A stretch of DNA of 48,367 nucleotides from Deltaproteobacteria bacterium (GCA_029552245.1 JAKPDW010000017.1:1-48367); one strand, 5' to 3'. Counted from the first letter of the stretch, positions 1-48,367 are shown. A program made the numbers and translations. Notes: generated from the sequence alone by a model not told the origin.

Positions 1-1
1 G

Positions 2-1189
2 GCGACCACCGAGATGGTGTCCATGCTCGGCGGCGGCATACGTGAGGTGCCCATACAGTACATCATCAGCAGCCCGGACATGGAGGGGCTCCAGAGGAAC
101 ACGCAGGCGGTCATGCGCGAGCTCGCCAAGGTGAGGGGCGTGGTCGACGTGGATACCTCCCTCGAGACGGGGAAGCCGGAAGTCAGGGTGTACATAGACA
201 GGGAGAGGGCATCTGACCTGGGCGTGAGCGTGGCCTCGATAGCCGAAGCGGTGAACCTCCTCGTGAGCGGCGAGGTCGACATATCGAAGTTCAAGGACGA
301 GTCGCGCTCGAGGCGCTACGACGTGAGGATGCGCCTCAGGCCCGAGGACAGGGCAAACCCCTCGGATCTCGGCAACATAGCGGTGAGGGCCGCCGACGGG
401 AGGCTCGTGGAACTCTCCAACCTGGTCACCATAGTCGAGGGCGGGGGGCCGACCAGCATCAGCAGGTACAACCGCCAGAGGTCCACGTGGGTCTTCGCCA
501 ACCTCGAGAACAAGCCCCTGGCCGAGGCCATGGCCGAGCTCGACTCGATCGCCTCGAGGATCCTGCCCGCAGGGTACAGGACGGCGTACGTGGGCCAGGC
601 CGAGACCATGGGTGAATCTTTCAAGTACCTCCTGTTCGCGCTCCTCTTGGGCATCGTCCTCGCCTACATGGTGCTCGCGGCCCAGTTCGAGAGCTTCCTC
701 CATCCCATAACGGTCCTCCTGGCCATGCCGCTGTCGTTCATCGGAGCGTTCGGCGCCCTGCTCGTGACGGGCATGACCATAAGCATCGTGAGCTTCATCG
801 GGCTCATTCTCCTCATGGGGCTCGTGAAGAAGAACTCCATCCTGCTCGTGGACTACACGAACACGCTGAGAGAGCGCGGCTACTCGAGGAGGGACGCCAT
901 CCTCCAGGCAGGGCCCGTGAGGCTCAGGCCGATCCTCATGACCACCTTCGCCATGGTGTTCGGCATGCTTCCCGTTGCGCTGGGTATCGGCGAGGGCTCC
1001 GACATCAGGGCCCCCATGGGGGTGATCGTGATAGGCGGTCTCCTGACCTCCTTGTTCCTCACGCTCGCGGTGGTGCCGGCTGCGTACGACCTCTTCGACG
1101 ACTGGAAACAGGGGATCGGGAGATGGGTGAGGTCGCGTATGCGTACAGGGCATGCTCAAGAGTCTCCCGAAGGGGGCGATGCGAGATGA
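2..1189 (+). CDS. RND efflux transporter, HAE1/AcrB type (C-terminal part, cut by window start)
   Basis: This is the last 395 residues of an inner-membrane RND drug/proton antiporter; the start lies before the window. The first half is periplasmic porter and docking domain, including a stretch typical of the family (VDTSLETGKPEVRVYIDR). The second half is the C-terminal membrane domain, with hydrophobic helices beginning at YLLFALLLGIVLAYMVLAAQFES and the conserved segments LAMPLSFIGAFGALL and GLVKKNSILLVDY. The LRERG...A...A...RLRPILMTT stretch is the usual HAE1 signature before the final helices. The pump would work with a periplasmic adaptor and an outer-membrane channel that are not in the window. 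Its stop overlaps the next start codon (ATGA), so the PII-like gene is probably translationally coupled. The substrate cannot be told from this fragment. Confidence 0.93.
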   Translation, partial: ATTEMVSMLGGGIREVPIQYIISSPDMEGLQRNTQAVMRELAKVRGVVDVDTSLETGKPEVRVYIDRERASDLGVSVASIAEAVNLLVSGEVDISKFKDESRSRRYDVRMRLRPEDRANPSDLGNIAVRAADGRLVELSNLVTIVEGGGPTSISRYNRQRSTWVFANLENKPLAEAMAELDSIASRILPAGYRTAYVGQAETMGESFKYLLFALLLGIVLAYMVLAAQFESFLHPITVLLAMPLSFIGAFGALLVTGMTISIVSFIGLILLMGLVKKNSILLVDYTNTLRERGYSRRDAILQAGPVRLRPILMTTFAMVFGMLPVALGIGEGSDIRAPMGVIVIGGLLTSLFLTLAVVPAAYDLFDDWKQGIGRWVRSRMRTGHAQESPEGGDAR

Positions 1190-1476
1190 AGATGGTCTTC
1201 GTGGTCTATTCGAGGGCGGCCGATTACGACGTGATCAAGGCGCTCAAGGATGCGGGCATAACGGCCTACACCAAGATGGAACGCGCCTGCGGGGAAGGGC
1301 TGGAGACCGAGCCGAAGCTCCACACCCACACCTGGCCGGGGGAAAACTGTGTCCTCTTCGCCGCGGTGGGCATCGAGGAGTACGAGCGCCTCACCGGGGT
1401 AATCCGGGAACTCAAGGCCAGGCATCCACGGGCTGGACTCAAGGCCTTCGTCCTGCCCATGGAGGAGATCATCTAG
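1186..1476 (+). CDS. Small PII-like (GlnB-superfamily) protein coupled to the RND pump
   Basis: A 96-residue protein beginning MKMVFVVYSRAADYDVIKAL, with the beta-alpha-beta pattern of the PII/CutA fold. Its first strand and helix match where PII proteins start (MKMV...D.VIKALKDAGI.AYTK), and it ends with a strand, KAFVLPMEEII, like the PII C-terminus. The T-loop tyrosine and ATP-binding signature of canonical PII are missing, so it is a divergent PII-like protein and not a second GlnB/GlnK. The ATG is fixed by a four-base ATGA overlap with the RND stop, which implies translational coupling. Distant PII relatives are known next to RND and heavy-metal efflux genes. I infer a regulatory or metal/nucleotide-sensing role for the pump; the ligand is unknown. 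Confidence 0.7.
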   Translation: MKMVFVVYSRAADYDVIKALKDAGITAYTKMERACGEGLETEPKLHTHTWPGENCVLFAAVGIEEYERLTGVIRELKARHPRAGLKAFVLPMEEII

Positions 1477-1602
1477 CGACGAAGGTGCCTCGATGCCTCG
1501 TGGCGACTTTCGGTCCAGCCGGGCCGGCATGGATGGGATCGTCTTGCGCAAGGCGCCGCGCATAGCGTATGATCACTGTCTGCAGAGAGCGCCGACGTGG
1601 TC

Positions 1603-1974
1603 ATGATGAAAGACATCCTCTACGAGAAGACCGAGCAGAGGCTGCTCGCCAAGGAGCTCGACCCGGCGAAATCGACCGAACTGGGGCGCTGGAGCGTCTC
1701 CGAGGGCGGGATGTGCCTCAGGAACGATTCGGAAACCCTCTACGTGACCGACCAGGGCAGGTATTTCATCGTGTACGAAGGGGGGATGAACGCCTCCTTC
1801 CACCGGCTCCCCGGGGTGGAAACGTGGTTCGGCGGGAGCCACACTCGAGAGGTGACGATCGAGGAGGCGGTCGCGTGGTGCGAGGAGACGGGCAACGACG
1901 ACGCCCTCAAGGGGCACCTGCCCTTCCTGGTCTTCCTCTTCGAGCGGGCCCCCGGCTCGTCTCACCCGGCCTAG
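1603..1974 (+). CDS. Hypothetical protein, about 123 residues
   Basis: I do not recognise this protein. It reads as a soluble cytoplasmic protein with an N-terminal helix (ILYEKTEQRLLAKELD), a beta-rich centre (GMCLRNDSETLYVTDQGRYFIVYEGG) and a C-terminal helical part (TIEEAVAWCEETGNDDALKG). There is no signal peptide or membrane segment. Normal codon use, clearly better than the overlapping frames, argues that it is real. The start is uncertain: GTG at 1597, ATG at 1603 and ATG at 1606 are all in frame and none has a strong ribosome binding site. It follows the PII-like gene after a 126-base gap and may belong to the same transcript. Confidence 0.6.
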   Translation: MMKDILYEKTEQRLLAKELDPAKSTELGRWSVSEGGMCLRNDSETLYVTDQGRYFIVYEGGMNASFHRLPGVETWFGGSHTREVTIEEAVAWCEETGNDDALKGHLPFLVFLFERAPGSSHPA

Positions 1975-2435
1975 CGGGCCTTCGGCCGCTGCCCCCCTTC
2001 GTGTTCCCCTTGCGAGAGGAGCCGCCCCTGCCGCAGACGCGGGGAGACCATGGCGGGACAGAAGCCTGACGCCCTCGGGGTTCGGGTCATGTCCGAATGC
2101 GACTGCTTTGCGGGTTCTCCGGATCGAGGCGGCCCGTGCGGCCACGGGGTAAGCACCGGCAGCTCCGCATGCGCCGCGGTAAGTCGCCGGGACCTGGGGT
2201 GAGCCCACGAACGTGCCGCATGTCGAGGTCTTCCCCGCCTGCCGGGTCCTCACCGATAGCGACACGAGCCGACCTCCCATGACCGTCGAGGAGGGCCGTG
2301 GGATTCAGGAAGGGTCGCATGAAGGAGGCCGTGCAGGACCGCGGCCGAGGGGCCGGCACACGCGCCTGGTGAATTCTCCTGGAAGAGACCCCGCTGGAGC
2401 GCGTTCTTGGGGTCTTTTCCCGTGGGTGATTGGTG
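1975..2435. other. Gene-free stretch between convergent genes
   Basis: No convincing gene. It holds a terminator-like hairpin near its right end (2383-2418) and two similar short blocks, GGTAAGCACCGG and GGTAAGTCGCCGG, near 2150-2195, of unknown meaning. Open frames here have poor codon use and no similarity I can recognise. Confidence 0.5.
2383..2418. terminator. Hairpin terminator between convergent genes
   Basis: AGACCCC (2386-2392) pairs with GGGGTCT (2409-2415). The stem extends outward through three further pairs (one G-U) into the TTTT run at 2415-2418. It has a T-tract on the plus strand and lies just downstream of the minus-strand barrel gene, so it could end transcription from either side. 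Confidence 0.55.
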
Positions 2436-2969
2436 CTACAGGTCGAACCCGAGCCTTACCATGAGCGTCACGAGGTCGCTGTCGAGGTCGTCGTCATCGA
2501 AGAGCACGTGGTACTTGAGGTCCATGCCGAGGCTCATGGACCGCTGCAGGGGCACCTCGATGCCCGCGCCCATGGAGATGCCGCCAGAGCTCTCGGTGTC
2601 GTCCCCGACCCTGCTCTCAAAGTCGAGAAAGTAGAGCCCGAGACCGACGTCGGCGTACACCCGCGCGGAGCCCGCCTGCGCGTTGATCCTCGGGCCGACG
2701 ATGATCGAGGTGATCTCCAGGCCGTCGGCGCCCCTGCCGTCTGGATCGTGGTCAGCGGTGGTCAGGGAGGCCTCGATGCCCAGCATCCTGTCTATCCGGT
2801 ACCCCGCGTAGACACCGAAACCGAGAGCCGTCTCCAGGTCTGCCTCGGAGTCCGACACGATCTCGGGTCCGACCTGCACCCCCACGTACGCCCGGGAAGC
2901 CTCGCACGGGGATGAAAGGAAAGGGGCCAGTGCGCAGACAGCCAAGACGAAGAGCCTTTTCAGTTCCAT
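2436..2969 (-). CDS. Outer-membrane beta-barrel protein (OmpA/OprF-like barrel fold)
   Basis: A 177-residue protein with a Sec signal peptide (MELKRLFVLAVCALAPFLSSPCEA), followed by alternating amphipathic strands typical of a small outer-membrane barrel: AYVGVQVGPEIV, LGFGVYAGYRID, LGIEASLTTADHD, SARVYADVGLGLYFLDFE, SLGMDLKYHVLF. It ends in a terminal strand closing with an aromatic/hydrophobic residue pair (VRLGFDL). Its role is structural or adhesive; the specific function is unknown. The chosen ATG has the ribosome binding site GGAGGGTG and gives a clean signal peptide. A second in-frame ATG at 3044 has a nearly identical ribosome binding site and would add 25 residues before the signal peptide, which is less likely. 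It is monocistronic, convergent with the 1603 gene. Confidence 0.75.
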   Translation of the reverse strand: MELKRLFVLAVCALAPFLSSPCEASRAYVGVQVGPEIVSDSEADLETALGFGVYAGYRIDRMLGIEASLTTADHDPDGRGADGLEITSIIVGPRINAQAGSARVYADVGLGLYFLDFESRVGDDTESSGGISMGAGIEVPLQRSMSLGMDLKYHVLFDDDDLDSDLVTLMVRLGFDL

Positions 2970-3003
2970 GGTGAACACCCTCCGGGACACGCTTTCATGG
3001 TGA
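2965..3003. repeat. Duplicated translation-start segment, copy 1
   Basis: This ~39-bp block is closely similar to 3040-3080, exactly 75 bases away. On the minus strand both carry CGGAGGGTGTTCAC followed by ATGGA, so each has a ribosome binding site and an in-frame start codon for the barrel protein. Copy 2 has one base less between the site and the ATG. Confidence 0.75.
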
Positions 3004-3039
3004 ACAATGGATGAAACAGGTCGAGTCGGTGATTGACGA

Positions 3040-3080
3040 TCCATGTGAACACCCTCCGATATACATGCTTCCATGGGTGA
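3040..3080. repeat. Duplicated translation-start segment, copy 2
   Basis: The upstream copy of the block at 2965-3003. It holds the alternative start ATG at 3044 (minus strand) in frame with the barrel gene. Similarity stops on both sides, so this is a short duplication rather than a longer repeat. Confidence 0.7.
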
Positions 3081-3646
3081 CCGTCGTTTTCTTGAGCCTC
3101 GCTCGTGATCCGCCGTCTCCCCAGGCTTTGTGCTTAACAGGGCTCGGAGACGAAGGTCAAGGCAATTCAGGGGAAGTCTCTCCCTCGGCGCCCGAGCCTC
3201 TCGTGATACCGCGTCGGCGGAGAGCCACAGGACCCGAACCCGCACCTGGTTGTTCCCGCCTGCATGCCGGTGCGGGGTGGCCCTTGCCCGGAGGAGCCCC
3301 ACGAGGCCGCTATCGTACACGTGACGGGTATCCTCCGGGCGGGTGCATCCGCATTCACCCGGCAGGGAACAAGACCACATGGCGCTCTTGTCTTGCTGTT
3401 CCCCCCCGCGGACGGTCCGTGCACATGGGTGCAGGTTACACGAGCGGTGTGCTCCAGGGGGGTTCGGCGACCGAGACCTAGGTGAGCGCGCCTGTTCACG
3501 GCATGCACAGCCTTGCACCGGGTGACCCCAGGGGAAAACACGAGGGGCGGGCGTCGCCCCGCCCCTTTGTCACCTTGAGGCCGGATCTCCCTCGAGCGGC
3601 GAAGCGCTCAAGCCTGGTCAGGGTGTCGATCAGCCGTGGATGTCGT
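3081..3646. other. Gene-free region upstream of the barrel gene and downstream of hcp
   Basis: I see no believable gene here. The region must hold the minus-strand promoter for the barrel protein, but no clear -35/-10 pair stands out. A strong GC hairpin at 3544-3565 probably ends hcp transcription. Confidence 0.5.
3538..3568 (-). terminator. Probable hcp terminator
   Basis: GGGGCGGG (3544-3551) pairs perfectly with CCCGCCCC (3558-3565) around a six-base loop. Reading the minus strand, downstream of the hcp stop, the stem is followed by TCGTGTTTT. On the plus strand TTT follows, so it may be bidirectional. Confidence 0.65.
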
Positions 3647-5281
3647 TCACATGCCCTGCATCATGGACGCGACGTCATTGGCCGCATCCGTGACAGGCTT
3701 GATGTCGAACTTCTCGACGAGCACCTTGCCGACACCGAGGGAGAGGAAGGCCGGGAGCGTCGGGCCGAGCCTTATGCCCTTGAAGCCGAGGCTCAAGAGC
3801 GCGAGCAGGACCGCGACCGCCTTCTGCTCGTACCAGGCGATGTCGAAGGACAAGGGGAGCTCGTTGACGTCATCGAGCCCGAAGGCGTCCTTCAGCTTGA
3901 GCGCGATGACGGCCAGCGAGTACGAGTCGTTGCACTGGCCCGCGTCGAGCACCCTGGGAATGCCGCCTATGTCGCCCAAGACGAGCTTGTTGTAGCGGTA
4001 CTTGGCGCAGCCGGCTGTCAGGATCACGGTGTCTGCAGGCAGGGCCTCGGCCACCCTCGTGAAGTATTCTCGCTCCTTGTGCCTGCCGTCGCAGCCGGCC
4101 ATGACCACGAAACGCCTGATGGCACCGGTCTTGACCGCCTCGATCACCTTGTCCGCAAGCGCCGTCACCTGGTTGTGGGCGAACCCGCCGACGATGGTGC
4201 CGTTCTCCAGCTCCCTGGGGGCCGGGCAGGTCTTCGCGAGGGCGATGATCTCGGAGAAATCCTTCGGCTTGCCGTCCGAGCGGTCGGGGATGTGTTTCAC
4301 CCCGGGGTAGCCGGCGGTCCCTGTGGTGAAGATGCGACCCTGGTACGACTCCTTCACCGGCACGATGCAGTTGGTGGTCATGAGGATCGGGCCCCTGAAG
4401 GTCTCGAATTCCTCGCGCTGGTGCCACCAGGAGCCGCCGTAGTTGCCGACCAGGTTGTCGTACTTTTTGAAGAACGGGTAGGAGTGGGCCGGGAGCATCT
4501 CGCCGTGGGTGTACACGTCGACCCCGGAGCCCTTGGTCTGTTCGAGGAGCTCCTCGAGGTCCTTGAGGTCGTGGCCGGACACGAGGATGCCGGGGTTCGC
4601 CCTCACACCGGTGCCCACCGTGGTGATCTCCGGGTTGCCGTAGGTGGACGTGTTGGCCTTGTCCAGCAGGGCCATGGTCTTGACGGCCGTATCGCCTGCC
4701 TTCTCGACGAGGGAGACGAGGGTGTCGGCGGGCAGGTCCTTGGTCGTCGCGGCGAGGCCCTGCGCGATGAACCGGTAGATCTCTGCGTCCTCGAACCCGA
4801 GGACGAAGGCGTGGTGCGCGTACGCGGCGATGCCCTTCAACCCGTAGACCAGGAGTTCCCTGAGCGAGCGTATGTCCTCGTCAGCGGTGGCGAGGACGCC
4901 GACGTCTTTGGCCTTCGACAGCCTCTCCTCCCTCGAGCCGGCCACCCACAGGGCGCTGTCGTGGTCTACCGTCTTGCCGTCCTCTCCCGCAGCCCTCAGG
5001 AGTTCCTCCCTCAGCTGCAAGGCCTTGTCGATGTAGCCGTGGATGCGTTCGGCGTCGAAGTTGGTGTTCGTGAGCGTGGAGAACAGCGCGTCCGCCATGA
5101 CTCGCCCGTGCGCCTCGGTGAACGATCCCTTGCCCATTGCCTTCTCCGCGTAGAGCGATGCGCCCTTGAGCGTGTGGATGAGCAGGTCCATGAGATTCGC
5201 GGTCTCCTCGGTCTTGCCGCAGACCCCCCTGACGGTGCACCCCTGGTTGCGAGCCGTTTCCTGACACTGGAAACAGAACAT
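3647..5281 (-). CDS. hcp: Hybrid-cluster protein / hydroxylamine reductase
   Basis: A 544-residue cytoplasmic Fe-S protein. The N-terminus MFCFQCQET carries C3, C6, C15 and C21, the Desulfovibrio-type spacing that binds a [4Fe-4S] cluster. The ligands of the hybrid Fe-S-O cluster are all recognisable by comparison with the Desulfovibrio vulgaris protein: H237, E261, C305, C397, C425, C450, E485 and K487. The enzyme reduces hydroxylamine in vitro and is thought to act in vivo in NO/nitrosative-stress defence, probably as an NO reductase or S-nitrosylase. The start is well supported by GGGAGGT seven bases upstream. No hcr-type reductase gene lies next to it, so the electron donor is not evident. 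A CRP/FNR-type dyad at 5341-5358 sits where an activator would be expected. Confidence 0.97.
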
Positions 5282-5314
5282 GTCCTTTACCTCCCTTTCT
5301 TGAAATGGTGGCCC

Positions 5315-5358
5315 ACCATACCCCATGCATGGTAAGGTCTCCTTGACCTGAGTCAAGG
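5315..5358 (-). promoter_or_regulatory. hcp promoter with CRP/FNR-family (HcpR-like) dyad
   Basis: CCTTGAC (5341-5347) and GTCAAGG (5352-5358) form a perfect seven-base dyad around four bases. TTGAC-N4-GTCAA is the half-site layout of the CRP/FNR family. On the minus strand TATGGT (5320-5315) can serve as -10. That puts the start of transcription near 5308 and the dyad centre at about -41.5, the class II activator position. I infer an HcpR/FNR/DNR-type activator responding to NO or redox; its gene is not in the window. Confidence 0.7.
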
Positions 5359-5594
5359 TTCGGAGATGACGCCCCCATCCTGCGGGGCATGCCTGACCGT
5401 CGTGTTCGCGCCCAGGGCTGCCGGGAGCTCTCGCATCACGGGAGGGTCGCGCATGGCGTGGATGGTGAAGCACGCTCAAAAAAAGGCAGAGCCCGCTTTT
5501 GATGATGAGGAAAAGGATCGTAGGGGAAAGGGCGCCCGCTTGAGTGCTCGAGGAGAGGATGGGGCCGATCCCAAGGAGAGGGGGAGACGGGGAT

Positions 5595-5924
5595 ATGCAA
5601 TTTCTCATAATCGCGAGGGACGCCGCGGACGAACACGCCGTCGAGCGCAGGATGCAGTCACGCGAGATGCACCTGAAGGGTATTGAGAGACTGAGGGAAG
5701 AAGGGGCTGTGCTCTTCGGCGCCGCAATCCTGGACGAAGAGGGAGTCATGCGGGGCTCGATGCTCGTCGTCGACTTCCCGGACAGGCAATCCTTGGAGAA
5801 CTACCTCGCGGACGAACCCTACGTGATAGGGCGCGTCTGGGAAAGGATAGACATCACGGCCTGCAGGGTGCCCGATCTCTTCATGGAGCAGCGTAAAAGA
5901 CACATGAAAGATGCACAAAGGTGA
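5595..5924 (+). CDS. YciI-like family protein
   Basis: A 109-residue protein starting [19 protein letters not shown] with the YCII-fold pattern: a beta strand (QFLIIARD), a helix with H and R residues ([29 protein letters not shown]), a strand ([10 protein letters not shown]) followed by [12 protein letters not shown], and a terminal strand ([10 protein letters not shown]). The DEPYV element is the family hallmark. YciI-like proteins are small cytoplasmic alpha-beta barrel proteins of mostly unknown role; a few are dehalogenases or act in aromatic metabolism. The ATG at 5595 is preferred because the upstream in-frame start adds residues with no family likeness. It is divergent from hcp, sharing a ~310-base intergenic region, so co-regulation is possible but unproven. 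Confidence 0.8.
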
Positions 5925-6380
5925 ACATCCTGCCTGAATCGGACAAAAATGTGCCTTTCGTGCGGGGAGCCTGCTCGAGGTGAAGCCGGGGATGGAGATG
6001 ATGTTCGGGGGCGCTCGGCAGAGGAGGTTCGCCTCCTCGAGGACGGGATCATGAGCGGCCGGAAGCAGCGACGGGCCGGAACGACAAGGCCGCGATACGC
6101 TCCCAAACGGCCTGCGGCGGCGCGCAGCCGCGGATGTTCGGGGTGTGAGGGGGACGCAGGTGCCGATGCGCCGGGGGCGGCCAGATCCTCATGGTGGACG
6201 GGTCTCTTCCCGGTGTGACCGTTCTCGGCCGTGCCTGGTCGGGATGTTCACCAAGATTTTCGTGTGACAGGGATCTTTCCCCGGTTTGATGCGGCCGTGA
6301 CCCTCCCGCACCGACTCGTCCCTTGACCGGCGTCGTAGCGAGGGGTATCCATGGTGCCGAACTTGCATAGGGTGGGGATC
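5925..6380. other. Gene-free stretch before purF
   Basis: No supported gene. Two structures are visible. One is GGACAAAAATGTGCC at 5941-5955, an imperfect dyad resembling the element upstream of the glutamate synthase promoter. The other is a perfect seven-base hairpin with a TTCG loop at 6021-6038. A sigma-54-like spacing at 6352-6367 is judged too close to the purF start (see rejected items). Confidence 0.5.
6021..6038. terminator. TTCG-capped hairpin downstream of the YciI-like gene
   Basis: GAGGAGG (6021-6027), loop TTCG, CCTCCTC (6032-6038): a stable seven-pair stem with a UUCG tetraloop. There is no T-tract, so it may stabilise the transcript or assist termination. It lies about 100 bases past the YciI-like stop codon. 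Confidence 0.4.
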
Positions 6381-7778
6381 ATGCACATCGAAGACCACGA
6401 GGGCTGGCACGAGGAGTGCGGGATCGTCGGCATCTACGGCGACGAGCGCGCCTCCGAGAAGGTGTACCTCGGCTTGTACGCCCTCCAGCACAGGGGGCAG
6501 GAGAGCGCGGGCATCGCCTCGGCCGACGGGACCTGCATCGCCTGCCACAAGGGCCAGGGCCTCGTCTGGTCGGTCTTCTCCGACCCCCGGACGATGCCCG
6601 GGCTCAAGGGACATGCTGCCATCGGCCACAACAGGTACTCCACCCGGGGGGTGAGCACGATCGTCAACGCCCAACCCATCGTCGTCGAGTGCCGGCAGGG
6701 CACGATGGCGCTCGCGCACAACGGCACCATAACCAACGCATCGTCCCTGAGAAGACTCTTGCACGACACCGGGTCCATATTCCAGACGACCTCTGACAGC
6801 GAGATCGTCCTCCACCTCGTCGCGCGCTCGAGGGAGGACGGGGTGATCGAGGCCGCAATGAAGGCCATGGAGAAACTCGTGGGTGCGTACTGTTTCGTCC
6901 TGCTGGCACCTGACATGCTCCTTGCGGCCAGGGACCCGTACGGGTTCAGGCCCCTCAGCCTGGGCAGGCTGGGAGACGCGTACGTGGTGGCTTCAGAGAC
7001 CTGCGCCTTCGATATCATGGCCGCCGAGTACGTGCGGTCGCTGGAGCCCGGCGAGGTCCTCGTGATAGACCGCGACGGGCCGAGGTCCCTGTTCCTCCCG
7101 GCTGCGCCCAGGCGTGCCTTCTGCATCTTCGAGTTCATCTACTTCTCCCGGCCGGACAGCCTCGTCTTCGGCGAGAGGGTCGACAAGATACGCAGGCGCT
7201 TGGGCAAGAGGCTCGCGGAAGACGCGCCGGCACAGGCCCACATCGTGATATCGGTGCCTGACTCCGGCAACACCGCGGCCCTGGGGTACGCCCGGGCATC
7301 GGAGACCCGCTACGAGATAGGCCTCATCAGGAACCACTACGTCGGCCGCACCTTCATCGCCCCGCACCAGGACAAGCGCAAGCTCGACGTCAGGGTCAAG
7401 CTCAACGCGGTGGAGGGGGTCGTCGAGGGCAGATCGATCGTGCTCGTGGACGACTCCATCGTGAGGGGGACCACCATGAGACAGATCGTGCGGCTCCTCA
7501 GGGACAAGGGCGCAAGTGAGGTGCACGTGAGGATCAGCTCCCCACCCATCAGGCACCCCTGTTTCTACGGGATAGACATCTCCAGGCACTCCGAGCTCAT
7601 CGCCTCGGAGAAGACGGTGAACGAAGTGTGCTCGTTCATCGGGGCTGACTCGCTCGGCTATCTCAGCCTCGAGGGCATGCTCTCGTGCGTGGAGCACCCG
7701 GAGGACTATTGCACGGCGTGCTTTGACGGGACCTACCCGACGGAAGTGCCCGCGGGCTTCGACAAGTTCTGCTTGTGA
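6381..7778 (+). CDS. purF: Amidophosphoribosyltransferase
   Basis: The first committed enzyme of purine synthesis, moving the glutamine amide to PRPP to give phosphoribosylamine. The N-terminal glutaminase (Ntn) domain begins with catalytic Cys in EECGIVGIYG and contains LQHRGQESAGIA and GHNRYST. The C-terminal phosphoribosyltransferase domain has the PRPP loop IVLVDDSIVRGTT. Cysteines in RAFCIFEF, HPCFYGID and DYCTACFDG match the [4Fe-4S] ligands of the Bacillus-type enzyme. The ATG at 6381 leaves a 12-residue propeptide before the catalytic Cys (11 in B. subtilis), and GGTGGGG precedes it; the ATG at 6351 would give a 22-residue one. It heads the nitrogen island and is followed by the asparagine-synthetase-like gene. 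Confidence 0.95.
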   Translation: MHIEDHEGWHEECGIVGIYGDERASEKVYLGLYALQHRGQESAGIASADGTCIACHKGQGLVWSVFSDPRTMPGLKGHAAIGHNRYSTRGVSTIVNAQPIVVECRQGTMALAHNGTITNASSLRRLLHDTGSIFQTTSDSEIVLHLVARSREDGVIEAAMKAMEKLVGAYCFVLLAPDMLLAARDPYGFRPLSLGRLGDAYVVASETCAFDIMAAEYVRSLEPGEVLVIDRDGPRSLFLPAAPRRAFCIFEFIYFSRPDSLVFGERVDKIRRRLGKRLAEDAPAQAHIVISVPDSGNTAALGYARASETRYEIGLIRNHYVGRTFIAPHQDKRKLDVRVKLNAVEGVVEGRSIVLVDDSIVRGTTMRQIVRLLRDKGASEVHVRISSPPIRHPCFYGIDISRHSELIASEKTVNEVCSFIGADSLGYLSLEGMLSCVEHPEDYCTACFDGTYPTEVPAGFDKFCL

Positions 7779-7869
7779 TCGTGAGCCGCGTTTTGCTCCG
7801 GGAGGGAAAGGGCCGGTCGGGTCAGGCGCACGCGGCAAGGTGAACGGGATCCCGCCAGGGTCCTGAGGG

Positions 7870-7885
7870 TGGCACTCATATTGCA
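7870..7885 (+). promoter_or_regulatory. Sigma-54 (-24/-12) promoter of the asparagine-synthetase-like gene
   Basis: TGGCACT-N4-TTGCA with GG at 7871-7872 and GC at 7883-7884, exactly ten bases apart. This matches the sigma-54 consensus TGGCACG-N4-TTGCA at every position but one. Transcription would start near 7896, about 68 bases before the ATG at 7964. Confidence 0.8.
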
Positions 7886-7963
7886 AAAGAAGTGTCGTCG
7901 ACGAGAAGCCCCCGGGGGGCATGAGCCCAACCGGAGGGTACAAGACCAAGGAGGAGGCGCGTT

Positions 7964-9187
7964 ATGGGTTTCATCGGAGAAGATCTGTTCCATTTCCAGG
8001 CCACCATCGCACAGTCAGGGACCACCTTCGAAGACTTCGTCCGCGAGAATTACGTGGGCAAATGGGTCGACGAGCCGCTCTACAACGTGCTCAACGTGCG
8101 CACCACGTTCGTCACCGCGGTGAACAACTTTCTCGTCAACGAGGGCCTGCTGAACCTGGAGCGCGTGCAGATGAGCCCCGTGACCGACCCTTTGGCCCAC
8201 GACGTGGAGCACGTGCCCACCATCCACTACAAGGGCATGCCGTACGTGGCGACGCACTCGATGATCTACATGAAGTTCCTCGCCTGCTTCAACCCCAGGC
8301 TGAAGGGGATCTTCATCGACTCGCCGAACATAAGGCTCGAGATAGAGAGCCCGCAGCGCAAGCAGCGGGGCAAGTACCTCATCGACTTCTCGCAGATCGA
8401 CATCGAGATGAGGAGGAACAGGGGCGTCGACTTCGAGACCTACAAGAACGAACCGGAAAAGGTGAAGCGTATACTCAGGGAAGACTACGAGAAGGCGATC
8501 GATTTCTTCGAGCGCATGATCGTGGCGGCCGCAAGCGCCGTGTGCGAGAAGAACGATGAAGACCTCAAGGCGCTCGGGGTGGCGCTCGAGGTTCCCAAGC
8601 GCCCCTTCCCGAGGGTCAGGCACGACGAGGCCTTGAAGAAGCACGGCAAGGCGGACCTCGACGCCAAGGCGGGCGACGAGATAGACGCCCAGTTCTTCTG
8701 GGTGACGGGCCTCATGCGCGAGAACTACGACCTCATCTACCCGTATATCCTTCAAGACGGGAGCAGGCTGCCGCTGTCGTCATACACCTCGGACATGATC
8801 TACAACTACGACATATGCGCCAAGTCGATCGTGAGAAAGACCAACACGTATACCCGGGCGATCGAGATCCTCTCCGGCGCCATCAGGGAGTGGCTCTACG
8901 AACCCATCATCTGCCGCCTCATCGACAACCGGATCATCCCTGAGCCCCCGGTTTTCGAGAACGGGATGCTCATGAACATCGCCAACCTGGACGGCTACGG
9001 CCCGTTCCTCACCGCCGTGCACATGACGGACGACAAGGGGAAGCCTCTCTTCCCCGAGACCATGGGCGCGGGCATCGGCGTCGAGCGCAGCCTGTACGCC
9101 CTGCTCAAGGGTGGGAAGATAGAGAAGATAGACGACGTGACCTTCTTCGGCAAGAACCCGGACACGTACCCGATCTTCCTCTTCTAG
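7964..9187 (+). CDS. Class II aaRS-like protein, probable archaeal-type asparagine synthetase
   Basis: A 407-residue protein with the catalytic core of the Asp/Asn-tRNA synthetase family but no N-terminal anticodon-binding OB domain. Motif 2 is seen as SPNIRLE (R124, E126) followed by YLIDFSQIDIE at 138-148; motif 3 is MGAGIGVERSLYALL with R375. PFPRVRHDEAL is the adenylate-site region also seen in AspRS/AsnRS. Archaeal homologues of this shape, derived from AsnRS, make asparagine from aspartate and ammonia or glutamine rather than charging tRNA. That is my preferred function, supported by the nitrogen-assimilation neighbours and the sigma-54 promoter. A tRNA-like or other amide-forming ligase role cannot be excluded. 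GGAGGCG precedes the ATG. Confidence 0.75.
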   Translation: MGFIGEDLFHFQATIAQSGTTFEDFVRENYVGKWVDEPLYNVLNVRTTFVTAVNNFLVNEGLLNLERVQMSPVTDPLAHDVEHVPTIHYKGMPYVATHSMIYMKFLACFNPRLKGIFIDSPNIRLEIESPQRKQRGKYLIDFSQIDIEMRRNRGVDFETYKNEPEKVKRILREDYEKAIDFFERMIVAAASAVCEKNDEDLKALGVALEVPKRPFPRVRHDEALKKHGKADLDAKAGDEIDAQFFWVTGLMRENYDLIYPYILQDGSRLPLSSYTSDMIYNYDICAKSIVRKTNTYTRAIEILSGAIREWLYEPIICRLIDNRIIPEPPVFENGMLMNIANLDGYGPFLTAVHMTDDKGKPLFPETMGAGIGVERSLYALLKGGKIEKIDDVTFFGKNPDTYPIFLF

Positions 9188-9492
9188 AAACGAAGTCCGG
9201 CCGGCAGAGGCGTGTGCCGGCCGGACTCCGACCTCTCGTACGCCCGGCCCCTTACAGGCCTGCCGCATACCCGCCCAGGTGTGTACCGGGCGCCTCAGCT
9301 TCGGCGCGCCGCCCATGTGCACCCAGGAGCCGGCTGTCTGCGCGTCTTCGCACGAAGGGGAAGTCGGGCCAGGCGTGGGCCGGATACGGCCGTGACCCGC
9401 CCCTGGCCGAACGAGGGTCCGGCTCCCGCCGGGACAGCCCGGGAACCTGCCTTGGCGCATGGGATGCGCCGTCGCCGATGACGAGGGCCCGT
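9188..9492. other. Convergent intergenic region with a 13-bp hairpin
   Basis: It lies between the plus-strand asparagine-synthetase-like gene and the end of glnD. Only the hairpin at 9194-9227 is notable; the rest is GC-rich with no believable frame. Confidence 0.5.
9194..9227. terminator. Perfect 13-bp hairpin between convergent genes
   Basis: AGTCCGGCCGGCA (9194-9206) and TGCCGGCCGGACT (9215-9227) pair fully around an eight-base loop, six bases past the stop codon. No T-tract follows. It is symmetric, so it could act on both converging transcripts. Confidence 0.65.
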
Positions 9493-12147
9493 TCAGCCTC
9501 CCTCGGCGGCCTCCTCTATCACCCGCACCGTCCTCTCCACGGTCACCTCGTCCGTCACCTTCTCCCCCGTCGCGTCGACGACCGAGAAGGTATCCAGGCG
9601 CAGCGATCCCTGGATGGAGAGGACCGCCCTGTGGATATTCAGACCCAGGGCCGTGATGGCTCTGGAGACACGGTACACGGTGGATATCCCGGAGAGCGCC
9701 CTGACCTCGATGGTCGTGAAGAAATCGGAGCTCGAGTTGTCGACGAGGACGTGCGCCCTCCACCTTGGTTGAGGCCTGGGGAAGGTCGCCAGCGGTCTCT
9801 TCGCTCCCAGGGATGCCTCCACGTCGATGACCCCCTCCATCGCGGCGCGCAAGGCGGCCTCCAGGCGGTCCCACTCGTCGTACCCGGACCAGGGCAGCCT
9901 CACGTGGAAGGTGTCGACAGCCGTGTTGTCGTACCACGTGAAGACCTTCGCGGAGAGGATCTCCAGGTGAAAAAGGGCGAATATCCCGGTGAGCGTCGCG
10001 AACAGGCCGTGACGATCCCGCGCCACCACCGTCACGTCGGCCCGGTCGGCGCGGGTCTCGACGTCGAGGGCCACATCGGAGCGTGAGCTGATCCCCCTGG
10101 CGAGCCTCAGGTGCCGCACTATGCGCGACAGGGGGGTGTGGATCACGTAGCTCTGGGGCAGGGACCACAGCCTGCCTTCGACATGTCCAGCCGGGAGACC
10201 GTGCTTTCCGGATGCGAGCCTCGACCATCTCCTTTCGAGGAGTGCGGTCTTCTTGAGGTCCCTGTAGGTGCCCTTCTCCAGGACGTGCAGGGTCTTCTCG
10301 TACAGCTCGCCGAGGAGGCTCTCCTTCCAGGGGTCCCACGAGACAGGGGACGTCGCACGGGAGTCCGCTATGCACAGGAGATAGAGCATGGCGAGGTTCC
10401 CCGGGTTCATGACGGCGCGGGCCACATCGAGGATGGTCTTTTCCTCCGAGAGATCCCTCCTGCTCACCGTGTCCGGCAGGAGGAGGTGGAACCTGACGAG
10501 GTGGGCCACCCTGTCGGCCCTGTCCCGGCCCAGGCCCAGGGCCATGGCCGTCTTTCCCGCCAAGCTCGAGCCCGTGACGGAGTGCGGGGTGCCGTAGCCC
10601 TTCCCGATATCGTGCAGGAGTGCCGAGAGGTACAGACACTCCGTGTCGTCCACCAGGGAGAAGACGGCCTTCTTGCAGCTCTCGAGGGCCTTGAGTTCCT
10701 TCACCGTCTCTATGCTGTGCATGTCGACGGACCGCCTGTGAATGGGATCGGGCGGTACCCTTCCCCGTATGGCCTTGAACCCCGGGATGACGCGCTCCAG
10801 CGCCCCTGTCTCGACCATGGCCAGGAGGGCTTCCGCCGGGTAAGGGCCTGTCAGCGTGTCCAGGAACGGCCGCGATATCGAGGTGTCGCCCGGCGGGTTG
10901 TCGAGGAGGTGCATGGACCTCTCTGCGGCGTCCTTCTCGGCCGCGGACGGTGCGAGACCCGTCATCGAGACCCTCAGGAAGACCTCGAGGACATCCCCCG
11001 CCGTCGCGGGATGCGCCGGGCGAGGTCGCTTGCCCTCCTTCCTCCCGCCTGCGGCGTCGGGGACGCCGTCTTTCCCTCCGTCCGGCCCGTTCTTGGTGTT
11101 CTTCTTTCCGCGCCCCTCGTCGCTCGGATCCCCGGATGCGGCGCCTTCGGCCTCAACCTTCAGGCCGAAGGGCGTCTCCATCCTTGCGAGGTCTCGTCCT
11201 GCACGACCCGCGGGTGCTTCACGAACCGCCATGCCCAGTTCGCTGACGATCCGCGAGAGGAATGACGCAGAGGTGAGCAGGATGTCGTTCATCGTTGAGG
11301 TCACGTCTTTCAGGAGCGATTCCTCGGCCGTATCAGGGAACCCGTCCGTGTACCCGAGTCGCCTGGCCAGTTCCGTGTGGTGTTCCATGAGGAGCCTGTC
11401 GGTCTTGTTCCCCGCCATCCGGTGGAGGTGGTGGCGAACGAGGAGCAGCCTGTCTGCAGCCATGACCACCCTGGCTTTCTCTCCCCGGGTCAGGCGCATC
11501 CGGCGTGTACGGCATGCAAGGAAGCGGATCGTCCCGAGGGCCCATACGACGCCGTGGTAATCTCTCAGCCCCCCGGGGCCGTCCTTGACGTCGGGTTCGT
11601 GAAGGGGGAACCCGTCGTTCTTCGCGTGCCTCGATCGGGCATGTTCTCCAAGGAACGCTACGAGGCGCATCGCCTCTTCCGGCGAGGTGACCCTCGTTGT
11701 GGACCGGGTGGCGTCTTCGAAGAGGGAGATGTCGCCCGACAGGTAGCGGGCATCCATCACCGAGGTGAAGAAATGGAGATCGGAGCGCGCATGCGGGGTG
11801 ACTTCCGAGGCGGTCTTCACCACGTAGCCCGTGGTGTGTCCCATGTCCCACAGCGGGTATATGACCGTCCGTATGAGCTCTTCGATCACGGGGGCCGATG
11901 TGGATCCGGACGTAATGACCAGGAGATCCAGGTCTGAACCCGGACAGAGCTCTCTCCTGCCGTACCCGCCCACCGCGGCCAGGCTCCAGGAGCCACCGGA
12001 TGAGGCGGACAAAGGCTGAGCGAGTCTTCGGATACGCCGGTCGAAATCCCTCGTGATCTTCCACGAGAGCCTGAATCCCCCGAGGCCAGGGGACAGGCCC
12101 CACGGGCCCGCCCCCTGGCCTCGGTCTTCGTACCCTCTCTTTCTCAT
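9493..12147 (-). CDS. glnD: PII uridylyltransferase / uridylyl-removing enzyme
   Basis: GlnD senses glutamine and uridylylates or de-uridylylates PII. Domains in order, numbered from the chosen ATG (884 residues): nucleotidyltransferase with VGGYGRREL and SDLDLL at about 59-76; the GlnD-specific helical region with KDGPGGLRDYH near 188-198; an HD hydrolase domain with H477 and LHDIGKG at 511-517; and two C-terminal ACT domains (RDRHGLFATLTGIFA; ALSGISTVYRVSRAI) that bind glutamine. An unusual charged, Gly/Lys/Asp-rich linker occupies about 333-380. The start is uncertain: ATG at 12213 is the other candidate and neither has a strong ribosome binding site. It is the last gene of amtB-glnK-glnD. 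Confidence 0.93.
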   Translation of the reverse strand: MRKRGYEDRGQGAGPWGLSPGLGGFRLSWKITRDFDRRIRRLAQPLSASSGGSWSLAAVGGYGRRELCPGSDLDLLVITSGSTSAPVIEELIRTVIYPLWDMGHTTGYVVKTASEVTPHARSDLHFFTSVMDARYLSGDISLFEDATRSTTRVTSPEEAMRLVAFLGEHARSRHAKNDGFPLHEPDVKDGPGGLRDYHGVVWALGTIRFLACRTRRMRLTRGEKARVVMAADRLLLVRHHLHRMAGNKTDRLLMEHHTELARRLGYTDGFPDTAEESLLKDVTSTMNDILLTSASFLSRIVSELGMAVREAPAGRAGRDLARMETPFGLKVEAEGAASGDPSDEGRGKKNTKNGPDGGKDGVPDAAGGRKEGKRPRPAHPATAGDVLEVFLRVSMTGLAPSAAEKDAAERSMHLLDNPPGDTSISRPFLDTLTGPYPAEALLAMVETGALERVIPGFKAIRGRVPPDPIHRRSVDMHSIETVKELKALESCKKAVFSLVDDTECLYLSALLHDIGKGYGTPHSVTGSSLAGKTAMALGLGRDRADRVAHLVRFHLLLPDTVSRRDLSEEKTILDVARAVMNPGNLAMLYLLCIADSRATSPVSWDPWKESLLGELYEKTLHVLEKGTYRDLKKTALLERRWSRLASGKHGLPAGHVEGRLWSLPQSYVIHTPLSRIVRHLRLARGISSRSDVALDVETRADRADVTVVARDRHGLFATLTGIFALFHLEILSAKVFTWYDNTAVDTFHVRLPWSGYDEWDRLEAALRAAMEGVIDVEASLGAKRPLATFPRPQPRWRAHVLVDNSSSDFFTTIEVRALSGISTVYRVSRAITALGLNIHRAVLSIQGSLRLDTFSVVDATGEKVTDEVTVERTVRVIEEAAEGG

Positions 12148-12256
12148 GGAAGTCTCTTCGTGCACGGTGCCGTCCGGTCGTCCGCAGGTGGCGGCCCACA
12201 GGTGTCCCGCCATGGAGGACGCCCAAGCGGATGCCGAGAGGGGCCCGGCGCTCGTC

Positions 12257-13838
<1,582 letters not shown>

Positions 13839-13945
13839 GGAGTCCTCCCTGTGTGTCGAGTTGCTGGCCGTTAGTCAAGATCCATGCCGTTTCCGGAAAA
13901 CATAGACATATCAGTATGATAGAAGGCAGAAGGGGATCTCCGGGT

Positions 13946-13976
13946 GTCTCAAAGGGCACAAAAATGCTTCAAATCG
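13946..13976 (+). promoter_or_regulatory. Putative activator-binding element A
   Basis: About 31 bases centred on GGGCACAAAAATGCTTC. Aligned with element B (16051-16080), 23 of 31 columns are identical. It lies about 85 bases upstream of the predicted start of the activator gene, a usual distance for a sigma-54 enhancer site. Confidence 0.45.
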
Positions 13977-14018
13977 GAAAAGTCGGCACCAAAATGAGTA
14001 ACGTGTGGACAAGACGCC

Positions 14019-14035
14019 TTGGGTGTTGTATTGCA
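14019..14035 (+). promoter_or_regulatory. Sigma-54 promoter of the activator gene
   Basis: TTGG at 14019-14022 and TTGCA at 14031-14035, with ten bases between GG and GC. The -12 element is perfect; the -24 element is TTGGGTG instead of TTGGCAC. The expected start of transcription is near 14046, leaving a 23-base leader that contains the GGAGAGGAAAGG ribosome binding site. Confidence 0.6.
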
Positions 14036-14068
14036 CCTCTGACAAGGTACCGGAGAGGAAAGGCGCCC

Positions 14069-15589
14069 ATGAGAAAGTTCAGTGTTTCGGACCTGCAGGT
14101 ACTCCACTCGATCGCCAAGGTCGTGGCCTCGACCATGGACTTGAGGACCCAGCTCGCCACGGTCCTCAACCTCCTGAGCACCGAGACCGGCATGAACCGG
14201 GGCATGATCTCCATACTCGAGCGCGACACCAAGGCCGCGGTCCTCGACGTGGCGCACGGCGTGGACATCGAGGGCCTCGACATCACCTATCTCCCGGGCG
14301 AGGGCATCACCGGCCAGGTGGCACAGACGGGAAGGCCCATGGTGCTGACCAACCTGGGGAAGGCCGCGGGTTTCCTTGACCGTACCGGAGCGAGGAGGCA
14401 CCTCGACCGGAGCGAGCTCGCCTTTCTCTGCGTGCCCATCGTCTACGACGAGAAGGTGGTGGGGGTCCTCTCCGCGGACAAGGTGGCCCGGGAGGTGGAC
14501 AGCCCGGAATACGAGCTCGCCCTGCTGGAGGAGGTCGCCGAGCTCACCGCCAAGGCCGTGCACATGAGGTCCATCGAGGAGGAGAACCGAAGGCTCAAGA
14601 ACATCATCGGACGGGAGAAGAGGCCGTCGGACGAGCTCGTCGGGAACTCCAGGACCATGAGGGAGGTCTTCGGGCTCATCTCCCAGGTGGCGGATTCCAG
14701 CACCACGGTGCTGATACACGGCGAGACCGGGACAGGCAAGGAACTCGTGGCCAGGGCCATCCACAAGAACAGCCCGAGGGCTCAGGGTCCGTTCGTCGAG
14801 GTGAACTGCGCGGCCATGCCTGACACGCTCCTGGAGAGCGAGCTCTTCGGCCACGAGCGGGGTGCGTTCACCGGAGCGAACATGCGCAGGCGCGGCCGTT
14901 TCGAGGAGGCCAACGGCGGCACCATCTTCCTCGACGAGGTCGGCGAGCTGTCCGCCGCGGCTCAGGCCAAACTCCTCAGGGTCATCCAGGAGAAGCAGTT
15001 CCAGCCTCTGGGCTCGAACGCCACGGTCAGGGTGAGCGTCCGCGTCATCGCCGCGACCAACCGTGACCTGGAGAACGCCGCCGCCTCAGGCACATTCAGG
15101 CCTGACCTCTACTACCGGCTCAACGTCTTCCCCATCTACCTCCCGCCGTTGCGCGATCGCGGCGGGGACATCATGCTCCTGGCCGACTACTTCGTCGAGA
15201 AGTACGCCAGGCAGCTCAAGAAGCCGGTCAAGCGCATCTCGACCCCGGCCATCGACCTCCTGCTCGCCTACCACTGGCCCGGCAACGTCAGGGAGCTGGA
15301 AAACTGCATCGAGCGCGCGGTACTCCTCTCCACGGGCGACACCATAGACAGCGTCCACCTGCCCCCCTCTCTCCAGATGAAGGCCGTCCCGGCACAGAGA
15401 AAGCGCCACGGCAAGCTCGAGACCCTGGTGGGCAGCTACGAGCGCTCCCTCATCGTGGACGCGCTCAAGGACGCGAAAGGAAACCAGAGCGAGGCGGCGA
15501 GACTCCTCGGGACCACCAAGCGCATCATCCAGTACAAGCTCGACAAGTACGGGATAGACCCGAAGAGGTTCAAGCCAAGGAAGCCGTGA
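14069..15589 (+). CDS. Sigma-54-dependent activator, NifA type (GAF-AAA+-Fis)
   Basis: A 506-residue enhancer-binding protein. A GAF domain covers about 18-165 ([14 protein letters not shown]), with a linker helix at 166-185. The AAA+ domain spans about 188-420 with Walker A GETGTGKE (218-225), the sigma-54-contacting GAFTGA loop (265-270) and Walker [10 protein letters not shown] (283-291). A Fis-type helix-turn-helix lies at 459-495 ([21 protein letters not shown]). There is no receiver domain and no partner kinase, so the architecture is that of NifA rather than NtrC. In NifA the GAF domain responds to 2-oxoglutarate and PII; the adjacent glnK fits such control, by inference. The ATG at 14069 has GGAGAGGAAAGG upstream. 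It probably controls the sigma-54 promoters at 7870, 14019 and 16230. Confidence 0.92.
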
Positions 15590-16229
15590 TGCAAGCCCGG
15601 GCCTGGAGCTGGCACCCTGGGCGCGGTCCGTGCGTCGAGGGGGTCGAGGCATCCCCCCGGTGAGCCGACGGCATCCCGGCCGCACCCGTCACACGGGCGC
15701 TGAGCGAGCCCCGATGGACCGGTTCACCCCAGACCCGCCGTCCTCGATTGTCGCCGAGCTGAAGAGGCCCCCGGCTTCTGCGTGACCCGCATCCCTGCGG
15801 ACCCATCCCACGGTGAGACTGCACGCACAAAGTGGTTTGTATCGCGGCCGGTTTCCCGTAAGCTGTGGTCTCGCCTGTCTTGCGAAGGCGGGTCAAGAAA
15901 CGTGATCGACACGAGGAGCCCTGCCGTCACCCCCAGGGACGTGCAGGCCCCCCCCCGGGGGATGGCCGGCCGCCATGGAGAATGCAGGGCTGCGAGCGGT
16001 CCTGCCCGGGCGCCGGGCCGATCATCGGGCGGGAAAGAGGCGCCCCGGGGGTTTCAATGGCACAAAAGTGTTCCATTTCGATCGTATGTGACGATAAGGT
16101 GCCACCTGGCACCGACCCCCGGCCATGAAGACCGGCGGACCCGTCGTACCGGGTCTTCCGGGCGTCATGCAAGCGCGCTCGCCTCTTTCTCGCTGGAGTA
16201 AAAAAGACGGCATCGGGGGTTTGGGTGCG
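15590..16229. other. Regulatory intergenic region upstream of the glutamate synthase operon
   Basis: No gene. The left part is plain GC-rich sequence with one short dyad, ACAAA-N4-TTTGT, near 15837-15850. The right part holds a cluster of inverted repeats (16051-16113) at about -205 to -140 from the predicted sigma-54 start, where enhancers normally sit. Confidence 0.6.
16051..16113 (+). promoter_or_regulatory. Cluster of inverted repeats (element B and two further dyads), candidate enhancer
   Basis: Three dyads lie side by side: TGGCACA-N4-TGTTCCA (16058-16075, one mismatch), ATCGT-N5-ACGAT (16081-16095) and GGTGCCA-N2-TGGCACC (16098-16113, perfect). The first lies within the segment shared with element A. 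Their distance from the sigma-54 promoter suits an upstream activating sequence. Which protein binds is unknown. Confidence 0.5.
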
Positions 16230-16245
16230 TGGCACGCTTCTGGCT
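16230..16245 (+). promoter_or_regulatory. Sigma-54 promoter of the glutamate synthase operon
   Basis: TGGCACG (16230-16236), four bases, then TGGCT (16241-16245), with GG and GC ten bases apart. The -24 element is a perfect consensus; the -12 element has one change (TGGCT for TTGCT). The predicted start of transcription near 16256 is just ahead of the GGAGGT ribosome binding site at 16268. Confidence 0.75.
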
Positions 16246-16282
16246 AATACCCCCACCGATCGAACATGGAGGTAGCAAGAAC

Positions 16283-17413
16283 GTGTGCCGTTTGTTCGCC
16301 ATCACGAGCGACGAACCCCTCTCCCCCATGACGGCTATACAGGCCCTGGACGTCATGAAGGAAGGACACGACGGGTCCGGCGTCGGGCTCCTGATGTCCG
16401 ACCTGGGGGGCGAGCTCGAACAGTTCAAGGGGTCGCCCATCCTCAGCGGGATCTTCACGCAGGAGGGCATCAAGAGGCTCGACAGGTACATGATGGAGCT
16501 CGGCCTCCTGACGAAGTACAAGATGTCCATAAGGCCGAACACGACACCCCCCAGGGGGACCCCGAGGCGTGACGTGTACCTCATACGCGTCTACGAGTAC
16601 CCGTACGAGTGGGAAGGGTTGAGCCAGGACGAGATCGAACAAAGGCTCTTGGCCATACGCCTGGATTTGAGGAGGATGGGCGAGGACGACGGATCCATGA
16701 TGGTCTTCTCGTTCTGGCCGGACACCATCATGATCAAGGAGGTGGGCGACCCGATGGCGGTGGCCGGCTACCTTGGACTCGACCGCCAGGCCTTAAGCGC
16801 CAGGATCATCCTCGCGCAGGGTCGCCAGAACACCAACTATGCCATCACCCTGTACGCGTGCCACCCCTTCTTCATCCAGGGGTACGCGACCATGACCAAC
16901 GGCGAGAACACGGCGTTCGTGCCCATACGAGAATACCTCGTGTCGAGAGGGTTCCCGGGATACACGGGTTACCAGTCCGACTCCGAGGTGTTCACCCACA
17001 TCCTGCACTACACGCACCGCAGGCTGGGCCTGCCGATCCAGGCGTACAAGCACGTCCTCACCCCGCTGAAGGACGAGGAGCTTGCCCGCCACCAGGACGC
17101 CAGGTTCCTCAGGGCCGTCAAGCATTCGCTCAGGTTCCTCACCATCGACGGGCCGAACTGCGTCATCGGGTGCCTCCCTGACAAGACGCTGTTCATGCTC
17201 CAGGACAGCAAGAAGCTCAGGCCCGGTGTCGCCGGCGGCCGCCCGGGGCTCTTCGCCTTCTCTTCCGAGATGTGCGGGCTCGATGCCGCGATCCCGGACA
17301 GGGACACGAAGAACGACCGTCAGCCCATGAAGTACGACCTCGTGAGCGTCGACGCATCGAGAACGGAGATACGCACATGGAACCAATGGGAACCCTTCGG
17401 CCGAACCTGCTGA
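16283..17413 (+). CDS. Glutamate synthase, glutaminase (GATase II) subunit
   Basis: A 376-residue protein starting (M)CRLFAITSDEPL. Removal of Met exposes Cys as the N-terminal nucleophile, the arrangement of the Ntn glutaminase domain of glutamate synthase when encoded separately (the archaeal-type split enzyme). EGHDGSGVGLLMSD, QGRQNTNYAITLYACHPF and the NGEN segment line up with substrate-binding parts of that domain. The GTG at 16283 is chosen because GGAGGT lies nine bases upstream and the Cys must be residue 2; a longer frame from 16229 would bury it and would start inside the sigma-54 promoter. The subunit releases ammonia from glutamine for transfer to 2-oxoglutarate by the next gene product. 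Its 3' end overlaps the next gene by 37 bases. Confidence 0.9.
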   Translation: MCRLFAITSDEPLSPMTAIQALDVMKEGHDGSGVGLLMSDLGGELEQFKGSPILSGIFTQEGIKRLDRYMMELGLLTKYKMSIRPNTTPPRGTPRRDVYLIRVYEYPYEWEGLSQDEIEQRLLAIRLDLRRMGEDDGSMMVFSFWPDTIMIKEVGDPMAVAGYLGLDRQALSARIILAQGRQNTNYAITLYACHPFFIQGYATMTNGENTAFVPIREYLVSRGFPGYTGYQSDSEVFTHILHYTHRRLGLPIQAYKHVLTPLKDEELARHQDARFLRAVKHSLRFLTIDGPNCVIGCLPDKTLFMLQDSKKLRPGVAGGRPGLFAFSSEMCGLDAAIPDRDTKNDRQPMKYDLVSVDASRTEIRTWNQWEPFGRTC

Positions 17414-19014
17414 GCCCGAGAGACCTCCCCTGGCGCATCGTCTGGGACAGGGACAGGTGCACCCTGTGCGGCAGGTGCACCGCCGCCTGCCCGACACGCT
17501 CGATCGAGCTCGGCGTCCACAGGAAGCGGTCGCTGGAGGTGAAGGCCGGCCTTGCAGTCAAGCCTTCGAACGTGTACGCCGTCTACCACGGCATAGACCA
17601 GGTGGCCCACGCGTCGAGGGTCTGCGTGGGCTGCGGTCTGTGCTCGCAGGTGTGCCCCAATGCAGCGATCTTCCCGGTGAGGAGCGAAGAGATCGACAAG
17701 GTGAGGTTCCATGTCTCTGAAGGGGGTGAGCCGAGGAGGAGGGGGGGCAGGAGGAACGACCCGAACAGCCTGCTCGACCGCATCAAGTTCATACGGATAT
17801 CGATGCTCACCGACCCAGCGCTGGACGCAGGCCGCCACGAGTTCGAGCTGAGGACGCTCCTCGGGAGGATCCCGCCCCCCGAGGACATGCTCGAAGAGGC
17901 CTCGAGGCCGGACGGGTGGGTGCCCCCCGTTCGCGAGGTCTACCCGCTCATGGTCGGCGGCATGTCGTTCGGGGCCTTGTCTCCCACCATGTGGGAGGGG
18001 CTCCAGATGGGGGTGGCGTACCTGAACGAGGAGCTCGGGATGCCCGTGAGGATATGCACGGGCGAGGGCGGGTGTCCGCCGAGGCTCCTTCGATCGAGGT
18101 TTCTCAAGTACGTCATCCTCCAGATCGCGAGCGGTTACTTCGGCTGGGACGAGATCCTCCACGCCTTGCCCGACATGAAGGAAGACCCCTGCGCCATAGA
18201 GATCAAGTACGGCCAGGGGGCCAAGCCCGGGGACGGCGGCCTGCTCATGTGGTACAAGGTGAACAGCCTCATCGGCGCCATACGAGGGGTGCCTGTCGGT
18301 GTGAGCCTCCCCTCGCCGCCCACGCACCAGACGAAGTACTCCATCGAGGAATCGGTGGCCAAGATGATCCAGTCCATGTACATGGCCTGGGGATTCAGGG
18401 TGCCCGTATACCCCAAGATCTCGGGTACGACCACGGCGCTCGCCGTCCTGAACAACATCGCGCGCAACCCGTACGCGGCCGCGTTGGCCATCGACGGCGA
18501 AGACGGCGGTACGGGCGCCGCCTACAACGTGTCCATGAACCACATGGGCCACCCGATCGCGAGCAACGTCAGGGACGCCTACCTCAACCTGGTCAGGATC
18601 GGCAAGCAGAACGAGATACCGATCGTGGCCGCAGGCGGTGTCGGGAAGAACGGCAACCTCGCAGCCAACGCGGCGGCGCTCATCATGCTCGGCGCGAGCG
18701 CCGTCCAGGTGGGGAAGTACATCATGCAGGCCTGCGGCGGCTGTGTCGGGTCCGAGACCGACAGGTGCAACATCTGCAACATAGGCCTCTGCCCGAAGGG
18801 GATAACCTCTCAGGACCCGAGGATATACAGGAGGCTCGACCCGGAGGACGTGGCGCAGAGGCTGGTGGACGTGTTCGTGAGCTTCGACGTGGAGCTCAAG
18901 AAGATCATGGCCCCCCTGGGAAGGTCCACGTCGCTGCCCATCGGCATGTCCGACGCCCTGGGCATCGACGACGAGGGGGCGGCCAAGAGACTGGGGATAC
19001 AGTATGTGGTCTGA
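17377..19014 (+). CDS. Glutamate synthase, FMN-binding synthase subunit with two N-terminal 4Fe-4S clusters
   Basis: A 545-residue protein. An N-terminal ferredoxin module has C28-C31-C34-C38P and C83-C86-C89-C93P. A TIM-barrel synthase domain from about residue 155 follows, with VGGMSFGALSP, IEIKYGQGAKPGDGG, PKISGTT and the FMN loop DGEDGGTGAA. A Cys cluster (CNICNIGLCPKGI) matches the [3Fe-4S] site of glutamate synthases. It condenses ammonia with 2-oxoglutarate and reduces the imine to glutamate. The extra ferredoxin module suggests that electrons come through Fe-S proteins rather than only from NADPH. ATG at 17377 has GGAG nine bases upstream; ATG at 17386 is also possible. It overlaps both neighbours, implying tight coupling. 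Confidence 0.93.
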   Translation: MEPMGTLRPNLLSPRDLPWRIVWDRDRCTLCGRCTAACPTRSIELGVHRKRSLEVKAGLAVKPSNVYAVYHGIDQVAHASRVCVGCGLCSQVCPNAAIFPVRSEEIDKVRFHVSEGGEPRRRGGRRNDPNSLLDRIKFIRISMLTDPALDAGRHEFELRTLLGRIPPPEDMLEEASRPDGWVPPVREVYPLMVGGMSFGALSPTMWEGLQMGVAYLNEELGMPVRICTGEGGCPPRLLRSRFLKYVILQIASGYFGWDEILHALPDMKEDPCAIEIKYGQGAKPGDGGLLMWYKVNSLIGAIRGVPVGVSLPSPPTHQTKYSIEESVAKMIQSMYMAWGFRVPVYPKISGTTTALAVLNNIARNPYAAALAIDGEDGGTGAAYNVSMNHMGHPIASNVRDAYLNLVRIGKQNEIPIVAAGGVGKNGNLAANAAALIMLGASAVQVGKYIMQACGGCVGSETDRCNICNIGLCPKGITSQDPRIYRRLDPEDVAQRLVDVFVSFDVELKKIMAPLGRSTSLPIGMSDALGIDDEGAAKRLGIQYVV

Positions 19015-21376
19015 CAGAGATGCCTTTCCCGTGACACCGGGCGGCGACTGCACCGTGTTCATTCAAGGAAGGGACGCCAACGGCAGGGTCGACTCCCGCA
19101 TCCTCGAGGAACGCATACAGGAGGCCGTCAGGCAGGGGTGCACGAAGATCGAGGTGCAGGCCTACGGGCAGCACGGGATCGGAGGAAGGCTGTGGTTCAC
19201 CGGGGGGTCGCACGTCAAGGTCGACGTGTTCGGCCATCCCGGCCAGCGCGTGGGCGCCATGGGTTCGCCTTTCACCACCGTCGAGGTGCACGCTCCGGCT
19301 TCCGACGACGTGGGGTGGCTCAACGCAGGCGCGACGATCATCGTCCACGGAGACGCCACCAACGGTGTCGCCAACGCCATGGCCCAGGGCAGGATTTACA
19401 TCGCCGGCGACATAGGCGCCCGCGGGATGACCATGACCAAGCACAACCCGCGCTTCGACCCGCCCGAGCTCTGGGTGTTGGGCGGGACAGGCGACTCGTT
19501 CGCGGAGTTCATGGCCGGAGGGATCGCCGTGGTATGCGGCATCGACTCCCGCTCCAAGGAAGGCTACATACTCGGGCACCGGCCGTGCGTGGGCATGGTC
19601 GGCGGCAAGATCTTCTTCCGGGGCCACCAGAAGGAGATCAGCGACGCGGATGCGGTGTTCGTCAGGATCACCGACGAAGAGTGGGACTGGCTGAGGTCCG
19701 GCCTCTCCAGGTTCCTGAAGGCCATCGGCAAGGAGTACCTCGAGGAGGAGCTCACGCACGACAGGTCCGCCTGGGAGCTTGTCGTCGCCCGCCGGCCCTC
19801 GGAGAAGCGGACCAGGGACAGGATCCCCATGGGGCGTTTCCGGAAGGAGGTGTGGGACAGGGAGCTGGGTCCCGGGGGTCTCATCGGTGACATCTCGAAG
19901 GTCGATTCCTCCCGCATCGGTGTGATCGAGACCGGGGAGCTCAGGCGGTTCGTCCCGCACTGGGAAAACGAGAGCGCCATGTCACCGTGCCAGGCTGCGT
20001 GCCCCACGGGCATCCCGGTGCAGAAGCGCTGGTCGCTGGTAAGGATGGGGGAGATCGAAAAGGCGGTGGACCTCGCGCTCGCATACACCCCCTTCCCGGC
20101 CACGGTTTGCGGTTACCTGTGCCCTAACCTGTGCATGGAAGCGTGCACGCGCCGGGCCAAGGGCATGACGCCCGTGGACACGTCCGTCCTGGGCAGGGCG
20201 AGCATCGAGGCCAAGGATCCATCCCCATCGCCCCCCTCGGGGAGGAAGGTGGCGATCATCGGAGGGGGGCCCGCAGGCCTGTCCGTGGCCTGGCAGTTGT
20301 GGATGAAGGGCCACGACCCCGTGGTGTTCGACAGGGATGCACGCCTGGGGGGCAAGATCCGCGACGTGATACCGTTCAGCAGGATCCCGAAGGAGGTCTT
20401 CGACCGGGAGTTGCGGCGGGTTGAGGAGAAGATCACCCGCGTGAGGCTCGAGGATCCCTTCTCCGAGCAGCTCTTCGAGGACATCGTGAACAGGCACGAC
20501 TTCACCGTGATCGCCGTGGGAGCCAACGACCCGCGAACGCTGAGCGTCAAGGGGGCACGGAGAACCATCGCGGCTCTTGACTTCCTGAGGGCTGCCAAGA
20601 GAAACAAGATGAAGGTGAAGGGGAACGTGGTCGTGATAGGAGCCGGCAACGTCGGGTGCGACGTGGCGACCGAGGCCTACAGGCTCGGCGCGTCGAGCGT
20701 GACGCTCGTGGACATCCAGAAGCCGGCCTCCTTCGGGAAGGAACGGGAGGCGGCCGAGGCGCTCGGGGCGAAGTTCGTGTGGCCCGTGCGCACCGAGCGG
20801 ATCACGGACGACGGCGTGGTCCTGTCCGACGGGTCGACGATCCCGGCCGACATGGTCGTGGTCTCCATCGGGGACACCCCGAACCTGGAGTTCCTCCCGG
20901 ACACGATCGACACCGAGTCGGGGATGATCAGGGTGGACGAGCGCTACAGGACGTCCCGCGACCGCGTCTATGCCATCGGCGACTGCGTCAGGCAGGGGCT
21001 CATCACGGACGCCATCGGCGCCGGCAGGATCGTGGCATCCGACATCGATGCGCGGCTCAAGGGCGAGGACGCCACCTTCGACCGCATGCCCTCGGTCGAC
21101 GTCGCCAGGATCAGGCTGGAGTACTACGAGCCGCAGGCCCTCACCGAGCATGACGACCTCGCGTCATGCGCCCAGACGTGCGCGTCCTGCGGTCTCTGCC
21201 GCGACTGCGGCATGTGCGAGGCCGTCTGTCCCACACAGGCGATCTCGAGGAGGGAACTTCAGGGAGGCCTCTTCGAGTACGCGGCTGACCCGGGAAAGTG
21301 CATAGGATGCGGCTTCTGCGCAGGCGCCTGCCCCTGCGGGATCTGGGAGATGAGGGAGAACGACCCTCTTGTATAA
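19004..21376 (+). CDS. Glutamate synthase GXGXG domain fused to GltD-type oxidoreductase and a C-terminal ferredoxin
   Basis: A 790-residue fusion. Residues 1-215 are the GXGXG beta-helix that normally ends GltB (GGDCTVFIQGR; VQAYGQHGIGGRLWFTGG; AQGRIYIAGDIGARGMT). Residues ~320-385 are the GltD N-terminal Fe-S region (CQAACPTGIPVQ; CGYLCPNLCMEAC). Residues ~413-700 are the two-dinucleotide-binding flavoprotein, with FAD motif AIIGGGPAGLS at 417-427, NAD(P) motif VVIGAGNVGCDVA, and YAIGDCV. The last ~60 residues are a ferredoxin with CASCGLCRDCGMCEAVCP and CIGCGFCAGACP. It passes electrons to the synthase subunit. The ATG overlaps the previous stop by 11 bases. The usual gltB and gltD boundaries are thus redrawn: part of each lies in one polypeptide. 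Confidence 0.92.
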   Translation: MWSDRDAFPVTPGGDCTVFIQGRDANGRVDSRILEERIQEAVRQGCTKIEVQAYGQHGIGGRLWFTGGSHVKVDVFGHPGQRVGAMGSPFTTVEVHAPASDDVGWLNAGATIIVHGDATNGVANAMAQGRIYIAGDIGARGMTMTKHNPRFDPPELWVLGGTGDSFAEFMAGGIAVVCGIDSRSKEGYILGHRPCVGMVGGKIFFRGHQKEISDADAVFVRITDEEWDWLRSGLSRFLKAIGKEYLEEELTHDRSAWELVVARRPSEKRTRDRIPMGRFRKEVWDRELGPGGLIGDISKVDSSRIGVIETGELRRFVPHWENESAMSPCQAACPTGIPVQKRWSLVRMGEIEKAVDLALAYTPFPATVCGYLCPNLCMEACTRRAKGMTPVDTSVLGRASIEAKDPSPSPPSGRKVAIIGGGPAGLSVAWQLWMKGHDPVVFDRDARLGGKIRDVIPFSRIPKEVFDRELRRVEEKITRVRLEDPFSEQLFEDIVNRHDFTVIAVGANDPRTLSVKGARRTIAALDFLRAAKRNKMKVKGNVVVIGAGNVGCDVATEAYRLGASSVTLVDIQKPASFGKEREAAEALGAKFVWPVRTERITDDGVVLSDGSTIPADMVVVSIGDTPNLEFLPDTIDTESGMIRVDERYRTSRDRVYAIGDCVRQGLITDAIGAGRIVASDIDARLKGEDATFDRMPSVDVARIRLEYYEPQALTEHDDLASCAQTCASCGLCRDCGMCEAVCPTQAISRRELQGGLFEYAADPGKCIGCGFCAGACPCGIWEMRENDPLV

Positions 21377-21425
21377 GCGGAGACGATCAGGCACCGAAAA
21401 CACTGAAGAATGGAGGAGACGATCG

Positions 21426-22757
21426 ATGTTCAACTGCAAGACCAAGACCGACGTGATGAAGGCTGTAAAGGAGTACGACATCAGCTTCATCCAGTTCTGG
21501 TTCCCGGACGTGCTCGGCAGGCTCAAGAGCTTCCAGATCACGCCGTCCGAGCTGGAGGAGGGGATAGAGGAGGGTATGGGCTTCGACGGATCCTCCATCG
21601 AGGGTTTCGCCCGCATACACGAGAGCGACATGATCGCGAAGCCCGACCTCACGACCTTCCAGATCCTGCCGTGGAGACCGGCGGAAAAACCCGTCGCAAG
21701 GATGTTCTGCGACATCCTCAACCCCGACGGGACCCCGTACGACGGGGACCCGCGCTACGCGCTCAAGCGCGTGCTGGCCAAGGCGGCCAAGCTGGGGTAC
21801 ACGGTGTACCTGGGACCTGAACTGGAATACTTCTACTTCGCGAGCAGCAACGCCCCCGAGACACTCGACAAGGGCGGGTACTTCGACGGACTGCCCATCG
21901 ACCTGGGTACCGACCTGAGGAGGGAGACTATCTTCGCGCTCCAGAAGATGGGTATCCGCGTGGAGTACAGTCACCACGAGGTGGCGCCGTCCCAGCACGA
22001 GATAGACCTCAGGTACGCGGAGGCCCTCAAGATGGCGGACATCGTCATGACGTACCGCACCGCGGTCAAGGAGATCGCCCGCCAGAAGGGCGTGTACGCC
22101 ACGTTCATGCCCAAGCCCATCTTCGGCGAGAACGGGAGCGGCATGCACGTCCACCAGTCCCTGTTCAAGGGGGACAAGAACGCCTTCTTCGACCCCAAGG
22201 ACAAGTACCACCTCTCCCCGGTGGGCAAGGGGTACATCGCCGGCATTCTCAAGCACGCCCGCGAGATCGTGGCGGTGACCAACCAGTGGGTGAACTCCTA
22301 CAAGCGCCTGGTGCCCGGCTACGAGGCCCCGGTGTACGTGTCGTGGGCGAGGAGGAACCGTTCGGCCATGGTGCGCGTCCCCATGTACAAGCCCGGGAAA
22401 GCGAACGCCACCCGCATGGAGTTCAGGGCGCCCGACCCGGCGTGCAACCCCTACCTGGCGTTCGCGGTGCAGATAGCCGCGGGCCTCGAGGGCGTGGTGA
22501 AGAAGTACCCGCTTCCCGAGCCGATAGAGCAGGACATCTTCGAGATGGACGAGCACGCGCGCGCGCAGGCCGGCATCACGTCGCTCCCGGGCAACCTCTT
22601 CGAGGCCATCCAGGAGGTATCGAAGAGTGCGCTCGTGAAGGAGGCGCTGGGAGACCATATCTTCGAGAAGTTCATAGAGAACAAGAAGAAGGAATGGGAC
22701 AACTTCCGCATACACGTGAGCAAGTACGAGATTGACACGTATCTCCCCTTGCTGTAG
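21426..22757 (+). CDS. glnA: Glutamine synthetase, type I alpha
   Basis: A 443-residue enzyme joining ammonia to glutamate with ATP to give glutamine. Hallmarks are GFDGSSIEGFARIHESDM, GPELEYFYF, NGSGMHVHQSLF and RMEFRAPDPACNPYLAFA. The length is that of the alpha class, and no NLYDLP-like adenylylation segment is present, so GlnE-type covalent control is unlikely; alpha enzymes are usually controlled by feedback inhibition. It lies 49 bases after the glutamate synthase fusion, completing the GS-GOGAT cycle in one operon, with GGAGGAG before the ATG. A strong hairpin (22768-22806) follows. Confidence 0.97.
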   Translation: MFNCKTKTDVMKAVKEYDISFIQFWFPDVLGRLKSFQITPSELEEGIEEGMGFDGSSIEGFARIHESDMIAKPDLTTFQILPWRPAEKPVARMFCDILNPDGTPYDGDPRYALKRVLAKAAKLGYTVYLGPELEYFYFASSNAPETLDKGGYFDGLPIDLGTDLRRETIFALQKMGIRVEYSHHEVAPSQHEIDLRYAEALKMADIVMTYRTAVKEIARQKGVYATFMPKPIFGENGSGMHVHQSLFKGDKNAFFDPKDKYHLSPVGKGYIAGILKHAREIVAVTNQWVNSYKRLVPGYEAPVYVSWARRNRSAMVRVPMYKPGKANATRMEFRAPDPACNPYLAFAVQIAAGLEGVVKKYPLPEPIEQDIFEMDEHARAQAGITSLPGNLFEAIQEVSKSALVKEALGDHIFEKFIENKKKEWDNFRIHVSKYEIDTYLPLL

Positions 22758-22767
22758 AAGAACCCGG

Positions 22768-22806
22768 ACCCTGCGGCGCGGGGCGATAACCCTTGCGCCG
22801 CAGGGT
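22768..22806 (+). terminator. 12-bp hairpin between glnA and carA
   Basis: ACCCTGCGGCGC (22768-22779) pairs with GCGCCGCAGGGT (22795-22806); GGG and CCC in the loop can add inner pairs. No T-tract follows. It could reduce read-through into carA or stabilise the glnA end of the message. Confidence 0.55.
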
Positions 22807-22864
22807 GACGAACGAAGACGTGAGGATCTTCCACAGGGGTTCACCAAGCGGATTCAAGGGGTGC

Positions 22865-24028
22865 ATGAAGCTCGCAGGATACGATACCAGGCCCGGCGTG
22901 GTGGTGCTCGAAGACGGCACCGTCTACAGGGGCCGGGTATTCGCCGGTGAGGGCTCGCGCTTCGGCGAGGTGGTCTTCAACACCGGGATGACGGGATACC
23001 AGGAGATCCTCACCGACCCCTCCTACAAGGAACAGATCCTCGTCATGACGTATCCCCTCATCGGGAACTACGGGGTCAACTCCGCGGACGTGGAGTCGTG
23101 GGGTATCCATCTCGAGGCGTTCGTGGTGCGGGAATACCAGCGCAGGCCGAGCAACTGGCGCATGGAGAAGACCCTCGCGGATTACCTGTGCGAGCACGGT
23201 ACCATAGGGATCGAGGGGGTCGACACGCGGGCCCTCACGCGACGCATCCGCACCCAGGGTGCCATGCGCGGGGTCGTCTCCACGGAGGTCGATCGCATCG
23301 ACGACCTCGTGGACAGGGTTCGGGCCTACCCCGGTCTCGTCGGCCGGGACCTGGTCAGGGACGTGACCGGCGCCGGGGCCTACGTGTGGAAAGACGGCGA
23401 GAAGGCGGGGATGGAAGCGGCACGAGGCCGATCGGGGCTGCCGCGCGTGGTGGTGGTGGACTGCGGGGTGAAGCTCAATATCCTGCGTCTCCTCGAGGAA
23501 CGGGGGTGCGAGGTCGTGGTGGTCCCTGCCCACACCTCGTCGGGAGCGATCCTGGACCTGGCGCCCCAGGGGGTCCTCCTGTCGAACGGCCCCGGCGACC
23601 CGGCCCCGTTGGGCTACCTCGTCGAGACCGTGAGGGGGGTACTCGGCAGGGTACCCGTGTTCGGCATCTGCCTCGGGCACCAGATACTCGGACAGGCGCT
23701 GGGCGGCTCCACGCTCAAGCTCAAGTTCGGGCACCACGGCATCAACCACCCGGTGAAGAACCTGGCGACGCTCAGGGTGGAGATCTCGTCCCAGAATCAC
23801 GGGTTCGTCGTCGATCCCGCGACGCTGCCCAAGGACGTGGAGATCACCCACGTGAACCTCAACGACATGACGCTCGAGGGGATGCGCGCCAGGGACCTCG
23901 ACGCGTTCAGCGTCCAGTATCACCCCGAGGCGGCTCCCGGACCGAGGGACTCGAACTACCTGTTCGAGGAGTTCATGGCGAGCATCGGGTGCGGGCCGAG
24001 GCCGGGGACAGACCCGCATCTTGCCTGA
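22865..24028 (+). CDS. carA: Carbamoyl-phosphate synthase small subunit
   Basis: A 387-residue glutaminase subunit supplying ammonia to CarB for carbamoyl phosphate, used in arginine and pyrimidine synthesis. The N-terminal domain is typical (VVLEDGTVYRGRVFAGEG; GEVVFNTGMTGYQEILTDPSY). The C-terminal class I amidotransferase has the nucleophile elbow VFGICLGHQILG and the His-Glu pair in QYHPEAAPGP. The ATG at 22865 places VVLEDG where it lies in other CarA proteins and has AAGGGGTG just upstream; a frame from 22793 adds 24 unlike residues. carA and carB are separated here by the GFAT-like gene, which is unusual. Confidence 0.96.
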   Translation: MKLAGYDTRPGVVVLEDGTVYRGRVFAGEGSRFGEVVFNTGMTGYQEILTDPSYKEQILVMTYPLIGNYGVNSADVESWGIHLEAFVVREYQRRPSNWRMEKTLADYLCEHGTIGIEGVDTRALTRRIRTQGAMRGVVSTEVDRIDDLVDRVRAYPGLVGRDLVRDVTGAGAYVWKDGEKAGMEAARGRSGLPRVVVVDCGVKLNILRLLEERGCEVVVVPAHTSSGAILDLAPQGVLLSNGPGDPAPLGYLVETVRGVLGRVPVFGICLGHQILGQALGGSTLKLKFGHHGINHPVKNLATLRVEISSQNHGFVVDPATLPKDVEITHVNLNDMTLEGMRARDLDAFSVQYHPEAAPGPRDSNYLFEEFMASIGCGPRPGTDPHLA

Positions 24029-24122
24029 TGGCGCCCGGGGTGATATACAGCCGTGCTCAAGTGGGGTGTACGAGTGATCCCGGTCGCTCAGTCCACGAAC
24101 ACCTCCCACACGTGAGGCGCCC

Positions 24123-27100
24123 ATGGTAGACAAGGTTCTCGCCTTCCTGATGCCCACGCTGGCCCTGCTCTCCATCGGCGTCCTTTTCCTCGCCGCATGC
24201 AAGGCGGTCTCCTTCCTCGGACGCGCCGGAGGATGGACGGTGAGGGTGGGTGTTGACCCGAGAAGGGTGCGGGGACCGTCCGTCGTCCTCTTCCCCGTGT
24301 GCGAAGACCTCTTGTGCTGCGGCCTGGCCGGCTTCGTCGTGGTGAACAGGCCCACAGGCAAGGCCGGCGACCCCGAGCGGGAGATCTCGGAGCTGGTCGA
24401 ACAGGTCTGCTCTCGAGGGCTCTCGGCACCGGGCGCCCCCGGCATGGATCCTTCGCGGTACCTGAGCCCCGAGAGCCTCGAGAGGCTGGACGCCGGGCTT
24501 ACCCGCCTGAAGCAGGACACCTCGGCTCAACACCGGCTGTTCTCGTCGGGTGGGCTCGACCGCTTGAGGGCGGTGTCGGACAGGCTCAAGACGTTCGTGG
24601 AGCACGAGGAAGACGCCCTCGAGAGGGCATCGGGGAGGCTCAACGTCAGGGACACCGAGGTCATGGCCGAGCGTCTCGTGAGACTCAAGGATGTCGACTG
24701 GGCGCTCAGGGAGGATCTCATCGCGGTCCACGACAAGGTTCGTGCGCTGGCGGGCCCGCTGATGTACGAGGATCCCGCCTACTACGCGAGGTTCCAGAAG
24801 ATCAACGCGTGCCTGAACGCACTGGACCGGCTCGAGGTGAGAGGACGGGACTCTGCGGGGATCCAGGTCCAGGTGTGCTACCCGGACCTGGAGTCCGTGG
24901 CCCTGCTTCGTCACCGGTTGACCCAGGACGCCTTGTTCGAGGAGTTCGTTCAGAGGTCAACCCCCATGGAACTCAAGAACGGCTCCATCAGCCTTCACGG
25001 CCCGGTGATATCCTTCACGTACAAGACCGCGCAGATCACGGGCGAGCTCGGCGAGAACACGAGGAAGCTCAGGGCGTTCATAGGGTCCGACGGCGTCCTG
25101 AAGGCGGCCCTGTCCATAGACTGCGTGACTGAGACGTATCTCGCGCACACGCGGTGGGCCTCGGTCGGCGCCATCAACGAGACCAACTGCCACCCCGTCA
25201 ACAACCACTGCCTTGACGCGCCCGTCGAGGAACTCGGGGGGTTGCCTTCGCGATGCAGGGATTATCCTCGCTACGGGAAGGGTGCGTGGACCGTGAGCGC
25301 GGTCTTGAACGGCGACATCGACAATTTCCAGGGCATAAGGAACAGCCTCGAGGACCTGGGGAGGGTGCTGAGCACCGAGGTCACCACGGACACCAAGGCC
25401 ATACCCCTCCAGGTGGAGCGCTTTCTCCAGGAGGGTGACACCCTCGCCGAGGCGTTCAGGAAGGCGGTGAACTCCTTCGAGGGTTCCCACGCCGTAGCGC
25501 TCCAGAGCAACATCGAGCCGGGAAAGGTGTTCCTGGCGCAGAGGGGGAGCGGCCAGACCATCTACGTGGGCCTGCTCGAAAACGGCTACATGTTCGCCTC
25601 GGAGATCTACGGCCTCGTGGAGGTCACCTCCAGGTTCATCAAGATGGACGGGGAGACCCCGCGGGTGCCCGGGGACACCTCGACCCAGGGGCAGATCTTC
25701 ATCCTGTCCGACGGCGCGAGCGGGGGGGTCGACGGCATCGAGGCCATGTACTATGACGGGCACCCCGTCACCCTGTCGGAGAAGGACATCCAGACCGCCC
25801 AGATAACCACACGGGACATCGACAGGGGGGAGCACCAGCACTTCCTCATAAAGGAGATACTCGACGCGCCCTCCTCCATCCGCAAGACGCTCAGGGGCAA
25901 GTACCGCAGGGTCTCGCCGGGGAAGGTGGTGTTCAACCTCGACGAGACGGTCGTGGATCCGCACACCAGGGAAATGCTCGTGAGAAACGAGATACGCAAG
26001 ATATTCGTCGTGGGCCAGGGAACCGCGGCGGTCGCCGCGAGCGCGGTCGCGGAGGCCCTTGGTGTGTACCTGCGGGGTGCGGCCGTAACGGTGGGGTCGC
26101 GCAAGGCGACCGACCTGAGCGGGTTCATGCTCGACGACGACATGTACGACACGCTCGTGATCGCCATCACGCAGTCGGGCACGACCACGGACACCAACCG
26201 TGCGGTGACCCTGGCGCGCCAGAGGGGGGCCAGGGTCATGGCCATCGTGAACCGCAGGCAGTCGGACATCACGACCAAGGTCCACGGCGTGTTCTACACG
26301 AGCGACGGCAGGGACATCGAGATGTCCGTCGCGTCGACCAAGGCCTTCTACTCGCAGATCGTCGCCGGGTACGTGCTCGCCCTGTTCTTCGCCCAGCAGC
26401 TCGGCACCCTCGAAGACGGGGCGATAGCGGAGGCGCTCGCCGCGCTCGAGCAGGCGCCCGACCTCATGATGGAGGTCATCGCGCAGCGGGAGGCCATAAG
26501 GAAGACCGCCTGGGACGCGGTGCGGAGGAAGCAGTACTGGGCGGTGGTGGGCAGCGGCGTCAACAAGGTCGCCTCCGACGAGGTGCGGATAAAGCTCTCA
26601 GAGCTCTGTTACAAGACCATTTCCTCGGACATCATTGAGGACAAGAAGCACATCGACCTCTCGTCCGAACCCCTCATCCTCGTGTGCGCATCGGGGAGCC
26701 CGCCCATGGTCCTCGACGACATCGTGAAGGACGTGGCGATCTTCAAGGCGCATGCATCCACCGTGGTGGTGATCGCAGACCGGGGGGCGGGGGAGAGTTT
26801 CGAGAACGTCGCCGACGCCGTCATCGAGGTGCCGGGGGCAGACTTTCCCCTCTGCGTCATCCTCAACACCCTGGCCGGCCACATCTGGGGCTACTATGCG
26901 GCGCTGAGCCTGGACGAGCAGGCAAGGACCTTCAAGCGTTTCCGGACCGAACTCCAGGAGAGGGCCAAGGAGCACAAGAGGCTCCAGTACACCGTGTACG
27001 AGAGCGTCAAGGACAGGGAGCTCCACCGCCTCGTCGACGCGTTCGAGGCCGATTTCAAGGCGTGGAGGGTGAAGGGCGAGCTCGCTTCTCTGAGCAACGA

Positions 27101-27905
27101 CGTCGCCTCGGACATCACGCTCCTCCTCAAGTATGCCAGGGGCAAGCTCCCGGTCGAGGACTTCTGGATGGAGTTCGAGGGAAAGCGCGTTTCCTCGTCC
27201 CCGCTCGACATGCTCGACCTCACGCTCAAGAGGGCCGTGGAAGAGCTCTCGAGGCCCGTGGACGCAATCCGACACCAGGCGAAGACCGTCACCGTGGGCA
27301 CGAGCAGGAAGGTGGAGGTCCCCAAGGGGCCCGTGTTCTCGGTGCTGGTCGAACTCGGGTTCTCCCCGGAGAACGTGAGGGCCCGGGAGGTGCTCTTCCT
27401 CAAGAGGCTCCAGGGCGCGATCGTCAGGATCAAGGGCTACACCCTCTACCGGGTCGAAGGGTTGGACGAGGCGGGCATGCCCGTGGAGGCTACCACGCTC
27501 TCCATCGTCAGGCGCGAGGGCGTGTGCGCGTCCATGCCGTCCAGGTACGAGCGCGCGGCCCCGCTCAGGGGGACCAAGAACACCATAGTCAGGACCCGGA
27601 AGGTGTACGCCGGTATCGGGCGGTCGGACAACGCTTCCATCGTGGTCATCCCCCTGGAGGACGCGCGCCGCGTCATCACCCACCTCCTCCTTCTGCAGGT
27701 GGACTTCGACGAGCACCTCCAGACGGCCAGGAAGAAGGATGTTCTCGGCGTCAAGCTCAACGACATCGTGAACCTCGTCAACGAGTACGACATACCCTGG
27801 AAGGACGAGTACCTGGAACACTTCGATATCAAGGTGTTGCTCGGCGAGGACGTGAACGACATCGTGGGGGAGATCGTCAAGGTGCACAAAGAAAGGGGTC
27901 GGTAA
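24123..27905 (+). CDS. Giant GFAT-like glutamine amidotransferase/SIS protein with N-terminal membrane helix
   Basis: A 1260-residue relative of glutamine-fructose-6-phosphate aminotransferase. Residues 5-27 form a hydrophobic helix. The glutaminase motif CCGLAGFVV places the Cys-Gly at 66-67, after a long pro-segment. About 170 mostly helical residues then precede LEVRGRDSAGI (238-247), where GFAT has about 25. AHTRWASVGAINETNCHPV (341-359) and LNGDIDNFQGIR (395-406) continue the glutaminase fold. A first SIS domain has ITQSGTTTDTNRAV and SVASTKAF (735-742), and a second starts near 805. The GELKHGP and PRNLAKSVTVE signatures are changed to IEDKKHIDL and DEQARTFKRFRTELQE. The last ~320 residues match nothing I know. 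It probably makes an amino sugar or related product at the membrane, but the substrate is unclear. Confidence 0.8.
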   Translation: MVDKVLAFLMPTLALLSIGVLFLAACKAVSFLGRAGGWTVRVGVDPRRVRGPSVVLFPVCEDLLCCGLAGFVVVNRPTGKAGDPEREISELVEQVCSRGLSAPGAPGMDPSRYLSPESLERLDAGLTRLKQDTSAQHRLFSSGGLDRLRAVSDRLKTFVEHEEDALERASGRLNVRDTEVMAERLVRLKDVDWALREDLIAVHDKVRALAGPLMYEDPAYYARFQKINACLNALDRLEVRGRDSAGIQVQVCYPDLESVALLRHRLTQDALFEEFVQRSTPMELKNGSISLHGPVISFTYKTAQITGELGENTRKLRAFIGSDGVLKAALSIDCVTETYLAHTRWASVGAINETNCHPVNNHCLDAPVEELGGLPSRCRDYPRYGKGAWTVSAVLNGDIDNFQGIRNSLEDLGRVLSTEVTTDTKAIPLQVERFLQEGDTLAEAFRKAVNSFEGSHAVALQSNIEPGKVFLAQRGSGQTIYVGLLENGYMFASEIYGLVEVTSRFIKMDGETPRVPGDTSTQGQIFILSDGASGGVDGIEAMYYDGHPVTLSEKDIQTAQITTRDIDRGEHQHFLIKEILDAPSSIRKTLRGKYRRVSPGKVVFNLDETVVDPHTREMLVRNEIRKIFVVGQGTAAVAASAVAEALGVYLRGAAVTVGSRKATDLSGFMLDDDMYDTLVIAITQSGTTTDTNRAVTLARQRGARVMAIVNRRQSDITTKVHGVFYTSDGRDIEMSVASTKAFYSQIVAGYVLALFFAQQLGTLEDGAIAEALAALEQAPDLMMEVIAQREAIRKTAWDAVRRKQYWAVVGSGVNKVASDEVRIKLSELCYKTISSDIIEDKKHIDLSSEPLILVCASGSPPMVLDDIVKDVAIFKAHASTVVVIADRGAGESFENVADAVIEVPGADFPLCVILNTLAGHIWGYYAALSLDEQARTFKRFRTELQERAKEHKRLQYTVYESVKDRELHRLVDAFEADFKAWRVKGELASLSNDVASDITLLLKYARGKLPVEDFWMEFEGKRVSSSPLDMLDLTLKRAVEELSRPVDAIRHQAKTVTVGTSRKVEVPKGPVFSVLVELGFSPENVRAREVLFLKRLQGAIVRIKGYTLYRVEGLDEAGMPVEATTLSIVRREGVCASMPSRYERAAPLRGTKNTIVRTRKVYAGIGRSDNASIVVIPLEDARRVITHLLLLQVDFDEHLQTARKKDVLGVKLNDIVNLVNEYDIPWKDEYLEHFDIKVLLGEDVNDIVGEIVKVHKERGR

Positions 27906-27966
27906 ACCTTCGGTGACCTGAAGCGGTCACGGACCCCAGACAGCCGGAGCGAAACAGAAGACAGCC

Positions 27967-30900
27967 ATGCCCAAGAGAGACGACCTGAAGAAGATACTCA
28001 TCGTGGGGAGCGGGCCCATAGTCATATCGCAGGCATGCGAGTTCGACTATTCGGGGGTGCAGGCCTGCAAGGCGCTGCGGGAGGAAGGGTACGAGGTGGT
28101 CCTCGTGAACTCGAACCCCGCCACCATCATGACCGACCCCGGGATGGCCGACCGCACCTACATCGAACCCATCACGGCCGACTACCTCGAGCTGATCGTA
28201 GCCAGGGAGCGGCCGGACGCGATCCTGCCGACCCTCGGGGGGCAGACCGGCCTCAACGTCTCCGTGGAGCTCGCATCCAGGGGCGTCCTCGAGCGCTACG
28301 GGGTGGAGATGATCGGTGCGAGGCCCGAGGTCATACACCGCGCAGAGGACAGGGAGCTCTTCAGGAAGGCCGTGGAAGAAGCGGGCCTCAGGGTCCCCAG
28401 GAGCGGCTTCGCCAGGAGCATGGACGAGGCGTTCAGGATAGCCGAGTCGATCGGCTACCCCGTCATCATCAGGCCGTCCTTCACGCTCGGCGGCATCGGC
28501 GGGGGGATCGCGTACAACCCCGAGGACCTGGGCCGCATAGCCAAGGAGGGCCTCGACGCGAGCATGATCCGCGAGATCATGATCGAGGAGTCGGTGATCG
28601 GGTGGAAGGAATTCGAGCTCGAGGTGATGCGGGACAGGGCGGATAATGTGGTGATCATCTGTTCCATCGAGAACGTCGATCCCATGGGGGTCCACACGGG
28701 GGACTCCATCACGGTGGCCCCGGCGCAGACGCTCACCGACGTGGAATACCAGCAAATGAGGGACGCGGCCATACGCGTCATGCGAGCCATCGGGGTCGAG
28801 ACCGGCGGGTCGAACGTCCAGTTCGCCGTGAACCCCTCAAACGGCGAGCTCGTGGTGATCGAGATGAATCCCAGGGTCTCCAGGTCCTCTGCGCTCGCAT
28901 CCAAGGCGACGGGGTTCCCCATAGCCAAGATCGCGGCGAAGCTGGCGGTCGGGTATACCCTGGACGAGATCCCCAACGACATCACCAGGGAGACCTTCGC
29001 GTCGTTCGAGCCCGCCATCGACTACTGCGTGGTGAAGATCCCCAGGTGGACCTTCGAGAAGTTCCCCGAGACCGCGGACGTCCTCACCACGTCCATGAAA
29101 TCCGTCGGGGAGGTCATGGCCGTGGGCAGGACGTTCAAGGAGGCGCTCAACAAGGCGGTGAGGTCGCTTGAGATAGGGTCCTACGGACTGGGCTGGCCGA
29201 GGACGATAGAGACACCCGAAGACAAGAAGGCGGTGGTCAAGGGTCTGAGCTACCCCAACTCGAAGCGCCTGTTCTCCATGGCATGCGCCCTCAGGTCGGG
29301 GTTCACGGTCGAGGACGTCTCCAGGCTCACGGGCATCGACCCCTGGTTCGTGGGCCAGATCGAGGACCTCGTGAAGGCGGAGCGGGTCATCCGGGATGCG
29401 GGCCTGGAGGAGGGGGTTCTCCTGGAGGCGAAGAGGATGGGGTTCTCGGACAGGTACCTGGCGGCGCTGTGGGACACCACGGAGGAACACGTGCGCTCCG
29501 AGCGGCACCGGCTCGGCGTCACCCCTGTGTACAAGCTGGTGGACACCTGCGCCGCCGAGTTTGAGGCGTACACCCCGTACTACTACTCCACCTACGAGCA
29601 GGAGGACGAGTCGAACCCGTCTGGCGCCAGGAAGGTGATCATCCTCGGGAGCGGCCCGAACCGGATAGGGCAGGGCATCGAGTTCGACTACTGCTGTGTT
29701 CAGGCGTCGTTCGCCCTCAGGGAATCGGGGTACGAGAGCATCATGATCAACTCGAACCCGGAGACCGTGAGCACCGACTACGACATCTCGAGCAAGCTCT
29801 ACTTCGAGCCGCTCACCCTGGAGGACGTGCTCCACGTCGTCTCGAGGGAACGACCCGAGGGGGTGATCGTCCAGTTCGGCGGGCAGACGCCGCTCAACCT
29901 CACCAAGGGCTTGGCGGACGCCGGCGTGAAGATCCTCGGCACCCAGCCCGACGCCATAGCCAGGGCCGAAGACCGCAGGCTGTTCCTCGAGATCGTGAAC
30001 AAGCTCAGGCTGAAGCAGCCGCCGAGCGACACGGCCACGACCACGCGCGAGGCCGTGGCCATCGCGGACCGCATCGGGTACCCCGTGCTGGTCAGGCCCT
30101 CGTACGTGCTCGGGGGGCGTTCCATGGAGATCGTCTACGACAAGGACGCGCTGGAGTCTTTCATGGCCGGGGTGCTCGAACTCTTCCCCGACAACCAGAT
30201 CCTCATAGACAAGTTCCTGGAGGACGCCCTCGAGGTGGACGTGGACTCGATCTGCGACGGGTCCAGGTGCGTGATCTGCGGGGTCATGGAACACATAGAG
30301 GAGGCCGGTATCCACTCCGGCGACTCGTCATGCGTGCTTCCGCCGCCCACGCTCGACAAACGCGTCGTTGCACGCATAGAGGACCAGACGAAGAGGATAG
30401 CACTCGAGCTCGGCGTGAGGGGCCTCATGAACGTGCAGTTCGCGGTCAAGGGGTCCGATGTCTATGTGCTCGAGGTCAACCCCAGGGCCTCGAGGACCAT
30501 CCCGTTCGTGAGCAAGGCGGTCGGGGTGAGCTTCGCGAGGCTCGCGACCAAGGTCATGCTCGGCTGTACCCTGGACGAGCTCGGCCTGAGGAGGAAGCGC
30601 ACGCCCAGGTACGTCTCGGTGAAGGAGTCCGTGTTCCCGTTCGCGAGGTTCCCGGGCATCACCGTGGCGCTGGGCCCCGAGATGAAGTCCACGGGCGAGG
30701 TCATGGGGATCGACTCGAGTTTCGAGCTCGCGTTCGCCAAGGCGCAGTGTTCGGCCGGGTTCGAGCTGCCCACCTCCGGCAACGTGTTCGTGAGCGTCCA
30801 CGATGCATACAAGGGCCGTGTGGTGGACATCGTGAGGTCTTTCTCGGACATGGGTTTCGGCATCATCGCGACGACCGGTACCGCCTCGTACCTTTCCGGC

Positions 30901-31191
30901 AAGGGCGTTCAGGTCGACACGGTGCTCAAGGTGAGCGAGGGGAGGCCGAACGTGGCGGATGCCATCATGAACGGGCAGATCCAACTCGTGATCAACGTCA
31001 GCCTCGGCAGGAGGCCCACGATGGACGCGGCGCTCCTCAGGCGGCACGCGATCCGCGCTCAGGTCCCCTACACCACCACGATCGCCGCCGCCAAGGCCAT
31101 CGCCAGAGCCATAGGCGTCCTGAAGAAGACCACGCCGGGGGTGAAGACCCTCCAGGAGTACCACGCCAGGACCTCGAAACCGAGAACTTGA
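27967..31191 (+). CDS. carB: Carbamoyl-phosphate synthase large subunit
   Basis: A 1074-residue enzyme of standard length with two homologous ATP-grasp halves. The first half starts [23 protein letters not shown] and includes [26 protein letters not shown] and [13 protein letters not shown]. The second starts [20 protein letters not shown] and includes [20 protein letters not shown] and [12 protein letters not shown]-terminal methylglyoxal-synthase-like allosteric domain ([36 protein letters not shown]) follows, where UMP or ornithine act in other species. It uses CarA-derived ammonia, bicarbonate and two ATP. It follows the GFAT-like gene by 61 bases in the same direction. Confidence 0.97.
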
Positions 31192-31234
31192 AAGGCGTAT
31201 CCCTACCTGATATGTGAGGTGTCGGGAAGGTTGA

Positions 31235-32929
<1,695 letters not shown>

Positions 32930-33475
32930 GAGAGAGGGCGACCGGCCGGTGAACCGTCAGCCTGGACCGGGTGTTCGGGAAGGCAAGGCCGGCCCCGGTG
33001 TCCTGTTCGGCCGTGTACACCGATGGCTCCGACAGGGCAAGCGACCGGGGGGATGGGTTGCATACGCCCATACCCTGGCCGATGTGGGGGGTCTTCGTTT
33101 CGAGCAGGGCGCCGTGATCTCACGCAAGGGTGGTTGCGGCGGGTTCGGTCGGGGCAGACCTGCACCGTTTTCCACCATGAGGCAGGCGAAGGGGAAACCT
33201 TCGGCCGAAGGCTTGCGGGCCCCTTCGAGGAAGCGACGGTGCCGTGGGACGAGTCAAGAGCGTTCGGCGTGCCCCCTGGAACGGAAATGTGCCCACTGCA
33301 CGAGGCCGCGGCTGTGCCGACGGTGCATGCCTGATAGGTTTTCTCACCACGGGGGGAGGGGTTGGATGTGAGATGGATGACACTCGGCAGCAGTTCACCC
33401 TCGGGAACCGAGTCCTTCCCGCCTGCATCTGAGGGAGAGGAGCGCGTTGAAAGTGGGGAGGAACGGCCGCTTCGA
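32930..33475. other. Gene-free stretch after pyrG
   Basis: No convincing gene on either strand. Two palindromes are visible, ACCGGCCGGT near 32941 and CCTTCGGCCGAAGG at 33198-33211. Neither has a T-tract, though either could end the pyrG message. Confidence 0.45.
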
Positions 33476-33670
33476 TTACAGGAAGCGAATCCCCGAGCCC
33501 TTCTTCTGGCCGCTGTTCGACGCCGTTTTCTCCTGCTTCTCCTCTTCCTTCGCCCGGATGGTGAGGTCTCTCGTGAAGTCCGGGCAATGAACTCCCTTGC
33601 CCTGCATGAACTTCTTGTTGCAGTCACCTCTCCAGGCACAGATTGCGCACAGCGATCTGTCCAGTGTCAT
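33476..33670 (-). CDS. Small Cys-rich protein (putative metal-binding)
   Basis: A 64-residue protein with C8, C11, C17 and C28 in a short zinc- or Fe-S-binding-like knuckle (CAICAWRGDC, then CPDFTRDLTI), followed by a charged Lys/Glu-rich tail. I have a loose memory of similar short proteins ending CPDFTRD or CPDYT in related bacteria, but cannot name a family. The function is unknown; metal, redox or RNA binding would fit. It has consensus -35 and -10 hexamers, and the ATG falls where transcription should begin, so the mRNA looks leaderless with no ribosome binding site. Local sequence is AT-richer than the neighbours. Confidence 0.65.
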   Translation of the reverse strand: MTLDRSLCAICAWRGDCNKKFMQGKGVHCPDFTRDLTIRAKEEEKQEKTASNSGQKKGSGIRFL

Positions 33671-33677
33671 GGTGTGA

Positions 33678-33708
33678 ATTATACTAAGACCCTATGCGGC
33701 CTTGTCAA
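33678..33708 (-). promoter_or_regulatory. Consensus sigma-70 promoter giving a leaderless mRNA
   Basis: On the minus strand TTGACA (33708-33703) and TATAAT (33683-33678) both match consensus fully, with a 19-base spacer. TAGTAT two bases earlier offers a 16-base spacer. Only seven bases separate the -10 from the ATG at 33670, so transcription should start at or next to the start codon. Confidence 0.7.
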
Positions 33709-33897
33709 TACAAATCATCGAGACAACGGACGTTTTGTGAAAAGAACAGCGGCGAAACCGGCTCGTTTTTATAGGAATGAAAAGCCCCGATTGCCGAGTG
33801 TGGGATTGATCCATGCATCGTGTGCAGGAAGGTCCCGCTTGCAGGATCCGCTTCATAGGCCGCTGGACAGCGAAGTCATGAGAGGGTGAGGGATACC

Positions 33898-36800
33898 ATG
33901 TCGAGGCTGGCATACAGAAAAGTAAAGATAATTTCCGCAGTTGTGGCGGTGAGCTTGTGGTGCCTCGGGTCGACGGCTAACGCCGTGGCCTTCGCGCCCT
34001 TGGACGCCGCGGAGGCGAGGAACAGGTGCGCCGCCGTGGACCAAGAGGCGTATCCCGATGCGGACCTGGTGGTCGTGGCGAGGCAGACCCACGTGGAGTA
34101 CCAGGTGGACGGCACGTCCGAGGAATGGTTCGAGCAGTACGTCAAGGTCCTCACCGAGAGGGGGAGGCGAGATGCCTGCACGGTCTCGTCGTCGTTCACG
34201 CTCCCGTACAACACGACCGTCTTCCAGCTCGTCGAGGTGATCTCCAGCGACGGTTCCGTCAGGAAGGTCGACATCGAGAAGAACGTGAAGGAGACGATCG
34301 ACGCGTCCCAGATGGCGTCCAACATCTACAACCCCAACGACAGGCTCCTCCAGGTGACCATCCCCGGGCTCGTCGTCGGGGACACGGTCCACTTCATAAC
34401 CAAGGACGATTTCGTCAAGGCCCGGGTGCCGGGGACCTTCAGCGACTACGTCACGTTCGAGGAGACCAACCCCATCCTCTACGCGCAGTACACGGTCGTG
34501 GCGCCCCCTTCGCTCCCGCTTGCGGCCATGGCGCTCAGGGACGAGGTGGAGGGGACCGTCACCTTCGTGAAGACGACCGAGGCGGGCAAGATCGTGTACA
34601 GGTGGGTGGCAAAGAACGTCCCCATGGCCTTTGCCGAGCCCGAGATGCCGCCCATGTACACCCAGGTCCAACGCCTGCTCGTGAGCACCATAGCCGACTG
34701 GAGGGAGATATCGAGGTGGTATTGGCGCCTGTCCATGCCACACATACGGGCCACGACCCCGGCCATGGCCGCCGAGGTGAAGAGGCTCACGAAGGGCAAG
34801 GCCACGAGGGACGAAAGGATCAGGGCCGTCTTCTTCTGGGTCTCCAGGAACATCAGGTACCTCGGGATCACCGCGGAGAGCGAGGCGCCTGGGTACGAGC
34901 CCCACCCTGCATCCATGACCTACGACCGCCGCACGGGCGTGTGCCGGGACAAGGCCGCCCTCCTGGTGGCGATGCTGAGGCTCGCCGGCTTCGAGGCCTA
35001 CCCCGTGCTCATCATGAACGGCCCGAAGAAGGACCCGGAGGTCCCCCAGCCGTTCTTCAACCACGCGATCGCCTGCGTCAGGAACAAGGACGGCTCCTAT
35101 CTCCTCATGGACCCGACGGACGAGAACACGAGGGAGCTCTTCCCCTCTTACCTCGGCAACCAGAGCTACCTGGTGGCAACGCCCTCGGGCGAGACGCTCA
35201 TGACGAGCCCGGTGGAGAGCGCGCTCAAGAACACGATGCGCATATCGACCGAGGGCGCGGTGGACGCCATGGGGAGGCTGTCGGCCAAGACGTCGCTCAC
35301 GTTCGGCGGCGTCAACGACAACGCCTACCGGGGGCACCTCATGAGGCTCTCCTCCCGGGAGAGGAGGCTCTTCTTCGAGAAGACGCTCCTGAGGGCGGTA
35401 CCCGGCGCCGTCCTCGAGGCCTTCGAGCTCAGGCCCGGTGATCTCGCCGACGTCTCGAGGCCCCTCGAAGCACACCTTTCCTTCAAGGCCGAAGGGTTCC
35501 TCGTCAGGGGGACGGGGAAGGCCGCACTGCCTCTTTTACGCTTCGGGGGCGCCGTGGGCGTCCTGCCGTATGTGACGCGGGGCATGGGGTTGAGAGAGCG
35601 CAGGTTCCCGTACGTGACCGAGACCACATGCGCCGTTGACGAGAGCCTCAGCCTTCGACTGGACCCGTCGTTGGGGGTTGCGGAGGTCCCCGGGGGGGTG
35701 GAGTCCAGGAGGTCCGACGGGTGCAGGTGGAAACGGGAGATGAGGGTGCAGGGGCAGAGGCTCGAGATGAGGGACACGCTCAGCATGGACCTCACCGAGT
35801 ATTCCCCCGATGCCTACCGCGCTCTCCAGGAGGTGCTCGCGGCCCAGGAGCGCTCCGACCGTCTCCTGCCCACCTTCAAGACGGCTCGGGCCATCGACGC
35901 AGCCGATGCATGGTACACGGGCTTCGCGAGCGACGCGGTGGTCCTGTCCGAGAAGTCCACCGTGACCGTCGGGGAACGGGGGGTTGCGGCGAGAACGGTC
36001 GATCGCACGGTGAAGGTGCTCACCTATGCGGGCATCAGGCGTTCCAGCGAGCTGAGGATACCGTACAACCCAGCCTGGGAAGAGGTGCGGGTAGAGGAGG
36101 CCTTCGTCAGGTCGCCCAAAGGCGCCGTCCACACGATCGATCCCCGTGAGATCAACGTGATGGACCAGCCCTGGGCGGGGACCGCACCCAGGTACCCCGC
36201 AGGGAAGATACTCGTGGTGAGCTTCCCGGGGCTCGAGGAGGGCAGCACCATATCCTACAGGTACGCATTCACGAGCAAGGGCTGGAACGAACCTGCGTTC
36301 GTCGAACCCTTCCAGGCGATGGAGCCCGTCGGGGACAAGACCGTCCGGGTCGAGTGCCCACCCGGCGTGAACCTGCGCGTGATCACGGCGGACAACGGCT
36401 TCGGAGCGACACGCGCCTGGCGGCCGTTCCCGAGGGGGTTCGTGTCCCTCTCCCAAGGCGAAGACAGGGGCATGGAGGTAAAGATCCTGCAAGCGAAGAA
36501 CGTCCCTCCCGCGATGAGGGAGGAGATGCTCCCCGCCCTGTACGCCTTCGCGCCGTCCATGGCCGTCGCCTCGATGCCGACCGAGATGTTCGCCGCGAGC
36601 ATGAGCGAGATCCTCGCACGCCAGGCCTCAGAGAGGAGCTTCGCCTCGGCCAAGGCCAGGGAGATCGTAAGGGGCCTTTCGGGTGACCGGGAGCGTATCG
36701 AGGCGGTGTGGAGGTACGTGGCGAGGCACGTCCGTCTCGTGGACATCCCCCTCGCGGAGAGCCTGCCGCACATGATGAGCGGTGCGGATACCACGCTCGC

Positions 36801-37803
36801 GGACGGGTACGGCCACCAGGCGGACCGCGCGGTCCTCGCAGCGGCCATGCTCACCTCGCTCGGCTTCAAGACGGACTTCGTGCTCGCCACCTCGATACCC
36901 GAAGGAGACCCCCTCTTCGACCTGGCGAGGGGGTTCCCGGCGACCTCCCTGTTCGTCTCCCTCCTCGTGAGGGTGAGCACCCCGTCTGGAGACATCTCCA
37001 TCGGGGACACGGACCAGTACGCACCCCTTGGCGCCACCGTACATGCCGGCATGTACGGGCTCACCCTCTCGTCCATGGCGTGGGAGACGATCACGGTCCC
37101 CTCTGCAGAGATCGGCAACAAGACCGAGACCAGGGTCCTCATGAGGGTGAACGCCTCGGGTGACGCGTCCGTCACGTTCAGGAAAACCTACTTCGGGTCG
37201 AGCGCGACCTCGTTCATCAGGGCTGCGCTCGAGATGACACCAGAGGAGAAGAGGAGGGCCTTCGAAGAGATCGTCACCTCGGTGAGCAGGTCGGCCCTCG
37301 CGACCTCCCCCCGGGTGATCTCGGTCGATCGGTATCCGCCCTCCGAGGAGTTCTCACTCGAGATCAAGGGATATGCGGGCAAGAGCGGCGACGTCATGAC
37401 CGTGAGGATCCCGTGGCTCATGAGGGCGCTCCCCCTTGTGAGCTCGGAGGAGAGGGTGCACCCTCTCTTCACGGGCCCCCCCCGTGAAGCGGTCGTGAAC
37501 ATAGAGATCGAACTCCCCGAGGAGACGCAGGAGGTGGTCTCCATGCCGATGGGGGCCTACGCGGCTGCACCTGCTGGGACGGCCTCGGTGAGCATGGAGG
37601 GGATGCTCGAAGGCGAGGGATCCGGAAGGAAGGTCGTCATCAGCCAGAGGGTATCCACCAAACCGGGCACCGTCTGGCCGGACAGGTATCCCGAGCTCGT
37701 GAGCACCCACAAGGCGCTCTCGGCCGCTGACGCATCCCTGGTCGTGGTGCGGCTCGGGGCAGGGGAGAACCGGGGCGGCGCCCAGGCGCGGGACAAGGAG
37801 TGA
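33898..37803 (+). CDS. Secreted two-repeat DUF3857/transglutaminase-like protein
   Basis: A 1301-residue protein with a Sec signal peptide (KIISAVVAVSLWCLGSTANA), so it is exported to the periplasm or surface. It has two similar halves, each a DUF3857-type beta domain followed by a transglutaminase-like fold. In the first half the Cys-His-Asp triad is complete: C349 in GVCRDKAALL, H389 in FFNHAIACV, D405 in LLMDPTDENT. In the second, GHQADRAVLAAAML aligns with GVCRDKAALLVAML so that Cys becomes Q974; the His position appears to be Val, and only the Asp (GDTDQ) remains. The second unit is probably catalytically dead. Proteins of this class may act as proteases, amidases or cross-linkers, or as scaffolds. 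ATG at 33898 has GAGAGGGTGAGGG upstream. Confidence 0.85.
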   Translation: MSRLAYRKVKIISAVVAVSLWCLGSTANAVAFAPLDAAEARNRCAAVDQEAYPDADLVVVARQTHVEYQVDGTSEEWFEQYVKVLTERGRRDACTVSSSFTLPYNTTVFQLVEVISSDGSVRKVDIEKNVKETIDASQMASNIYNPNDRLLQVTIPGLVVGDTVHFITKDDFVKARVPGTFSDYVTFEETNPILYAQYTVVAPPSLPLAAMALRDEVEGTVTFVKTTEAGKIVYRWVAKNVPMAFAEPEMPPMYTQVQRLLVSTIADWREISRWYWRLSMPHIRATTPAMAAEVKRLTKGKATRDERIRAVFFWVSRNIRYLGITAESEAPGYEPHPASMTYDRRTGVCRDKAALLVAMLRLAGFEAYPVLIMNGPKKDPEVPQPFFNHAIACVRNKDGSYLLMDPTDENTRELFPSYLGNQSYLVATPSGETLMTSPVESALKNTMRISTEGAVDAMGRLSAKTSLTFGGVNDNAYRGHLMRLSSRERRLFFEKTLLRAVPGAVLEAFELRPGDLADVSRPLEAHLSFKAEGFLVRGTGKAALPLLRFGGAVGVLPYVTRGMGLRERRFPYVTETTCAVDESLSLRLDPSLGVAEVPGGVESRRSDGCRWKREMRVQGQRLEMRDTLSMDLTEYSPDAYRALQEVLAAQERSDRLLPTFKTARAIDAADAWYTGFASDAVVLSEKSTVTVGERGVAARTVDRTVKVLTYAGIRRSSELRIPYNPAWEEVRVEEAFVRSPKGAVHTIDPREINVMDQPWAGTAPRYPAGKILVVSFPGLEEGSTISYRYAFTSKGWNEPAFVEPFQAMEPVGDKTVRVECPPGVNLRVITADNGFGATRAWRPFPRGFVSLSQGEDRGMEVKILQAKNVPPAMREEMLPALYAFAPSMAVASMPTEMFAASMSEILARQASERSFASAKAREIVRGLSGDRERIEAVWRYVARHVRLVDIPLAESLPHMMSGADTTLADGYGHQADRAVLAAAMLTSLGFKTDFVLATSIPEGDPLFDLARGFPATSLFVSLLVRVSTPSGDISIGDTDQYAPLGATVHAGMYGLTLSSMAWETITVPSAEIGNKTETRVLMRVNASGDASVTFRKTYFGSSATSFIRAALEMTPEEKRRAFEEIVTSVSRSALATSPRVISVDRYPPSEEFSLEIKGYAGKSGDVMTVRIPWLMRALPLVSSEERVHPLFTGPPREAVVNIEIELPEETQEVVSMPMGAYAAAPAGTASVSMEGMLEGEGSGRKVVISQRVSTKPGTVWPDRYPELVSTHKALSAADASLVVVRLGAGENRGGAQARDKE

Positions 37804-37873
37804 CAGACCCGGTCATGCCGTCACCGGGGGTCGGCCGAGATCACGGCCGGCCGTGCCCACGAGACACGTTCAC

Positions 37874-37897
37874 GGGGACGTACCGAAAGACGTCCCC
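37874..37897. terminator. Hairpin between convergent genes
   Basis: GGGGACGT (37874-37881) pairs perfectly with ACGTCCCC (37890-37897) around ACCGAAAG. It lies between the ends of the transglutaminase-like gene and thiQ. It has no T-tract. Confidence 0.5.
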
Positions 37898-37977
37898 TGC
37901 CTGCGATGCATGCACCCCCTGGTGCGTGGTGACACCCAGGGTTTCGGGCGCGTCGGGAAGGCCCCGATCCAGATGCA

Positions 37978-39078
37978 TCAAGAACGCGGCGGGCCTTGGG
38001 TGCCCTTCTCGTCCTGCTCCTCGAGCACCGTCACCAGGAGGGGGTCGATGGCGATGACCGCTTCCATGCCCACCTCCATGTCCCAGGACCCGTCGGGCAC
38101 CTCGAAGGAGAGCGTCACGCCGCCCGCGGCCAGTATCTCCACGGTGAGGCGCCTGCCCCGGTACACGACCGAGCGCACCACACCCTTGACCCGTGGACCC
38201 GGGGTGCCCGGGTCTGACGCGGAGGCCTTGCGCACCCACAGTGCTGCATCCGGGTGGATGAGCACGGTGAGAGGCCTGCGGGGGAAAGGCGGCCGTGGAG
38301 GCGAAGAGAACGTACCCACGGGTGTCCGTATGGTACCGTCCGTCTCGGGGATTCCCTCCACGAGGTTCGCCAGTCCCAGGAACCTGGCGACCGCCGGTGT
38401 CCTGGGGTTGCGGCACAGGAGCCTGGGGGGATCGACCTGCACGATGCGGCCGTCGAGCATGACCGCCGTCATGTCCGAGACCGCATAGGCCTCCGCCTGG
38501 TCGTGGGTGACGAAGATGCAGGTCGCCCCGATCCCCTTCAGGATATCCCTGATCTCGGTTACAAGCCTCTCCCTCATGACCCGGTCTAGGGACCCAAGGG
38601 GCTCGTCCAGGAGCACGAGCCTCGGCCTGATGGCGAGCGTGCGCGCAAGGGCGACCCTCTGGCGCTCCCCGCCCGAGAGATCAACGACATTGCGCCTGGC
38701 GAGGCCCTCCATGTTGACCAGCTTGAGAGCCTCCATGGCGCGACCTTTGACCTCGTCCTTTGGGAGGTCGAGCATCCTCAGCCCGAATGCGACGTTGCCG
38801 AGCACGTCCATGTGGGGGAACAGGGCGTAGTCCTGGAACATCATGCCGAAACGCCGGCGATGGGGCTCGAGCGTGGTGATGTCCGACCCTTCGAACAGGA
38901 TCCGCCCGCTGTCGGGTTTCTCGAGGCCCGCCACGATCCTGAGGAGCGTGGTCTTGCCGCATCCCGAGGGGCCCAGGAGGCACAGGGTCTTCCCCTTGTC
39001 TATGGAGAGGTCCACCCCGTCGATCACCCTCTTCAGGCCGAAGCTCTTGGAGACGTTCTCAAGCGTCAGGATACGCAT
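37978..39078 (-). CDS. thiQ: ABC transporter ATPase, thiamine/iron type
   Basis: A 366-residue ATPase energising the adjacent permease. It has Walker A GPSGCGKTT, the Q-loop in MMFQDYALFP, signature LSGGERQRVALART, Walker B LVLLDEPLGSLD and the switch His in VTHDQAEA. After about residue 235 a TOBE-like regulatory domain follows (NLVEGIPETDGTIRTPVGTF...TVLIHPDAALW). E. coli ThiQ lacks this tail, so the protein is closer in length to FbpC-like ATPases. The thiamine assignment rests on the ThiB-like binding protein of the same gene set; ferric iron or another substrate is possible. It lies 677 bases downstream of thiP, an unusually wide gap. Confidence 0.8.
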   Translation of the reverse strand: MRILTLENVSKSFGLKRVIDGVDLSIDKGKTLCLLGPSGCGKTTLLRIVAGLEKPDSGRILFEGSDITTLEPHRRRFGMMFQDYALFPHMDVLGNVAFGLRMLDLPKDEVKGRAMEALKLVNMEGLARRNVVDLSGGERQRVALARTLAIRPRLVLLDEPLGSLDRVMRERLVTEIRDILKGIGATCIFVTHDQAEAYAVSDMTAVMLDGRIVQVDPPRLLCRNPRTPAVARFLGLANLVEGIPETDGTIRTPVGTFSSPPRPPFPRRPLTVLIHPDAALWVRKASASDPGTPGPRVKGVVRSVVYRGRRLTVEILAAGGVTLSFEVPDGSWDMEVGMEAVIAIDPLLVTVLEEQDEKGTQGPPRS

Positions 39079-39203
39079 CTCATGGTTCCCCGCCGCATGC
39101 CATCGTCCCTGTCATACCGCCTGTGGGGCACTCCCGTTGCAGCCCTCAAGCGCCGATGGTCCTGGATCTTCATCGCATCCCCACGCCAGACCCTTTTATC
39201 AAA

Positions 39204-39228
39204 GTCTCTCCCCCCTGTGGATGGCCGG
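39204..39228. repeat. Direct repeat copy 1 (25 bp, starts GTCTCTCCCCCCTG)
   Basis: It matches 39265-39289 at 22 of 25 positions, 61 bases apart. Both copies read GTCTCTCCCCCCTG followed by a GGCCG core. Function unknown. Confidence 0.6.
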
Positions 39229-39264
39229 GTACGCCGGGCCATCGTGACAGGCTTGCCATCAACT

Positions 39265-39289
39265 GTCTCTCCCCCCTGGGGACGGCCGA
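39265..39289. repeat. Direct repeat copy 2 (25 bp)
   Basis: The second copy of the block at 39204-39228, with three substitutions. It lies between thiP and thiQ. Confidence 0.6.
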
Positions 39290-39755
39290 CACCCACGAGG
39301 AGTTCCCTCAGCGTTGCCGATTCCGTCCACCTCGCTCCGCGGCCACCTGTGAAGGGCCTCATGCCAAAACCAGTCCCCGTCCCATGGACAGATTCATGCC
39401 GCCCCTCGTGACGGGTACACCCGGCCGTGTCCCACCCCGGCGTGGCGGCCGGCCGTCACGCGGAATGGAACGCGCACCTGGTGCATGCACATCCAGCAGC
39501 CCGTCACCCTCCGGCCCGATCATGGGGCCTTCCGCCTCCTTCTATGACATGACGGGCCGCACGGCAACCCCATGGGCAGGGGGGCTTCCAGCTCGACCAC
39601 ACCCGGACGCCGCCCGCGCAACGCTCCCTATCCCGGAACCACGTGAGCCCCGAGAGGGGGAACCGCGCCCGGTCCCCATGATCCCTAGCCGGCCGTCGAA
39701 ACGGTCATGCCCGGGGCACGGTTCGCGCCTTCGAATGGCCGCCGCCTAAGACACC

Positions 39756-41363
39756 TCACAGTTCCCCCTCACCGGTGAAGCGCACCCGCTCGAGGAAGAG
39801 GAAGCCGGCCGTTGTCACGGCCATGAGCAGAGTGCTCATGGCCATGGCGCACCCGTAGTTGAGATCTCCCGGCTGTGAGAGGTACCGGTACACGGCGAGC
39901 GTCATGGTGGGGTTGGCGGGCCTTGCCACGAAGAGCGTGGCGCCGAACTCGCCGATTGACATGGTGAAGGCGAACACGGCGCCCACGGCGAGCGCCCTGC
40001 TCACGATCGGCAGGATCACCGAGACGAACGTTCGTGCGGGAGAGGCGCCCAGGGTGTAGGCGGCCTCCCTCAGGGAAGACGGGATGCCCCTGAGCGAAGG
40101 CAGCAGGCTCCTGACCACGAAGGGGTAGGCGACAAGCGTGTGCGCTATCGGCACCAGGATCACCGAGCGCCTGAGGTTGAGGGGGGGTTCGTCGAAGGCG
40201 ACCACGAACCCGAGGCCGAGCGTCACGGCCGAGGTCGCGAGCGGGAGCATGAGCACGGGGTCCAGTATCCTGGAGAAGACGCCCTTGTCTCTCGAGAGGT
40301 GGATCGCGGTGGCGAGCCCGAGGACGAGCGAGACGACGAGGGTGGCCGAGGCGAAGGACACCGACGAGACGAGGGCCTTCAGTGGCGACACGATGAACAG
40401 GCCGTCTGTGGTGTTTTCGAAGAGCCGCCGGTAGTAGTCGAGGGTGAGACCGTCGGGGCCATGGACCGACTGGAAGGCGAGCGCCGCCATGGGCGCGACC
40501 AGGAGGGCGAGCACGACCATGCCGTTTCCGAAGAGAAGGGCGTAATCCTTGGCGGACGAGGGCGGGCGCTGTGAGAGCTCGTGGGGGTGAGGGCTGAACT
40601 GGTGGGCGGTGCGCCGCATGAGCCCCGTGTAGAACCCCAGGAAGGCGAGCGCGAAGCCGATCTGGATCAGCGAGAGTACGCCTGCCGTCTTCAGGTCGAA
40701 GAGGTGGACGGCCTGGCGGTAGATCTCGACCTCGATCGTCGCGAAGCGGGGCCCGCCGAGGATGAGGATGACGCCGAAGCTCGAGAAGCAGAAGGTGAAC
40801 ACCAGCATCGACGCCGCTGCCAGTGCCGGCACGAGGAGGGGCAGGGTCACGCCGGTGAAGACCTTCAGCGGCGAAGCGCCGAGGGTCCTGGCGGCTTGAG
40901 CCAGGCTGGGCGGCAGCCTCGACCAGAATCCGCCGACTATCCGCACCACCACTGCGTGATTGTAGAAGACGTGGGCGAGGAGGATGAACCAGATCGTGTG
41001 CTCGATCCTGATCGGCGGCGCCTCCATGTGAAAGGCGCCCATCGCCCAGGTGTTCAGGACCCCCCTGGGCCCGAGCAAGGCCTTGAACCCTGAGGCGACC
41101 ACGACCGAGGGCAGCACGAAGGGGACCGCGGTCAGCGCGTAGAGGAGGCGCTTGCCGAAGAAGCGGTATCTCGCATACACGTAGGCGCCGGGGAGGCCCG
41201 CAGCCAGCGTGAGCACGGTCGACGCCGCGGCCTGCCACGCGGTGAACCAGATCACGCGAGGATAGACCGGCTCGGCGATGATCCCCGGCAAGCCGGCCCC
41301 GCCGCCGGGGGGCGATACAAGGCTCACCTCCAGGATACGCCAGAGGGGGTAGAAGAAGAACAC
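39756..41363 (-). CDS. thiP: ABC transporter permease, thiamine/iron type, two fused permease halves
   Basis: A ~535-residue inner-membrane protein with about twelve helices and two binding-protein-dependent permease domains. Both EAA loops are visible: AARTLGASPLKVFTGVTLPLL near the middle of the first half and REAAYTLGASPARTFVSVILPIV in the second. The length equals that of E. coli ThiP. The start is odd: the in-frame stop at 41429 and the absence of any ATG between leave GTG at 41363, with a weak GGGG nearby, as the only conventional choice. Sequence upstream in frame (AIARLGRAFIAAGPLAFLG) looks like a normal permease N-terminus, so a rare start codon within 41414-41426 is possible. It imports the ligand of ThiB. 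Confidence 0.85.
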   Translation of the reverse strand: MFFFYPLWRILEVSLVSPPGGGAGLPGIIAEPVYPRVIWFTAWQAAASTVLTLAAGLPGAYVYARYRFFGKRLLYALTAVPFVLPSVVVASGFKALLGPRGVLNTWAMGAFHMEAPPIRIEHTIWFILLAHVFYNHAVVVRIVGGFWSRLPPSLAQAARTLGASPLKVFTGVTLPLLVPALAAASMLVFTFCFSSFGVILILGGPRFATIEVEIYRQAVHLFDLKTAGVLSLIQIGFALAFLGFYTGLMRRTAHQFSPHPHELSQRPPSSAKDYALLFGNGMVVLALLVAPMAALAFQSVHGPDGLTLDYYRRLFENTTDGLFIVSPLKALVSSVSFASATLVVSLVLGLATAIHLSRDKGVFSRILDPVLMLPLATSAVTLGLGFVVAFDEPPLNLRRSVILVPIAHTLVAYPFVVRSLLPSLRGIPSSLREAAYTLGASPARTFVSVILPIVSRALAVGAVFAFTMSIGEFGATLFVARPANPTMTLAVYRYLSQPGDLNYGCAMAMSTLLMAVTTAGFLFLERVRFTGEGEL

Positions 41364-41421
41364 CCCCAGGAAGGCGAGAGGGCCTGCCGCTATGAATGCT
41401 CGCCCGAGTCTCGCGATGGCC

Positions 41422-42492
41422 TTACCTCAGCACGGTATCCGTCCAGGCCCTGATCCATGCTTCCCTCATCTTCTCCAGCCTGTGCACGTCGATGACCACG
41501 GGTTTCTCGGCCTTCCTCGCGTACCTTAGGAACACCTCGGGCAGGGCGGCCTTCGCGTTGGACGGGAACACGAACATGTTGAGGGGGATGTCTTCCTGGA
41601 AGCGCCTGTCGAGCATGTAGTCCACGAACCTGGCCGCGAGCGTAGGGTTGGCCGCTCCCTTGAGGACGCCCACGAACTCGATCTGCCTGAAGGTCGTGCC
41701 GGGCGCGGTCACGGCCTCGGTCGGGGGGGCCTCGAGCTTCTCCTTGGAGAAATACACCTCTGCGGCAGGGCTCGTGGCATAGCTCACCACGATGGGCCTC
41801 GTGCCCTTGGATGCTGCGCTGAACTGGCCCCAGTAGGCCTCTTCCCAACCGGACACGACGAGGACGCCGTTGTTCTTGAGGGCCTTCCAGAATGCGAGGT
41901 AGCCGCCCTCTCCGAACGTGCCCACGGTAACCAGGAGGAACGCGAGGCCGGGCGACGAGGTGGCAGGGTTCTCCACCACGAGCAGGTCTTTGTAGGCGGG
42001 CTTCAAGAGGTCCTCGAGGGAGGCGGGCGGGGCGAGCGGGCCTTTCATGAACCACTTCTTGTCGTAGTTCAGGCACACGTCCCCGTAGTCCACCGGCAAC
42101 AGACGGTACCCCTTGTCGAGCTCGAGGTCGTCGGGGATGTCCCTGAGGAGGGGCGAAGGATGCGGCACGAAGAGGTCCGCTTCGAGCGCCCTCCCCATGA
42201 ACGTGTTGTCCACCCCGTAGAACACGTCGGCCATGGGGTTGTTCTTGGTGAGCAGGGCCTGGTTGAGGGCGGCGCCGGCGTCGCCCGCCTTCAGGAGCAC
42301 GACCTTGCACGAGTTCTCCTGTTCGAAGGCCTTGATCACCCCATCGCCTATCTTGAAGCTGTCGTGGGTCATCACGGTCAGGGTGGGACTGGCGGGCTCT
42401 CTCCTGGTGCCGCAGCCCGCGGCGAGCGCGAGGCAGAGGACGATCACGGCCGTGGCGGCAAGAACACGCGCCGGTCTTTGTCTCAGGTCCAT
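41422..42492 (-). CDS. thiB: Thiamine-type ABC transporter substrate-binding lipoprotein
   Basis: A 356-residue lipoprotein. The signal peptide MDLRQRPARVLAATAVIVLCLALAAGC ends in a lipobox (LAAGC), so it is tethered to a membrane on the periplasmic side. The mature part starts PTLTVMTHDSF and has AGDAGAALNQALLTKNNPMADVFYGVDNTFMGRAL, the pattern of ThiB/TbpA thiamine-binding proteins. PVDYGDVCLNYDKKWF and the SPGLAFLL segment also fit this fold. The ATG at 42492 has GGAGGTGAAG upstream; a longer frame from 42630 would bury the signal peptide. It is the first gene of the minus-strand transporter. Thiamine, its phosphates or a precursor are likely ligands, inferred from family only. Confidence 0.85.
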   Translation of the reverse strand: MDLRQRPARVLAATAVIVLCLALAAGCGTRREPASPTLTVMTHDSFKIGDGVIKAFEQENSCKVVLLKAGDAGAALNQALLTKNNPMADVFYGVDNTFMGRALEADLFVPHPSPLLRDIPDDLELDKGYRLLPVDYGDVCLNYDKKWFMKGPLAPPASLEDLLKPAYKDLLVVENPATSSPGLAFLLVTVGTFGEGGYLAFWKALKNNGVLVVSGWEEAYWGQFSAASKGTRPIVVSYATSPAAEVYFSKEKLEAPPTEAVTAPGTTFRQIEFVGVLKGAANPTLAARFVDYMLDRRFQEDIPLNMFVFPSNAKAALPEVFLRYARKAEKPVVIDVHRLEKMREAWIRAWTDTVLR

Positions 42493-42693
42493 CTTCACCT
42501 CCATCGCACCCTTGCGCGGCCCGGCCATTCCCAAGCGGCAAAGGATCGTCGGGCCGCTCGAGCAGGGCTCTCTCAACGCTTTGCGCCACCGGGCCCCGGC
42601 AGCCGTGCATGCCCGGGGATACCGCCGCATGGCCGCCTATGCCTCGGGCCGATATCTCGCCGGATGCACGAGGGCGCACAGCTTGACTCGATC

Positions 42694-42722
42694 ATGCTAT
42701 TGAGGGGATGCCCTCCTGTCAA
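42694..42722 (-). promoter_or_regulatory. Sigma-70 promoter for thiB
   Basis: On the minus strand TTGACA (42722-42717), a 17-base spacer and TAGCAT (42699-42694). The -35 is perfect; the -10 matches four of six. Transcription would start near 42687, about 195 bases before the thiB ATG. I looked in this leader for a TPP riboswitch and saw none. Confidence 0.6.
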
Positions 42723-43093
42723 GGACCATCTCCCGGGGTCTCTCGGGGGGAGGAAGAAGGTGTGCGGCGTATCCTCCCCGCGGACTTCACCCACGATGGC
42801 AGGCCTGCGGGCAGGGTGTCCCATGCCCCGCCTCTCTTTCCGGCACAACCACGCTGACGAGGCAAGACAAACACATCCCCGGAGGCGTTCTCACGGGCCG
42901 AACGAACACGGGGAGAGCTTTTCTCGTTGTCCTTGACCGACGGGGACTGCGGAGAGGGCGCCCACGCCTTGCCTTTTTCGCCCCACGACACACCTACCCA
43001 GCGCCGGCCGCCGAGACGCTCGCGGCGTGTGCGGGAGAGGGACGGGCATGGATCGGCACATGCCCGTGGTGATCCTGAGAGGGTCATGCATGC

Positions 43094-43122
43094 TTGACCT
43101 CGGCATGGCAGAGACGTACCAT
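43094..43122 (+). promoter_or_regulatory. Sigma-70 promoter for the peptide-transporter operon
   Basis: TTGACC (43094-43099), a 17-base spacer and TACCAT (43117-43122). The predicted start near 43129 leaves a leader of about 175 bases before the ATG at 43304. Confidence 0.5.
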
Positions 43123-43303
43123 GAATAGAATGAGTGCCTTTCGGCCGTGGTGTGCCTGGGCCGCGCCGGCGTGTTCCGCCTCGTGGATGCCCAGGTGCGG
43201 GAACAGGGTGTGTCGTGATGTCCCGGGCGGTTGTCGGGGCGGCTTCGAGGGAGTACCTGGGGCTGCCGAGCCCGGGGGAGACAGAGACAAGGAAGGAGGG
43301 GGT

Positions 43304-44866
43304 ATGAGGACGTTCAAGTGGATCGTCGTGTGTTCGCTGGCGCTGTGTGTGGTCTTCGCTCCGGGCTGGTCCATGGCCGCCAAGAAAGACACCATCGTCT
43401 ACGGCACCACCGAGAAGGTGAGCGACATGGACACGGCCAAGGCCTATGACTTCCACACCTGGGAGATCTTCTACAACGTGTACCAGGGCCTGCTGAGGTA
43501 CCCGGCAGGCAAGACCACCATCGTGCCCGGCCTCGCCGAGTCGTACCAGGTGAGCAAGGACGGGAAGGAGTACACCTTCAAGCTCAGGAAAGGGCTCGCT
43601 TTCACCGACGGTACGCCGTTCGACGCATCGGTGGTGAAGTGGTCCATCGACAGGGTCATGGAGCTCAAGGGGGACCCCTCGTGGCTCGTGACGGACTTCG
43701 TGGAAAAGGTCGAGGTGGTCGACCCGCTCCGGGTGAAGTTCGTCCTCAAGAACCCCGTTTCCTACTTCCCCTCGCTCGTGGCGACAGTGCCCTACTACCC
43801 GCTGAACCCGAAGGTGTACCCCAAAGACAGGCTCGTTCGCGACCCGTCCGAGCTCAAGGGTGGTGCCATGGTGGGCCTGGGCCCGTACAAGGTGGTGTCC
43901 TTCAAGCGTGACGAGGAGGTGGTCCTGGAGGCGAACCCGAGCTTCTACGGGGAGAAACCGCTCAACAAGAGGGTGGTGATCCGTTACTTCGCAGACGCAA
44001 CGACCATGCGGCTTGCGCTCGAAAAGGGTGAGATCGACTTCGCCTTCAAGTCGCTCAACCCGGCGGACATCAGGGATCTCCAGAGATCGAGCGCGATACA
44101 AACCATCAAGGCGCAGGGCCCGTACATCAGGTACCTCTGCTTCCGCTGCACGGGGAAGCCCTTCGACGACAAGGTCCTCAGGCAGGCCGTCGCGGCTGCA
44201 ATCAGCAGGAAGCCCCTTCTGGACAAGGTGTACCTCGGCCAGAACGAGCCTCTGTACTCCATGGTCCCCATGGGCATGTGGTCGCACGAGGACAGCTTCA
44301 AGGCATACCCCGGGGACGGGAACGTCGCGCTGGTCAAGAAGCTCCTCAAGTCGAGGGGATATGACGAGAAGAACAAGTTGGCCTTCGAGCTCTGGTACAC
44401 GCCCTCCCATTACGGCGATACCGAGGTGGACCTCGCGGCGGTCTTGAAGCAGCAGCTCGAGGCGACCGGGGTGATGAAGGTCGAGGTGAAGTCCGCCGAG
44501 TGGGCCACCTACCGCGACAACTGGACGAACAAGGCCATGCCGGCCTTCCTCCTCGGGTGGTACCCCGACTACATAGACCCGGACAACTATACCGCCGCCT
44601 TCGCGGGGACCGAGGGGTCCAAGGGCATGGGCATCTTCTTCTCGAACAAGGCATGGGACGAGATGTTCTCGAAGGCCCAGAAAGAGACCGACCTCAAGAA
44701 GCGCACCGAGCTGTACAAAAAGATCCAGAAGATGTGGACCGACGAGGTGCCGACCGTGCCCATCTTCCAGGGCACCCTCTACGTGCTCGCGAGGAAGGGC
44801 GTCGAGGGGATCATGCTCTCGCCGACGCTCCAGTTCAACTACGGCCCCATACACAGGACCAAGTAG
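43304..44866 (+). CDS. Peptide-type ABC transporter substrate-binding protein (SBP_bac_5)
   Basis: A 520-residue exported protein with a Sec signal peptide (MRTFKWIVVCSLALCVVFAPGWSMA, no lipobox Cys). The SBP family 5 fold is seen in EIFYNVYQGLLRYPAG, PGLAESYQVSKDGKEYTFKLRKGLAFTDGTPF, GPYKVVSFKRDEEVVLEANP and LLGWYPDYIDPDNYTAAF. It would bind a dipeptide, oligopeptide or another small solute such as nickel or an amino acid conjugate; sequence does not decide which. GGAAGGAGGGGG precedes the ATG. It heads a five-gene operon and is followed by a terminator-like hairpin that would allow more binding protein than permease. Confidence 0.93.
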   Translation: MRTFKWIVVCSLALCVVFAPGWSMAAKKDTIVYGTTEKVSDMDTAKAYDFHTWEIFYNVYQGLLRYPAGKTTIVPGLAESYQVSKDGKEYTFKLRKGLAFTDGTPFDASVVKWSIDRVMELKGDPSWLVTDFVEKVEVVDPLRVKFVLKNPVSYFPSLVATVPYYPLNPKVYPKDRLVRDPSELKGGAMVGLGPYKVVSFKRDEEVVLEANPSFYGEKPLNKRVVIRYFADATTMRLALEKGEIDFAFKSLNPADIRDLQRSSAIQTIKAQGPYIRYLCFRCTGKPFDDKVLRQAVAAAISRKPLLDKVYLGQNEPLYSMVPMGMWSHEDSFKAYPGDGNVALVKKLLKSRGYDEKNKLAFELWYTPSHYGDTEVDLAAVLKQQLEATGVMKVEVKSAEWATYRDNWTNKAMPAFLLGWYPDYIDPDNYTAAFAGTEGSKGMGIFFSNKAWDEMFSKAQKETDLKKRTELYKKIQKMWTDEVPTVPIFQGTLYVLARKGVEGIMLSPTLQFNYGPIHRTK

Positions 44867-44873
44867 CGGGACC

Positions 44874-44899
44874 GGGGGGCGCCCTTCGGGGCGCCCTTT
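44874..44899 (+). terminator. TTCG-loop attenuator-like hairpin in the peptide operon
   Basis: GGGCGCCC (44877-44884), loop TTCG (44885-44888), GGGCGCCC (44889-44896), then TTT. A very stable eight-pair hairpin with only a short T-run, between the binding protein and the first permease. It suits partial termination or protection of the upstream message. Confidence 0.75.
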
Positions 44900-44937
44900 A
44901 ACAGAAGAGGCCGGGAAGATACGGACGGAGAAGGGAC

Positions 44938-45954
44938 ATGGGCCATCTGATCAGGTACATCGTCGCACGCACGCTCATGACCGTGCCCATGGTCTTGATC
45001 CTCCTCACCATCATATTCGCGGTCCTCAGGCTCATGCCCGGAGACCCTGTCTCGGCCATGCTCGGTGGGCATGCACCCGAGCACGTGATCGAGCTCAAGC
45101 GGGAACAGCTCGGCCTGAACCGGCCCCTTCACGTCCAGTACGTCGACTACCTCTGGAGCGTCTGCAGGTTTGACCTCGGCGATTCCATGGTGCTCCAGCA
45201 GAAGGTGACGGACATCATCGCCGAGAAGCTTGGAGCCACCATCGAGCTCACGGTGTTCGGCATGCTCGTGACCGTGGTTGTCGGGGTGTTCCTCGGCGCG
45301 TACGCGGCCGACAGGCGCAGGACGCTCGGCGACTCGGCTATCAGGCTCTACGGCATCGTGGTCTACTGCATCCCCGTGTACTGGCTCGGCCTCATGCTCC
45401 AGCTCGTCTTCGGCGTCTGGCTCGACTGGCTGCCCATCGCAGGAAGGACAGGCCCCAGGGTCTTCCCGTCGGATTTCGAAAGGACGGGCTTCTACCTCGT
45501 CGACACGCTCCTCGCCGGCGATACCGAGTCGTTCTTCGACGTGCTGGTGCACCTCGTGTTGCCGGCCTTCACCCTGGGGCTCACGCTGTCCGGCATCTTC
45601 GTCAGGCTGACCAGGGCGAACATGCTGGACGTCCTCAAGTCGGACTACATCCTTGCCGCCGAGTCCAGGGGGATACCGAGACGCCGCGTGGTCTACAGGC
45701 ACGCGCTCAAGAACGCGCTCATCCCCATACTCACCATGATGGGGCTCCAGGTCGCCCTGCTCATGGCCGGCGCCGTGCTGACCGAGACGACCTTTTCGTG
45801 GCCCGGCATGGGCAGGCTCCTCCTCGAGAGGATCTACCTCAGGGACTACCCCACGATCCAGGGCGTGATCATCGTCTTCGCCCTCATGGTGGCGTTCATC
45901 TCGCTCGTGGTGGATATCGTGTACGCGGTCGTCGACCCGCGCATCAGGTACTGA
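44938..45954 (+). CDS. Peptide-type ABC transporter permease, DppB class
   Basis: A 338-residue inner-membrane permease. The first helix has the DppB/OppB N-terminus (YIVARTLMTVPMVLILLTIIFAVLRLMPGDPV), and the segment EQLGLNRPLHVQYVDYLWSV follows. The EAA-type loop is AESRGIPRRRVVYRHALKNALIPILTMMG, and the protein closes with a helix and DIVYAVVDPRIRY, a DppB hallmark. GGAGAAGGG precedes the ATG. It pairs with the DppC-type permease 19 bases downstream. Confidence 0.95.
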   Translation: MGHLIRYIVARTLMTVPMVLILLTIIFAVLRLMPGDPVSAMLGGHAPEHVIELKREQLGLNRPLHVQYVDYLWSVCRFDLGDSMVLQQKVTDIIAEKLGATIELTVFGMLVTVVVGVFLGAYAADRRRTLGDSAIRLYGIVVYCIPVYWLGLMLQLVFGVWLDWLPIAGRTGPRVFPSDFERTGFYLVDTLLAGDTESFFDVLVHLVLPAFTLGLTLSGIFVRLTRANMLDVLKSDYILAAESRGIPRRRVVYRHALKNALIPILTMMGLQVALLMAGAVLTETTFSWPGMGRLLLERIYLRDYPTIQGVIIVFALMVAFISLVVDIVYAVVDPRIRY

Positions 45955-45973
45955 GAAGGGGGGCGCAGCCGGG

Positions 45974-46858
45974 ATGAACGGGTCTCCTTCAGGCTTGCTC
46001 GGACGCGTCGTCAGGTACTTTTCCTCCATGGGCGGAAAGTACGGCGTGGAGTGGTGGATCCTGTGCGCAGGGGCGGCCCTTGTGGGGGCGATCGTGCTCA
46101 TGGCGGTCTTCTCGGGGTACATCGCCCCGTTCGACCCGTACGACCAGGCCGCCGGGCCGCAGCTCAGCCCGCCGGGACCCACACACCTCATGGGCACCGA
46201 CAACCTCCAGCGGGACGTGTTCTCCAGGATCGTGTTCGGCTCCCAGACCATCCTGAAGGTGTCGGTCATGGCCGCGATCATCTCGTCGCTCGTGGGCATA
46301 ACCATGGGCCTGGTGTCAGGCTATGCGGGCGGGATCCCCGACAAGATCCTGTCGCTCATCATGGACGCGGTCTACGTCTTCCCCGGGCTCATCCTCGCCA
46401 TCGCCCTTGCGGCCATGTTCGGCCCGGGCGTGATCAACATCACCTTCTCCGTGGCCATCATCTACATCCCCACGTACTTCCGCCTCGTGAGGGGCCAGAC
46501 CCTGGCCGTCAAGCAGGAGCTCTACGTGGAGGCCGCGCGCGCCATAGGGGCGGGACACCTCACGATCCTGGCGAAGTACATCTTCCCCAACGTGATAGCC
46601 ACCACGGTGGTGGTCTTCACGCTGAACGTGGCGGACGCCATCATGATCGAGGCCGCACTCACGTACCTCGGCCTCGGCCTGCCGCCGACGGTCGTCGACT
46701 GGGGGATGGACCTCGCCATGGGCAAGAAGTTCCTTCCCTCAGGCATGTGGTGGCTCGTCACGTTCCCCGGAGTGATGATCTCTCTCTTGGCCCTCGGGTT
46801 CACCATGCTCGGGGAGGGGCTGGCCGAGATCCTCAACCCGAGACTGCTGGAGCGTTGA
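45974..46858 (+). CDS. Peptide-type ABC transporter permease, DppC class
   Basis: A 294-residue permease. It has an N-terminal helix and the DppC segment APFDPYDQAAGPQLSPPGPTHLMGTDNLQRDVFSRIVFGSQ. YVEAARAIGAGHLTILAKYIFPNV is the EAA loop contacting the ATPases. It ends in the last helix with LGFTMLGEGLAEILNPRL, the usual DppC C-terminus. The stop is followed three bases later by the next gene. Confidence 0.95.
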   Translation: MNGSPSGLLGRVVRYFSSMGGKYGVEWWILCAGAALVGAIVLMAVFSGYIAPFDPYDQAAGPQLSPPGPTHLMGTDNLQRDVFSRIVFGSQTILKVSVMAAIISSLVGITMGLVSGYAGGIPDKILSLIMDAVYVFPGLILAIALAAMFGPGVINITFSVAIIYIPTYFRLVRGQTLAVKQELYVEAARAIGAGHLTILAKYIFPNVIATTVVVFTLNVADAIMIEAALTYLGLGLPPTVVDWGMDLAMGKKFLPSGMWWLVTFPGVMISLLALGFTMLGEGLAEILNPRLLER

Positions 46859-46861
46859 GAC

Positions 46862-47836
46862 ATGGGCGCCGGGGAGACCATCCTCTCCATTAAGGGGTTG
46901 CACGTCGAGTTTCCCATCTCCATCGGGACGGTGAAAGCGCTCCAGGGGGTGGACCTCGACATCGTGAAGGGCGAGGTCATGGGGCTTGTCGGCGAGTCGG
47001 GGTGCGGCAAGTCGACGCTCGGTTTCTCCATCGTGCGCCTTTTGAGGCCGCCGGGGAGGATCACATCCGGCAGGATCGACTACCGGGGCAGAAATGTGGC
47101 TGGCATGGACGAGAAGGAACTTCTCCGTATCAGGGGCAGGCGTATAGCCATGGTCTTCCAGGACCCCCTGACCTCCCTCAACCCGCTCTTTTCGATAGGG
47201 CAGCACTTCGTGGAGACCATACGGACCCATGACAGGGCCGTCACGAAGTCCCGGGCCCTCGAGATGGCCGGCGACATGCTCGAGAGCCTCGGGATCTCCA
47301 GGCAGCGGCTCGGCGAGTACCCCCACCAGATGTCGGGGGGCATGAGGCAGCGCATCATGATCGGGCTCGCCCTCGTCATGAGGCCTGAACTCCTGATCGC
47401 CGACGAGCCCACCACCGCCCTGGACGTGATCGTCGAGGCCCAGTTCCTGGATCTCCTGGAGGAACTGCGCGGGCGCTTCGACCTGACCGTGATCCTCATC
47501 ACGCACAACCTGGGAAACGTGGCCCAGCTCGCCCACAGGATCACCGTGATGTACGGCGGGACGATCGTGGAGGTGGCCCCTGCAGGGGACCTTTTCAGGA
47601 GGCCTCTGCACCCCTACACCGAGGGGTTGCTCGCATCGATCCCCAACATCAGGCTCGACAGGCCGAGGCTCGTCACAATGCCGGGCAGCCCTCCCGACCT
47701 CGTCGACCCGCCCGCGGGCTGCGTGTTTCACCCGAGGTGCCCCCGTGCCATGGACGTATGCCGCCGCGAGAGGCCCCCGTCGGTAAGCGGCGACGGCAGG
47801 ACCGTGAGCTGCTGGCTGTACAAGGAGGTGCCGTGA
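46862..47836 (+). CDS. Peptide-type ABC transporter ATPase, DppD class
   Basis: A 324-residue ATPase with Walker A GESGCGKST, Q-loop MVFQDPLTSLNPLF, signature MSGGMRQRIMIG, Walker B LLIADEPTTALD and switch His in ILITHNLG. The C-terminal oligopeptide-ATPase extension includes the Cys cluster CVFHPRCPRAMDVC, which in relatives binds an Fe-S cluster. It works as a heterodimer with the next gene product, whose GTG overlaps its stop by four bases. Confidence 0.95.
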   Translation: MGAGETILSIKGLHVEFPISIGTVKALQGVDLDIVKGEVMGLVGESGCGKSTLGFSIVRLLRPPGRITSGRIDYRGRNVAGMDEKELLRIRGRRIAMVFQDPLTSLNPLFSIGQHFVETIRTHDRAVTKSRALEMAGDMLESLGISRQRLGEYPHQMSGGMRQRIMIGLALVMRPELLIADEPTTALDVIVEAQFLDLLEELRGRFDLTVILITHNLGNVAQLAHRITVMYGGTIVEVAPAGDLFRRPLHPYTEGLLASIPNIRLDRPRLVTMPGSPPDLVDPPAGCVFHPRCPRAMDVCRRERPPSVSGDGRTVSCWLYKEVP

Positions 47837-48367
47837 GGGAGGAGATCGTCAGGGTCAGGGACCTCGTCAAGCGCTTCCCGGTTCAGCGCGGGATCCTCTC
47901 CGGCTTCCTGTCCAGTGAGGCCAGGGCTGTGCACGCAGTGGACGGCGTGTCCTTCGTCATCTCGAAGGGAGAGGTGCTGGGACTCGTGGGAGAGAGCGGG
48001 TCGGGCAAGACCACCACGGGGAGGCTCATCCTCGGGCTCACACGGCCGAGCGCAGGCGAGATCTCGTACCGGGGCCGCCCCCTGGCCTCGTTCGGCCGCG
48101 CCGAGATGGAACGGCTGCGCACGAGGATGCAGGTGATCTTCCAGGACCCCTACGCCTCGTTGAGCCCCCGCATGACGGTGGGCGACGCCGTGTCGCACCC
48201 CCTGAAGATCCACGGGATGGCAAGCGGTGAGCGTGCCCGCGAGATGGCCGAGGAGATCATGGAGAAGGTCGGCCTGACGCCCGCCGGTTTCCTCTACCGG
48301 AAGTACCCTCACCAGCTGTCTGGCGGGCAACGACAGCGGGTGGCCATCGCGCGCGCCCTGGTGACCT
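47833..48367 (+). CDS. Peptide-type ABC transporter ATPase, DppF class (cut by window end)
   Basis: The first 178 residues of the second ATPase. It starts at GTG 47833, overlapping the DppD stop (GTGA), with AAGGAGG ten bases upstream. The N-terminal stretch VRDLVKRFPVQRGILSGF is typical of DppF/OppF. Walker A GESGSGKTT, Q-loop VIFQDPYASLSPRMTV and signature LSGGQRQRVAIARAL are present. Walker B and the C-terminal domain lie past the window end. Confidence 0.95.
   Translation, partial: MREEIVRVRDLVKRFPVQRGILSGFLSSEARAVHAVDGVSFVISKGEVLGLVGESGSGKTTTGRLILGLTRPSAGEISYRGRPLASFGRAEMERLRTRMQVIFQDPYASLSPRMTVGDAVSHPLKIHGMASGERAREMAEEIMEKVGLTPAGFLYRKYPHQLSGGQRQRVAIARALVT

Follow-up and report, generated by a model that had tools for sequence, protein, structure and literature searches.

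The window analysed here, a stretch of 48,367 nucleotides from a Deltaproteobacteria bacterium (GCA_029552245.1, JAKPDW010000017.1:1-48367), contains between carA (22793-24028, + strand) and carB (27967-31191, +), both recognised from their ORF translations, an open reading frame of 1260 codons counted from its ATG (24123-27905, +). The same cluster also contains glutamate synthase, glnA and pyrG. The product resembles glucosamine-6-phosphate synthase (GlmS), which catalyses the first step of the amino-sugar pathway towards the cell wall and supplies the precursor for both peptidoglycan and lipopolysaccharide. GlmS is, to our knowledge, nearly universal and about 600 residues long. The protein encoded here is twice that length, and its Cys-Gly motif lies at residues 66-67, behind a hydrophobic helix (residues 5-23) and followed by a helical insertion. 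A sequence-only reading of the locus, which had correctly described this layout and the open frame, took the protein for a membrane-tethered chain that might be a new enzyme or a regulated sensor. What does this giant protein do, and how could a buried cysteine serve as its nucleophile?

Full-length homologues sharing 52-67% identity are present in most genomes of the window protein's family, ruling out a frameshift or fusion artefact, and more distant ones (32-41%) occur in a second family of this class as well as in other parts of the phylum. The giant is thus a long-lived gene family, of 1130-1280 residues in the Desulfobacterota, and not the product of assembly or frameshift errors. A scan of a genome collection for related loci gave at least 534 relatives; the best 80 of them, which include the isolate Desulfatitalea alkaliphila, come mostly from entries titled Deltaproteobacteria, Syntrophales or Desulfobacterales, and a few are labelled Proteobacteria, Pseudomonadota or Thermodesulfobacteriota. 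A viral origin of the gene was rejected after a search of viral contigs gave no relative, and an Rfam scan of the window gave no match to an RNA element such as the glmS ribozyme.

An AlphaFold2 model of residues 66-1260, computed from a 56-sequence alignment (mean pLDDT 87.8, pTM 0.76), shows the mature chain folding as GlmS/GFAT. It superimposes on E. coli GlmS (2j6h) over 579 residues with a Z-score of 39.1, an rmsd of 3.7 and a TM-score of 0.79 relative to the target, and human GFAT-1 (6r4e and related entries) shares the same two-domain fold (Z about 39.5 over about 590 residues). The glutaminase domain (24318-25808, +) aligns with 237 of the 239 residues of 1xff (Z 30.6, rmsd 1.8). It is split between strand 1 and helix 1 by a helical insertion (about residues 78-227; 24354-24803, +), which had been noticed before and is apparent both in the alignment with canonical GlmS and as helices in the model. 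The isomerase half (residues 566-933; 25818-26921, +) consists of two SIS domains recognised by Pfam, with Z-scores of 37-40 against GlmS isomerase domains. Beyond it, about 320 C-terminal residues had been left unassigned. Alignments and model resolve them into a second helical insertion (about residues 934-1043; 26922-27251, +), an internal GlmS C-tail (residues 1044-1062, RPVDAIRHQAKTVTVGTSR; 27252-27308, +) whose core is invariant in 56 homologues, and an alpha/beta domain (about residues 1064-1260; 27312-27902, +).

The giant and canonical GlmS (TIGR01135; E. coli, 2j6h, 1jxa) therefore have in common the order glutaminase-SIS-SIS-C-tail, the catalytic residues and the fold. In contrast, the giant is twice as long, only 24-25% identical over the structural alignment, and scores 229.3 bits against TIGR01135, below the cut-off of 418.05. 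The leader, the glutaminase insertion, the insertion before the C-tail, the internal position of that tail and the C-terminal domain are specific to the giant. Model confidence falls below a pLDDT of 50 only at mature residues 767-776, the loop before the equivalent of His504, and 985-998, in the C-tail. The GlmS C-tail becomes ordered upon sugar binding, according to a title cited in PMC7000685, so low confidence in this region is unsurprising; with the His504 loop also affected, the active-site geometry is to be read as a prediction.

We then considered the catalytic residues, which in GlmS are Cys1 of the glutaminase and Glu488, His504 and Lys603 of the isomerase (PMC9272926). An alignment of 17 giants with 4 canonical GlmS of the same phylum contains 79 invariant columns. 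In the glutaminase half these include C66 (Cys1; 24318-24320, +), R240 (R26), the HTRW loop (342-345), the N-G pair (396-397) and D423, the glutamine-site Asp. In the isomerase half they include T634 (T302), Q684, S685 and T688 (Q348, S349 and T352), K824 (K485), the catalytic E827 (E488), H843 (H504) and K1054 (K603), and also A1053 (A602). The Cys, the HTRW loop, the N-G pair and the glutamine-site Asp are equally invariant in alignments of 25 and 56 homologues, which argues against the suggestion that the protein no longer uses glutamine. The protein thus possesses a double-SIS isomerase with its three catalytic residues and a glutaminase with all its glutamine-site residues, the Cys of which becomes terminal only after removal of the leader. 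Two motifs had been described as altered. This holds for the GELKHGP region, except that Lys503-His504 are retained (KKH, 841-843) while the rest of the loop has changed. PRNLAKSVTVE, however, is present as IRHQAKTVTVG at 1049-1059, within the stretch DAIRHQAKTVTVGTSR (1047-1062), and its AKTVTVG segment is identical across 56 proteins (alignment A3). It had been judged altered because it is displaced by the second helical insertion, about 110 residues long. Counting against a GlmS assignment, this C-tail does not end a chain of about 600 residues but lies at 1044-1062 of 1260, with about 200 residues beyond it. Because of this position and of the TIGR01135 score, we class the giant as a GlmS variant rather than an ordinary GlmS.

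In 394 sampled genomes of the phylum, we detected the giant by a profile of its C-terminal region and canonical GlmS by the TIGR01135 cut-off. The giant is present in 50 genomes, about an eighth, and canonical GlmS in 319. They almost never coexist: 49 genomes have the giant alone, 318 canonical GlmS alone (out of 344 without the giant) and a single one (G210) both (Fisher p 4e-42, kinship between genomes being ignored). Genome G210 and the 26 genomes with neither form count against the GlmS assignment. Two families (f35 and f51) contain both kinds of GlmS, in different species, which points to replacement and not only to one old split. In the window's own genome (99.3% complete), the search for a normal glmS that had been proposed earlier was run and found no further protein matching the whole of GlmS; the other TIGR01135 matches there cover the glutaminase half only, one of them being the purF of the window. 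Approximately one in eight of the sampled Desulfobacterota genomes thus lacks canonical GlmS as defined by the curated model, and the giant family fills this gap. No paper on a large GlmS in Desulfobacterota was found in the literature searched, which included few subscription journals.

The pathway context agrees with such a role. The own genome encodes GlmM (582 bits), MurA (577 bits) and the uridylyltransferase half of GlmU, and a 413-residue protein similar to the GlmU acetyltransferase half adjoins glmM. NagB was looked for in this genome and not found. Among the 80 related loci, 27 have a GlmU-acetyltransferase-like gene within 3 kb, either upstream or downstream of the giant; in 26 of them the two share a strand, and in 17 they lie within 300 bp of each other. 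The position between carA and carB, from which a link to glutamine metabolism had been drawn, turned out to be local to the window's lineage; elsewhere a GlmU-acetyltransferase-like gene or pyrG adjoins. The mutual exclusion with canonical GlmS, the missing NagB and the GlmM/MurA/GlmU context make glucosamine-6-phosphate synthesis by far the likeliest function, and on comparative grounds this sugar is very probably the product. With high probability, then, this is an enlarged and divergent glucosamine-6-phosphate synthase, the sole GlmS of its host. Computation supports this reading through homology, the kept catalytic residues and the fold, and also through the conserved leader and the way the giant replaces canonical GlmS. 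The idea of a new enzyme is not supported, as all GlmS catalytic residues are present and canonical GlmS is replaced; that of regulation has some support, since the extra regions could regulate the enzyme.

The best surviving alternative is a class II amidotransferase-isomerase that uses the GlmS mechanism on another sugar phosphate, the host obtaining glucosamine-6-phosphate from elsewhere. The long branch to canonical GlmS, indicating deep divergence, and the differences in the 490-510 loop and at several flanking residues are in line with a changed substrate. Against it stand the near-perfect exclusion with canonical GlmS, the presence of GlmM and MurA without NagB in the own genome, the GlmU-acetyltransferase-like neighbours and the sugar-site residues listed above, which are all kept. 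We consider this alternative unlikely.

How Cys66 could act as a nucleophile is suggested by the sequence that precedes it. Members of the family that bear a leader have about 34-65 residues before the Cys, and the last 34 of these (residues 32-65 of the window protein; 24216-24317, +) show no gap in an alignment of 79 unique sequences and follow the pattern Y.G+....VP..SIVFFP.....L. immediately before the Cys. Conservation reaches 99% for P at position -8, 89% for G at -23, 86% for F at -9 and 76% for L at -2, and the leader is under purifying selection (pooled pN 0.18 vs pS 0.44). Position -1 varies, with no conserved residue. Translation starting directly before Cys66 is ruled out in general by the ungapped conservation of the leader and by this variable -1 residue. 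Some relatives have no leader at all: in a clade of ten, nine begin Met/Val-Cys-Gly and one (L025) has an extension of at most 6 residues. One isolated protein within the leader-bearing clade (L096) also begins Met-Cys-Gly, and here a stop codon lies a few codons before the start. The tree, whose root falls on a very long branch, requires two changes of leader state, each of which may be a gain or a loss.

A conserved leader whose spacing from an invariant Cys never changes, that Cys being the first residue after the start in other members, thus points to a cleaved propeptide, removal of which very probably exposes the buried Cys as nucleophile. The layout is that of PurF and GltB, in which an N-terminal Cys class II glutaminase also lies behind a leader; the comparison made here is one of layout and size. 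The GltB propeptide has about 36-42 residues, a size similar to that of the giant leader. The leader is absent from the 4 canonical GlmS compared. Self-activation is described as a hallmark of Ntn hydrolases in PMC9140057. Cleavage exposing the Cys, as the sequence-only reading had envisaged, is therefore favoured by sequence comparison, although the release from a membrane anchor that it attached to this step is not.

Alternatively, the leader might never be removed, leaving an ammonia-dependent aminase or an isomerase without glutaminase activity. The variability of position -1 would fit a retained leader, but against it stand the invariant Cys, HTRW loop, N-G pair and glutamine-site Asp, and the leaderless homologues, L096 among them, place the Cys straight after the start. 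This makes a permanently retained leader very unlikely, and we keep the cleaved propeptide as the preferred explanation.

The hydrophobic helix (residues 5-23; 24135-24191, +) is a separate matter. Its Kyte-Doolittle score of 2.48 exceeds the runner-up (1.59) among 75 leaders; the window protein alone reaches 1.8 or more, and no comparable helix is found in the other 74 leaders, same-genus proteins included. Membrane tethering is thus not supported and, judged from these leaders, is no property of the family, whichever start the window protein uses. Translation may begin at either of two codons. The ATG at 24123 has a GAGG 5 bases upstream, and an in-frame GTG at 24240 has a GGAGG (24228-24232; site and codon 24228-24242, +) 7 bases upstream; initiation at the GTG would drop the helix. 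At 0.82, the GC3 of codons 1-39 looks like that of coding sequence and favours the longer form starting at the ATG. The least probable reading is the earlier one of a membrane-anchored zymogen that cleavage would release and activate, to which the strong helix and the coding-like codons 1-39 lend something, but which is at odds with the missing helix in all other leaders and with an alternative start, preceded by a good Shine-Dalgarno sequence, behind the helix.

Taken as a glucosamine-6-phosphate synthase, the giant would work as follows. The precursor would lose its conserved leader, and Cys66 would become the N-terminal nucleophile. The glutaminase half would hydrolyse glutamine and pass ammonia to the two-SIS isomerase half, which would open and aminate fructose-6-phosphate and isomerise the product to glucosamine-6-phosphate through H843, E827 and K1054. 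GlmM, the split GlmU and MurA would take this product onward. In canonical GlmS the chain ends freely with the C-tail, which closes over the active site. Here the tail is joined directly to the C-terminal domain, which would therefore be well placed to control this closure.

We modelled this C-terminal domain in isolation (residues 1060-1260), which yielded a pLDDT of 96.1, a pTM of 0.90 and a predicted fold that resembles PAS/GAF domains. Its sequence gave nothing above noise against Pfam, NCBIfam and PDB profiles, and it falls outside Pfam and NCBIfam families. The best structural match is residues 174-361 of 7jsr (Z 9.7, 165 of 201 residues aligned, rmsd 4.3, 10% identity), in the N-terminal ACT/PAS segment of the large mycobacterial glutamate dehydrogenase mL-GDH180, likewise a metabolic enzyme for which sensor domains have been proposed (PMC8175468); the match is given here by its position in that chain. 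mL-GDH180 differs from the giant in its catalytic core, and 7jsr is a crystal structure at 6.27 A. GAF, PAS and Cache domains follow with Z-scores of 5.6-7, and Foldseek also places GAF chains near the top (probability up to 0.98, none at E <= 0.001). The resemblance to a sensor segment is suggestive of a regulatory role. Since the first helix of the domain follows the C-tail after about ten residues, movement of the domain could act on the lid directly. We tentatively propose that a ligand bound by a sensor domain behind the C-tail would either open the Lys603 lid and the ammonia channel or lock them, and that removal of the propeptide would switch the enzyme on; this is plausible but rather less than an even bet. 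A GlmS combining such a domain behind its C-tail with a propeptide was not encountered in the literature searched.

Most likely, a divergent GlmS lineage with a probable propeptide and a possibly regulatory added domain takes the place of canonical GlmS in some Desulfobacterota. We know of no leader like that of the giant, nor of an added C-terminal domain, in human GFAT-1. Feedback inhibition of GFAT-1 by UDP-GlcNAc takes place within the ordinary GFAT chain (PMC7000685). Two beliefs about GlmS can be put to a natural test with the giant, namely that a free C-terminal tail is required and that there is no propeptide. Regarding the first, N- or C-terminal tags are reported to interfere with GFAT-1 (PMC7000685), and human GFAT2 tolerates a C-terminal His tag (PMC7948480).

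In the window, genes for PurF, a GAF/sigma-54 activator and an iron-sulfur glutamate synthase lie upstream of glnA (6351-7778 and 13853-21376), which places the giant GlmS-like protein within a nitrogen-assimilation and nucleotide cluster in the window's lineage. A short distance downstream of pyrG, the window also encodes a 1305-residue protein with a transglutaminase core and a DUF3857 domain (33886-37803).

Among the sampled phylum genomes, the giant and a canonical GlmS occur together only in G210 (family f50; C29:22065-22709), a genome that could reveal whether the two forms have different roles. Neither form was found in 26 of the 394 genomes, among them G012 and G016, two members of the window's own family that are 94-99% complete. 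A third form of the enzyme, an assembly gap or amino-sugar uptake are possible explanations for these two genomes.

GlmU of the window's own genome looks split between two contigs: a 337-residue uridylyltransferase half (C83:9468-10439, L120) and a 413-residue acetyltransferase-like protein adjoining glmM (C47:58801-60822, L121 and L124). The latter has a 420-residue homologue in L050, a relative's locus carrying the giant; this homologue gave no match in a Pfam search and only weak matches to GlmU. Directly upstream of the giant in the same locus, a second, shorter stretch resembles the GlmU-acetyltransferase-like protein (L050:5638-5919) and is perhaps the remnant of an earlier adjacent copy of its gene.
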